This document shows positions 1-64,000 of a stretch of 64,000 bases of DNA, in pieces. The notes under the pieces were generated by a model. That model saw only the letters and a program-made list of their open reading frames with translations, was not told where the DNA came from and made no database searches. The translations under genes and the position numbers were made by a program. Each line of letters starts with the position of its first letter. Positions within the stretch are counted from its first letter, which is position 1. Origin of the DNA: Nymphaea colorata (taxonomy: Eukaryota > Streptophyta > Magnoliopsida > Nymphaeales > Nymphaeaceae); NCBI RefSeq assembly GCF_008831285.2, contig NC_045139.1:36057706-36121705 (forward strand), in the 5' to 3' direction.

Positions 1-2960
1 AGAGATGGTTTTGGAGCACCTGGTCTCTCGTGAGCAGACTGCACAGATTAGGACAAGAACATCCAAGTAAAGATAACAGTTCAGTAACTCAATCTATGGA
101 ATAACGGTGCACGTCGAGCTCACCAATTGTACGGCTGTTTGCAGGACGGAGGAAAGAAGAGACAAGACCATCATTGACATTGTCAAAGGTAGTAAATCTA
201 ACAGTCAAATTGAGCTCCTCATCCATTTCATTTTTGGCTGAGCAACAAAATCCTTCACGTATCCTAACATTGATCATCCAATCGTTCCTGATTCTAATAG
301 GCTTCTCTGACCAGCTGAAGATCAAAGGTGAATTGTGGAGTAGGGAGAATTTAGACAAAATCCAACTGATGAAGCTGATTAAAAGATAACAGATTCAACC
401 TGCAGCAGAGACTTGACATCCACCCAAGTCATCTATAGAGTCAAGCAACTCATCCACGTGGATTGTCAACATAGCTTAGCTTCTCAAATTGTGCAATGTG
501 GGCAGGTTGGAGCCGCTACCAAAGCAACTCCAGGTGGTGCAGAATTTGTGCCACATTGGTAGAGTGCTTTTGTAAAGAACACAGATTAATGACTTACTGA
601 TTGGTTTTGAAGAATAACTTGGGTATATTTGGTCAATAGGTTGTCTTTCCACCTGTAATTCAGAGATTGCCGACCGCATCTTTTGCCTTCATAGTCCTCC
701 AAGCTCACTTACAAAAGAACTGCGTCCGTTGCCTTCATAGGCCTCCAAGCTCACTGACAAAAGAACAAGTCAACTAGCGTGAGAGAAGAAACCAGAAAGG
801 AACAAGAGTATCCAATAACTCATTTGAGTATCCTAGAAAAGAATGATTCAGCAGAAATAATTCATTTATAACTGATATGCATCCGCCTCAAAAATCTATG
901 GTCAACTTTAAGTTTAGAATCTTAGATGTAGGTGAGATTGATGTGAGATCACCGAATCTTGGCAACATGGTTTGCGATTTTTGAGATCTGAGCTCCATGC
1001 ATATTCATCAATAGATATGGAGCTCGAACCTCCAAAATGCATGACATGAACTGCAATGATTTGATCCAATATCCATGCATCACTGATCTAACCTACATCT
1101 GTACCTAAAGTTGGTACCAGATTTGTATAAATCTGCTTCTCCCCTCCCCGTCCTCCCTCCCCCTGTGGGTGCATGTCAGAGAGAGAAAGAAAGAAAGAGA
1201 AGCATTCTCTACTGATCCCATTCATAATATTACTCATCTATTGCTTATCAATAACCAGAATGCTCTTGGATCAATCTGCTTGTGTGTGTGCATCAGAGAG
1301 AGAGAGGGAGAATCTGTGGCTTTCTCTACTGATCTTAGCATTTGTAGTATTACATGTCCATACATCAGTAACCAAAATGCTCTTATGCAATCAGGGAAGA
1401 ATGGAGCATGCACTTCTGCAAAACAAGTCAAAGACATCTACTGAGTTGTCCTTACAACAAATCATATTTACCAGCCACCGGGGCTATCCAACAGCTAGTT
1501 CAACAGCCACCCTGCTGAATATCAAGAAGGAACTTTCCCTCATGTTGCATTTTCTAATCGTTCACGGATAAATAAAACTATTTGTTGGTATGAACACTTG
1601 CTGTGTTAGCACTGTGAATACTGAATAGGACCAAAGTGAACATTTTTCAAGCAAACGAACACATATATCCATTATTATATTCATAACAACATAAATTACT
1701 AAAATGAAAAATATCATATATACAAAAAAAAGTACAAAATATCAGTCTTCAATGTCCCCTATCCACAACCATGTCCAGCTGTATCAAAACAGGTGTGGCA
1801 GCCTTCCATGCATGTCCATGTAACTAGGCTGTAGAACAATACCACTGAAAGGATACATATCAACAAAAGAATTAGGTCACAATCTTTGATCAGTGTTATC
1901 TGTATCATACATATCATATAAGTCAAGAAAAACCTATCGATACACTTTTCTTAAGTCATTAAGTGTATCGATGTTGCATCAGCCATATTGCATGATACAG
2001 CCAATACACCTCTTATCGTATGATATGGGGCAAGGGCATTTCAAAAAAGTACAGCGCCCTTTTGTTTCATTTTTTTGTTTTAAATCCCACCATCCCCCTC
2101 ATTCCAACTTCTAAGAGCTTTGAGACGGAGAGTCTTTGCGGGTTTTTGAAAGAAAACACTGATTTGACTGTTAACTCATTGATTTGAGAGAGAATACAGC
2201 CAGTTTGAAGGAAGATTTGTGTGTGGGAGACCAATTCATGTTGACTGATGATAATCATGATATTAATCGTAAGCATATTTTTAATTTGCATTTGGTAGGG
2301 AACAATTATATGTTGTGATGTAGTGTAGAACACTCTAAAGCTTTTAAAATTTTATACTTACAAAGTTATTCTTAATGTATTGTTAACATATTATCGCTTA
2401 TGAATGATAAATCATGAATGTTCATTATGTGTGATCAGTTTTTTATACAAACCCCATTTTCTTTTCATGATTTTTTCCTTTTTTTTCTCTATTTTTCTTA
2501 TTTATTATTTTTTATGAATTAAAAAAATGATGCATTATGACACTTTACAATGCCACGTATAGGTCAGCCTGACTGATACACAATACGATACATCTTTTAC
2601 AACATTGCTTCTCATTCCTCTTATTTTATATCTTTCTTCCATTGAATATAAATATTTTTCCCTCACCTTGACATGTGCTGTCTTGGTTTCTCCTATCAGC
2701 AACCCTCTCCCTCTCTATCTCAATCCTAATTTCTTATATTCTCAAACATTTCACCCATTCCTCTTATTATATCATCTTATTCTCAAATCCTAATTTCGAA
2801 ACATTTATAAATGCTAATTTCTCTTTTGATTCCTCAATATTGTCATGTTTCAGCTCTGAAGTCTTTGACTCAGCCCTGAGTTTTCATCATGAATCAAACA
2901 TATACCTTTCAATGATCTGTCCATAAAATTATTCCCCTAAAGTAATCTGCTTTGCATAGT
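1..2960. other. Intergenic region, no supported gene
   Basis: No gene could be supported here. It holds a 38-bp near-duplication (683-720 and 729-766), a diverged tandem duplication of about 110 bp (roughly 1168-1275 and 1285-1390, each starting in a GA-rich tract and ending in a shared AACCA.AATGCTCTT), and AT-rich sequence from 1600 to 2600. Short open frames on both strands look like chance frames, because none has recognisable domains or splice-compatible partners. An 89-codon minus-strand frame at 89-358 has coding-like composition but no identifiable family. Confidence 0.5.
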
Positions 2961-3000
2961 GACGTGCTCCAATCTCTACCATGAGAATGAAAAGAAAAAG

Positions 3001-3552
3001 AGTCACTACTTTGTTGCTTATGTATGTCAATGACACTGTTATTATTGGTAGTTCAAATAATCATACACAAGTAGTGAAGAATTTACTGATGTAGACTTTC
3101 AAGATGAGAGACCTCGAGGAGTTAAAATTCTTTCTTAGGGTGGAAGGAGACAAAGTACAAACAATAAGATGTTTTAATTCTGATGCAACAGAATTATACT
3201 CTTGATCTTTTAAGCAGGATGAAAATGACGAATTTTAAGTCTGTGAATACCACTATTGTGCTGCATCAAAGATTAAGTTCAAAAAATGGTGATCTATATG
3301 CTAAGTGCTAACCAACCAAGTATAGAAGCATTGTTCGGATGGATGCTTTGATACCTCACTTTTAATAGGCCAGACATTACTGTTAATCAAGTGTCTTACC
3401 TTATGCATGTTCCAAGGGTTGGACATATGGATGTTGTGAAAAATCATTCTTGAGGTATTCAAAAGGACTGTAGGTGATTGGTTAGTTTATCATAGAAGCA
3501 GGACAATGAACAGAGGACATTAACTTGTAACCTATATACATGCAGATTGGGA
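3001..3552 (+). pseudogene. Decayed Ty1/copia reverse transcriptase / RNase H fragment
   Basis: Reading the plus strand across several frames gives the order of a copia RT C-terminal half: a YVND box (normally YVDD) followed by IIGSS, then a LEELKFFLRVE block matching the family's LGELKYFLGIE, then an RSIV block, then RPDITVNQVS and a MH.P...HMDVVK block, and finally YHRSR and DADW remnants. The order and spacing are those of plant copia polyproteins. In-frame stops and frameshifts interrupt it throughout, and the catalytic YVDD carries N for D, so it is a dead fragment. No LTRs were identified around it. Confidence 0.75.
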
Positions 3553-5047
3553 AGCACTTGCAAAGCTTGGTCAAAGCACTCGCCCTTTAAAGGAAACAAG
3601 TCACGTCATGCATATTCCTGGAGTGGAGAAGGGCCCTTAGTTCCCATGATTCATCTAAAGCCGAGGCTAAGGCTTTGCAAGTACAAAGCACTCGACTCGA
3701 CTTTTGAAGCGGAACACAAATCGATTTCCGCTTTTCCGGGTTCTTATTGAGCTATGCAAAATCAATGTGGATTTGAATGAAAGTCAGCGGAAAAAATCTT
3801 AAAATTTCATGGGGCAGCAGGAAACACAAAGGCCTAATGCATCGCTTTGCCCAGTGTCATGTCATGTCATATCACGTCACGAGCAAAAACCTATGCCTTG
3901 TGAGTGAATTGGAAAAACAGCTATTGCTATCGATACCATAGAGATCCAACTGAGAGAAAATATGTTTCTGGGTATTACATTTTGAGGCACAACCTTATGT
4001 GATGGGCACAATCAAGTATGGAAGCTGAATACAAACATGAATACAACCTGAAGCCCAAAAAGATACACAACGTGTTATTTTATAACACATAGAATAAAAG
4101 ATGCCAACTGAAGTTGAACATTAACAAATTTATATTTGCAACACCCTTTTTGATATGTCCAAACTCATGAGAAGAGTAGCATTTATCCTTGCCTCACTAT
4201 TATTTGTCCTTCTCCTTGACCTTGACACTTGTTAAAATGAGAATGTTTCTATATATAGATATTGTTCCCCAGCCGTGATACAGCATGTGCACCACCTTCA
4301 TCAAGATTTGATTCCTTTCTGATGGTGACAGCCAAGACATTGCCTCCCATTGTGAAGGGTTTACTCACCACTAAGCTTAATGACGATGTCTTCTAAAGGA
4401 TGAAAAAAATGGGAGGACGAGACTAAAACTTGTTTACTCAAATTTGAGCCTAGCCCATACAAGAAGTTAAAGAAGTGTTTTCCTTCGAATTCTTTTTTGA
4501 CACAATTCATTGGCTTCACCATACCATTTTTTGTTGTAGAAGAGCTAATCCATACATATGGATACTAATTCAGCAAAATATTATCTATGGTCATATCTCC
4601 TAGCTACAAACCATGCTCCTTGTTTTGAAGAAAAACTTTTATAGACATATTATGGAGATATACATCAATTATTCCCATTCTTGGCTTGCCTTCTTGAACT
4701 TCAGAATATTTGCATTTATCCTCGTCCCAACATAAACAAACATACATGAAAGAATTTTGCATCTTTTCTTGCACATTTCAAGAGATTTTTCTTGTTCTTC
4801 TCCCTCAAGAAACCTTATTTTTTCTTCTTCAACCTTGGCTTTGTTTGGGTATAGTACCCTTGATGCAGTCCACAAGCCTTTACCATCGCTGTCACACAGA
4901 TTCTCCTAGAAGGGCACCACACCTGTGTCAACATGACTGGACATAGATGCAGGTATGGGACATGGCTTAGACAGAGCAAATGGATTGTTGGTACCTTTTC
5001 TATATGTTTTGATGTTTTGTTTATTTGCTTAAATCTTGTTCTTGTGC

Positions 5048-5048
5048 A

Positions 5049-5095
<47 letters not shown>
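5048..5095. repeat. (TG)n(TA)n microsatellite
   Basis: A TG run of about 15 bases passes directly into about 33 bases of perfect TA alternation. It lies immediately beside the MITE-like element at 5112. Confidence 0.95.
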
Positions 5096-5098
<3 letters not shown>

Positions 5099-5111
5099 CA
5101 TTGAAATCTGC

Positions 5112-5286
5112 TGGCTGCCAAATGTTGCTGGATTGCTAAATGTTTAAAATCCATGCTAAATGCACCATAAGCCATTGCTAAAAATACCATAAACCATTGG
5201 TACACTATAAACAGTTGCTAATGCTTCCGTTGCATGGTATTTTTAGAGATGGTCTTAAGTATTTTGTCATCAGGCAACATCCGGCT
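5112..5286 (+). mobile_element. MITE-like element, copy 1
   Basis: About 175 bp bounded by related ends: GGCTGCCAAATGTTGCTGG on the left and CAGGCAACATCCGGC on the right, which is approximately its inverse. The interior repeats GCTAAA and ACCATAA words. A second copy in the opposite orientation lies at 15733-15870. There is no coding capacity, which fits a non-autonomous DNA element. The superfamily cannot be told from what is visible, and target-site duplications are obscured by the adjacent microsatellite. Confidence 0.55.
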
Positions 5287-6525
5287 ATGTGTGTGTGTGT
5301 GTAATCCCCATGCCCAAGGTCCTTAAAATTGCTCCGCATCTGCAACCATGTGACATAGCTTTTATTCTTGATATGATTTCTATCGCCAGCTCACACAAGG
5401 TAAATGGAGCCATTAAGCTTGAATCCTGGAAAGAGGGGGCAAACATTTTCAGTAAAATGACTTCAAATGGAAGATGAATGCTAAAGGGATTCCTTAGAGA
5501 AGAAACTTGGTAGATACTTACTCGGCATGTTTTACGAGGAAGCAACAACTAACAAGGCCTTCTACACGTCTCACATAGGCTGAGATAAGCCTAGAACTAA
5601 TATGATATAAAAATCCAGCCAAGCATCACTTAACAAGCCAAAACACAAAGATTGTTCACATTCACAAAAAGTCAAGAGACAATGCCTTCTTGCAGGTGCG
5701 GAAAGGCACTCCAAGACATAAAAAGATACAATTTTTATTGACTGGAAGAAGCTTAGAAAAGAATTTAAATAAATGAAGGGTTCATTCCCCAATGTATACG
5801 GAAGACTAGCTTAGCCAGCTGTTAGAACACCATAATGGCCCTATTGGGAGCCATTTAAGGTGAACAACAACTACTACAGCCTTGGTCAAAGATGAAAGAT
5901 GATAAAGAAAAAACACAAAAGAGAAGAGAATATATATGTACACCCAAAGATAGAGATAAGCGTATGTACATGAAACATACAAAACATATCTACATCTGTT
6001 CATAGATGGTAACACCTCCCTCATAATACCCTTGACCTTAGTTGTAGAACCACCAAGATGCATCTTCACTAAAAAATATAATGTTTATACTTTATATATG
6101 CTTGAGAACATGTGTGTGTATTAAAAAATGTTAAAATGTGGTCACCTGATTTGAGTATTCAAATCGGTCAGAACTGGAAGAGTAAAGATCAAGATTTTAC
6201 ATGATCAGAGCAAAGGGTCTGTAAACCCATGTTAGTGCTATAGAGTCAACTGAAACTCATATTTGAGTGTCATGGAAATGTAGAAGACCTTAAACCATGT
6301 TTGTTGATCTGTAGGCAGGAATATATAAGCCACAAAGGACCACACTGTTGATATCTGGGCCCTTGTAAAATCTAAATTATACATAAAAAAACCTGATCTG
6401 AAGATCCAGTCCAAGGTTTTTGAATTTTGGGCATGCATATCTAGCTATTTTCAGAACTCAGACTATGAGTTCCAACTAAATGGTTCAAAGACATAAGGAT
6501 AGCAAACTTCTTCAAAAACCAGACA

Positions 6526-9500
6526 TCAAATAAATGTCATGTGCACTTTGGTATCCACTTGTCCCTTTTCAGCTATTCCATAAACCTTGAAATCAAAAGA
6601 CCTGGAAAGATAACTAGACATTAATTCTTCAAAGAAGACATCAAACCTGAGCCACAAACCGCATAGATCTTCTCCTTGTAGAGCTTGTCATGATGTTACT
6701 TGATCCCCTAGCTATATCTTTAATACTCCTTAAACTTTTAACTGATGTAGACTCATTTTTGCCATGGTAATTTTGAACATTGCTGCTCTGCCTTGTGTTT
6801 TCATATTCTTCACAATCTTCTGAACCATGGGGCTGTCCTTGTATCATGTCTGAAGAATTATTCGCCTGTATCAAGCTTTGGAACCAACAAAAATATATTT
6901 ATTGGATATGGTAAAGTGGAGAACAAAAAAATACTGGATCTTTTCTAAGAACAGATCTTACTTTGGATTCTTGGCATGATTCATAAATCCATCATCCTGT
7001 AGACACATGATGAAGTTATCCTCGCACATGTTCAAAATATGAAACACAAACAATGGAAAACTTCAAGCTAGATTCTTTATAACTGAAACGAAACCCAAAA
7101 GAAAGGCTTGTACAGAAAAGATAATTCGAAGCTAAAGAAAGTAATTGCTTTTAAGCTTGCTCATGGGTAAGGGATGAAAGGGCCATAGTTGTTGAAATCT
7201 TATTTCCCTAGGAAAAAGTTGATATGCTTCTTGTTATTTGTCCACAAAGTGGCTGCTGAGTTAGGTATTCTTCTGTCCAACTTATCCTCTACCATCCAAA
7301 TTCATATACTCTGTATTGTTTAGGATAAATCTTAATTAAATGAAACAAATGCTTTCAGAGGTCAACTTTCAATGTGAATGCCTTGACTTTTTTTCACAGT
7401 ATCCAATCAACGGCGTTGTTGACAAATAAATAGAGGCTATGTATGACCTACTGACGATGAAAACATGTTGACTTGGAGAAATAAGGCAGCTTAATACTGG
7501 CTCCAACCTCCCTTTTTGAACTTCGCAAGACAACACACACAAATATCTGAGAGTGATGTTGGCACCTAATAGAATACTATCAGCACCTTTGCCCTTCAAT
7601 ATGAGAATAAGATGGTACTAGGATATCTCCCGCACAGCGTCCCATAGTGGCAGTTTTGAATTGCAGGGGTTAATAGGGGCTATTAAACTAGTTTGAATCA
7701 GCCGATTTCAAATAGTACCAGTAATTTGATGCACCACCCAACTCAATGGTTCCACACACCGTCTTTCTTTATTTATTATACTAATTATTATTATTGTTGT
7801 TGTTGTTGTCATTGTTGTTTTTGTCATTGTTGTTGTTGTCATTGTTGTTGTTGTCATTGTTGTTGTTGTTGTTGTTGTTATATATTATCAAATATCAATA
7901 TTTTCTCTTTTGCTTCTTTATTTTTCCAGTATAATTTTTTTTACCAATTAAAAAATGACTCCAATTACAATTCGATTCAGCCTATTCACTAAATTTTCCT
8001 GCTACCAAATTTGGTAAAAAGATAGCTTATTGAAGGATAATTTGTCCCGACGTGGAACTTATGTAGGATAAATTATCCCCAGAGATAAACTTTATGACTT
8101 TTTAGTAAAGGAGTTATCTAGGCATGGTTAGAATGAATGATTAAAATTTCAACAGGGACAGCTGTCACACCCCTAGGGCTGGAAAAATTTTAGCCTCTGG
8201 ATGTGGTGAAACAGGATGTGGAAAGCAGTGAATTTGAGTGAGAATTTCACCACATTAAATTTGTGGGTACGGACACCCCAAAACAAGGTGCAAACTTAAT
8301 CCCCAGGACATTTTGTCCCAGCCGTAAAAAATACCCTTATAACATAGGGTTTACAATTCCATTCAGGATTGCCAAGACCAAGTACTTTATTTGAGATAGA
8401 TATACAGTGGCATACTGGCACTCTAATTACTTCTTTCATGAAGGATGCATCTAATTTGCCAGTCAGGGTTTAAGCACCTAGTTGGAGTATGCAGCTTGTC
8501 AAAAGGCAACCAATTTTATTTGTACACTGCTCCTTTGTAAACCCAAGAATGTATCTGATATTCTTGGAATGCTTTTTCATTAAAATGATTCAGAGCAAGT
8601 TATGAAGAATCAACAACACATGTTTTCATACCTCTTCCATAGGAAACTCGAGTATGGAATTTCCAGCAAGTGGTACTCCAGCATCTCTATTTAAGTCTGG
8701 TTGTGGCTGCTGCTGCAGCATTTCTGATCTCTCTGGCTGTTCAGCATTTGTAAAAATGTCCAAGCATGGAACTCCACATGAACAGGAAGCCAACAAATTC
8801 AAAGTCTCTTCACTGCATTTTACAGCTTCCACAGATGGAATCTTTCTTATAGAGCAACTCGATGATACACCATCACATACATCATTATTTTCTGGAAGGG
8901 AGTCGTGATTGAATTGGACCACGTCCTGCATTTCAGCTGAAGTTGGAGAATCTCCTTTACCTAAATGATAGATAATCTCATTGGACATACATACACGACT
9001 TCCTAATGCATTGACCATACAAGACTCACTGACATTGGAAGGCTGACACTCCAGAGTGGCAGGATACTCTGGAAGACAAGAAGCACCGCCACTACCAACC
9101 TTCTGACGAGCATCCAGAATATTCACAGTTTGTCCACATGTTGAAACACAATTAACTGAAGGTACAACAGCTTTTTCTCCATCAAAGTCAGCAGCAGATA
9201 ACAATAAGGCACTATTACTGCTCTCATGCAGACTTTGTGAACCTTGTTCCAGCAAGCCAGATGGTGAAGTGTCTAATTGATTGTTGACATACTTTGATCT
9301 ACTCGCTAAATGATTAATAAAATTAGGCTTCAGATTCCCCCCATGCTGATCAATACATACTTCCCCCTCCAAGTCCTTAATCCAATCAGACGAATCTCCA
9401 TTTAAATCAACATAAAGATTAATTCCCTCCTCACAGCTGACAAAGAACTGAAAGGAGCAAGCGGATGCTGGTGTGGCTTTCTCATTAGAAGGAACAGAAC

Positions 9501-10979
9501 TGCACCTTTTTGGGCACTTACTGGGCTTCCGCTTTTTGTTTGCAACCACTTGTCTCTTGTCAGTTCTAACTGTGGTTGTGTAACTCTGTAACTTTGGCTC
9601 CAGTTTTTCCATCACCGTAGATCCAGAAAGACTCCAGCTACGACGAACAGGATTACAATGTGATTTTGGATAAGCTGGGCCAGGCAAAGCACTGTACTCA
9701 AAACTTAAAGAAGAAGTTTTACCAGCAGGATCCTCACAAATCAACTCCCGAATACCATCTTTTACCTGCATCGAAATTACCAAATTGGCTAATGATGTCA
9801 ATTTTATGGCTCCACATGATGACAGGCAAGCATCCTAAAAAGTCCATGTTGATCCAGGCCCTTTGGTGTATTCCCAACTTCATAATCATAGGAATAAGTA
9901 TGGGATAAAAGGGATGGTACGAAAATTGAAAACCAGGTGATCTGCACAGTATTTCATGTTAGACATTGGACAGCCTAACCTCAAAATTAGCACCATCAAT
10001 CTATAACATAAGATTTCACATGTTTGGCCTCTTTGTTCTAAGTTCACCAGTAATACCGTAGCCAAATCTGCATATTGGATCTGGTATGTTCATCAATAAC
10101 CCCCAACTACTGGGGTCCAGTTGTGGACGAATATCCAAACCACTTCGTAGAAGGTTTAGATACTATGATCTTATATTTGGAAGGCATAAAACCTACTATA
10201 AATCAAGATATGAACTCAGCCGAATTGGGAGAACTTCCATGTCATGATAGCTAATCAGTAATCCATAAACCTCCGTTATATAACATAATAAAATGAAGAA
10301 AGAAAATCCAGCTATACATTGTATACAATCTGCACAAATACATAATCATTTTGTTCAAGACCAAAACAATATTATACCTTATCTCCATTACAGTCTGGGT
10401 AATCTGTGGCATTTTCTTTTCTTGAAGTGGTGCATTCTCCAATGACTTTTTGAGAATTAACTGCAAAAAAGAAAACAGAACAATTAAATGGATTGTAATC
10501 ATCCTAACGTGGCTTTACCACGAAAAATCTAAATCGTACCATGTTTCTTTTCTTCTAAAGACCGAATGCCGATTTTCATGTCTGACCTTCGTGTCCCATG
10601 AAGAGGGAAACCATCAGAACCATTGAGTATATCTTCCGGTTTTGATGGTTTTAGATTTTTCTTGAACAACTTCTTGCAGGAACCTGAAAACTTCTCAACA
10701 AAACCTATGGTAGGAGCCGGGAGGAGCTTATTGCGTCGTTTTCCCTGCACCGACTTGGAAAATGAATTGAACTAGTAGAATTGAGCAAATACAGCGTAAT
10801 TAATTATATTCATTGAACCGACGCCAAATATGAATTTTGACCACTTAGAATGTGAAAAGAACCTTGAAAAATGAAGCTAAAAAATTGGTTAGCCGATACT
10901 TTGTTTTCTTCTTGCATGACCCTTGAATTTCTTGACTTGGGAAATTAACAGAAGAGACTCCATCTTTCTTGCGCCCCAT
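6526..10979 (-). CDS. Uncharacterised plant protein, basic N-terminus, about 620 aa
   Basis: Seven coding exons with matching phases: 10979-10863, 10744-10540, 10460-10378, 9765-8632, 6996-6962, 6875-6647 and a tentative last exon 6585-6526. The start is an ATG giving MGRKKDG. The first 110 residues are strongly basic (KKKTKYR, KKLFKKNLKPSK), and a second basic block (ANKKRKPSKCPKR) lies in the large exon, so nuclear localisation is an inference. The large exon (378 codons) is Ser- and Asn-rich, holds a short acidic block INLYVDLNGDSSDW, and ends with QQQPQP. Exon 6 contains STRRRSMRF. I recognise no catalytic domain or named family. All borders are GT-AG. If the last intron is not removed, the frame instead stops at 6641, two codons beyond exon 6. 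Intron 4 (6997-8631) contains a TTG-rich repeat. It is most likely a real gene of unknown function. Confidence 0.75.
7783..7880. repeat. TTG-rich triplet repeat
   Basis: About 100 bases of TTA/TTG triplets, in which a 15-base unit (TTG repeated, then TCA) recurs several times. It lies in an intron of the minus-strand gene 6526-10979. The open frame through it (poly-Cys on the plus strand) is a by-product of the repeat. Confidence 0.9.
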
Positions 10980-13733
10980 GATCTCCCACCAGTAGTCTTG
11001 GTAAGCAAGACCATACAGAGACACTTATCAGCAATACAATTGCAACCTGAATCCAATAAGAATATTATGATGAAGAATAAGCATATTACGCAAAATGCGT
11101 GAGAAAATGCTGGACTGGTTTATTCTTCGATTAACTAACCTTGAAACTAATCTAAATAAGCCCTAAAAATCATAACTCTCGGTCTTTTCTGTTTTCAAAA
11201 GAAGACATCACATTCTCCGGTCTATCATGTATTTCACGATCAAGACCAGGATCAGAGTGGAAGTGGCCTAAATGAACTTCCCACATCCGAATATACAGAA
11301 AAAGTTATCCGGTTTACGAAACAATGAGTAGTACCAGTAAGAAAGGGCGCTCAAAACTCGGAAACAATTTGAAACAATGACACCCATCTAGGCGAAAAAC
11401 AATGGAATAGTGAAAGCATTCATTGGCCTGGACGGATAGAAAGTTCACTTCAGTAGATTTATCTGGAAGTGCATCCTTCTATAAGAAAATATATGCCCAA
11501 ACAGGGGAGAAGAAAACCCTGTTCCGACATCACAGGCCAAAAGGAGAAGGGTTTCAAATACGAGATTAACTCACCATCATCAGAAAAACTAGCACCAACT
11601 ACTCATCGAGTCACCAAACATACCTAGCAATGGTTTCTGAAAAGCCGATTTCTGCAATGGTACCAGTCAAAAAGTTCTCTCAATCCCAAACCACCCTCTT
11701 CAAAATGGACAAGTTGGCCAGTCCCCTTCTTGTTTTAATGAAGAAAAAACGGGGAAAAGAAGACCACCAACTTGATGAATCCAAATAATCAACACAGTGG
11801 AACAAAAACAACAACAACCAAATGTCTCGACTGAGAAAACGGGAGGACTATGGGATACTTTTTTTCATAGATGCCGTTACCGTGGCATCAAAAGGAAGAA
11901 CAATGAAGATGGTGATGGAACTTCACACGGGCACACGAGAAGATCGAGGAGGATACAAGTATATCTGCGCTTCTCTTGACGATGATTGGAGCTGGCACTG
12001 GCAGCTAAAGTACAACACCCACCTCTAGATTGCTGATGCCTTATTCCTTACGGAAATGAGGAAAAATAAAAGAAAGAAGACAACACGGAACCGCACAGAC
12101 GCCGGATACCATACACCAGAAATGTACCAAAATCGGAAACCAAAGCAAAACAAAGAGCGCGATTCGAAAAGTGAGAGGGCTTTGGTGACTCAATGCTTAG
12201 CAAAAGGAAGGAAAAGGGGGCCAGTTGCAGCCCGTTGGTCATCGGGAGGCACCATGGAATGCGATTGTCAGAACACAGGCACGCTAATGACCACAAAGGC
12301 TCGATTACATTATTGTCTCTGCCGTTACACCACCGCTGCTGGTTTGGTAAAAGCCGGCCTTCTTTTTTCCAAATTTGGTCCTTTTCGCAACGTTCGAGTG
12401 ACTCCCAAGACAAGGACGTGTGCTTGCGGTGGGAGTGCACCTCCGGAGTCAACAATCATAGAAGAGTGTCCATTTGGAGAGTTGTCCTAAGGTACAAAGG
12501 ATGGAAAGGGCCAATGGACTGTCATGGCCGGTTCTGGGAGATTTCAATGGAGGTTTGAAGTGGAGAAGACTGTATGGCTATTTCTTAAGATTTGTCTCTA
12601 ATGAACTAAATTGTCTCATATACAACTGTCCTAATTTGAGCTGTCGGCGACTTGAGGTAACGAACGAAGTGGCCGGGAAGATCTCGTCGGTTGGTCTCTG
12701 CCGGAGATGAGTATAGGTTGGAAAAGGAAGGTGAGCAGGAATTTCCCAAGAGTCGATTTCTAGCTTTTTTGTTTTGAAAGCACACTCTGTTATCCTCTAC
12801 TCTCGGATAAAACTTTTTCAGTTTCATAAGGTGTGCATAATACACCGTGTTCACTCCTCTCGCCTGCAAATAACTCATCAACCACAATTATATAAGTAGA
12901 TAGCTTTTAAACTTTCAATTTAGAAAATAAAAGAAGTTCGACAAATCTTAAGGTGAAAACTATTTCATTCGATTAGTCTTGGTAAAGTGCCTATGATCTC
13001 CAACACTTTTGTTTGTCTAATCTGACTATCTTGATAATTACAATAGCTTATTTAAGTATATGTTTAAAATAGTTTGAGAAATATGTTAAACTTCAAAATT
13101 TGTAGATAAAAGTACATATATGGTTATCAATTGCTTTTCACTTATACAACCTGGTGTAAATGATATGTAAATATATGTGAAAAAAAGTTAATATAAAACT
13201 ACTATTTTTTGCTTTTTGTATGTATGGATTTGTTGGTCCGCTTGCAATCCAAATGTGTGTGTAAGTTTCTAAATCGAGAGGTTTTATGATTCATTTTTTT
13301 ACAAGTTTTGAATTTTCTATTGCAAACTATGCCAAATTTTACAATGCAAGAGCATATATGGTTGTCCATTAGCTGGGTCACTTTTATTGTCCATTGAAAT
13401 AATTTATCGAGTAGACGCATAGAACTATTGCTAACAAAATTTTTATAAATAAACAACTTTGTCTTTTTCGAATTTAAATATGAAAATTTTGTCTCAAATT
13501 TGGTAAAAATATCATCGTATTCAACACTTATATATTTAAGGTAATTATCTTGTTAATTTCACTAGTTTATTTTAATATTGTGAAAAATTCAGTTAGAGGC
13601 TTGAAGTTCTGTTCATTTCCGAAAGCCTGCCAAAGTCTCGAATGCCTTCAGAACGAGGAGGGTTTCTGCACGGGGCGAACATTACACAAAGAGAAGGGGA
13701 AGTTGGAGAAGCGCTAGCTCTCTCCTTGGAGCA
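10980..13733. other. Divergent intergenic region (promoters of both neighbours)
   Basis: It lies between the start of the minus-strand gene at 10979 and the plus-strand ferredoxin-like gene at 13734, so it must hold both promoters. The part 12000-12720 is richer in G and C and has long chance frames on both strands, consistent with the promoter or 5' UTR of the minus-strand gene. The part 12880-13600 is very AT-rich. A TATATATTTAA run at about 13527-13540 is a possible TATA element for the plus-strand gene. No exon could be supported. Confidence 0.45.
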
Positions 13734-14228
13734 ATGGCGATCTCCCTCACCGCCCGTAGGCTCTCCTCCAGAATATTCTCTCCCCGTCCCGCCTCCTTCC
13801 TTCTCTCCAAATCCTCCTCCTCCTCGTCGGCGTTACCGTCGCCTTCGGTGTCGCCGTCACGGAAGGTCGCCGATCGGATAGTGAAGATCTTCGCGGTCGA
13901 CCCAGAGGGGAAAAAGCACGAGGTGCTGGGGCTCTCTGGGCAGAGCCTCCTGAAGGCGCTCACCAACTTCGGCCTCATCGATCCGGAGTCGCACGGCCAC
14001 GAGGAGCTCGGCGCGTGCTCGGCCGAGTGCGAGGTGCACATTGCCCAGGAGTGGTTCGATCGTCTTCCCTCGGCCAGCTACGACGAGGCTTACACGCTGC
14101 GCAGGAACGCCCGGCGCGGCATCCTCAGCACGCACGCCAGGCTCGGCTGCCAGGTGATACTCGACCAAGGCCTTGAAGGCATGGTCGTCGCCGTCCCCGA
14201 GCCCAAGCCGTGGAAAACCGGTATCTGA
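13734..14228 (+). CDS. C1-FDX: Mitochondrial ferredoxin-like protein of complex I (C1-FDX type)
   Basis: A single exon encodes 164 aa. Residues 1-43 are rich in Ser, Arg and Ala with no acidic residue (MAISLTARRLSSRIF...), typical of a mitochondrial presequence. Residues 44-155 follow the adrenodoxin-type 2Fe-2S fold: VKIFAVDPEGKKHEVLGLSGQ, then ELGACSAECEVHIAQEW, then RLGCQV. Only three cysteines are present (C95, C99, C139). The position of the first cluster ligand is His89, and the central pair is spaced CxxxC rather than CxxC, so a normal 2Fe-2S cluster is unlikely. This matches the known plant protein that forms the ferredoxin bridge between the two arms of mitochondrial complex I, with the conserved tail VVAVPEPKPW. 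The ORF is GC-rich compared with its AT-rich flanks. Family assignment is firm; the complex I role is from family knowledge. Confidence 0.92.
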   Translation: MAISLTARRLSSRIFSPRPASFLLSKSSSSSSALPSPSVSPSRKVADRIVKIFAVDPEGKKHEVLGLSGQSLLKALTNFGLIDPESHGHEELGACSAECEVHIAQEWFDRLPSASYDEAYTLRRNARRGILSTHARLGCQVILDQGLEGMVVAVPEPKPWKTGI

Positions 14229-15732
14229 GGGACAATTAGAGAGGGGAGGATCGATCGGATCCCTTCTGTCTTTTCCCGGTTAGAATTCTTCTCCTTGAAC
14301 GGACTTCCGGCGTTCATTTTCTTGCTTCTGCGAATGGACTTCCCTTTTCCGGTTAGGGTTTTCTAATTCCATCTTGTGTTGGAAAATAATGTATATCATC
14401 GGATTTTGAATAATTTTTTTTCGTCTGGGATTGATGGATGGAATGGGTGAAGGGGAACCCTAGGTGGAGGGAGATGTTGGATTTCTATGTTGAATGGATG
14501 CTTTGTTGGATAAAATTATCAAAGATTTGCATCTCTTTTTATTACTATACCGTGCTCGTAGACTCGTAGTTTTTTTGGACTTTGCTTTGGAATTATTGCT
14601 GTTCATTTTCTGGCGCTTGAAGGTTGTTATGAGCTTACTGATGTCAGTTGCCAGTCTTCTGATTCGTTTGCCTTGACGATTAAATCATTTTATTTCTTTA
14701 TTACGTTCCTGCTGCTATGGGCTTATGCTTTCCTTTGCCCTTTCCTCCTAGCGGAGTTCATCTCGGTTTACTATAGCACTTCCCTCCGAAAATTCCGTAT
14801 TCATTGATGTAGCTTGTTGCATAAACGGTATTACAATAGCTTTCCATGTTTCTAATAGAACTGACTTTGCTGAACAGTGACTTCATAATGAAAAGCCAAA
14901 TGTGAGCTTCCGAAGGTGTAAATCGCTCTTTATGATGTGAAACGTTAGTTTTCTTTTTCATTGTGAATTTGGTCTATGGGTGGTGGTTTAGCTAAAGGTA
15001 ACAAGTTTAGTTGCCGGCCATACTGTGATCGAATTCAATCAATGGAGACAAATATGTGAAAATTTTGTATTAGCATGGCAACATCAAGTATAATATACAA
15101 ATATTGGTTTCCGTGCACTCTTTTGTTGTTTGACAAATTCTTCATAACAAAGTCACTGCTTTGGTATTGTGGAATCTGTTCATATTCAAAATTATACTCA
15201 GTTTTCAATTAACATGGAAAATGCTTGAAATTTGTGGCCCTGGGTTGGTGGTTGCTTTAACGCTGCATTTCCTCTTCAACTTCTTATTTTTCGATTGTCT
15301 GGATAGATATGTTGTAGCATCTATTTTGTAATTCTCTAATTGCGTGTAGATCTCATTAGTCTACTTCACCATTGAAAATGTTCTTCTTCGAATTTTTTAT
15401 ATGCTTTATGGCATTGCATGCATTTTTCCCAACTCCAACTATATCATTTTCCAAGCTATCAGGCTGATTTTGATTCATAATTTCATCCTAAAAATTTCAC
15501 ATCTTTGTTTTTTCTTATGCACCATATAGATAGGGCCCACCTGCTTTTTTATTTTTATAAGCAAAGAATAATGTTGTCAATGGATTGCATATCCAGTCTT
15601 TTGAAGTATATCCAACCTCTTAGATAACAAGCATTGATTTTTGGTTTGTTTGAAAAAATAAAAGCTCAAAATTGGCCCCCCCCTCTCTATATATCTATGT
15701 TTGTATGCATATGAGTTCTATGTTTTCATGTG

Positions 15733-15870
15733 TCAGAAATGTCACTAAAAACGGTCGGATGAGCATTAGCAACAATTATGATGCAACATTGGCTCATGAT
15801 GTTTTTAGCAACAATTTATGGTGCTTTTAGTGATGGTTTTTAATTTTTAGCCGTCCAGCAACATCCGGCA
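15733..15870 (-). mobile_element. MITE-like element, copy 2
   Basis: Its reverse complement starts GCCGGATGTTGCTGG and carries the same GCTAAA and CACCATAA words in the same order as the element at 5112-5286. It is shorter, so one end is probably truncated. Like copy 1, it lies next to an AT microsatellite (15891-15922). Confidence 0.5.
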
Positions 15871-15886
15871 CACGGTAGCATGGAAT

Positions 15887-15890
<4 letters not shown>

Positions 15891-15922
<32 letters not shown>
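15891..15922. repeat. (AT)n microsatellite
   Basis: About 32 bases of perfect AT alternation between MITE-like copy 2 and the left end of the foldback element at 15930. Confidence 0.95.
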
Positions 15923-15925
<3 letters not shown>

Positions 15926-15929
15926 TAAT

Positions 15930-16569
15930 CTATGTTGCATGGACACAAATACGGGTATCGGTGTCAGACATAGGTATAAGTGTTGAATACAACGAGCTTT
16001 AAAAATTAGACACTTGGACGCAGCTATATATGTATATGTGTGTGTGTGAGAGAGGGAGAGAGAGAGAGGAAAATTAACAAATTGTACAAAAAAATCATGT
16101 AAAATCTGTTATATAATCAGTTACTTTTATATCAAGGTTAGTTTAGTTCATTTGAAATGTAGTTAAATAAAAATAAAGTTTTTTAAAAAAGTTACAGCAC
16201 AGACCCTTGTCATTCTTTTAAATGACGACTAGGAGGTTGTCCTTTAAAAGCTTCCCCTCTATTTTTTTAAAGAAAAAAGAATTCTTCCTTTTCAAAGGGA
16301 AAAAGAAAAGGATGATGTCCTACTAAAAAGGGGGGAAGAGAGAGAGAGATGTAAGTTGGGCTGGAAAGGGAGTTTAACTGAAAAGGAAAAGGAAGGAAGA
16401 GAGGATGAAAAGAAAGAACGAAGGGAAGAAAGAAAGGAGGGACAACAGGTGACATGCATGTCCATTTTTTTGGATACTTGATGTTCATAAAATGGCGTGT
16501 CACACACACGGTGTCGGATATGGCTGGACACCGACGCTTTTTCTTTTTTGATGTGTTCATGCAACATAG
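15930..16569. mobile_element. Foldback-type element with CTATGTTGCATG inverted ends
   Basis: The left end CTATGTTGCATGGACACA and the right end, read in reverse complement as CTATGTTGCATGAACACA, match in 17 of 18 bases. Similarity continues more weakly inward, through a shared TCGGTGTC word. The 640-bp interior holds a GA-rich tract and no recognisable protein. This looks like a non-autonomous DNA element; no clear target-site duplication is visible. Confidence 0.55.
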
Positions 16570-16663
16570 TATGATATTGTGAAGGTGCATATCATGATCT
16601 AGTTCAAGATATGATCTTGTTATTATTTTTTGTATGAAATTGACACCTCAAATATTCCAGCGT

Positions 16664-16666
<3 letters not shown>

Positions 16667-16722
<56 letters not shown>

Positions 16723-16723
16723 T
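16667..16723. repeat. (TA)n(GA)n compound microsatellite
   Basis: About 42 bases of TA alternation followed directly by about 15 bases of GA. A smaller compound of the same type lies at 16915-16947. Confidence 0.95.
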
Positions 16724-16912
16724 AGGTGGGTAGCCGGCCCTAGGTGCTAGACTCGTAAGGAATAATTATGGCTCGTCTCTTTTTTGAAGATTGATCGTTG
16801 AAAAAAAAACAAGGAGTAGTTACTTAATATTAGTTAACAACATATTCTCGTTGCTTTTCTTTCAACCATGCATTTTTGAAAGATGGATGACCAAAATGGT
16901 TCCTTACGGGTC

Positions 16913-16947
<35 letters not shown>

Positions 16948-17389
16948 AAGATGCAAGCAAGGGGCACAATGTGGGTATAGTTGGTAAGACATGACATTTA
17001 GGGTGTGTTTGTTAAACTGAATATCTCAAATCGTCAATGATTTGAGATCTTTGGGGATCTTAGATTCATCAGAGGTTTAGGGGAAAACGTGGATTCAAAA
17101 TCCATGTTTTTTGCTCATCTAAAGATATCCATTGTTTGTTTAAAGTTTAAACAGTGGGTCCCACAAAAAGAGGATTTGAGATTATAGGGGATCTCAGATC
17201 CATGGTTAAAAAAACACCTCTTTAGGAAAACCAAATGTCCATCCGGGGGGGGAAGGGGTGAGGGGAGAGCGAAAATTTTCAAAGCAACTCCTAAATTTTT
17301 TTACAATGGATAAATATATTTTGCAAAAGTTTTATAGGGGTCATATCAACATTTTTTAAAATGTCAACTACTAAATTTTTTATCTTATC

Positions 17390-17420
17390 TTTTTTTTTTT
17401 TTTGGGGGGGGGGGGGGGGG
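17390..17420. repeat. T-run joined to G-run
   Basis: Fourteen T residues are followed directly by seventeen G residues. The G-run could form a G-quadruplex, and such a junction is also a common site of sequencing or assembly error. Confidence 0.9.
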
Positions 17421-17594
17421 TTGTTGTGGGGGAAAAGGGGTGGGGGATGGCTATGGCCCTGCCATATTCCCCCCTTGCATATGGTTGTTCAATAAGTTAA
17501 GTAGTTTGCCTTTAGCTAAATTCATATAAACTTAGCTCGAGCTTGATTCGTTTAATAAACGAGTCGCGTGCGAGTTAAAAAACGCAAGTAGGAA

Positions 17595-17770
17595 TGTAAC
17601 GACCCAACCCACATTGGGCTCCGGCCCCTGGTCGGACAGATCTCAACCCACCCCCTAACAGTTTCAGTTCCAGCTCGAAAGGACAACCAACCATTTTAAC
17701 AACCTCCTTTATAAGTTTTCCAAGATCCCTCATAATCTTAGGTACAAGACTAAACTTTTGGGGCGTTACA
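17595..17770 (+). repeat. TGTAACGACCC-bounded repeat, copy 1
   Basis: A 176-bp unit starting TGTAACGACCCAACCC and ending GGGGCGTTACA, so its two ends are inverted relative to each other. A diverged second copy follows at 17851-18028, 80 bp further on. The shape suggests a small non-autonomous element. Confidence 0.6.
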
Positions 17771-17850
17771 ATCTACTTCTTTTTAAGGCACATGTGTATG
17801 TGCGTGTGGGACCCCACGTCTGAGTGTTGAACCGTGTTCTAATGCCACTA

Positions 17851-18028
17851 TATAACGACCCAACCCACATTGGGCTCGGGTCCTTGGTCCGACAGATCCC
17901 AACCTGCCTCCTAGCAATTTCGGTTTTTGTCTGGAAAAAGCTATGAATCAGGACAACCAACCCCCTTTATAAGTCCCTCATGATCTATCAGAATCTAAGA
18001 TACATGAGTGAACTTTTGGGGTGTTACA
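17851..18028 (+). repeat. TGTAACGACCC-bounded repeat, copy 2
   Basis: It starts TATAACGACCCAACCC and ends GGGGTGTTACA. It shares with copy 1 the ordered words CACATTGGGCTC, GACAGATC, AGGACAACCAACC, CCTTTATAAGT and ACTTTTGGGG. Interior divergence and small indels show that the duplication is old. Confidence 0.6.
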
Positions 18029-18329
18029 AGGAAATTTGAAATATTTTACTCTTTTTATAATGTATTGTTGGGTTCCTCTCCTCAAAGCTCTCGATACAAA
18101 ACTAGTGAATGACCATTTAATTTTGTTCATAATTGGTCTTTTTATCTATCTTTTCAGAATTTTTTTAGTACATGGCTGTCTTAAATAGGTTGGCACTTTG
18201 TTGAATGCATTTAAGCCAGTTTTAGTCATCATGAACTTATGAGTAAAGTCTGCCTAGAGAGTAGTTATAAAAGAAGTCGGCTGGTCGACGATTGGTGAAA
18301 AGCATTTTCATTTGGGCCTCTTTTGTTCT

Positions 18330-18500
18330 TGTCTCGTGCCTTAGCAAGTCAAGTTTGAGCTTGTATATATTCAACCGAGCTGAGTTTGAGCTAATGGGCT
18401 TGAGCTTGACTCAAGTTCGAGCTGGGTCTTATACGACTCGAGTCAAGTTCGAGTTGGACCAGCTTGGCTTAAATTCGGCTCGTGAACCACCCCTACCTCT
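18330..18500 (+). repeat. GAGCTTGAG-type dispersed repeat
   Basis: A dense run of GAGCTTGAG, CTCAAGTTCGAGCT, GACTCGAGTCAAG and GAGTTGG words. The same vocabulary occurs at 17515-17590, 23685-23990, 37545-37860 and 54555-54770 in both orientations, so this is a dispersed family in this genome. No coding potential. Confidence 0.6.
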
Positions 18501-21500
18501 GCATCTTACTGACGATTCAAAATGAAATGATATCACTTCTGCCATGCTTATGTATCTTGAAATTGTTAAATTCTCTAATCCCTTGTACTGACATGTTCTT
18601 GATTTGAAATTTGAGGTAAGTCATTGTTTGAAATTAGAAATTTGAACTTGAAGTTTGAATTCTGTCCAAATGTTTGTAGGATAGATAGTATCACAAATGT
18701 TATGTTATATATGTTCATACTGTGTTCATATGCTAGTGTTAAAATGTGGTTCTTAGTTCCTGTTCAACTTGTGCAATCTGCAGATGTTGTATGTTAGTCG
18801 TGAAAGGGTAATATTGTGTCACTGCTAACTACAGTAACAATTGAGTTGGATCAGTGAAGGGAGCTATCTCAACGTGTGTAAATATTGTATGTTACTAATG
18901 AAATGTAATCCACTGCTAACCACAATAAGGTAGGTTGCTTATTGGGTTGAATGGGTGGAAGGAGCTACCAGAGATGAAAAAGTGATGATGAAAAGCAGAT
19001 GCCATCATTCTAGGTTTTACTATCAACAAAAAACAGCTGGAGACCTTTGTTTACATATGTGCTGAAAAGGCACATTTTACATTGAATCTGTTATTTATAA
19101 TGATGAATGTGTGTTAGATTTCACAAATTCTATTCACCAAGATGAAAGAGTTATGGTGATTGAGAAAAGATGAAGGATGGTTGGTGGAAATTATTTTACA
19201 AATAAATGATGTTGATAATGTTTAAGGGTAAAGGAGATGGTGGGAATGATTCTGCAAAAGGTAGTGGGAAGCACTGATGATGGCTACGGTGGTGGGGGTG
19301 CTGGTGGAACAAGATTGATGATGGCAGCTGCCATAGTGATAATGATAGAAGACATGGACAAATGGTATGGTGGTGTTGATGGTGAAGTACCAATTTGGTG
19401 CTGGTGATATTGTGGTTTCGATGAATGATGGCAGTGGTAATCATGGTAGTGAGGTGGTGACATTATTAAAAATGATGGTGAAGGATTGTCAGTGAGTTGA
19501 CTCTGTTGGTAATGGTAGTTAGTTATGGTCAAGGAGAAGCGGCAGGGTTGGGGATGAATAATGGTCAGGGAGAAGTGAAACTGATGGTTGGGAAGAAGGG
19601 GCCTTTAGTGATGGTTGTGATTTGAGTAGCAAATTAGTGATGGACCGATGGTGGTAATGGTAAGAAATTGAGGTGATGGCAGTGATAATGATCTCGTAGA
19701 GGTACAATATGTGGTGATGGTAGTGGAAATGTGGATGAGAAGAAAACAACTAGTTGAAGTAGAAGGTCCCCCTCCTTTCTGGAAAGGAGTTGTTTGCAGA
19801 AACTTGTAGGAAAAAAGGAACAAGGAAAACAAACAGGAGCATAAGTTGAAAGATTTACTTTGCAAGAGGGGAGGATGCATAAGGCTTCAATTTCAGTTAA
19901 ATCCAAGAAGTTTGTATCAGCATTTTGTCATTTCTATCCATACCTATTGAATTTGGTGGTTGGGTATCGATGGATGTAGTTCAGGTGCAAGAAGACAGAA
20001 ATATCATATTTTTGAGAATTGATTTCCTGTTCGTTTGATGTATCGGGCTGATTATTAAAAATTGATGTACATTGCTCCTTGGTGCTTTGTGGACAATCTG
20101 CTATTATTGAGTGTGGTGCACACATGACTTCTTTTTGATCTCCTGAACCACAAGATTAATGACATGCAGCTTGTGTGTCAGGCATGTAGGATTGTCCTGA
20201 AAGTTGTTGGGGCTTAGCCTCCTATTGTCACAAAGATATGCAGATTAAAAGATCAGGGCACCCAAGAAGACTGGAGGACATGAAACCCAACCCCAAAAAC
20301 ACAGACATGAACCAACAGAAACACGAAGCCAGAGCTTATCTTATGGAACCTAGTCCAGAGGACTTGTACTTCATTTTAGTTCCCTCCCATCTGGAACGGG
20401 GAGAAAAATACTTGCTTGGTGTTCTAAGAATCCTGGGTTGTCTCTTTGTAGTTTGATTTAGCTTTTTCTGCAACAAGAAAATGGTCAGATTGGGCTGATG
20501 GCAATATCTATTTTCTCTGCCCCTGCCAGCAACACCCTCCACAGTTGTTGGTGGAGTAAAAAAGGATTTCCATGGCTTGTAAAGCTTCTTCCACCATGGA
20601 CATCTCAGCAAAGGTACTGTTGCTGATGTCCTTTTGGGGTCCCATGAACAAAATAATTCCTCACCATGCCCACGTGACCACGTCCCTTTCTTCCAAAAGG
20701 GCGGTTGGGATTTGAGAATGTGAGACATGCCTTGTCCCTTTCATTCTGTTCTTACAGTTATGTGTTCAGGAACATCCCACAAGGACAGAAAATAGTATAT
20801 TAAAATTCTGTGATCCCCCCTAGATATGGTGATAAAGTTGGATCTCAAGCTATTTTGTGAAGAATGATTGTCTGTAGGCTTTTCAGTTTCCATAGTTGAG
20901 TTGTAGGAGGCCATTTATAAATGGGTTTCTAAGTTAGGCAATAAAGTGTGGATTCAAGTGCTGTGATTGCCTCCAGATATCGTGTAAAGGTTGTATCTGA
21001 AGTTATTCTGTGTAGATAAATTGACTAGAGATCTTGTTTCCATGGTTGAGATACTGGAGGTCCATTGATAAATGGGCATTTATGTTACACAAGAAAATTT
21101 GCTATGCTTTTTTATTAAAGTTTAGAAGAATTGACATTTGTCGAGTTTACAATCTGAATGCCCGACTGATCTAAGACTGGATTTACTTGGATGCCCAGGA
21201 AGGCACAACTTTTCAGTTTTAGATGTCAGGCTTCCTTTGTAGGTCTGTGAATTTTATATTTCGATGTTGAGATTGCTTGTTGAGGACTTAAGCATTACAT
21301 GTCCCTTACTAGTTGCAGATCATTTTATCGGAGGGGTTGACACCATTGCAGATCATGTTGGGTTGTGTAATAAGGGTGTCGCCGGACACCCATCTGAGAC
21401 ATCCATCCATAAGTTGGTGTCTGACAATCTGGTTGCACTATTGGCGGTAGCAAACAGATGGATGGAATGTCTCATAAGTATACTTTGAGATATCTAAGTC

Positions 21501-22480
21501 AAAAGTTATATCTCTCATGAATTGAGCACAAGACTGGGTGAGCGTCTTGAGACGCTGGGTCTTAAATATCACAAATTTACATTGAAACTGGAAAAGCATA
21601 ATGAGACACAGTATGTCATGATTGGGTGTCTGAGATGGGATGTCTCATGACACCTTATCTCTCAATTCAAACATACCGCTTGGGGTGCGGCTGTTTTCTA
21701 TGCAGGTTTGAGATACTGTAACTGAGTGTTCGAAGTCTCAATCTTGTGTTCAATGGACGAGGTCACTTATGAAAACGTACTTTTGAGACATTTCATCTAC
21801 ACATTCGTACACACCGTTAAATTGTTTTGGCGGAAGCAGACTGGCCTAAGATCCCAGGTAGTCAAGCGTGCACTGGAGTTGAGCATTTATGCAGTGTATC
21901 AAAGAGAAGGGTGACTGAATGCTCCTTCTGTTTGAGCAAATGGAGAAAGAATGCATGCAGGATCTGCACAGGATTGAAGGCTTTTACACCCATGGAGAAT
22001 ATGATATTTATGCAATATTCTCTGACTTGCTTCATTCTATTTACTGAAAGGGACATTAAGTTGCTTCCATAATTTTGTTTTCTGTTTGTGTGATGGATTA
22101 ACGATTTTTTGTTTTTTTTTTCCTCGGGACCTAATTTTACCTCCGGAAGGTGATGTCACATGTAGAGCAAAAAGTACGACCAGTTTTTTCTCATCCTGTG
22201 CGAAGATCAGAAGCCTACTAAAAAAAGCAGCCATTCACAGATTTTTCTGTTATGAGGAAGGAGGTTGCAAGGAATAATAAGAAGGATGAACCTCAGCAAC
22301 CAAAAGTTTCTGTAGTATGCGCTTAATTAGAATTTGTATTATGGTCTGATTATGGTCGATCATGAGCAGAATGAACTTAAAAAGATCCAGGTTGTTTTGT
22401 GCTTGTACTGAGTTGATCTTCTTTCACGCTAAAAAAGCTGAATTCAAGTTTGTTTTTCTTTTAAAATATTTGAACAGCAT
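18501..22480. other. Intergenic region without a supported gene
   Basis: Apart from the cryptic repeat at 19196-19760, I see no supportable gene. The frame at 20336-20728 (minus, 130 codons) and the frames at 21726-22072 (plus) have no recognisable domain and no partner exons of matching phase. An imperfect palindrome, GGGTGTC then GACACCC, lies at about 21376-21394. Confidence 0.45.
19196..19760. repeat. Cryptic GAT/GGT-rich simple repeat
   Basis: About 560 bases built mostly from GATGGT, GGTGGT, GTGATGATGG and AATGGT words without a perfect period. In reverse complement this yields several overlapping open frames rich in His, Tyr and Ser. These frames follow from the stop-free base composition and are not evidence of genes. 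Confidence 0.75.
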
Positions 22481-24412
22481 GGATGCATTCAGATGACACC
22501 CAAAACCAAGTTTTGGTGCCAAAACCTCATTTTGCTTCCAAAATCAGGTTTTTTGGAGTGTTTGGATGCTATTAAAATTAGGTTTGAGGAAAACCCAGTA
22601 TTGACAGAACTTATTTTTTAAAAAAAGGTATGAAATACTTGGACCCCCCGATTAGTAATGGAAAACCAAGTTTTGGTTGTATCACCCAACAAATGAAACA
22701 AGTTTTGAAAACTCATTAAAATTTTGGTTTGGATAAATCCAAACTTTCTCAACACTGAGTTAGATGAGAGTGTTATCCTAACACACCTTATAGAATGTGC
22801 ATCCAAGCTTAAACTATGGGGTGTGGCATTGATGATCTGATTCATAAATTTTCATATCTGAAGGGGTATTCACTAAGCATTGGCCCGGCCCGATAAGAGT
22901 TAGACTCTGGCTTGCTCGACACCCAAAACCTGGGCCTCACCTGACACCTGGGCTCAAGACCGGTTCGATTAAATTATAAAATATATATTTTATATATAAA
23001 ATAATTTATAAATATTAAATATCATAAATAAAATATTATAATTGTAAATATAAATAATAAAATATATATTAAAAAACTGTTATCAGTATTGGGGGCTCAC
23101 CGGGGCTGGCCCTATAATATGGTCCAGTGGGTGAAGTACCGGGTACCTGTTGGCAGCCGGGTTCAATGCCCAGCTTAATACTCATATATAGAATAAAGTT
23201 AATATTTGAAAACCTTTTAAGTTAAAATAAAGGAAAATTTAGGGACTGGTGTGGGCTATGTCCCGCCGGCCACTAGTGCATTCGCCTCTGTCTCGCTCTT
23301 TAGGAGTCTCCCTGTATTGTGGCCTCTTTGGTGGAGTACAAAGCACGATATCCATGAGACAAATCCAGAAGCTTTCAGAATTCAGAGTCAAGAAGGAAAT
23401 GCCTTCCAGAAACTACTGCCAAGTGATCATTCTAAATTATCAAGCACAATTTTTTTGACAAGAAAATTCGTTCTATAAGGTATGCTTTGTTCAAATGTGC
23501 CAGGCCCTTTCCCAGAAGAACCCAGCTTTATTTCGAGTTCTTGTAAAAGCATTGTTGAATCTCTCCACCCAACCATAACACTTTCATTTATGATTACGCG
23601 TTTTTTTTCGCATTTATCTCATCCAACGAAATTTCTCTTTCTCGAATCTGGAATGTCCAAAAAGTAGCGCTATACGCAATCCAAGTCAAGCTTGAGATCG
23701 GGAACTCGAGATCAACTGAATAGACCAATGGCTTGAGCTTGTTGACTCATTTAAACTCGTTTGGCTCCTTCCCATTGGACTTGATCTTTTTCTTTGGTTT
23801 TAAGTTGAAAATTATGAAAAAGAAAGATAATTTGGATTAAAGGAGTTTACTCAAGTTTAATCGAATCAAGTTAATGTTCTCGAAATATACTTGTTCATAA
23901 ACTTGAGTCTTCAGTTAAAGCTAAAGCTAGACTTGTTTTCAAACGAATCGAGCTCGAGTAGCGTTTAACTGAGCAAGTCAGCCCTTACAAAAACCAGAAA
24001 GCAAAAAAGACAATGATCAAAGGATGTACTCCAATCATGCGCCCACAAGAGTCGGGTTGAGGACTCTTGGGACGAGTCATCGGAGCTCAGGAAACCTGAT
24101 TAATCTCGCAGACGTAGAAATTGCCTCAGGACATTGTTGTCGTCTTGGGACAGAGTGCGTCTGCTCCCCTTTCAAAAATCAAACAAACGGAAAATGCAAA
24201 TCCCCACACAACAAGAGATGCCCATGGGGCTTCCGACCGTGGGGAAAGAAAGAAAGGGAGACAGGCGAGTTCAAAGTTTACCCAATGAGAAGAAGACGAT
24301 GCCCAAATGCTTGCCTTCAAAATAAGCAAAAAGGGAAAAACAAAATCCCATACAAGAAGCAGTAGGAGAACAGAAAGAATGAAACCCTTTTCAGGTGGAG
24401 AAGAAAGGCCAT
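22481..24412. other. Repeat-rich intergenic region
   Basis: At 22490-22780 an AAACCAAGTTTTGG-type repeat occurs in both orientations, as in small hairpin elements. At 22975-23090 there is a very AT-rich stretch with TATAAAATA words, flanked by GC-rich sequence (CCGGCCCGATAAG and GGGGCTCACC). A GAGCTTGAG-type repeat lies at 23685-23990. No gene is supported. Confidence 0.45.
23685..23990. repeat. GAGCTTGAG-type dispersed repeat
   Basis: Recurring AGCTTGAG, GAACTCGAG, CTCAAGTTTAATCGA and CGAGCTCGAG words, more diverged than the copies at 18330 and 37545. Confidence 0.5.
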
Positions 24413-24414
24413 TG

Positions 24415-24720
24415 TTACTGGTTTCCCAGTAAGGAGAAATGGGCAACTAGGGCAGCGGCCACACTAGAAGCAGCACCAGAGACACAATAAGAACCAGCGA
24501 GAGAGAGAGAGAGAGAGAGAGAGACCAGAAAAACCATTAAAACCAGAGAGAGAGAGAGAGAGGACAAGGTCGCAGGCGGTCGGTGGATGATGATGACCGG
24601 ATTTGCCTAATCAAAGGCCGGCGGATGTTGACGAGATCCTAGCGCGCGAGAGAGAGAGACATAGAGAGAGAGGGAAATTAGGGTTTAGCAGGAGGGGACG
24701 GGATGGGTCTCATTAAATAG
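24415..24720 (-). promoter_or_regulatory. Promoter/5' UTR-like island, unknown minus-strand transcript
   Basis: Reading the minus strand, a TATTTAAT box (24720-24713) is followed after roughly 25-30 bases by AAACCCTAATTTCCC, a very common start of plant 5' UTRs. A CT-rich leader with CpG-containing GC-rich blocks follows. In the leader, an ATG at 24537 opens a 40-codon frame (stop at 24415), whose product begins MVFLVSLSLSL and is followed by AGSYCVSGAASS, resembling a signal peptide. No downstream exon or known product was found, so this may be a non-coding transcript, a small secreted peptide or a dead promoter. Confidence 0.4.
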
Positions 24721-27700
24721 TTGTCGCCTCACGCGGCTTCTCCTAACCCCTTGTTCTGATATTTAGATTTGAACGGGCCAGATTTGGATCTGACGACAGC
24801 ATTTGGGTCTTGAAGACCCGCGATATCTACCGTTGAAGCATTCATATTTCATAAATATCATATGGATGACGTACCAAAACTCGTTTCACAGCCAATGCCG
24901 GAGGCACATATGAATTAGTGTGGGCAACTGCCCACACCAACCCATATAAATTGTTTATTTATATATTAATATCTTATAGACATTCATTTATTTATATGTT
25001 AGTTACCCTTTAAAAGTTTTCAATAAAGTATTAAAGTCCCTTAGTTCAAAATTTTTAGCTCTGCCACGGCATAGCTGGCTTTGATTATATTAAAAATGGT
25101 ATGAATGACAAAAAAATTCATAGAGTGTTAAGTTTCGTAAATCTATTTCTTAAGTTTATTACTGTATTATTAAGACCAATCATTTTCACAACCACAAACA
25201 TTTATAAAAGCTAGGTCAGCTTCGTTCAGGTAACAACAGTAATGACCTAACTCAAACTTTCTATGCTTGGTGTTCATTATGGTCATGAGCCCGATCTAAA
25301 GTTATGTAAGTAATTTTTAAAAAATTTCAATTGTTTTATATAAAAATTTAGAAAAATGATATTTTGATCCTAATCAAAATTTAGAAACTTTAATTCGGCC
25401 TTTTTCATGAAAAGTTTCTGACTCTGCCCCTGATCAAACACCCCTTAAGCCGTCCTCGACCCGAGGGAAAGCTGGAAGGGCTTCAGCCTCTTCAGGGTAT
25501 CTCTGGAAAGCAGGAGGGGCTTCAGCCTCTTCAGGGTATCTCCTTCTAAGCGGTCTGATCATCAACGGGTCGTGTTTGTCAATGGAAAGAAGAAATAAAG
25601 TAGAAGAAGACTGAGTGTTAGCTGTATTTAATCAAATTTTCTATGAGTGAGAAGATTCCTGTCTTTCTTGCAAACCTGCTGGTGGTCTCAGGTGAGGGAG
25701 GCAAGAACAGCTCACATTTGTGGAAGTCAAGGCTCCATATCTCCATTGCCTTGGCTTATGCACAGGTGGAAAGTACCTGCAACTCCATAAAAGTCTTTGA
25801 GTAACTCAACCACAAACACTATATTAGTTGTCAGAAGTTTGTGTCGGTCTAAGCATCTTCAACATCACTTAAAATATGAACACGCAGCCATGATTCTTGC
25901 TCATGAGCAATAAATGATCAGTAAAACAATGTTGTTGGTGTGGTAATCGGTGATGAATCATTTTAAATGATCATTGGCAGTCTTTTTTTTTTTTTTCTCA
26001 ATTCTTCCTGAACTTATAATATAAATGCTAAACTTTTGTAGTAGTTAAAGAACTGAAGGGTATAAATAGTTCAAGATCAGTAGTTAAAGATCTGAGTTTT
26101 TTGGTACTTAATGTGGATATGGGATTTACAGTGCCAAATTCTGCAGTTTATCTAGACAATCGGTCTCACAAGGTGTGGATTTCAGTTCTGATCTGCATGG
26201 GAATTGGTTTAATAAAAAGCAACCTGTATGGGACAGTTTCTTAATGTGAAAAGTATGTTCTTGGGACTCACCTAATTTTTGTAAGCACCAAATTTGCAAT
26301 AGAAACATATATATGTATCTGTTCCTAGTAGTTCAGGTTAGGGATGTCAATATATTTGATTTCAATTGGATATCCAAACAAATGCTTTAGAAAAAATTGA
26401 CATGGATTTTTTTTTTCATATTTGATTAATAAATCAGATCAGATTCAATTTTAAGAAATGACATTTAATTGGATTTGAATTTGGATATACATAAGTATCC
26501 CATCAGATTCAGATTAGATTTAGCTTTAAATAAATATCAATACTCTTACTTTTTGAAACTTGACTAGATTCAGTTTAAGATTCAGATTCGGATTCAAATA
26601 TGAATGTAAAAATCAAACTGGATTCTAGATTTGGGTTCAGACATGAATTTTCCTGATTCATGTTCACATTCGAATACAAGTATGTGAATATAAAAAAAAA
26701 ATGAATATAGTTCAACATCTATTTTTATTAGTAAACAAAACAAGACAGATAGGCCATGTTAATTTATACTGTCACATTTGACTAACATGACTTGAAACAT
26801 TGATTTATTTTTTTAATGGGCAAACAAATTTTGGGCAATACATAAATGTACAATTCATTTTTCTTGTCACCATACCATTATCAATGGCAAGGCCGCTAAG
26901 AGCAAATATGTTCTCTTTGGTGCAAGACATTAAAAAAAAAAAAAAGCATATTAAGTTCAACTACCTTTGGTGATATGGATTTTTTGGTCATGAAAAACAC
27001 TGACTTCTATAAGAACACTTGTAAAGCAGAGACAATATAAATTAGTACTAAACAAACACACATTAATTATGGTCTAAGACCAATTAGAGTGGCAGTGCAT
27101 ACTATAGGGAATAAATTGGTGTTAGAATGTCATTACAGACTTTAATTGATTTTTAATTAAGTTGGTGTCCTTATATATTGTATTTATTCATATTTATAAT
27201 CTAAATAATAGTTATTTGTGCTTGACCAGTCACACCTTACATCAAGATTACTTACTTCCCTATATTACCAACCCACCTGGGTTTAGGCTTTTTTTTTTGT
27301 TCCCATGATTTTCAATGAAAAGAAATATTTCTGTAGAAGCTGGCAATTCTTAGTTGTCATTTTCCTACTTGGTGCATCTTATTATATAAAGCAATGTCTT
27401 TTTTCACATAAGTCCAAATTTGGCAAAGGTATTGAGTTAGGTATTGAATTAGCAGGTTTTTAGTTTTCCCAACCATTGTCACATAAAACGCATATTATTC
27501 GAAAAAAAACACATATAAGTCAGCCGTATAAGGGCAATTAGACGTGTCTTTTTTTTAAAAAAATGTTAGAAAATAAAAAACGTGAAAAAAATGTATTATA
27601 TGCATTTTTTCATATTTTTTTATTAATTTTTATTCTTTTTATAATGTTCATGATTTATTATTTAAAAAAAAAACTTGCCTAGACTTTTTTCAAGATATAC

Positions 27701-28972
27701 AACTTTGCTGTATTATAACTGAGAAATTTCTCGTCGTATAATACTTATACACGATCACAAAGTCTAAAAGGTGTTTGATAGCATGAAAGCTTGATTCTAA
27801 ATTCCAAATTCTACAATCTGAATTCCTCCTCAAACTGGAATTAAAATGAAAATTCCAGTTCCAATTTCTCTTTGTGTTTGATAGTTGGGAATTTTGATTG
27901 CAGAATTGAAAACAACTTGCTTGATGAAAATAAAATTAAAATTATAAAATTCATGCCTTGTTTCTATGAAAAAATTGTAAAATTCTATAACAATAGTCCC
28001 CATTTTATTATTCTAAAATCCCCAAATCAAAATTTTTTATCCGATAATGCAACTCCACTTTTTTAAAGAATGATAAAAGTAATTCTAAAATTTCACTCAT
28101 TCTGAGCAAATCAAATGCTCCATTTGTCCAAATTATACAATAATCGAACTGATGACCAAATTTTCACCAGTCTCTAGTCCAACCAACTATGCTGCTCATA
28201 ACAAAGATATCAACAACAGCAGATAATATGATAACCCAACTTAGACCTTTGTTTATACCATACTCAAAGTACCCAAACGTTCAAATAAATCAGCATGAAT
28301 TTGTGAACCTATGTGTTCATTATTGCTATCTTTTCTTCCCACCTGACTCTCACTTTTTTTTGTTCCATTTTTAAACACATAATCTTCCTTTTAGCCTTAC
28401 AATTTGATATGTTTTAAAGAGTAAAAACATGAAAAATAATCAATCTCAAATGAAACTGATTTTACTGATTTCGTTTATATATGTATATACAGATAACTGA
28501 AACGGGCACACGACTCACGCAGCTGAGACTTGGTCTTGTACTGTAACTCGGACCTGCTCCTGCTCTGCTCTCAATCTCACGAGAGCTTAGACCCAGTAGG
28601 CCTCCATCTCCCGGCAATCCGGAATTAAAAATAACTAGCCGTTGGGTCCCGTGCCGGCAGAAAGAGACCGAGAGCAGAGACAACGGCGCTTTACCAACGG
28701 CAGCATTGTTGCGAGATGAGCGGACCGTTTCCACAGCTGCTCAAACCGCGTCCTTCTACCTTCTTCTTCCCCATTTCAACGCCTCTCTCTCTCTCTTCCC
28801 CTCTGGTTCTTCTATTTAGGGGACTCCCCATTAACCGCCCACCACTAAATTTGGCTTCTCTCCCTCTGTTTCTAACCCTCCAGATTTTTCTTTGCTTTTG
28901 GCGCCGCATATAGGGATCTGGGTACTGAAGCCAGCGTTGATTTAGGGAGTTTGTAGCCAAATTTGGCGAAGG
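24721..28972. other. Intergenic region upstream of the calmodulin-like gene
   Basis: No gene is supported. At 25468-25543 a unit of about 36-40 bp ending GCTTCAGCCTCTTCAGGG is tandemly duplicated. It is followed by a less AT-rich stretch (25618-25810) open on both strands. From 26336 there is a GATTCAGATTCGGATTC-type repeat starting TTAGGGATGTCAA, related to the element at 47749. From 27770 to 28130 there is a low-complexity AATTCC/GGAATT-rich block with MITE-like ends. The part 28500-28970 becomes GC- and CT-rich and is the likely promoter and 5' UTR of the gene at 28973. Confidence 0.45.
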
Positions 28973-29590
28973 ATGTTAACCATCTTCCACATCTACAATG
29001 GCGTTTTCCTTCTTTGCCAGCTTCTTAACTCCTTTCTGCGCCGATTCGGCCCGAAGAGTTGCTCCTCTTGGCTTCCCCTCTCGTGGTTCCGTCCCCCGAG
29101 CACCCCGGAGCCTCATATGTCGGAGACGCCGTCGCAGATGGACCCCGCGGAGCTGCGCCGGGTGTTCCAGATGTTCGACCGGAACGGCGACGGCCGGATC
29201 ACGAAGCGGGAGCTGAGCGACTCCCTGGAGAACCTCGGCATCTTCATCCCCGAGAAGGACCTGGTGGCGATGATCGAGAAGATAGACGTGAACGGGGACG
29301 GGTGCGTGGACATCGACGAGTTCGGGGTGCTGTACCAGACGATCATGGACGAGAAGGACGAGGAGGAGGACATGAGGGAGGCGTTCAATGTGTTCGACCA
29401 GAACGGGGATGGCTTCATAACGGTGGAGGAGCTGCGGTCGGTGTTGTCGTCGTTGGGGTTGAAACAGGGGAGGACGGTGGAGGATTGCAAGAAGATGATC
29501 AGGAAGGTGGACGCCGACGGCGACGGGATGGTGAACTACAAGGAGTTTAAACAGATGATGAAGGGTGGCGGTTTTGCTGCATTGACTTGA
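28973..29590 (+). CDS. Calmodulin-like protein, four EF hands, N-terminal membrane anchor
   Basis: A single exon encodes 205 aa. Residues 1-28 form a hydrophobic stretch followed by basic residues ([15 protein letters not shown]), which in relatives such as Arabidopsis CML5 acts as a signal anchor to endomembranes. Residues 58-200 contain four EF hands with loops at 69-80, 105-116, 142-153 and 180-191. Each begins with Asp and ends with Glu, and all have the DxNGDG or DxDGDG core, so all four should bind calcium. The linker between hands 2 and 3 is acidic (DEKDEEED). The product is a calcium sensor that binds target proteins rather than an enzyme. The gene is strongly GC-rich compared with its flanks, and a (GA)n tract lies in the 3' UTR. 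An internal ATG at residue 49 or 56 would give a soluble form, and which start is used is not certain. The CML5-like subgroup is inferred from the N-terminal anchor. Confidence 0.93.
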
Positions 29591-29635
29591 AAAACTTGGG
29601 AAGTTGAGAGAACGAGGGACAGGGACAGACAGAAG

Positions 29636-29656
29636 AGAGAGAGAGAGAGAGAGAGA
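29636..29656. repeat. (GA)n microsatellite in a 3' UTR
   Basis: About 21 bases of GA alternation, 46 bases after the stop codon of the calmodulin-like gene. Confidence 0.9.
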
Positions 29657-31423
29657 GGTTAGGGAATTGTAATGGCCTTGATTATTTTCATTTTTTGATT
29701 GGTTAAACTTCGAGAATGAGGATGGTTCAGATGATGATGACAATGAGAAAGTCTGTAAATATTTTTGAATACTTTTTCAAAACTGTTGACAACTTCAAAG
29801 ATGCTTAGATCTGTGGAAGTTGGTAGTTGGTATTCTCTCTCTCTATTCAAGAGAATTACTTCCAACAAATGGATCATTTGTTGTAAAAATCTCATTCTCC
29901 TAAAGATCTTGGCAGGCATTCTGTAATCTGGTTTATTGTATCTATCTTTTGATCGGTTCTTGTCTATCAAGACGACGACCATCGGAGTTTGAAAAATTTG
30001 CAGTGACAGACATTGTGCTTGGGAACATGGTGTTAAGACAATTGGGTAGAACATACCCATTGGTTCTGTTTTATTCTCATAATTTGAATTTTATTGATTT
30101 TTTTTTTTGTTTTTTAAACGGTGATGATATTGCTGCACATCTAAAGGTGATCATTGATTCAGAAACAACAATAGACTGTATTTCTTTTTTCTGAATATTG
30201 TGCTTCTGTATTTGAAGCTTGCTATTCACTCGGATGAGATGCTAGGATCTTGAATTCTAAGAGTTCAAATCCTTGACTTTCTATCAAGCATCTACAATCC
30301 TTTGAGTGAAAGATGCATGAATTACTTCATGCATTTGTGATCTTGCATTAAACTTAAATTAGGATCCCTCTGATCTATATTTTACTAAAACTATAGATTT
30401 AAGATGAACAATGCATAAGATTAGAACCCTAAATTTAAGGTTTGGGTAATCAATATCGAACCCAGCATAATGCATATTGTTGTTTAAAGCCCTAATAAAA
30501 GCAGACTTTCAAGAAGGTACATTGATTTTTTTTTTGTTATAGCCTTAGGTTTGCTTTATATTATATAGAAAACATCATGTGAAGTTTAGAAATGTCTCTA
30601 AAAGATAACATTGCTTATTAAAGTAACAAGATGATGAGGATAATTTTTACCAACCCATAATTTTTAGTCAATTTTTCGAGCCTTTTTCCAACTGGGGAAA
30701 ACGCTATTCAAATTTGGGCATGTTAGCAAACATGTATTCAAATTAAACCACTCCCTTAAAGCATAAATGGTTCGTATTCAAAAGTTTCAAAAAACATTCA
30801 ATTAATAACCTCCAAAGATTAGGAACCCCAATATACCTGTCAACAAAATGATCAGCCCCTTGGAGTGTAGACTACTAAAGATCCAAGATCATCACATTTA
30901 ATGTTAAAATAAGCTCAATATTTGAATTTGGAGTTCAAACATAGAAGAGACATGTTCTTTGGTTGCACCAACATCATAAAATTGACCAAAATGGATCCAT
31001 TTGAATCATATTAATGGCAAATTGATTCGAGTCACGGACTGACAAGGAGGATTACTTGTATGACTTATAAATTCTTTCTTATTGAAAAAATTATTATCTC
31101 TTATTTTAAATATATTGTTTACTTTTTAACAAATAAACAATATTTTTTGATCGATTCATACACGGTCCATTCGAACATATAATGATTTAAGTTCATGTTA
31201 ATTCATATATGAAAATTGACCATCTCGATCTGCGTCAGGTTCCAATATGGATGAGTAAGCTTGAAACGGGTCAGAATTTACACCACCTTTACCAGACTTG
31301 GTCGGGTAGATCGGACCTAGTTGCGGCCTGCGCCTTTCACATTGGCGAGCGAACTGAAACTCCCTTCAGTCGGATCCGACGGTATTCGAGAGTGGGACCA
31401 TGGCGATTAAGTCAACCGTGATA

Positions 31424-31455
<32 letters not shown>

Positions 31456-31499
31456 CTCCATTCTCCATACAAGGCCTTCACGAAGTTGAGTGATAAAAA
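29657..31499. other. Intergenic region between the CML and phosphoesterase genes
   Basis: AT-rich with no supported exon. A perfect (CT)n tract at about 31424-31452 lies 70 bp upstream of the phosphoesterase start codon, in its probable 5' UTR or core promoter. The part 31210-31420 is richer in G and C and probably belongs to that promoter. Confidence 0.5.
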
Positions 31500-31517
31500 A
31501 TGGCGAGGCGTCGTTGA
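31500..31517 (+). promoter_or_regulatory. Micro-uORF before the metallophosphoesterase start
   Basis: A five-codon upstream ORF (MARRR, stop TGA) starts in the context AAAAATGGC, which has A at -3 and G at +4. It ends two bases before the main ATG at 31520. The main ATG has a weaker context (TGATTATGGG). Initiation at the main start would need leaky scanning or short-range reinitiation. Confidence 0.6.
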
Positions 31518-31519
31518 TT

Positions 31520-34500
31520 ATGGGTTCTCCTAAGTTGGTGTCATTGCAAGGGCGCGACGTTGGTGTGGCATGCCGTTGCAGGACCAGCAGAATGCAGGCC
31601 TTCTTCCTAATTGTTTCGCTTTTCCTTCATCTTCTTGCTGCTCAATCTGATGTCCTTTCTGAGCGACAATCCGTCGGAGGAACACCCAATTCGAGAAGCG
31701 TCGTGGAGGTTCGAGGAGACCCAAGCGGAGTCGTGTGGGTTGTTCAGCTTTCCGATCTCCACTTCAGCGTCCACCACCCAGAAAGAGCCGCGGATTTCTC
31801 GAGAATAGTTGGTCCTGCTCTTGCCTCGATCAACCCTTCTCTAGTTCTGATAACCGGCGATCTCACAGGTCTCGCTCTCTCTCTCTCTGATATTGTCTTT
31901 TTGGTCCCGGCGAATGCTAATGGTTCCTTTGACGGCTGTGTCAACCTCGTGCACGGCCGGACGCCTATTGGGTAGTGATAGCTTTTTCCTTTTCTGTTAT
32001 TCTCATTTCACTTTTTCTTTCTGACTGGGCGCGGTACATAATCTCAGAGGTGCACATCTTTTGAACCTGCAAAATGTGATGCCTTTTCTGTTATTAATTT
32101 TTAATCTCACAAAAGCAAACACCGCGTACGTCCCATCCGTGGGGTTGAGGTAGTGCTACTGCATCTAGATTCTTGTCTTCATGGTAAATTTCATCACTTA
32201 GGCTTCAGTATGATGATATTAATTATGTCAAGATTACTGATAACTCCCGATGGTTTTAGCTAGTTCATATTTGTGGCGTTATGGAGACCGTGGAGTGTAA
32301 GATCCTTCTTCTCTAATGCTTAGCGAGTTTAATTACATCCTGGGGACTGTCACAGTCATTTCCATGCTCCTGTACCTCTGCAACTGGCACTTATGTGAGA
32401 TAGTAAATTTTACATAGATACAGATGTTTGTTCATATGATGATTAAATAAGACACCAATAGGAATGTTCTAAAAGAAAGCTAGAGGAATCACCACCTTGT
32501 CTCTCCCTGTGAGCTCCATGAGATATTTATCAATTTTCTTCAGTTGAGGGAGGGAGAAGAGAAGGGAAAAACTGAATGAATGTGGGAAACTGTTCAAATA
32601 GCAAGTTTATTTTTCAGACACCGATGGCAAAAATGTTGCATTGGAACGACTTGAGATTGGTTTCAATTCGTTTATACTGAAACAAGGTTTATTTTTAGTT
32701 TATTTTTTCCAGATAATAATAACAGGCTTTCCGTTTCATTGCACAGATGGAAAAAGCAAAGATCTGTTGACCATGAAACAAGATGAGAGAGAGTGGGTGG
32801 AGTATGATAAGGTGATGAATGAAGTTATAACAAATAGTGGACTTCCAAGAGAGATCTTCTATGATTTGAGAGGGAATCATGACAATTTTGGTGTACCTAT
32901 ACTTGGTGGAAAGTACGACTTCTTTAATAAATATAGCATCAGTGCAGGCCTAAATCGAAGTGCAAAAGTTCAAAGTGTTACTCTGCAGGTGCGTAGCAGC
33001 GTAGCATGCTTGAAAGTTAATGTGTGCAAATCTGTTATACTGTAATTTTCCATTGTCAGAAACTTCTTGCCTTCCTCTCATAGTACCAAGAAAACTCTGG
33101 CAATTTCTTTTGCAAAAATTTTGAAAGCAGTTTTCTCTTTGAATCTATGTGTCTTTGCAATTTGCTAATTACTTGAGCAATTATTGGTGTGGTACACTGT
33201 GATTCTGATAATTGACCTTTTGTTGCTGTTTGAATCAAGGAAAAATTTGTGCTAATAATTTTTACACTTTATATTGACAAAAAATTTATGTTTTGCTGAT
33301 GGCCTGTTTACAGCAATAATGTTGTCAATTCTGTCCACATAAAAATTCAACTGCAGTGTGTCATTTATAGCACCATTTTCTTGACTGAAATCTCTTTTGT
33401 TGTCGATACTAGGTACTAATTTCATCTCTCTCTCTTGGATTTGATGAAGTGTGGAATGCTTGCTTCTACTTGAATCTTCAAGCTTACTTTCTCTGCATGC
33501 ATTCTATGTCTTGTAGATGCCTTAACAGTTCAATACAATGAAATGCCATGGTAGACACTTGATAATACTTCATCAACATAGTCCAAGTCAAAAAATCAAA
33601 CCAGTGTTGAACATGGTCAATGCTATATCATTAACTATGGTTCTTTATGTGATCTTGAATGCTGAGTTTGTATTTACTTTACATTCTATAATTCTTCAAG
33701 GTTGTCATGACAATTCAGGAAATGATTGGCTTCAAATGAACTCTAGTCTCTAGTTCTAAGATTTTAGTTTTTGTTCATTTTTTTAAGACTTTAAGTTATT
33801 GAATACATATAAACAGAATCATCTGATTTGATTGATTATACTGATTTTGGGGTAGGAATGAGCTGACCGCAGCATGAAGAGGGGGTTAATTCAATATGAC
33901 TTGGCCTATCAATGCTGAGCCACTATTACTAGGAACACTTGTCCTTGTTCTCACGGCTACTGGCAAATGGATATGCATGACTAATGCATATGCATTTTAT
34001 GCATCTTCAAGATTAAAAATTTAAGTGCTTGTGTAATTTTGAAATTTCATGGTATCTTGCATGCAACCTTTCCTTTTTTGCATTTTTTTTCACTTTTTGT
34101 CCATTCTTGCATCTATAGTTGCTCCAGTCATGTTGCTGAAATTATTCAATAACAAAAAGTATGGCCTGTCTAGTCTTGCTAAAGCTAGGATTTTACTATT
34201 TGTTGCCTCTAGTGAGTTAATTGTGAATACGTAAACAATTTTAATGTTCATTACCAATGTAAGCTTGTGTACTATCTTCACACAGAGCAGTGGATGGAAG
34301 CATTTATTTGTTGGGATTGATAGCACAATGGATGTTGGTATTCGTGGCCCAACAAATGTTTTTGGCCATCCAACAGACCAGCTACTAGCAGATATTGAGG
34401 CAGAACTTTCACAATGGGATGCCAAATCCACAAATTCAGTGAATAAGATTGCATTTGGCCACTTCCCTCTCTCATTCTTGGCAGCTACAGAGTCCAAGAA

Positions 34501-36556
34501 GACACTCAAGGACATTTTCCTGAAGCATTCCTTGTTAGTTTACCTTTGTGGCCATTTGCATACTAAGTTTGGGAAGAATTTGAAGCGGAACCATCGACAA
34601 GCAGATGTGCTAGATAAATATTTTCAATTTAATGGTCAGCGACAAACACCAGAAGATTTAGTGGATGGGAATTGTTCCAGTAAATCTGTAAAAGCAAAAG
34701 AATTTTGGGAATGGGAAATGGGAGACTGGAGAAAGAATAGAATGATGCGCATCTTAGCCATCGACCAAGGCCATATTTCTTTTGTTGATATTGATTACAA
34801 ATTTGAGGCCAAGAAAACAATTGTTTTGCCTACATTTCCACTTGATTCACGGTCCATGCAGAAAATTTCCATGTTCCATGACTATAATTGCCAAACCATT
34901 GATATCTCATCCTATGAGACTATAAGAGCATTAGTATTTTCAGAGGTTGATATCGTGATGGTTGTTGTCAAAATTTATGATTCTAGGTCTGGAGAACTCA
35001 ATTTGATAATGGCAGAAAAGATGAAAAAGGTTACCAACATGAAGTCAAGAGGGAGCCTGTATACCATTCCATGGAATTGGAAGGCATTTGCAGACCCATC
35101 ACCAGTTCGATATTGGTTGCAAATCGAAGCAATTGATTCCTTAGGTAGTTCTAGTTTTAGCCAATTAAAGCCATTCTCCATAAATGGCCGAGCTGCTAAA
35201 CTCAGTTGGAAATGGAAGGAGTTTTGGGTCATGGGTTGTTCACATGACTCCTTATATTATCCTTTATTCTGGTCTATCACTGGATTTTTATTGGCCCTGC
35301 TTCTCTTTCCAAGAGTCCTTTCCACATGTGCAAAGGAGAATCACAAATCTCAGGTCTTTGAACGAACCTTCTCTGTTGGGAAGATCTTGAGATGCCTTGT
35401 GAATTATGCGCTCTGTATTTTGCTAGAGCTTTCGAGGATCATATCCTTGTGGCTTGCCTTGTTAATTTATTTAGTGTATCTGATATATTTTCCTTGGTTC
35501 CGTGGGAGAGCTTTCTCGGATGACAGCATCTCTGGATACATGAGTCGCACTGGTTGGACTGTCAAGATTCCAGGAACAACAACAAAGCAGTCATATATTG
35601 GTGTACCTGATGTGGTAGCTATTGTTTTACCACACCTTTGCTTTGTGCTGTTGCCAACAGTTTTAGTTGCATCTGCTTTGGCTGCAGAAAAGGTGGCATA
35701 CCATGTCCATTCTCTATCTTTATATGGAAAGAAAAATGAAGATGATAAATCAGATCAAACGAGCCATCACAGCAACCATCATGTAGGACAGGGTACCTCA
35801 AAAATGCCTCAGTTGGGATTGTTAGATAAAAATACTACTTTTTGCAGTTTCTTTTGCTATGCCCGTAGAAGATGGATCAGGAAGATTTTACTTGCAGTGT
35901 GCTGCATAATTTTATGGTGGCATCATAAGGTGAATGTTATTGCTGTTATGCTTTCTTCTATACCCTTTTTGTCTTCTTTATAATTTATGACAAAACCAAT
36001 CGGGTCTACCTGATCCTGGTAGGTAGGATGTTAATTTCCTGAATATCCGTAATTGCTGAGTGCCTTGAGATTTCAAAAGGCATCCTCAAAACAGTTTGCA
36101 TGAAAGAAATTGAATCTACGCATTTATCTGCAAAGACATAGGAGTACTTCTGGAACTTCTTAGCAGATTGGTTGCATCAATTTTCTGGTCTTCCAAAAGC
36201 CTTAATTTTAAAAATATTTAGAGGGTCTTAAATTGAAGACCCTGGATCAAGTCTGAGCCCTTTCATTCTGTTTCCGGTCCCATGGTTCTTGCCCTTGTAA
36301 GACTTGGTGTTCAGGGCTCACCCTTGTAAGTGACAAATGTTTCCCATGATTTCTTTTTCATTGGGATTTCGTGTGCATTTTTAATGCTTGGTATTTTTTG
36401 TTATGTGAACTCTTGCTTATGTGCAACTTCATTTTGCAGTACTGCAACGTTATCATCAAAGCCTATGACTCAAATCCTTTTCTGGATGCTGCAATTTATT
36501 GCTGGTCTGTGCCACTTTTGCTGGCCTTCGCTGTTTACAGGACCTCAGGAGTTTAG
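31520..36556 (+). CDS. Metallophosphoesterase, TMEM62 type, with membrane C-terminus
   Basis: Four exons with matching phases (31520-31868, 32747-32988, 34286-35929, 36440-36556) give 783 aa. A hydrophobic stretch at residues 25-42 (MQAFFLIVSLFLHLLAA) is a signal peptide or anchor. The calcineurin-like metal-binding motifs appear in order: SDLH (78-81), GDLTD (113-117, split by intron 1), GNHDN (159-163), GHF (255-257) and GHLH (286-289). They should bind two metal ions. A middle beta-rich region follows. The C-terminal third has about five hydrophobic segments, for example GFLLALLLF, ISLWLALLIYLVYLIYF and LLPTVLVASALAA, with the last in exon 4. This layout is that of plant putative metallophosphoesterases related to animal TMEM62, whose substrate is unknown. 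The catalytic domain would sit in the lumen if the N-terminus is a cleaved signal. Introns 1 and 2 are about 0.9 and 1.3 kb and show no further exon. Confidence 0.9.
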
Positions 36557-37544
36557 CATCTATGGGGGTTGAACAATAAGCAAGTTTACCTCCTGTGAAG
36601 GAAGTGCCCCTTGTAATGGTGTGATTGATTTAGCAAGTACCAGGCCAAGAGGTCTGCAGGTTGTTATTGAAGAAAAAAGAAGACAAATTTTGCTGGTACC
36701 ATGGATTTGTTGTAACAACAAAATTTTCAGTTCTGGAAAACCGTACAATGACATGTCCCTTATATCATCCTAAATGTACCTAAACCTACTTGTACTGACA
36801 TTTAGAGCAAGCATTTATGTGAAACAGTTCCTATACCGTTCATGGTTGTATCGCATGTAAAGTAGAGTTGCTAAACGCTGATATATTTCATTCAATAAGG
36901 CATGCGTGCAATCGCCAGCTATTTGTTAATGCACGAAAGCACACTGATATATATATATATATATCATAAATATTATGTCCTTGTATATATTGCTGATGTA
37001 AATACTGATGTACATATTTCTTCTTTTTCAGGTAAACAATTTTTTTTTCATATTTTTTTGCCACTCTTGTGAGTAAACAAGAGCTTTCTCTCATTTATTG
37101 GTTTTACATTTTGTATGCATTTTACGGATATAGTAAATGCTGTTTTATCATTATTTATCGTTTTTTTTTCTTTATAGTTGAACGTATTTTCGTGATATAC
37201 TAAATGAAAGATTTCTCTGTCGTCAGACTGTCGAAGTCTTTTAAAAGCTTTCTCATTGTATATGGTAGAAGAAGCTTCAATTCTTACACAAGTACTTCTA
37301 AGTAAAGTTCTATCGTAAATTCGTTGTCAATGCCCCTAGCTTGATATACTTTAGGACAGCAATATAAAAATCAGAATTTGAATCCAACTGATTTAGCCAG
37401 GGCACTGACTCAGCTGAATCAGTTATGAAATAAGACTATTGGCCTAGACCTTTTTTTCGTTTCCTCCCCTCACTAAGTCTGGTGGTGAGCCACTGGCTAT
37501 TTTTCAGACAGACCACCTGCTGGAGGGCAAGGCTGAACATGACT

Positions 37545-37860
37545 TGAGTCGAGCTTGAGCTTGATTTGACTCCTAGATCGCTTGGCTCAAGCTCGAGCTG
37601 AGCTTGACGAAGCTCAATGTCTGCTCGAGCTCGACTCGTTTGAGCTTGAGGGACTGAGATATTCACGCTGGCAATTTCCTATACACGGTAATTCAGTGAA
37701 TCAGTCATATGACTGGACCAAGTTGAGCTTAAGTGAGTATGGTTTCTGCAACTTGAACTTAAACTTGATTCATTTAAAAGTTCCAGCGTAAGTTAAGCCT
37801 GAGCTTGAGTTCGAGTCGAACGTATATGGGCAAGTTCAAGTTGAGCCCGAGTTGGCTCAA
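37545..37860. repeat. GAGCTTGAG-type dispersed repeat
   Basis: Dense GAGCTTGAG, CAAGCTCGAGCTGAGCTTGA and TGCTCGAGCTCGACTCG words. It is the clearest copy of the family also present at 18330, 23685 and 54555. Confidence 0.65.
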
Positions 37861-38020
37861 CCCATTGTTTAGCCCCACTGGAGGGCAGGCCTCCTACCTT
37901 TATTTCAGCAAAAATATGGTACAATCAAGAATAACAAACAGAAAACATCCACAGCATCAGCAAGTGCAGGGCAATAACATAACCCCGCACTCAAAAAGAA
38001 TACAAACTCAATCGAAAATT

Positions 38021-38735
38021 TCAGAGATCAACATAAAGTATCTGAGCTAGCAGAACCGGCGAGTAGTTATGTACGCCATCTGCTAGAACCTCAGCGATTT
38101 GAAAAGCAGGTGCTCCCAAGCTGAGCTGAATCAAATGAAATAACTCTTGGGTGATCTTTAAATCGTTTGGGATAGCTCTCCAGCCTTCCGAGTCTTTCAT
38201 CCATCGGAGCCATCTCTTCCGATCAGAAACATTCCAGATTTTCGTAGCCCTGTTACAATCATGTTGGGCCAGAATACTCTCCAAAACCTGCTTCTCAGGG
38301 TGATAACCACCATGATAAACTTCAAAGAACTCAAAAATGAAATTGAAATGATCACCCTTCCGCGCCCCATTACCCCTCTTCTGATCCCAGCTATGACCCT
38401 CTTCCCCACTCGGATAATATCATCATCAGAGCCTCTCTCTTGGCAAGTGTCAGGTGTGAAACCCAGCTTCAACCATGCTCTACATTCCCTCAAATCTACA
38501 GGATTATTTCTGCAGAGAAAGTTATAATACGCATTGCACCTGCAGCAAATGGCTTTAGCCTCAGAAGCACTGTTACTGTTAGAAATATCCAGCATGAACC
38601 TGCTAATTCTGGCATTCCAAATTTGCCAGATAACCAAAGGAAAAGTAGATCTCCAACATTTTTCGTCCAACCTAAGAGAGAAAAAGAAGTGGCATCCAAT
38701 CGTCGCAACCCAAGTTCAAACGGGTATGACATAAC
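38021..38735 (-). pseudogene. Possible LINE-type ORF2 C-terminal relic
   Basis: On the minus strand, a frame at 38670-38197 contains FPLVIWQIWNARISRF, reminiscent of the zinc-binding/RNase H-proximal segment of plant non-LTR retrotransposons (the IWxIWxxRN block). A second frame (38284-38021, WNVSDRKRWLRWMKDSEGWR) continues after a frameshift. No reverse transcriptase core is visible. The assignment rests on one short motif and is weak; another decayed coding sequence is possible. Confidence 0.35.
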
Positions 38736-41215
38736 ATGTTTCCATTGTATCCTTTTTCATGGTTATACGTAAGGTTTAGAACACCCTCACACTTACAACA
38801 TAATGCACCAAAATCCAGTACAAAAGGCACCCACAAACTACAATAAACATTCTATCTGAACCATTTAAAATCTTGGATCTGTATGTCTTAACAAGCTTCC
38901 CATTTCATGGAATAAACATAGATCTGCATACTCTTGCGTGCATTTGCTTAATGGGATTCAAAACAACTGAGGTTCAACTCCTCCGAATTATCTACAACAA
39001 ACAGAATTTGCATAAGTCTGCTAACCTCAGCACATCCAGTGGTTAATACATCTACCAAATTAGGCCACTTTGGACAAAGACAGTTCCTCACCATTTAGAG
39101 GTTGAGACCCAACAGTAGTTGTGGTGGTGGTAGGTGAGAGGCGAAGCAACCAAGCAACACACCTCCCCCCCCCCCCCCCCACCACAAAAAACATAGGGAT
39201 GCTTCGGGACTTGGGTGGTCTTACGGGACACCCATCAACTCGAGTGACATGCATACCACCATTTGGAGTCCACAGTAGCACCCATGAAAATCTTAAGGAC
39301 ATATCGCTTATGCACCTCTCACACCAACCAGCTATGCTATACCCCTCGGGGCTAGTTGAGACCTAAGAGTGACACATTGATGTTCTCATGGGCCCTTTCC
39401 ATACCAAGAGTTTTAAAAATGATTTCTTTCAACTTTTCACTTGCTGAAAGATTTAGCTCAAACAAACTCCGGATCACTAATATTTCCATTTTCTAGTGGC
39501 ATTTGGATTGGAAATAAGAAATTTTCCATATGAAAATTTTAACCAATCTTACATGAAAGGTTTTATTTTTTCTCCTCTTTTTGGCCGTCTTTTCAAGGAG
39601 GAGGGAAGAGTGAATTCAACTTCTATGTGATCTTGAGCCCTACTCGTGCCATGACCTCTTGAGACCTACTCGTGCCATGACCAAGTGGGTCCAGCAAAGT
39701 CGGTAAAGCACAGAGACACTTGGGCAACCCTGACGGCCTGTATCGCTTCCAAGACTGGGTTATACTGCGTGCAGCCATCAATGTGGACGAGAGGAAACGT
39801 CAACATGGTGTAAGGGGAGAAACCGAGATGGACGGGTAGGTCAGGTGGGTAGCCTGAGAGAAGTTCCGGTGGTTGTGATCTTACTTTTGTACTCATAAAG
39901 ATGTCGATAATGAGTAAGTGATGTTGCCACCTGCCGAGAATTAGTATTTGAATCCTCAGTAAATTATAGTCCAAGTTCAGTACTTATGTAGCCCATCCTT
40001 CGCTCCAACGGACAACCCAGGCAAGAAACTTGTCAGGTAGATGGAACCGGCAAATGAACGACACATCATGCTAATGAGCTGCTTCAATTCTCAAAAGGTC
40101 ATCCATGTTAAGTTTTACCTAATGAGTCCAATACAAGCTTAGTCTCATGCACAAATTAGCAGAAGATAAAACTTGAGGTTGTTAGTTTTGGCTCATCAGC
40201 TGTTTCTATAAACACATAGCTGAGAAGTTTGAAACACATAAATAATATAAAAGGGGCAAATTTTATACAAACAAAGTTTTGTTCAGACAAACATTTTTGA
40301 ATTAAAGTAGGAAAGCCCACAGATGCATCACTTGGTTCATGCAGCTTATTTACCAGGCCTACGCAAAGGCAAAGGGAAATTTCAGGGAGATGCATCTGCA
40401 TTTATGCATTTCAATTGAGTAACCAATACGACCGGTGCCTACAATGAGGACGTCTCAACCAACAGTGCTTTCTTCCTTTTCAATACAAAAGACCAGAAAA
40501 AAGGGGACAAAAAACACTAAAAAACTTACATAACTTGAAACCACGCTTTTTGCATCATCTGGACAGCCTCTTACCTTCTCAAGCTCATGTTATTATTCGA
40601 CAAAAAATTATGACCCACCTGATCAGGAGTTTCTGAAATGGATAATTGTACTGCTATCATACGATAGTCAAGGTCATTCATGAATGTCACTCTTCACACA
40701 AGATACGCCCCAGGGGACTCAGATCGGAACAGTGCTAGCTTATACTTCATTGCAGCTTCATAAATTTTCAAAGTTCATACGCTGAAATATTCAAGAGCTT
40801 ATCAACCATTCGCTTTATTTTTATGCTGATTGGTGCTTTTGTCTATGCTGATGGATGCCCTTGGCTGCTTCATGCCACGAAAAATTATGCACATAACTGT
40901 GGCCTATGCTCAGATGTTCAACTCATATTGCCAATAACAACAAATTATCTCAGTTTAGCTCATGCCCAGATTGTTGCTAATTCAATAGATGGATGGCTCA
41001 AAACAGAAGGTGGTGAGACAAAATATTACGCCGTTGCTTCAAAAAACATATCATTAAATGGATTGCAAAACAATGCTAAAGCAGCTCTCTGGGCAATATT
41101 TTAGGATGTCAAAGGCAGGAAAAATGATGAAATTTTCCACGAAAGAACTAAATTCTGAAATTTATATGTTATAGCACTCAATTTTTGGTATGTTTCTGCA
41201 AGAGCAAATTTCACC

Positions 41216-43535
41216 CTAAGTCGCCTTGGAAGATGCTTTCTGTTTATCTGCCTCAGCAACCTTTTTCTTGTCCTTCCTCTCCCTCTTCTTCAATGCATCC
41301 ATGTGGGCTTTCAAAACTGTGGCATAAGATGCCTGGAAACGTACATGATCCTTGGCAGAGAGCTACATAGACAACCATAACAATTGACTCAGAAAGACCA
41401 ACTTAAATCCAAAAAGCATACAGAATTACCTTGTCAGTTAACTTGGATAACTAACTTGAGGATCAGAATGAGCTAGTTAACATGCAAAATGTTTTGATTA
41501 CTTTATTGGCAATTGCTGCCACTGCTAAGGCTAGAGCTGTTCTCTGGCCTATAGTATGTAACAAGGCATGATTTCCTGCCTTGGTTCAAACAAACACAAG
41601 AAGATCAGAAGTCCAAGCTAAGATTAAACATACCACAGCTTAGATTGAAATTTCTTTAAAATTATGTTCAACCCTCATGCACATAACACAATAAAATTTG
41701 TCAATGCCTGGTCAAAGTACTTGACAAAGACGGGAAGTGTGACTGAGACAAGTAGATACAGACATAACTCTTACAGCAAATAGTATATATCTATCATGTT
41801 TTTCTATTAAATACCAAAACAATATTTGTCTATTGAAACAGAAATTTTCCCAGACTTAGCCATTGACAAATTTCAAGAGGTGATGGTGAGAAGCAAATCT
41901 AACGAATCCAAGTTCAAATACATGAAATTAATGAAATTGGATAGAGAAAGACAGCATAACAATTTCCAGGTCTTAGTTATTCTTAAACTAGAGTCACTTT
42001 CCATAAAATAAATATCAGTTGGTCCAGAAGCTATACAAGTTGCTGGCTCATGGTTCAGTACTCCCTACTGATCGAAAAGAAGCATAACAGTCATGCTTTC
42101 CAACCTACAACAACAAAGCAATGCAGGACAGATAGCAAAATGAAAATCAGTAATGTATTGGTGGTTTAACAACTCCTGCCTAAATCCTGGGAATACTATA
42201 GGTAGATTCTATTTCACATGGAAACCACAGCCTGGGTTGAGAGACATCAATGGTTTCCCAGGTGTGTAAACCAACCTGCCCCCTCACCACCAAACCCCAC
42301 CCCATCCCCAATCCTCCCCTCCCCCCCACCCCCTCTCCCCAATCCCCACACCAACACCAAAGAAGGAAACACCACACACATACACACACCAGGATAATAT
42401 GTGAATATACACTAAAATAGTTTTTAGACTGGATGGATTGACTTGCAAGCAACGCACAGCATCGATCAGTTATGTGGAGTTATATTCTTATTCTTAAGGT
42501 CATGGTTTGCAGGTTGCATAAACTATTTACAGCAGAAAATAGTTTCAAGATGCAAGTGCATGCATGTGGTAATGTTCAAGTTAAAAAAGGAATCATAGGT
42601 ACAACAAAAAGTAATCTGAACAACATAAGTGTGATCAGATTCATGAAAGATTTGCATTCTCCAGATTTAGTTTGTATGTCCTTTGTATCACTAAAAGAAG
42701 TTCATGCAGTTAGCAAAGATTCCTCACAAGTGAAACAATTCATTTTTTGTTCATTTTCATCTTCATTTCTCATATAAGCAAATGGACCTAACAACCTTCT
42801 GTCCCATGCACAGCAGCATAGGTCTCAAGTTGGTAAAACCCCTGATATCCCTCAGACATGCAAACGTAAGTAGTTTATGGTTTTCCAGTAACCACCACCT
42901 TCATATGCCATCCATTAGATGCTTTCTAAGACAACACATGCTTCTGAGAATAACTTCCTCAAATATGTCACTACAGACAGGTGAGTTAGCGTGTCTCTTG
43001 GTATAACCACCATGGAAAGTTGAATCATTTTGAGTGTTCCTTAGCTAAAGAGATATCTACATATTTGGACGGATAGCCTGCAGTTTAGAAAAATGTGCCA
43101 ACCTGCACATAACATGTGTATTGTGTACTGCAGTAAGGGAGTGATGGACAAGATCAACACTTTCATCATAAAGTGTAAGATTATATGTGGAAGTATGCAT
43201 CTTCTTACTCAAATTCCCAGGCATATAATATTACCATATGCTAGACCTTTTGGCAGATCCTGCAATCTAAGCACTCTAGAGTTGTATAATTTCTTTGACT
43301 GTTTTGAAAAAAAATCAGGGAAGATTACCCGGGGATGGAAAGTGAGACATTATATGGCCTTGCTTTTGTGGCTACAGCCTTGGGAGGAATAAAGATTATG
43401 GAGGACAAGTTTATCAAAAAGCTTAGCAGCATGCTTTCACTTGAACCTATAACCACTGATCACTTAAGCACACAAATTATTATCAATGCATAGAGATGCA
43501 CACATGCAAGCAAGAACTGGAAAATGCTTCAAGCA

Positions 43536-43601
<66 letters not shown>

Positions 43602-46600
43602 TTCCCAAATATCAGGACATGAACTAGAAAACATGTGGATTGCTTTAGTTAAAAGAGGAAAGCCAGTTAAATATTGCAAATGGCATGTCAATAACAGCAG
43701 GCTCCTGCTCCTGTCAACAGCAAATATGGCACCACTTAAAACCACTACTTCATTAGAAAGATACCATTCCCACTCACTCATTGTGACAACAAGTTCAAGC
43801 ATGGAAGCGAAGCAAATAAGAATTTATCTTTAACCAGCACTAGAAGAAATTTTTATGTTTCTTCTATGCTTTGTTAGTTAACAAGAAATTTTTAACGTAT
43901 CACATTTGTAGGTTGGTAATAGACATACCTTAAGGTAATTCAACTCATTATAAGTTCAAGCATGGAAGCGAAGCAAATAAGAATTTTAAGATGTAGGTTT
44001 CGCTATTGTATGCACTCTCTCTAACCTTGCAAGGTCAAAAATAGTATTAGTCATCTATAAGAGTAGTGCTACATGAATGCATTACGAAGAAAGGAGCATA
44101 TAATGAGTTGAATTACCTTAAGGTATGTCTATTACCAACCTACAAATGTGATACGTTAAAAATTTCTTGTTAACTAACAAAGCATAGAAGAAACATAAAA
44201 AATTCTTCTAGTGCTGGTTAAAGATAAATTTAAAGTATTGTTTCTTAACCACTTAAGCTACAAGATATGTACTCTGCACAAGTAATTTACCTCACTAAAC
44301 CGACAAAATGTAAAAGAAGTAAAAGAAAAAGAAAATAATAAGAGAAACACATACCCCAGTTAATAATTTTAAATCATTGTTTTTCAACCATTTAAGCTAC
44401 AAGAGATGTACTTTGCACATGTAATTTACCTCACTAAACTGATGAGATATAAAGTCAGGTGAAAGAAAAAGGAAATTACTAAGAGAAACAAATATCCAAT
44501 GATAAAAAACTGCTAAGCTTTTAGGCTGACCAAAACATACCACTGTAGAGATTGTCTTTTGCCCATCTGTTGCCCTTACAAGGCATTTATATTCTGAAGC
44601 ATCAATTTCCAACTTCCTCTTCCCCTTAGGCCTTAGGCATGCTTCAATGGGACCACCATTTATAACAGGAAATACAAGATGTCAGTACAAATAAAAAAAT
44701 GATATTTTGAGATGAAAAAATCAACAGAAATTATGAAAAATATAAAGTCACCACAAGGAGAAGCAAGAATTCAGGTCTCATTCTGTTATGATCTCTTGTT
44801 GGTTTGGGTTTACAGAATATCACAATGAAATGCCAAAACAGTGTAATGAAAATGCAGGTACAAGGTGCCTATCTTATACAATCAGAAACACCACTGCAGA
44901 AGGGGAGAAAGATCACCATAAGATTTTCTTCAGTTGTAACTTCTCACAATAAATATTGAGAGTTGTCAAGAGTGACAATAGCACTGTTTGAGGCTTCTAA
45001 CAGTGGGTAGTGAGGGCAGGTAGGATGAGCAAGGATGTGAAGTAGCAAGGGTTGCAGAATAAACAGGAACTATCATGGTTGAGAAGAAGGTGAGAGAGGC
45101 ACAAATAAGTCGGATACTGGTATACTGCACTCATGTATTGTAACTTATAAGTAGCAAAAAGTGTTACAAATGAGAAAAGACGTGGTAAGACTGAGGTCAT
45201 TAACAAACTACAACCATTGAAAAGCAAAAAAGGTTGATCTACTTTGGCTTGCTTTTCAAATCAATTTCAGGTCCTCAGCCAGCGCCATGAAAATGCCATT
45301 TCAGGAACTTTTCCATCTGCCTACTATAAGTTGAACTTAATCTACAAAGCATCAATAGGATAACAGAGAAACCATAAATTGCAAGAAATTTTTAGAAAAA
45401 GGCTGGAAATGGACATGTTTAGAATTTAGACAGCCTCAGGGATGCCTGGAATCCTAAGATATGTGCAAAATAATGCTAGATTGTAATAATCACAGATACT
45501 CCATAGTACGTTGTAGAAAATAAACCTAAAATACTAGCAGCGGTTAAAGATTAAAACCTTTCCAACAGATCGCACATTACAGAAGTCACACTTAAAACCA
45601 ATAAACAGTGTAAATAATTTAGAACAGCTCAAATACTCTTTCCAGGTCTGGTATTAGGCTGGTCAGTTGAAAGCATGGAACTATAGCTCATTTTTCTTCA
45701 TATATCTCACTCTTAAGTTGACTGTGCATCAGTCTTTCCTAAGTCAGAAACAAAACTAGCACCTTAACAACAAGAAAAAGAAAAGGCAGGGCTCACAATG
45801 CCGATCTGCCTCAGTACTAAAATGAACTATAAACAGGTTTGTCAATCCCACGAAACAGCATGCTCCAGTCTGCCAGCTCTCAAAGCCACTAGGCAAAACC
45901 AGGGTCTTTTATAAGAAGAGAGAATCCATAATGCTAGACCCCAATTCACAAAAGAAAGACTACCAACAAGATGAATCCAGACTACCAACAAGATGAATCC
46001 TGTAACTACCAAAACAAGAGAGAGAAAAAGGAAAGAGGAAACCCAATAGTGTATCACAACAACAGGCAGTTTTCTTAAGACAATAAACAATCCCAATTAC
46101 CCAATCTTACTATAAAAAAAAATAGCCGTGAAAAGCGCCAAAAGCCCCATTCAATCAAGTTTGATAAGGCCTACGAATCCCAACACCCTGTAGAAAGAGA
46201 ATAACCCTGTCCCAACAACAAGTAACGAAGGCTCTAAGCAACAAAAGCAAAAGAGAGGTTCCTACATCGCTTGAGGGTAACCCAGACGGAGCCTTTTTCT
46301 CTGTTGCGCTCGTACATGCTCGTCAACTCGTTAAGAAACGGGTCTGGTTGCAGGAGAACCTGAAGGTTTCGCAGGAGAAACATGAGAAAAGATTTGGAGA
46401 TTTACACATCGAAAGCGAAGGAGAAGAAGAAAGACGCAAACAGAGAAGCTCAAACGGGAACCAAATTCTGCTAAAACCCGATAATCGGTGATCACAAGAG
46501 AGCCCAACAAGCGGTATTAATTATTCACCAATGTCGGATTCTCCCATCGATTCTCCTCTAGAGCTTCTCCAAACCGGAAAGGGCAGATCACAAAACACAA

Positions 46601-46639
46601 GATAGTTTACAACGTGAGAAGGGAGTAAACGCTTACCAT
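41216..46639 (-). CDS. SRP14: Signal recognition particle 14 kDa protein
   Basis: Four coding exons with matching phases (46639-46637, 46359-46266, 44641-44541, 41362-41216) give 114 aa. Exon 1 supplies only the ATG, immediately followed by a GTAAGC donor. Exon 2 then starts GTTCTCCTGCAACC, giving the family's MVLLQPDPFLNELTSM start. Later conserved blocks are KGSVWVTLKRS, EYKCLVRATDGQKTIST and AKDHVRFQASYATVLKAHM, then a Lys-rich tail (ALKKRERKDKKK). SRP14 pairs with SRP9 on the Alu domain of SRP RNA and mediates elongation arrest in the cytosol. Length is close to plant homologues. Introns are about 0.28, 1.6 and 3.2 kb. The third holds a large inverted repeat and a 59-base AT tract. An upstream ATG at 46703, out of frame, lies in the probable leader. 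The acceptor of exon 3 (TTGAAG) is weak but gives the exact family length. Confidence 0.93.
43539..43598. repeat. (AT)n microsatellite in an SRP14 intron
   Basis: About 60 bases of perfect AT alternation in the third intron of SRP14. Confidence 0.97.
43791..43986. repeat. 35-bp direct repeat flanking an inverted-repeat arm
   Basis: The 35-base sequence starting AAGTTCAAGCATGGAAGC occurs at 43791-43825 and again at 43952-43986, on either side of the left arm of the inverted repeat. Confidence 0.85.
43821..44230. repeat. 130-bp near-perfect inverted repeat in SRP14 intron 3
   Basis: The left arm 43821-43950 and right arm 44101-44230 are reverse complements over about 130 bp, with a single visible mismatch in an A/T run. 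The spacer is 150 bp. Transcribed either way, it would fold into a long perfect hairpin. The arms contain TTAGTTAACAAG and ACCTTAAGGT words and no coding sequence. Confidence 0.9.
44232..44490. repeat. Diverged tandem duplication, about 138-bp period
   Basis: The blocks 44232-44352 and 44370-44490 share ordered words (TTTAAGCTACAAGA, ATGTACT.TGCACA, GTAATTTACCTCACTAAAC, AAGAGAAACA). They lie between the inverted repeat and exon 3 of SRP14. Confidence 0.75.
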
Positions 46640-47154
46640 GGCTACGAGCGAGATGCGAGGGCTGAGGCCAAAGAAGATGATAAATGATATATTGCTCGAT
46701 CATTGCAAATTGAGGGAAGATCGTGCCGGGGCGCCGGCTCTCCTTCTGCACGGTAAAGAACCGGAGTCAGTTCGGATCAAAGTCCGGTCTGGATTTGCTT
46801 TAGAATTCCGGCGAAGTATTTCGAGATATGGATTATGAACCGGTCGGACTCGGATCTGGTCTAGGCACATCTTACGCCATCAGACCCAAACTTCAGTTTT
46901 TTGGTTTGCGCATGCATCGTATAACCAGAATTAAAAACCAATATTGAATTCAATTCGGATTTTGGAATGTGGATTCAGATTAAAATTTGTAACTGGTTAC
47001 CAATTGGTTCCAACTTAACCTGACATCTCACAAAAAACTTCGGAGCTGGTTATATGTGCACGTTAGAGCACAAATTTTAATGACCAAAACGCTCTTGTTA
47101 ACAAAAAAATACAATTTTTTATGGGACAAAAAAAAACTTAAAAAATTTAAAAAC

Positions 47155-47156
<2 letters not shown>

Positions 47157-47193
<37 letters not shown>
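47157..47193. repeat. (TA)n microsatellite
   Basis: About 37 bases of perfect TA alternation. Confidence 0.95.
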
Positions 47194-47197
<4 letters not shown>

Positions 47198-47545
47198 ACC
47201 CGGTGCAAAGCATTGAGGTGCATGCAATAAGAGGCTGTACGCACAGATGTGTGTGTATATAATGGGTTACATGTGTGAGATGAGTGGATGAATACAGTAA
47301 ACTTATTAATATGAAATAGGTAGGTACCTATAAGGAATTATATGGACCATTGATTTTTGCAAGATAGTTGGTTAAGAGAAAATCAATAATAAAATGTTCT
47401 TAATTAATGTCTAAAATACCTTATCTCAATTTTCTCATTGTTTTTCTTTTATTTGTACTCTTAAAATGATCAATGACTAAGATGATTCCTTGTGAGTTTT
47501 CTACTTAAAAGGATTTTTGTACTTACCAATCTCTTTTCTTTCACA

Positions 47546-47675
<130 letters not shown>

Positions 47676-47748
47676 ACAATATCATGAGATCTTCCACATT
47701 ACATCCTGCCCTTTGATATGAATAGTTTCAAATCCAAGATGCTCGATG

Positions 47749-48187
47749 GTTAGGGATGTCAACATTCAGAACGGATACATCCTTAATCATGTATGCTTTT
47801 TAGGATATTCACATATTTGAATACAGAAAAGTCATGTTCGAATCCAAATCAAAAATTTGATTTTACAATCCAAATCTGAATTTTTTATTTATATCTGAAT
47901 CCAAAATTTGAACCGGATTTTACCAATTTTCAAAATTTAATAGCATTAGATACATGATATTTGTCTGAAAATAAGTCAAATCCGAATTTGTTTCCGAATC
48001 CGATCACATATTTATGTATATCCGAATCCAAATTTGAATCGGATCGATTGCAATTTATTAAATCCACATACGATTCGATTCCTTAATCAGATACTATTTT
48101 GATATTATTTTTTTTTTCACATCCGATTTTTTCAGATCGATTTGGTCGGATATCCGATTCAAAACAGATATATTGGCATCCCTATCG
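47749..48187. mobile_element. Element with TTAGGGATG inverted ends, rich in ATCCGAATC words
   Basis: The left end TTAGGGATGTCAACAT and the right end, read in reverse complement as ATAGGGATGCCAATAT, form imperfect terminal inverted repeats about 440 bp apart. The interior is a degenerate array of AATCCAAAT, ATCCGAATCC and GGATATCCGA words in both orientations. Sequence from 26336 to 26690 starts the same way and has the same vocabulary. It resembles a non-autonomous plant DNA element; no protein is encoded. Confidence 0.5.
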
Positions 48188-48769
48188 ACAATGGTAGTTG
48201 TACATATATTAGGCATTAGTTATTCATTGGTTCCTTATTATGACTTGCTTCTTATACTAAGACATTCATTTCATCGAGGTATTCTAAATTCTAATGGATT
48301 GCCACTCAGATAAATGTGGAAATGTGTATCCATTTATGTCTTGTTTGTTTCAAATGTGGATCTCAGATTTGGAGTGGTTTGACATCTCTAGGATGTTAGA
48401 TAAGTGGATTTAAGGTCTGGTTCCCCTTGAGCGTCTCCGCCGCTACTCATTTTTAACTGCCCATAATCGACCCGTCTGTTGGAATTGGAGCTCTGGTGGT
48501 CGTCCATCTGAAGCGATGAACGACGTCCAAGCTCCTGCAGGAAGGAACTCCGTCGGCGGCCGGCCGCCGAATCAGGTGAGTCTCGGATCGTGCGTTCCCA
48601 CCCGACCCGGGACTTTGCACAGGTCAACACGCGTGCGTTCGAACCTCCCGTTTTTTAAAAACCTAACAGGACAAAAAGCGAAATTCCAAAAACTGAAATT
48701 TCTTTTTCCCGACCGTTGGGGCCTCCCACAAGACACATATGACCGTTGTCACTCTTGGCAACACCCCCT

Positions 48770-48802
<33 letters not shown>

Positions 48803-48872
48803 GATATCGTCATATTCTTATCTTCCCTTTTCTGAATGTTGGTTCTGCATCTCTGAATCTCTGATTCTATCC

Positions 48873-50018
48873 ATGGGTTGTGTGTCTTCCAAATTTGCAA
48901 GAAGAGAGATCGAGGAAGAAAAAGATGGTGGTAGCGCGAACCACGTCGTCTTCCTCACGTCCAGCACGTATGGCGTCCTCAATCTGGACAGAGGACCAGA
49001 GGAAGCGCGAAGCCCGTTCACCACCATCTCCAAATTTCGTGGCATCTCTTCCGTGTTCAGCCCCAACCGCTCCGAGCCGGAGATCATCAATGCTCGAGAG
49101 CTAATGGCAGGTCTAGAGGACGATGCGCCTCAGTCTTCCCCTGTAAATAACAAATCCAGGTCCAACCATGGCGTTTTGGCTGCTGCCCATCATGATTCAA
49201 AGGATACCAACAAGAAGAAGCAGCCTACGATGCCGAGAAAGTATCCGGCGGATAAGGAGAACGTGCAGTCTCCGGGATCAGAGAAGCAGAGATCGCCGCT
49301 TGGTGTAAGGCAAGTGCTGAGGCCTTCCAATTTGATGGAAAATCAGGGCCCCCTTTCTAAGCCAGGTACGAAGAAGGTCACCGTGGACAAGAATCCTAAA
49401 GAGAGTGGAAGATTTTCGATGTCGTCCAGGCGGTACTGCAATCCGCTTTTCGACCCCGAACTTTTGGCCTCCTTTGAGAACGAATTGTCCTTGGAGGAAG
49501 AAGAGAGGAAAAGGTCCCCTGCACATCTGTTGGGTTCATTCAAGGAGAAGTGTCCGCCTGGTGGTGAAAGCTGTGTAGTGCTCTACACGACGACTCTGCG
49601 CGGTATCAGAAAGACGTTCGATGATTGCAACAAGGTGAGGTCCGCCATCGAAGAATACGAGGTTCGGATAATCGAGCGGGACATCTCGATGGACTCTGGG
49701 TTTAAGGAAGAGCTGAGGGAGTTGATGGGGCCAAAGGAAGCAAAAGTACCGATGGTGTTCATAAAAGGAAGGTGCATTGGTGGCGTGGAAGAAGTGACGA
49801 AACTTCAGGAGAATGGGAAGTTGGAGTTGCTCGTTACTGGGCTGCCGAGGGCCACTAGCTGCGGAAATGGCAGAGGATGTGTTGGTTGTGGAGGGGTAAG
49901 GTTTGTTGTCTGCATGGATTGCAACGGAAGCAGAAAGATTTTGGATGAGAACAAAGAAGTTGCAAAATGTGGGGAATGTAATGAGAATGGATTGATCTTG
50001 TGTCCCATTTGCAGTTGA
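48873..50018 (+). CDS. Glutaredoxin-like protein with N-myristoylation motif and CxxC-rich tail
   Basis: A single exon encodes 381 aa, starting MGCVSSKF. Gly2 with Ser6 fits N-myristoylation and Cys3 fits palmitoylation, so membrane attachment is likely. Residues 40-215 are low-complexity and charged. Residues 234-322 are a glutaredoxin-like domain (CVVLYTTTLRGIRKTFDDC, KVPMVFIKGRCIGG). The usual CPYC/CxxC active site is replaced by TTLRG, so classical thiol oxidoreductase activity is doubtful. Residues 336-380 carry four CxxC pairs (CVGC, CMDC, CGEC, CPIC), probably binding zinc. This architecture is the plant At5g39865/At3g28850 glutaredoxin-family type, whose molecular role is not settled. 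An in-frame ATG at 48516 would add 119 residues of poor quality. The 48873 start is chosen because MGCVSS is conserved in such proteins. Confidence 0.9.
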   Translation: MGCVSSKFARREIEEEKDGGSANHVVFLTSSTYGVLNLDRGPEEARSPFTTISKFRGISSVFSPNRSEPEIINARELMAGLEDDAPQSSPVNNKSRSNHGVLAAAHHDSKDTNKKKQPTMPRKYPADKENVQSPGSEKQRSPLGVRQVLRPSNLMENQGPLSKPGTKKVTVDKNPKESGRFSMSSRRYCNPLFDPELLASFENELSLEEEERKRSPAHLLGSFKEKCPPGGESCVVLYTTTLRGIRKTFDDCNKVRSAIEEYEVRIIERDISMDSGFKEELRELMGPKEAKVPMVFIKGRCIGGVEEVTKLQENGKLELLVTGLPRATSCGNGRGCVGCGGVRFVVCMDCNGSRKILDENKEVAKCGECNENGLILCPICS

Positions 50019-52000
50019 TCATGAATTATGGTAACTTAGAATTTTGCAGCAACGGGCTTGTTGTCGGGATGTGAGTGTCTATTTTGGTATGCTACTTATC
50101 TGGTACTTGTTTTCTGTCACTATTAAAATTGCCACCACGATTTTTCTTAGTCCTTTTTCTTTTGTCTGTGTATTCTGTTCTGTAATCGAAATGTAGAGAA
50201 AATGTTCTTTTTTTCTCTAGAAACGAATACATAAAATTATTTGCTCATCTTGTTTCTTTAGATGCAATACTCACATGCTACTGCACTTATTGTTGTTTTT
50301 ACAAAGAGAAACAACAAAAGCTCTCCTGTGCTGAACATGGTAGTTGGTTTCAACTATTTTCTTTGTCAAGTCACTCTGTTCCTGACAGTCGAATCTCACT
50401 GTTCTGCTCCTTCCATCTGATTCTAGTTTTGGCCACTGTTTACTGTAATGCACACAATGTGGGCATGTCTTTGCATACAGCAGTGAGACAGATGGATTCT
50501 GTTGTCCAATATCAAAGCCTGTCCACCGGTTAGGTGCCGCCGGATTCCGGCCAGGTGTTAATCTGGAATCTGCATGCATCTGAACCTGGAATTCAGTAGC
50601 ACAGACACAAACAGGATGCAAAAGCATCTGAAAAAGGAAATGCCTATAAGGAAAGTCTGATTTGGCAATAGAACAGAAAACTTCAAGCTACGTTTCCTGC
50701 GTAAAAGATCTGCAAGTTTCAGCCATGGACTTAGCGCTTTCCTAAATGAAACTAAGAATCAGTTTAGCTGTTATTAAAAATTCAGTAGCACAGACACAAA
50801 AAAGATCCAAATTCATTCTGAAAAAGGAAATTGCCTATAAGGAAAGTCTGATCTGCCAATAGAACAGAAAAGCTCAAGCCTAGGGTTTGCAGCATAAAAT
50901 GTCTGCTAGTTTCAGCCATGGACTAAACGCTTTCCTAAATGAAACTAAGAATCAATTTAGCTGTTATTAAGGTTAAGTAGAAGTAGAACAAACGTGCAAC
51001 GCTAGAATGAACCTTCCCAAGGGGAAGTCATTGGAGCCGCAACGTTGTGAAGTTACTTTCTGTTGAAGTTCACGCCGATGCTGTTCTTCTTTTCCTCTTG
51101 AACTTGCCATCCACTGCAATTTTTAACTTGACCCCGTGTTCACCATCATAAACTGGAAGATCCAATAAAGGAAATCTCCTGAACTTGCCATCAAACTGCA
51201 GTTTTTAACTTAACCCATGTTCACCAACAGAAGCTTCAACATACCCAGTAAGCAACTCAATTACCTTCCAGTTAACTCTTCGTTTTTAATACTTAGGAAA
51301 AAGAGAGATTACATATTACAATTCACCCAATAAAGGCTATACTTTCCATGAAAACTGTCAATGAAGGAGGCAAGATTCCATATTATGGCCATAAGAGAGG
51401 CCGGCGTCAAAAGTTGGGCCCTCCCCATTGACATGCACGCCTGCTGTGCTGCATTTGAATAGAAGGGCGAGGCCGGCTTTCATGTCCGCCCCTACAGGCT
51501 ATAACATATAACCTGCTTTGTCAATGAAGGGTCTAAAGCAAACCTTTTTGTTGATGTAATGAGGATGATCCTGTGTTACGGGACAACAGGACACTGTCCC
51601 TCTACGATGCGTGCTCTTTCTTTTTACAACGACATTCTTGTTCTTAATCTTAAGACCAAGACTCCTCAATACCTTCATGACAACACTTTTTAAGATTTTA
51701 ACTAAGGACGAAGACACGCTATCTAATCAAACCAGTTGTGCAACCCAAAGAAAGAGAGAGTTTTGATCCTCGAACCTTACTCAGTTTGAGGTAGTGAAGG
51801 GAAGTGCTCACTGCTTAATCGAAATGCGATAAAAACGTTAGGCAGTGATATGAAAACTTTGAAACTCAAGTTGTTTTTCGTAATATTTTAAAATATGAAT
51901 ATGGGGTTGCAAAATTTTCTTTTAAAAAATAAGGGCGGAAAATTGAAAATGGAAAAACCTACAGAAGTTCCAGAACCCTCCCTCCCCGAATTTCTCTCCT
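50019..52000. other. Intergenic region with tandem duplications
   Basis: It contains the 3' UTR of the glutaredoxin-like gene, then a 189-bp tandem duplication (50591-50779 and 50780-50970) and a smaller one (51098-51148 and 51177-51228, sharing TGAACTTGCCATC and TTTTTAACTT). No gene is supported. The minus-strand frame at 50271-50627 has no recognisable domain. Confidence 0.55.
50591..50970. repeat. 189-bp tandem duplication
   Basis: Two copies start ATTCAGTAGCACAGACACAAA and end TTAGCTGTTATTAA, and share GCCTATAAGGAAAGTCTGAT, TTTCAGCCATGGACT and GCTTTCCTAAATGAAACTAA. Substitutions and a few indels separate them. Confidence 0.85.
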
Positions 52001-52138
52001 CCTCTCTGGCTCTGTCTCTGTGTGTCGTGGTCTGCGAACTCTGGGCTGCCTCTCTCTTCCGCCGTAACGCTAACTCGCAGTTCGCTCGCTGGAGCTTCTT
52101 TGGGTCGTGGCCACCGTCGGAAGCGTATTCTCGTTCTG
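51960..52138 (+). other. Candidate non-coding first exon (5' UTR) of the small gene at 53065
   Basis: A CT- and GC-rich block unlike its AT-rich flanks, ending at a TCTG/GTAATC donor at 52138. It would join, across an intron, to the leader of the 118-residue gene starting at 53065. The link rests on position and texture only. Confidence 0.35.
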
Positions 52139-53064
52139 GTAATCTCTCTCTCTCTCTGTGCCGCCGGGAAATTGTACTGGGTTCTTCTCTTCTTTTCATC
52201 CGCCGGAATCGTCATTCTTTATTTATCTCTCTCTATACCCTTTTTTTTTAATCTCATATCATCCGAAGGACCTTCAACGAATTCTACGACTGTTACTATC
52301 GATGGTATTAGTCCTCCAAAGGAAGAACATTCCGAAGCCGGACATTTCCTTGGATAATGGCGGTGGGGGTGGAATCCTGCTTGTAATACGAGTTGTTCGC
52401 CATGACCTATCAGTTCCATTTTGGAGCATAAAAGAGTCTTGTAATTGAGCAAGGAAAAAACGTTGTTTTGAGACCTGGATTTTAGATATTCTTTTTAGCA
52501 GAAGAGAGAAAATCATGAGTTTTAATAGGGAAAACAGGACAACGCCTTGACAAAGAGAAGAAAACACAAGAAAGAGAGTATAAGCTAAGACTTACCGTCG
52601 TTCTGCCATCAATATGAGGATGTGTTCCAGTTGAAGATGGTGGTTTCTCAGAATCTCAGGAGCATGTTTCTGCAGTTTTATTGGTGGCTGTTCATTAGCA
52701 TGACATCGCACCTGTCATAGATATGAAGAACATTATCATAGATATCAAGAGCAAGTTGGTTGGAACCACATGAGCTATGCCTCTGGCCTTAGAGCAAACT
52801 CTGGTTAGCGCAGAGACCGACAATCTTGAAACTAATTTGCTACCATCTAGATGACAATGCTTAAAAAATTGTTTGTTACCGTAGAATTGCTCCTAGAAAT
52901 TACAAGTAAATTCAGCTTTTTTGCTAGATTGGGACCTCGTGTAGGAGATTGTCGAGGTGCTTGGTCTCTCGTGGGTCTGTCTCATTCGCGATAGGTGGTT
53001 CAGTTGCAGCAGGGATCATGCAAAGCAACAGTAATTGGAGACTTGAGGGGTAGTTTTGGAGAGA

Positions 53065-53929
53065 ATGACTTCCTCATTGGCAAAAAAGAGTTCTGCAGAG
53101 CCAAATGCTAAGCCGCAGAAACTTCATACTGAAGTACATGTTTCATTTTCTTTAACTCGTTGCTGTTAGGACCCTTCAGCCTTACCTGAACCACATAGAA
53201 CCCTATGCGGAATGTGAGTTCTCTATTTTATAGTTTATATTCATTATCAAATGTAGATCTCCTTGTCACATGGAAACAATAACTAAAATTGTTTGAATTT
53301 AGCAATAATTTTCTTCAGCGTTAGACCCAACCAAAATGTGTTTTATCCTCTTACGCTTCACAACCCATAATGTTCAGAGAAATTGCACCAGAATGGGCAA
53401 CTAAGACTAGCGTTGATGATTATCTCTTGCTTGCTGGCATGCGTGCATGCAGAAACATACAAGCACATGAATATGGTATAAGCCTTGCAAAGAGTGTTAC
53501 ACTGCAATTTGTAATTCTTGGTGCTGGACTGCTGGTAGGTAATGAAAGAATTATCGGACATAAAGTCTTGTATTTAAGCATTTTGCAATGTTGTTTGCCT
53601 ATCTTTTGCCACATCAGAAAAAAAAATTACATTGGTTGAATTTACCTTGTTTATTTTTTTCTCAGTTATTTTGGTAAGTTCTGATTTCTTGAAAAATTCC
53701 TGAATTTATTTAAAAAATCGAAGAAATAAGAATATTATTTAATCACAGTCGATATGGTTCAATATATATTGACTGATATCTTCCGGCCTACTGTATCGTT
53801 TATAATTCTGATATGATGTGTAATTTAATTTTACGACAATAGGCATCGCATTCGTCTCTTCATGATCCTGCTCCTTACAAGCGAAAGAAGATGGAAATGA
53901 CTTTGACATTTCCTAATTATCATGGTTAA
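53065..53929 (+). CDS. Small plant protein, 118 aa, one hydrophobic segment, function unknown
   Basis: Four short exons have fully compatible phases: 53065-53133 (ATG, 23 codons), 53170-53213, 53378-53534 and 53843-53929 (stop TAA). All introns are GT-AG, and the first is only 36 bp, unusually short and a reason for caution. The product starts MTSSLAKKSSAEPNAKPQKL. It then has DPSALPEPHRTLCG, a PEWATKTSVDDYLLLAGMR block, RNIQAHEYGISLAKS, a hydrophobic stretch TLQFVILGAGLLASHSS, and a basic end DPAPYKRKKMEMTL. The composition is clearly protein-like, and the frame stays open across every junction. I do not recognise the family. A small membrane-associated protein, perhaps organellar, is inferred from the single hydrophobic segment next to basic residues. 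It lies 1.1 kb upstream of ZPR1 on the same strand. Confidence 0.65.
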
Positions 53930-54314
53930 TGCTTTTATGATATTCTGGGTGGATATAGATTTTGCAGACAATGATGGAGATTGGAGTCTAATCTCCAACA
54001 AATTTGATGGAAGATTTATTGTTTCATCTCTGATAAAATTTGATGGATCAATGTTTGCAAATCATGAAAGGTCCTACATTGAATGATCTGTTGGAGTTCT
54101 AAATCTACCCTTGACAATTTAGATAACTTGTTCTTAGGTCTTATCTTGTCAAATGTTTGAGATACTCTTGAGAGTCATGTTATTCTGTTGCTTCTGAGCC
54201 AGATATACCGTAACACAAGAAACAAAAAGAGTTAGTATAGCCACTCCTTTTTGTCCATAGAGTATCAGACTTTCAGATACAACAGGATATTATTGTTGGA
54301 AACATAGAGTCTCA

Positions 54315-54316
<2 letters not shown>

Positions 54317-54393
<77 letters not shown>
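54317..54393. repeat. (CA)n(GA)n compound microsatellite
   Basis: About 28 bases of CA alternation join about 48 bases of GA alternation, some 640 bp upstream of the ZPR1 start codon. Confidence 0.97.
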
Positions 54394-54396
<3 letters not shown>

Positions 54397-54554
54397 CATT
54401 AAAGCAAAACAAAGTTCACCATTGACTACATTGTCAAATTAAGATTATGTTCATATGTTCATATGTTTATGCTAAAAGAACCAATCAGCAGCCTGGCATT
54501 CATTTGCTGTTTTTTTTTGCAGCCCATAATTTATTGAGATGACATAGATATAAG

Positions 54555-54770
54555 TCCTGAGCCAAAGCTGCTATAGAGCCTGAGCTTGAGGATTTTGGCT
54601 TAGTGCGTGAGTCTAATGGAATTGTTCTCGAGTTTTGTTTCATTTAATTGAGTCCTCGAGCTTGGCTTGCAAAGCTTGACTCAAGCTCGACCGAGTTTGA
54701 GCTGATCAACACATGAGCCGAGCTGACTTGAAGCAGGCCAAACTTGAGCGTGACTCAGCTTGTGTGCAGC
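54555..54770. repeat. GAGCTTGAG-type dispersed repeat
   Basis: TGAGCTTGAG, CTCGAGCTTGGCTTG, GACTCAAGCTCGACCGAG and TTGAGCTGATC words, the same family as at 18330 and 37545. It lies close to the inferred transcription start of ZPR1. Confidence 0.6.
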
Positions 54771-55033
54771 CCCTAATTGTGACCTCTTGCCTCAAGTGTT
54801 TGCAAGGGTAAAAGTTCCTTCTGTAGGCCTTCACGTCAGACTTCAGAGTGTTACATTGTTGGGAAGGAACGGTAAGTATTCCCTCTCAAAAGTTGTTGTC
54901 TATCCAGAAAAAAATTATCGTTTTTCATTTACTTTGTCCTAATTCTGGGAAGCTCATTATATATTTGGTCTATCTCTCTCTGAAGCTGGAGAAGACTTCC
55001 TTTGAAGGGTTGAGGGTTACTGCTAGTCGGACA

Positions 55034-58000
55034 ATGGGTGGAGGAGGAAGGGGAGAGCAGGAAGCCATTGTTGATGTTGGTAGTGCTGCTGAGGCCATTG
55101 CCTCTGGTGAGGAAACTGACACCCCCTTGCACCAGATTGAGAGCCTCTGCATGCGTTGTGGGGAAAATGTAAGGTCACTCTCCTTCTTTGCTGGTGCTTT
55201 TCTCTCTAGAAAAACCGAGAGCACTCAATACTTTTTTGGAGATATGATATTGACTGTAATTTGGTGTGGTTTTGCTGATCAATGATTAAGTTAATACTTA
55301 ACTGTTTTACTGGATGAAATTTGTGACTTTTTCTCCTTAGTTTGATCCTAGTTATGCTAAAACTGATTATTTTAATGCTTTATGTGAGCTGCGCTGAAAT
55401 TTAAATTAGTGAGATGAAGCTGCTGAACCGCAAGGTCCTTGAAGCCATGCTTCTCAGTAAACAAAACTTATGAGGTTTTCATGCCAAAATTAAAGATCCT
55501 GTTTTAGAAATATGTTACCAATTGCAAAAAACTGTATCAGCAACATCTGTTAATGGTTTCACATGTTGAAAGTTGAAAATACGGCTGCTCCTGTCTTACC
55601 AAGTTCTTGGTGAACTTTCTAATACCAATTCTTCCAGTCCACTCTTGAATTTGGCACTAAAATCTTGATATGATTTTGGTCTTTTACAGGGGATAACCAG
55701 GATTCTGCTTACCCGAATTCCTCATTTTAGAGAGGTAAAAATACTTCCCATTGCGTAGTTGCTCAGCTCATTTTGATGTCTAATGATAATAGTACCTTTA
55801 ATCCCTTTTCTGTGCTGTTATTATTCGTTACTCTAGACTATGTTTCATTCAGATGATGAGGCTTCATTTTCATTCAGTGTCCATGAGATGGTGACCAATG
55901 TTTTCAAAAGTTATGAAAATTTTTTGGTATTATCAACTTTCAGAGCCAGCTGATAATATTGGCAAAATAAGCTATGTTAAATGTTACAGAAATATATGCC
56001 ACACCTTGGGATGCTTTCGTATCATTTTTTAAAATCTCTTGAAAAACCCTTTTTATATATTTTAACTATATGCTTACAGTTTTATTCTTGCTTTTATATT
56101 TAAATAACTTTTTTGATTTTATCTTTTTGCAAGGAGAATGCTAAAAAGTAAAAACCATGTCACATCTTTAAGAGGTTGATATTCCTCTATCAAACCTAAA
56201 ACTGGGTTCTGAAATTCAGTGTCACAGGTATCGCGATATTTTCAAAAATGTCGTGATTTAAACGTTAAAAAAGGGAAAACGAAAAAAATGCCAAAAAATT
56301 GTGATATTTGAAAATATCGGCAAAAAATATTTATCGCGATAAAATCATGTTTCTTTTTTCACTTAATTTCTGTCCTGTTTATATGTTCTTGTGCACGGTT
56401 TTAATTCATAAAAATTGCACATGATGATTCTTTTGCTAAAGAAGGGTATAACGTGTTAACAGTAAAGAAACAAAGGGAAATTTTGAACCGAAATTTCTTT
56501 TTAATGGCAAAAAGAGTGCTTAACTCTAACTTTTAGTGAATAGGGTTTACTAACTTTACCTTTCGTGTGAGACGTGAGAGTGGAAGCTATGTCTTTCAGA
56601 TGCACCTAATCTTTTCCCCTGTGTTTACCTCTTTAGTGAGGGTTTGAGAAGTGAGGAAGCTGTGTTTGGCATGTGAGGGTTTGAGGAGTGATGAGTGATA
56701 GCCTGCGTCGAAGTTGAGGGTTGATGGAAACCCAGAAGAACATCCCATCCGACGCTTCAGCCATTAGATAACCTGTGTTTTTGGTATTTATTAGAGTGCC
56801 AGTTTCCATTTTCTAATTTTCACTTATTGCTTATCTACTTCGTTTTTTGAGGTTTTCATATTAGTTTCTCATTTATTTTATTTTTACCTAATTTTGGCCT
56901 TTTTTAAAAATAGACTAGATTTTCCTGATTATTTTTCCAAAAAAACAGCTTTGCTAAATAATACCCAAGAAAATCCTTGCCGATAAAAACGCAAGAACAA
57001 TATTTGTGACAATGGTTTTGATGCAGGTCTAGATGCTGTGCTGACTCTTCAAATTTAATAAGCAACCACAGCAAGTGCAGTCAACTGCACTTGTTCACTT
57101 GGGAGTTGGGACTTGACCTTTACTCAAGCTTGAGCATTGTCACTTGAGTCATAAGCTTAAAGATCATTACTTCATCTCACAAACAGTTTAAACCTTATGC
57201 TTTTGATATGTAGCATTGCTAAACGTGACTTTGTTTTTGATATGAAACTGCATTTCATTTCTCTGGCTCTGCAATCCAAACCATTGAAGTTCCTAGTACA
57301 TTGTGGTTTAACATCTCATTTGAAAGCATTTTATAGTTTAAAACTTTAAATCTGTGCTTGTAGTCTGGTGGAACATGTGACATAATTTTTCAATTATTTT
57401 AAATTTATATCTGGCTACCAGCTAAGCATTTGGATATGTCTCTAACTGCAGGTTGTTTTGATGGCCTTCGAATGTGCAAACTGTAATGAGAGGTAGTGTG
57501 ATTTTAAAGAAGGAACTTTTTTGACTTTGAATAGTTTGAAATTTTGTTTCTTTTAAGAGGATTTAAAGTTCAATGTATGTTGTCTCCATCATTCTCACAA
57601 GTATTAGGGATAATTTCTAAAATTTTAACGTTACATGATAATATAACCAAAACAAGTTATACAAAAATGAGAATTTATGTGATATTTTTAAAATATCACC
57701 AAAAGTAAAATATGGTGATAATTTTCACATGGTTTGTCTGAAAAACATTTTTATATGTTTTAGACTTTTTTATTTACCTTAATAATTATTTTGAAGTTTG
57801 ATCAATGTTTTTATGTGAAGATTAGTAGAAAACACATAACTTTAATTTTTTCTTAATATTTTTTTTATTTGTTTGAATTCCCCATATTTTCCTGTGAGGA
57901 AGAACTTTTGTGCTTAACTCCGTAACCCAAGATTTCCCCTAGATAAACAACCTTTCCGACTAATGCTCGAAAGAAACCTCATAGATAAAGCCTTAGAATG

Positions 58001-61000
58001 ATATTTATTACAATGTCTCCATATGTAAAGTTGATATACAACTATGCCATAACTTTTATTCGCTGAGTTTTTCTAGGAACAGTGAAGTTCAGTTTGCTGG
58101 TGTCATCCAGCCCCAAGGGTGCCGCTATCAATTGAAGGTTGCGGCAGGTGAACCGAAGGTATGCAAATGGTGCAGACTGGAACAAAACATTGATGAAATA
58201 AGCTTTAGAAGGTTTTAGCGAGAACTTAGAATTAGGCTAAGGGAAATTGCTCTCTTTCTCTCTCTCTCTCTGGCACAGACACACACATACATGGGGGGGA
58301 GAGAGAGAGGTTCAGCTACCTATGGTCCTATTCTTCCAGAATCTCGTTGAGCACTACCTCTTCTTCCAGAACCTTGGTGAGCACTCTGGGATCCATGTAC
58401 ATCATGGAGGAGGCACCTTTATAGAATGGGGTGGCAAATGAATCTACTGCCTCGTCTTTACGAGTTATGTTGCTCTAAAATATCTTGATTTGACTGTCTC
58501 ATTTAGACAATGTAATTTTTTTTTTAGTGAAACTTTTTGAAATTTGTGGTAAAAAAGTTATTCTACAAGTCTTGGTTGATCTCGTTGATCCAATGCACTT
58601 TGATCTGATGTGCAATTTGTTGCAGATATTAGATCGTCAGGTGGTGAAATCAGATTCTGCATCTATCAGGGTATGGAAATTTATGTTAATATAAAATGGT
58701 CATTTTTGCAAAGTGATATTTTAGTCAGATGGTCCAGGTAGTTGTTTCTATCTTCTATGTTTTCAATTTCTTTTTCTTTTTTTTTATCAAGCAATCCTAA
58801 GGAGTACTTTGGAACTGCTTTATACATTAAGGTTCCTTTTTTTCTTTTGAGACAAGAGGCTGCTAAATCATTACTTTGTATTTTATTAATATCTAGTATA
58901 TTTACATTGAGTGCAAAGATCTAAAACACAGGACAAATTCGACTGGGTGTTAAGTGTGCTAGTTTAGGCCTTCTTTGGGTGATAGGGATCAAAATATGGT
59001 TTTTGGGGAGTTTTGGGCAAATTAAGGTTTGCCAAGAACTTGACTTCTTGAGTGTTAGCATACTCGGTGAAGATTGAAAGTATGAAAATAAAAAACATCG
59101 ACCATTTTCTGACAACCTGCTGATCAAATTATTGACGGCTAAAGTTGCCACATGGAGCCAACTTTAGCCCATTTATTTTCTAACTGGCTAGTTGCTCAAC
59201 TGACTTATGGTAAAGATAAAAGAAAATTTGAAAAGCTAGTGCTCATTTGTCTGCCACACGCTGGTTGAGAAATGACCCATTGTGGTCTCTTATGTGGGTG
59301 ATTGTGTTGGTTGTGTGGCTGGGAAGCAGTTGAGCATTTAAAGTAGGCAAGAATGAGAAAAGAACATTAAAACAAAATTGTCATGACTCACCATCCACAG
59401 TCTGGGGATGGTTCGGTTGGGGTTCCCAGATTTGAGCAAACTAAGCTGGCCCATTTTCCGGCCAGTTGGCTGGAGGAAAATTATTGTTTCTTGAAATTTT
59501 TAGAATAAAAAACAAAGGTCTACTAAACTGACTAGTGGTTAGCTAGTTGCTAGAAAATGGTCAGACAGACTGCTCATCAAGAGTGGTGCTAATCTGATGG
59601 TTTCTGGCCATCTGCTAGTCAAGAATAGATAGCAATAGCTGAAAGAACCTCCTGTTAAAAAACAAGCTTTGATTTTGGGTGGGGTGAAGGGAGGTGCCTT
59701 CTTGTTGAGGATTATCTTTACTTGTATGGCGCTACTGGATTGCAGTGCAGAACATCCAAAGCAGATAACACTGTTCTAGGCAATAGTTCATCTGTGGGTG
59801 GAGTTGCTTGATCACTTGTCCCATATATTCCTGTCAAAGTGTCAAGGGAATCACATTCCAAAGCCTTTATTCTCTGTCAAACATACTTTAAAAGCAAGTG
59901 TAAATATTTAATGAGCTATGATTCTCGGTGAGCTGATGATTCATTTTTTAAATATTAGTGTTTAGATGACCTTCTCTGTCAAACATTACTTTAAAAGCAA
60001 TTGTAAATATTTAATGAGCTATGATTCTCGGTGAGCTGATGATTCGTTTTTAAATATTAGTGTTTAGATGACCATTAGGAAAACACAGGCTAACTGCAAG
60101 TATTTGTCGTAGATCTGATATTCCATTTCTAAAGCACTTGTTTGATCATCAGTAAAATATTCTGAAAAAGCATCTTTATGGTTTTTATGCTTTGAGAGAA
60201 AGGAAATGAGAAACTTGTCCAGAAATAAGTTACCTGAGAATAGGTACTCGACAGAATTGTTTGGAACCTTCAATTGAATCTCTTGGAAGGACATAGCACT
60301 GGAAAAAACCTGTTGGACTGTGTTTGAGATTACGTTTTGTGATTCTATGCACAAAACTGATACATTGACTTTGTTTGGAAACCATGGTTTCACGACGGAC
60401 TGCAATAGACTGCATTAGCTTGGGGTTCAGTCCCCTAATTGAATGCCAATCTGAAAAGCTGGATTTTGTGGAAACCATGTGGGATGGGCTGCATTAGCTT
60501 GGTGTCCATGATGTTAGTCTTCTGGAAACCATGTGGGATGGACTGCAATAGGCTGCATTAGCTTGGTGTCCATGATGAAATCCATGTCAGAGATGGAAGG
60601 CATATTCCAATGCTTGCCTATCAGTCTCAAGAGTGAAGACCATAGCTGTGGCATGTGGATTGATTGCAGTGTTGCCTTCAGTCAGATGAGGAACTAAAGA
60701 TGGCTTATTGATTTCTGTGTAAAATTAGTGATATATGAAGTCTATGAATCACTAAATTTTGGTTGTTGTATCTGATTTTATGGTGTATAATTTTGAACAT
60801 ACTTCATTAAGGGCATATTTGATTTAAAAAACTTTGTAATTCACCCTTTGATTACCCTTTCTTATTTTCTTTCTTCTTACATCTTATTGATATGTGTATC
60901 TTTTGTATCTGAAGTATATTCATTTCTTTGATTTGTTTGCTAAAGCATTCTTTTCTTATGTGCTTCTGAGTTAGTTGTTGTATGTCCTATGTGTGTGCAT

Positions 61001-61164
61001 GTTATTTTCATTTTTGGGCATGAAATACTAGATTTGTGATGCCTGCTTATATATACCAAGTTATTAGATTTTCAAGTTTGGTGCTATTATCTACTTTATC
61101 TTATCAGATACCAGAGCTGGACTTTGAGATTCCACCAGAAGCACAACGTGGCACCCTTTCAACC
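55034..61164 (+). CDS. ZPR1: Zinc finger protein ZPR1, N-terminal part (gene continues past the window)
   Basis: Six coding exons with matching phases are visible: 55034-55168, 55690-55734, 57452-57492, 58077-58158, 58626-58670 and 61108-61164, giving 135 codons. The product starts MGGGGRGEQ. It carries the first ZPR1 zinc finger (SLCMRCGEN ... FECANCNERN, a C-x2-C/C-x2-C C4 finger) and the following alpha-beta block (EVQFAGVIQPQGCRYQL, GEPKILDRQVVKSDSASI, IPELDFEIPPEAQRGTLST). The full protein has a second finger and block, which are not in the window. ZPR1 binds translation elongation factor eEF1A and shuttles between cytoplasm and nucleus in other eukaryotes. Introns are large (up to 2.4 kb) and repeat-laden. 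After exon 6 and a GTATGT donor, a copia element begins 566 bp on. Whether the gene resumes beyond it cannot be seen. Confidence 0.92.
56217..56345. repeat. Imperfect inverted repeat with TATCGCGATA ends in a ZPR1 intron
   Basis: GTATCGCGATATTTTC near the left and GAAAATATCG plus TTATCGCGATA near the right are inverted copies of each other, in the second ZPR1 intron. They probably mark a small decayed element. Confidence 0.5.
59871..60074. repeat. 102-bp tandem duplication in a ZPR1 intron
   Basis: Two copies start TCTCTGTCAAACAT and end AATATTAGTGTTTAGATGACC, with a 102-bp period and only a few differences. They lie in the intron between exons 5 and 6. A second duplication (GGAAACCATGTGGGATGG ... 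TTGGTGTCCATGATG) follows at 60466-60578. Confidence 0.9.
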
Positions 61165-61730
61165 GTATGTCCATCAACCTGAGGCCCTCAACCACATTGT
61201 AGTGTCAAGCTTTCTCCTGGTTTTCCTTTGTAAATAGGTTGCTGATGTGATGCTTCTTGTAATTAGTATAGTTGAGGTTTATTATGGTACTATGCTGTAT
61301 TCAGTATTGTTGGATTTTATTAAATGACATGATTGTCATAATATCTGCAACTCAAAATAGGAATAATCAGTTGAAGTAACTGGGAAAAGCTGACATTACT
61401 TGTAGAATTTTCAAAATCAAACAGCTAAGACTAATGATTACATTCATTTGCAAGGAATACCAGCAGCTTATGTGCTAGATGCCTCAAATTATATTTGTTT
61501 TATGCAGACATAGAATGTGTGCGTTCAGAGAGCATGACACTAAACATTTGACTGGCGGAGTGATTTTTAAATTTATACTCTATAGGCGTACCTCTCTTGT
61601 GTTTTCTTGTATGGTTTGAAGACTAAAATAGATGGCTAGGTCCTATAGAGGCTTTTGCTCTTCAATTTTCACTTCACTTGGTTTCATTGCTTTGAAGCTT
61701 TAGCTTGATCAAGGTTTGCTTGCTGTTAAT
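61165..61730. other. Start of a ZPR1 intron, before the copia LTR
   Basis: AT-rich intronic sequence after the GTATGT donor. No exon seen. Confidence 0.6.
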
Positions 61731-61773
61731 TGTTAAAATATAAATCCTTCACCAGCACGTTGAAGAGGAGTCT

Positions 61774-61987
61774 CTTAGGATTCCACCTCCTTGTAGAATG
61801 TGTTAAAATATTTAATGTCCTTGTAACATGTGAAGAGTCTCCTAGGATTCTATGTTATAGTTAATATCCTTGTTATATGGGAAGTCTCCTAGGATTCTAT
61901 GTTGTAGTTAATATCCTTGTAATATGTAAAGTCTCTTAGGTTTCTATGATGTAATTAATGTCCTCGGAGCTTGTGAAATCTCCTAGG
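61774..61987 (+). repeat. 47-bp tandem repeats in the LTR U3 region
   Basis: Four units (CCTAGGATTCTATG and variants) start exactly 47 bp apart, at 61841, 61888, 61935 and 61982. A related CTTAGGATTCC lies at 61774. They are positioned as enhancer-like repeats upstream of the LTR TATA box. Confidence 0.8.
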
Positions 61988-62027
61988 ATTCTACGATTGG
62001 AGACTCTTAGAATTCTGAAAATGAGAT

Positions 62028-62035
62028 TATAAATA
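62028..62035 (+). promoter_or_regulatory. TATA box of the copia LTR
   Basis: TATAAATA (followed by G) lies just after the U3 repeat array and about 135 bases before the LTR end, the expected place for the U3/R promoter. Confidence 0.65.
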
Positions 62036-62088
62036 GAGGCCGTGCAAACCATTTTGGCTACGGCTTCTTCTCCTCAGTTTCTTCTTGT

Positions 62089-62120
<32 letters not shown>

Positions 62121-62171
62121 CTGCGTGAGTGCTGTTTTCGGGTTACAGATATTGGTGCTACATTTCTATCA

Positions 62172-62183
62172 TGGTATCAGAGC
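62172..62183 (+). other. Primer-binding site of the copia element
   Basis: TGGTATCAGAGC is complementary to the 3' region of plant initiator methionine tRNA, the primer used by most plant copia elements. It abuts the LTR end. Confidence 0.85.
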
Positions 62184-62391
62184 GCCAGGTTACGTTATCT
62201 CTACCAAACGAAATGCCCAAACAGGTCTGATCTGGTTAGAACTCTTTTCTCATCTTGTCTCTATCCTGAATTTACTTTTCTCTTGCGCAATTCTTGTTCC
62301 TTTTTCTTCTTGCTTACCAAGGACACATCTTGTTATATCGTGTCTTCTTTCCCTCTCATCTTCTACCTATATACCATTCCTTTCTGCTGTC

Positions 62392-63282
62392 ATGGAAAAC
62401 CTTTCGCATTCTGGCATGTCCTCAAGTTTTCTTCCTCACCTTATTACCGAAAAACTCAACCATGAGAATTATCTGATCTGGAAAAGGCAAATCATGCCTT
62501 TCATAAGAAGTCAAGGCCTCTTTGGACATCTCGATGGTTCAACAAAGGCTCCACCAATATCCGTCTTACAGGAAATAAAAAATGAGGCAGGAGAAGTTAT
62601 TGCTGTTCATGAAGACAACAATCCTGAACATGCTATGTGGATGAGACGTGATCAAAGTCTGGTTGCGTATATTTTGTCCACTTTATCTCAACAAGTGTTA
62701 CTTTCAGTTTCTGATGATTGTACTGCAGAAGAATTATGGGAAACCCTTGCTAATACCTTTTCCCAAATATCAGAAGCTCGAATTATGTACTTAAAGAAAG
62801 AATTTCAGAATTTGAGCAAAGGTTCAACGTCTATCATGGATTATTTGGGGCGTATTAAGGCCGTCGCAGACCAACTTGCTGCCTCAGGGAATAACATTTC
62901 TGATAAGGAAAATGTGCAGCAAACCTTGAATGGACTTGGGCATGATTATCATGCTTTTATTACAGCTCTTGAGGTCCTTCCTGTTCTGCCTTCCTTCAAC
63001 GAACTACAAGGTAAACTTCTCCAACATGAAATGAATATGAAAAGAGTCATTGAAAGGACTGATCAAGGGAACTCCCAAAATGTGTTGGCTATGAATGTAA
63101 AGTTTGGTAAGAGCCATGGGAACTCCAACCATGGTGGTCGTGGCATTCTACCAACACCACATAACCAAGGTATGTCTCCTTTGGATACTTCAAGAAAAAT
63201 ACCAATTTGTTTTCAGTGCAACAAGAAAGGACACATGAAGGCACAATGTTGGTTTAATCCTCAAAATAAAAACAAAGGGTAA
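62392..63282 (+). CDS. Copia gag protein
   Basis: 296 codons from the ATG at 62392 (product starting MENLSHSG) to a TAA. It contains the copia gag core (KLNHENYLIWKRQI..., the UBN2/retrotran_gag block, then LKKEFQNLSKGSTSIMDYL) and a CCHC zinc knuckle, CFQCNKKGHMKAQC, near the end. It packages element RNA into virus-like particles. The longer open frame back to 62125 crosses the leader and is not needed. The frame stops right after the zinc knuckle, whereas most plant copia elements continue into protease in the same frame. Confidence 0.88.
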   Translation: MENLSHSGMSSSFLPHLITEKLNHENYLIWKRQIMPFIRSQGLFGHLDGSTKAPPISVLQEIKNEAGEVIAVHEDNNPEHAMWMRRDQSLVAYILSTLSQQVLLSVSDDCTAEELWETLANTFSQISEARIMYLKKEFQNLSKGSTSIMDYLGRIKAVADQLAASGNNISDKENVQQTLNGLGHDYHAFITALEVLPVLPSFNELQGKLLQHEMNMKRVIERTDQGNSQNVLAMNVKFGKSHGNSNHGGRGILPTPHNQGMSPLDTSRKIPICFQCNKKGHMKAQCWFNPQNKNKG

Positions 63283-64000
63283 GACATGATTATAAACAAG
63301 GAGGACAAAGTTCTAAATCCACCGCTGAAGATATGCAACAGCTATTGATGGCCGCATTCTCAAAGGTGACTATAAAGCAAAATGAGCAGGGAGAATGGTT
63401 CTTGGATTCAGGTGCAGCTACCCATGTGACAGGAAATGCAGGTAAATTGACTAACTTATCCCCTCATTACGGTAGAAGTTGCATTATAACAGGTGATGGA
63501 AAATCTCATCCTATTACACATATTGGAAATGCACATATTCCATTGTCATCCTCGTCTCTATCACTGTCTAATGTTGTTCTTGCTCCCAATATCAAAAAGA
63601 ACATCATATCCATTTCTAAACTCATTGATGATACAAGCTCTTCTGTTGAATTCACACCTTCTTCTGTCTATGTCAAGGACCTCCAAACGAAGAAAATGTT
63701 CGCTAGAGGGGAGCGTCAAGGGAATATGTACGTCCTCAAGGAATGTCTACCCAAGGATTCATCCACTTTTGATATAGGATTGAAGACATTTTCTCTTTCT
63801 CATAATGCGTCATCAGTGCCAAGTTCTTGCCATTTTCAATCAAAAGTAAGGGGCCCTAACCAATTTTTGGAGTCTGATTTGTGGCATAGTCGGCTAGGAC
63901 ACTGTGGTCGACATTTCATTGAAAAACTTGTCACAGATAGTCTCATTCCAAGATCAAGTTTACCTCTTACTTCAAGTGTCAAAAAATGTTCAAGTTGTGG
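63283..64000 (+). CDS. Copia pol, protease and GAG-pre-integrase (partial, runs off the window)
   Basis: A second open frame, shifted -1 relative to gag, overlaps the gag end (it opens after a stop at 63267) and runs to the window edge without a stop. It contains the aspartic protease motif DSGAATHVTG at about 63405-63434. Further on is the GAG-pre-integrase block (LWHSRLGHCG, then CSSCG at the very edge), which leads into the integrase zinc finger. It has no ATG of its own near the gag stop, so expression would need frameshifting. Integrase core, reverse transcriptase and RNase H lie beyond the window. Confidence 0.82.

Follow-up and report, generated by a model that had tools for sequence, protein, structure and literature searches.

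A small protein-coding gene is probably present on the plus strand at about 51.96-54 kb of the window, with a core exon at 53378-53534 (or 53538). The most likely explanation is an ordinary small gene encoding a helical, probably single-pass membrane protein, the first exon of which had been mis-drawn in the earlier note. The product would contain about 70-120 residues, mostly in one long helix, with a more polar N-terminal part and then a hydrophobic stretch near the C-terminus. This stretch would anchor the product in the membrane as a single-pass protein, and the protein itself would probably be a small accessory or assembly subunit. Taken as a whole (gene, core exon, helical membrane product and accessory role), this explanation is favored with modest confidence. 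We infer that the gene is expressed and which exons are used at its two ends. If real, the gene adds one more small uncharacterised membrane protein in the genome of a probably early-diverging flowering plant.

Candidate core exon and the four-segment join

The window, i.e., the whole 64-kb stretch of Nymphaea colorata DNA that was analyzed, corresponds to C2:36057706-36121705 in a genome sequence of 783 contigs totaling 407,766,735 bases. The published genome is reported at 409 Mb, with 1,429 contigs and 804 scaffolds (PMC7015852). Within the window, the candidate locus lay between genes for a glutaredoxin-like protein and ZPR1. The neighbors were as follows:

29117..29587: calmodulin-like protein, with Pfam support
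31592..35983, plus strand: TMEM62-like gene; Pfam TMEM62_C and Ig_TMM62 on 34286-35929, earlier exons drawn by eye
48873..50015: glutaredoxin-like protein, with Pfam support
55034..58670, plus strand: ZPR1 zinc-finger gene, first exons; PF03367 at 83.6 bits from a partial join made by eye, GT-AG introns

Splice sites were scored using approximate plant matrices. The features of the locus, with these scores, were as follows:

51949..52302, plus strand: leader-like stretch, candidate 5' untranslated exon; ATG-free and C+T-rich, with a possible donor at 52139 (3.2)
53010..53049, plus strand: first coding exon of an alternative model, with its ATG at 53018, an acceptor at 53009 or 53012, and the donor at 53050
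53065..53133, plus strand: segment 1 (MTSSLAKKSS...), doubtful; frame confirmed, followed by a 36-nt intron with its donor at 53134 (-0.21)
53170..53213, plus strand: segment 2, possible exon; frame confirmed, acceptor at 53169 (0.68) and donor at 53214 (1.56)
53378..53534 (alternative end 53538), plus strand: segment 3, core exon (EIAPEWATKTSVDDYLLLAGMRACRNIQAHEYGISLAKSVTLQFVILGAGLL); open frame, acceptor at 53377 (1.82) and donor at 53535 (4.33)
53843..53929, plus strand: segment 4, doubtful terminal exon; frame to the stop confirmed, acceptor at 53842 (-0.57)

Segments 1 to 4 joined at GT-AG borders into 118 codons and a stop, exactly as the earlier note had calculated, with introns of 36, 164 and 308 nt. 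Segment translations likewise bore out its observation that segment 3 is the sole segment with a long open frame by itself. Its proposal of a small coding gene at this position was moderately supported by the segment 3 exon and the upstream leader-like stretch; the four-exon structure was not, given its 36-nt first intron, the scores of the first donor and last acceptor, and joining that was within chance. The four-exon model is probably wrong at the first exon and uncertain at the last, and a 118-residue product exactly as drawn is unlikely.

Between positions 52900 and 54000, the segment 3 donor ranked first among 58 GTs and the acceptor seventh among 61 AGs. The acceptor scored under all four acceptors of the ZPR1 gene, where reference sites ranged from 1.85 to 4.91 (four donors) and from 3.32 to 5.55 (four acceptors). 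Using the segment 3 scores as thresholds, 13 open stretches resembling exons, each 150-400 nt long, were found in the whole window on both strands. Ten of the 13 overlapped same-strand frames taken as coding; the other three were segment 3 and a nested pair on the minus strand (60234-60450). The set treated as coding includes, without a Pfam test, the frames at 62011-64000 (retroelement-like), 8626-9834 (minus strand, long), 31490-31975, and 32602-33045. Relaxing the thresholds gave 22, 38, and 67 stretches, of which 16, 21, and 43, respectively, lay in frames taken as coding. A per-frame count with slightly different length limits gave nine exon-like stretches on the plus strand and five on the minus strand. 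Since the thresholds were taken from segment 3 itself, roughly one such cluster is expected by chance in each window, and the support is moderate, not strong. At that strength, segment 3 is a probable exon and the main support for a coding gene.

The 36-nt first intron, flagged in the earlier note as the weakest point of the model, is shorter than the verified Arabidopsis minimum of 59 bp and has a donor scoring below zero. Of 30 Arabidopsis introns that had been predicted at 31-59 bp and were put to the test, two could be verified, each 59 bp long (PMC6161759). By this length (at least 59 bp), introns 2 and 3 are long enough and intron 1 is too short. If intron 1 were retained, an in-frame stop would lie immediately ahead of segment 2. 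A 36-nt intron in a plant gene is best read as the sign of a mis-drawn model.

Ends of the candidate gene

Plant 5' leaders are often rich in C and T, as is the ATG-free stretch at 51949-52302. This stretch was the second longest ATG-free gap among the 1431 ATGs of the plus strand; the longest sat within the coding-like frame 13734-14181, and the fourth longest stopped exactly at the ZPR1 start codon (55034). Base composition contributes to the gap, because on the minus strand, too, the longest gap of this kind overlapped 51949-52302.

The 5' end was modeled from an assumed transcript start at 51975; each model had either one or two upstream introns and began translation at its first ATG. Under this first-ATG rule 22 models reached segment 3 in frame, and the leader-like stretch could be linked to segment 3 in frame using introns no shorter than 60 nt. 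None of the 22 contained the 36-nt intron, though models with it were tried. The top model (51975-52138 / 53010-53049 / 53378-53538 / 53843-) used the ATG at 53018 and had normal introns and a 71-residue product. Among 150 shuffles of the upstream region, 11 matched the score of the top model, and the median shuffle (over half) gave no model at all. The alternative 5' model is suggestive only. Upstream ATG and donor pairs that lead into segment 2 across introns of 60 nt or more numbered 28, and none was compelling.

At the 3' end of segment 3, two donors lay four bases apart, at 53535 and 53539 (4.33 vs. 2.38). Eight acceptors between 53665 and 54285 scored above a low bar, and all 16 donor and acceptor combinations ran to a stop, which leaves the 3' end uncertain. 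The best of the eight, at 53967 (4.69), was missing from the model as first drawn, which used 53842 instead. The hydrophobic stretch ascribed to the 118-residue product was present but borderline, with a best 19-residue mean of 1.70. Donor 53539 with acceptor 53842 gave a clearer membrane-spanning C-terminus, with a best 19-residue mean of 2.36.

The predicted product and possible relatives

For a 55-residue query, made up of segment 3 and the three residues ahead of it, AlphaFold2 without an alignment predicted one helix at residues 8-54 (pLDDT 77.8, pTM 0.38). By the standards of single-sequence predictions, this helix has moderate confidence. A Foldseek search of the segment 3 model against the PDB gave no matches at E up to 10, and neither did a PDB sequence search with three joins.

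A DNA search of the plant's own genome with 53065-53929 (865 nt) gave no match besides the locus itself, and thus nothing to suggest that it is a repeat or a copy of a transposon. A protein search of the same genome, in which the best candidates were scored, gave five matches: three were the locus and the other two had E values of 2.19 and 2.42, so that no paralogue was detected. Pfam-A contained no family for the 118-residue join at E up to 10 and none above cutoff for the 98-residue join or segment 3; in NCBIfam no family matched. Two Pfam candidates were taken as noise: Ntox27, at 11.6 bits with the 98-residue join and 13.2 bits with segment 3 (cutoff 24), and NTase_sub_bind, at 12.5 bits with segment 3 (cutoff 31.8). 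Segment 3 had no relative in collections of viral contigs, prokaryote genomes, and plasmids, where part of the searches reach close relatives only. The plant's own genome was the only plant genome searched, and the missing relatives therefore say little about orthologues.

In size, in its one long predicted helix, and in its hydrophobic stretch near the C-terminus, the candidate resembles small single-pass or tail-anchored plant membrane proteins, a class that includes accessory subunits and assembly factors. It differs from this class in having no match to solved chains and no Pfam family above cutoff. HIG1-domain proteins are small, with a hydrophobic C-terminal part and two hydrophobic stretches. 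The candidate is likewise small with a hydrophobic C-terminal part, and there is a faint look-alike around its hydrophobic stretch, but it has one such stretch where HIG1 proteins have two. Pfam gave no support for a HIG1 identity: the 118-residue join matched none of its families at E up to 10, and neither the 98-residue join nor segment 3 had a HIG family at E up to 1.

Competing explanations and surrounding sequence

A lesser though serious possibility is chance. The locus would then be intergenic DNA, or transcribed but non-coding, and would contain a stretch poor in stops whose splice-like borders allow it to be joined to its neighbors in many ways. The earlier note had held that its phase matches were hard to get by chance, a claim that shuffling contradicted. 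In the chain test, sequences of 865 nt were searched for ATG-to-stop chains of at least 118 amino acids with at most three GT-AG introns. Such chains arose in 28 of 40 dinucleotide shuffles with a minimum intron of 30 nt and in 14 of 40 with a minimum of 60 nt. With a loose splice-consensus filter they arose in one of 40 shuffles (minimum 30 nt) and four of 40 (minimum 60 nt), and filtered chains of this length were found in 12 of 50 window tiles on both strands, a set that includes real genes. In the real 865 bases the longest chains were 178 and 176 amino acids unfiltered and 145 amino acids filtered, all exceeding 118. Since shuffles often give chains of at least 118 amino acids, phase matching over 865 nt is weak evidence. 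The main use of this locus is one of caution, as chance often produces phase-matched GT-AG joins across a few hundred bases.

Codon usage was neutral, neither for nor against coding, in what was a weak test (AUC 0.70). Codon log-odds, trained on the 1,814 codons of long frames in the window, gave the joined frame +2.4 bits over 118 codons, and the frame as drawn was the best of three in each segment when stops in the other frames were penalised. With stops ignored, the join scored +0.02 bits per codon and segment 3 -0.065, and the drawn frame topped the three frames for segment 1 only. The segment 3 score fell in the overlap of the two distributions: 25 of the 61 held-out true pieces scored no higher than segment 3, and 59 of the 157 null pieces scored no lower. 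The neutral codon score is consistent with a chance origin, as are the lack of relatives in the collections searched, the many interchangeable 5' and 3' ends, and the 11 of 150 shuffled upstream regions that equaled the real one. Against a chance origin, segment 3 was one of three such stretches outside frames taken as coding in 64 kb on both strands, and a leader-like sequence lies upstream.

The gene as first drawn, with four coding exons, a 36-nt intron 1 and 118 residues, is a special case within the preferred explanation and is improbable. Its phases match exactly, a stop is reached, and the would-be intron 1 is T-rich, but the two Arabidopsis introns verified among the 30 tested in the 31-59 bp class are both of 59 bp (PMC6161759), the donor at 53134 and the acceptor at 53842 score under the whole ranges of the ZPR1 sites, and the first-ATG rule yielded no model with this intron. 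An equally improbable reading is a decayed gene, with segment 3 as the leftover exon and the outer exons degraded, hence the poor outer splice sites. The good middle donor between weak outer sites would fit such decay, as would the absence of a detected second copy in the plant's own genome; the segment 3 frame, however, contains no stop, and alternative models offer acceptable upstream sites. Least probable by far is a small membrane protein of the water-lily lineage without relatives outside Nymphaeales and with an authentic 36-nt intron far under the Arabidopsis minimum. The ordinary small gene with a core exon at segment 3 and a mis-drawn first exon remains the preferred explanation.

An Rfam scan of the window gave no matches at the gathering threshold. 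A perfect compound microsatellite, (AC)n-(AG)n, was found at 54317-54392. The plus-strand frame 13734-14228 was ferredoxin-like and resembles the plant complex I bridge ferredoxin; a Pfam scan of 13734-14213 gave no family at E values up to 1. The plus-strand frames at 62011-64000 run on towards the window end and resemble the gag of a Copia-type retrotransposon, with a CCHC zinc knuckle.

Codon training on 20 neighboring stretches was dropped, as several of their longest frames hit N or looked organellar or retroelement-like by eye. Two very long open frames were located near the contig end, at about 36.245-36.263 Mb of C2 (262-9999 and 1-8199 of successive stretches). The printed start of the second frame was N, and N probably accounts for the first as well. 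The readable start of the first frame resembles an organellar NADH dehydrogenase subunit, suggesting an insertion of organelle DNA.
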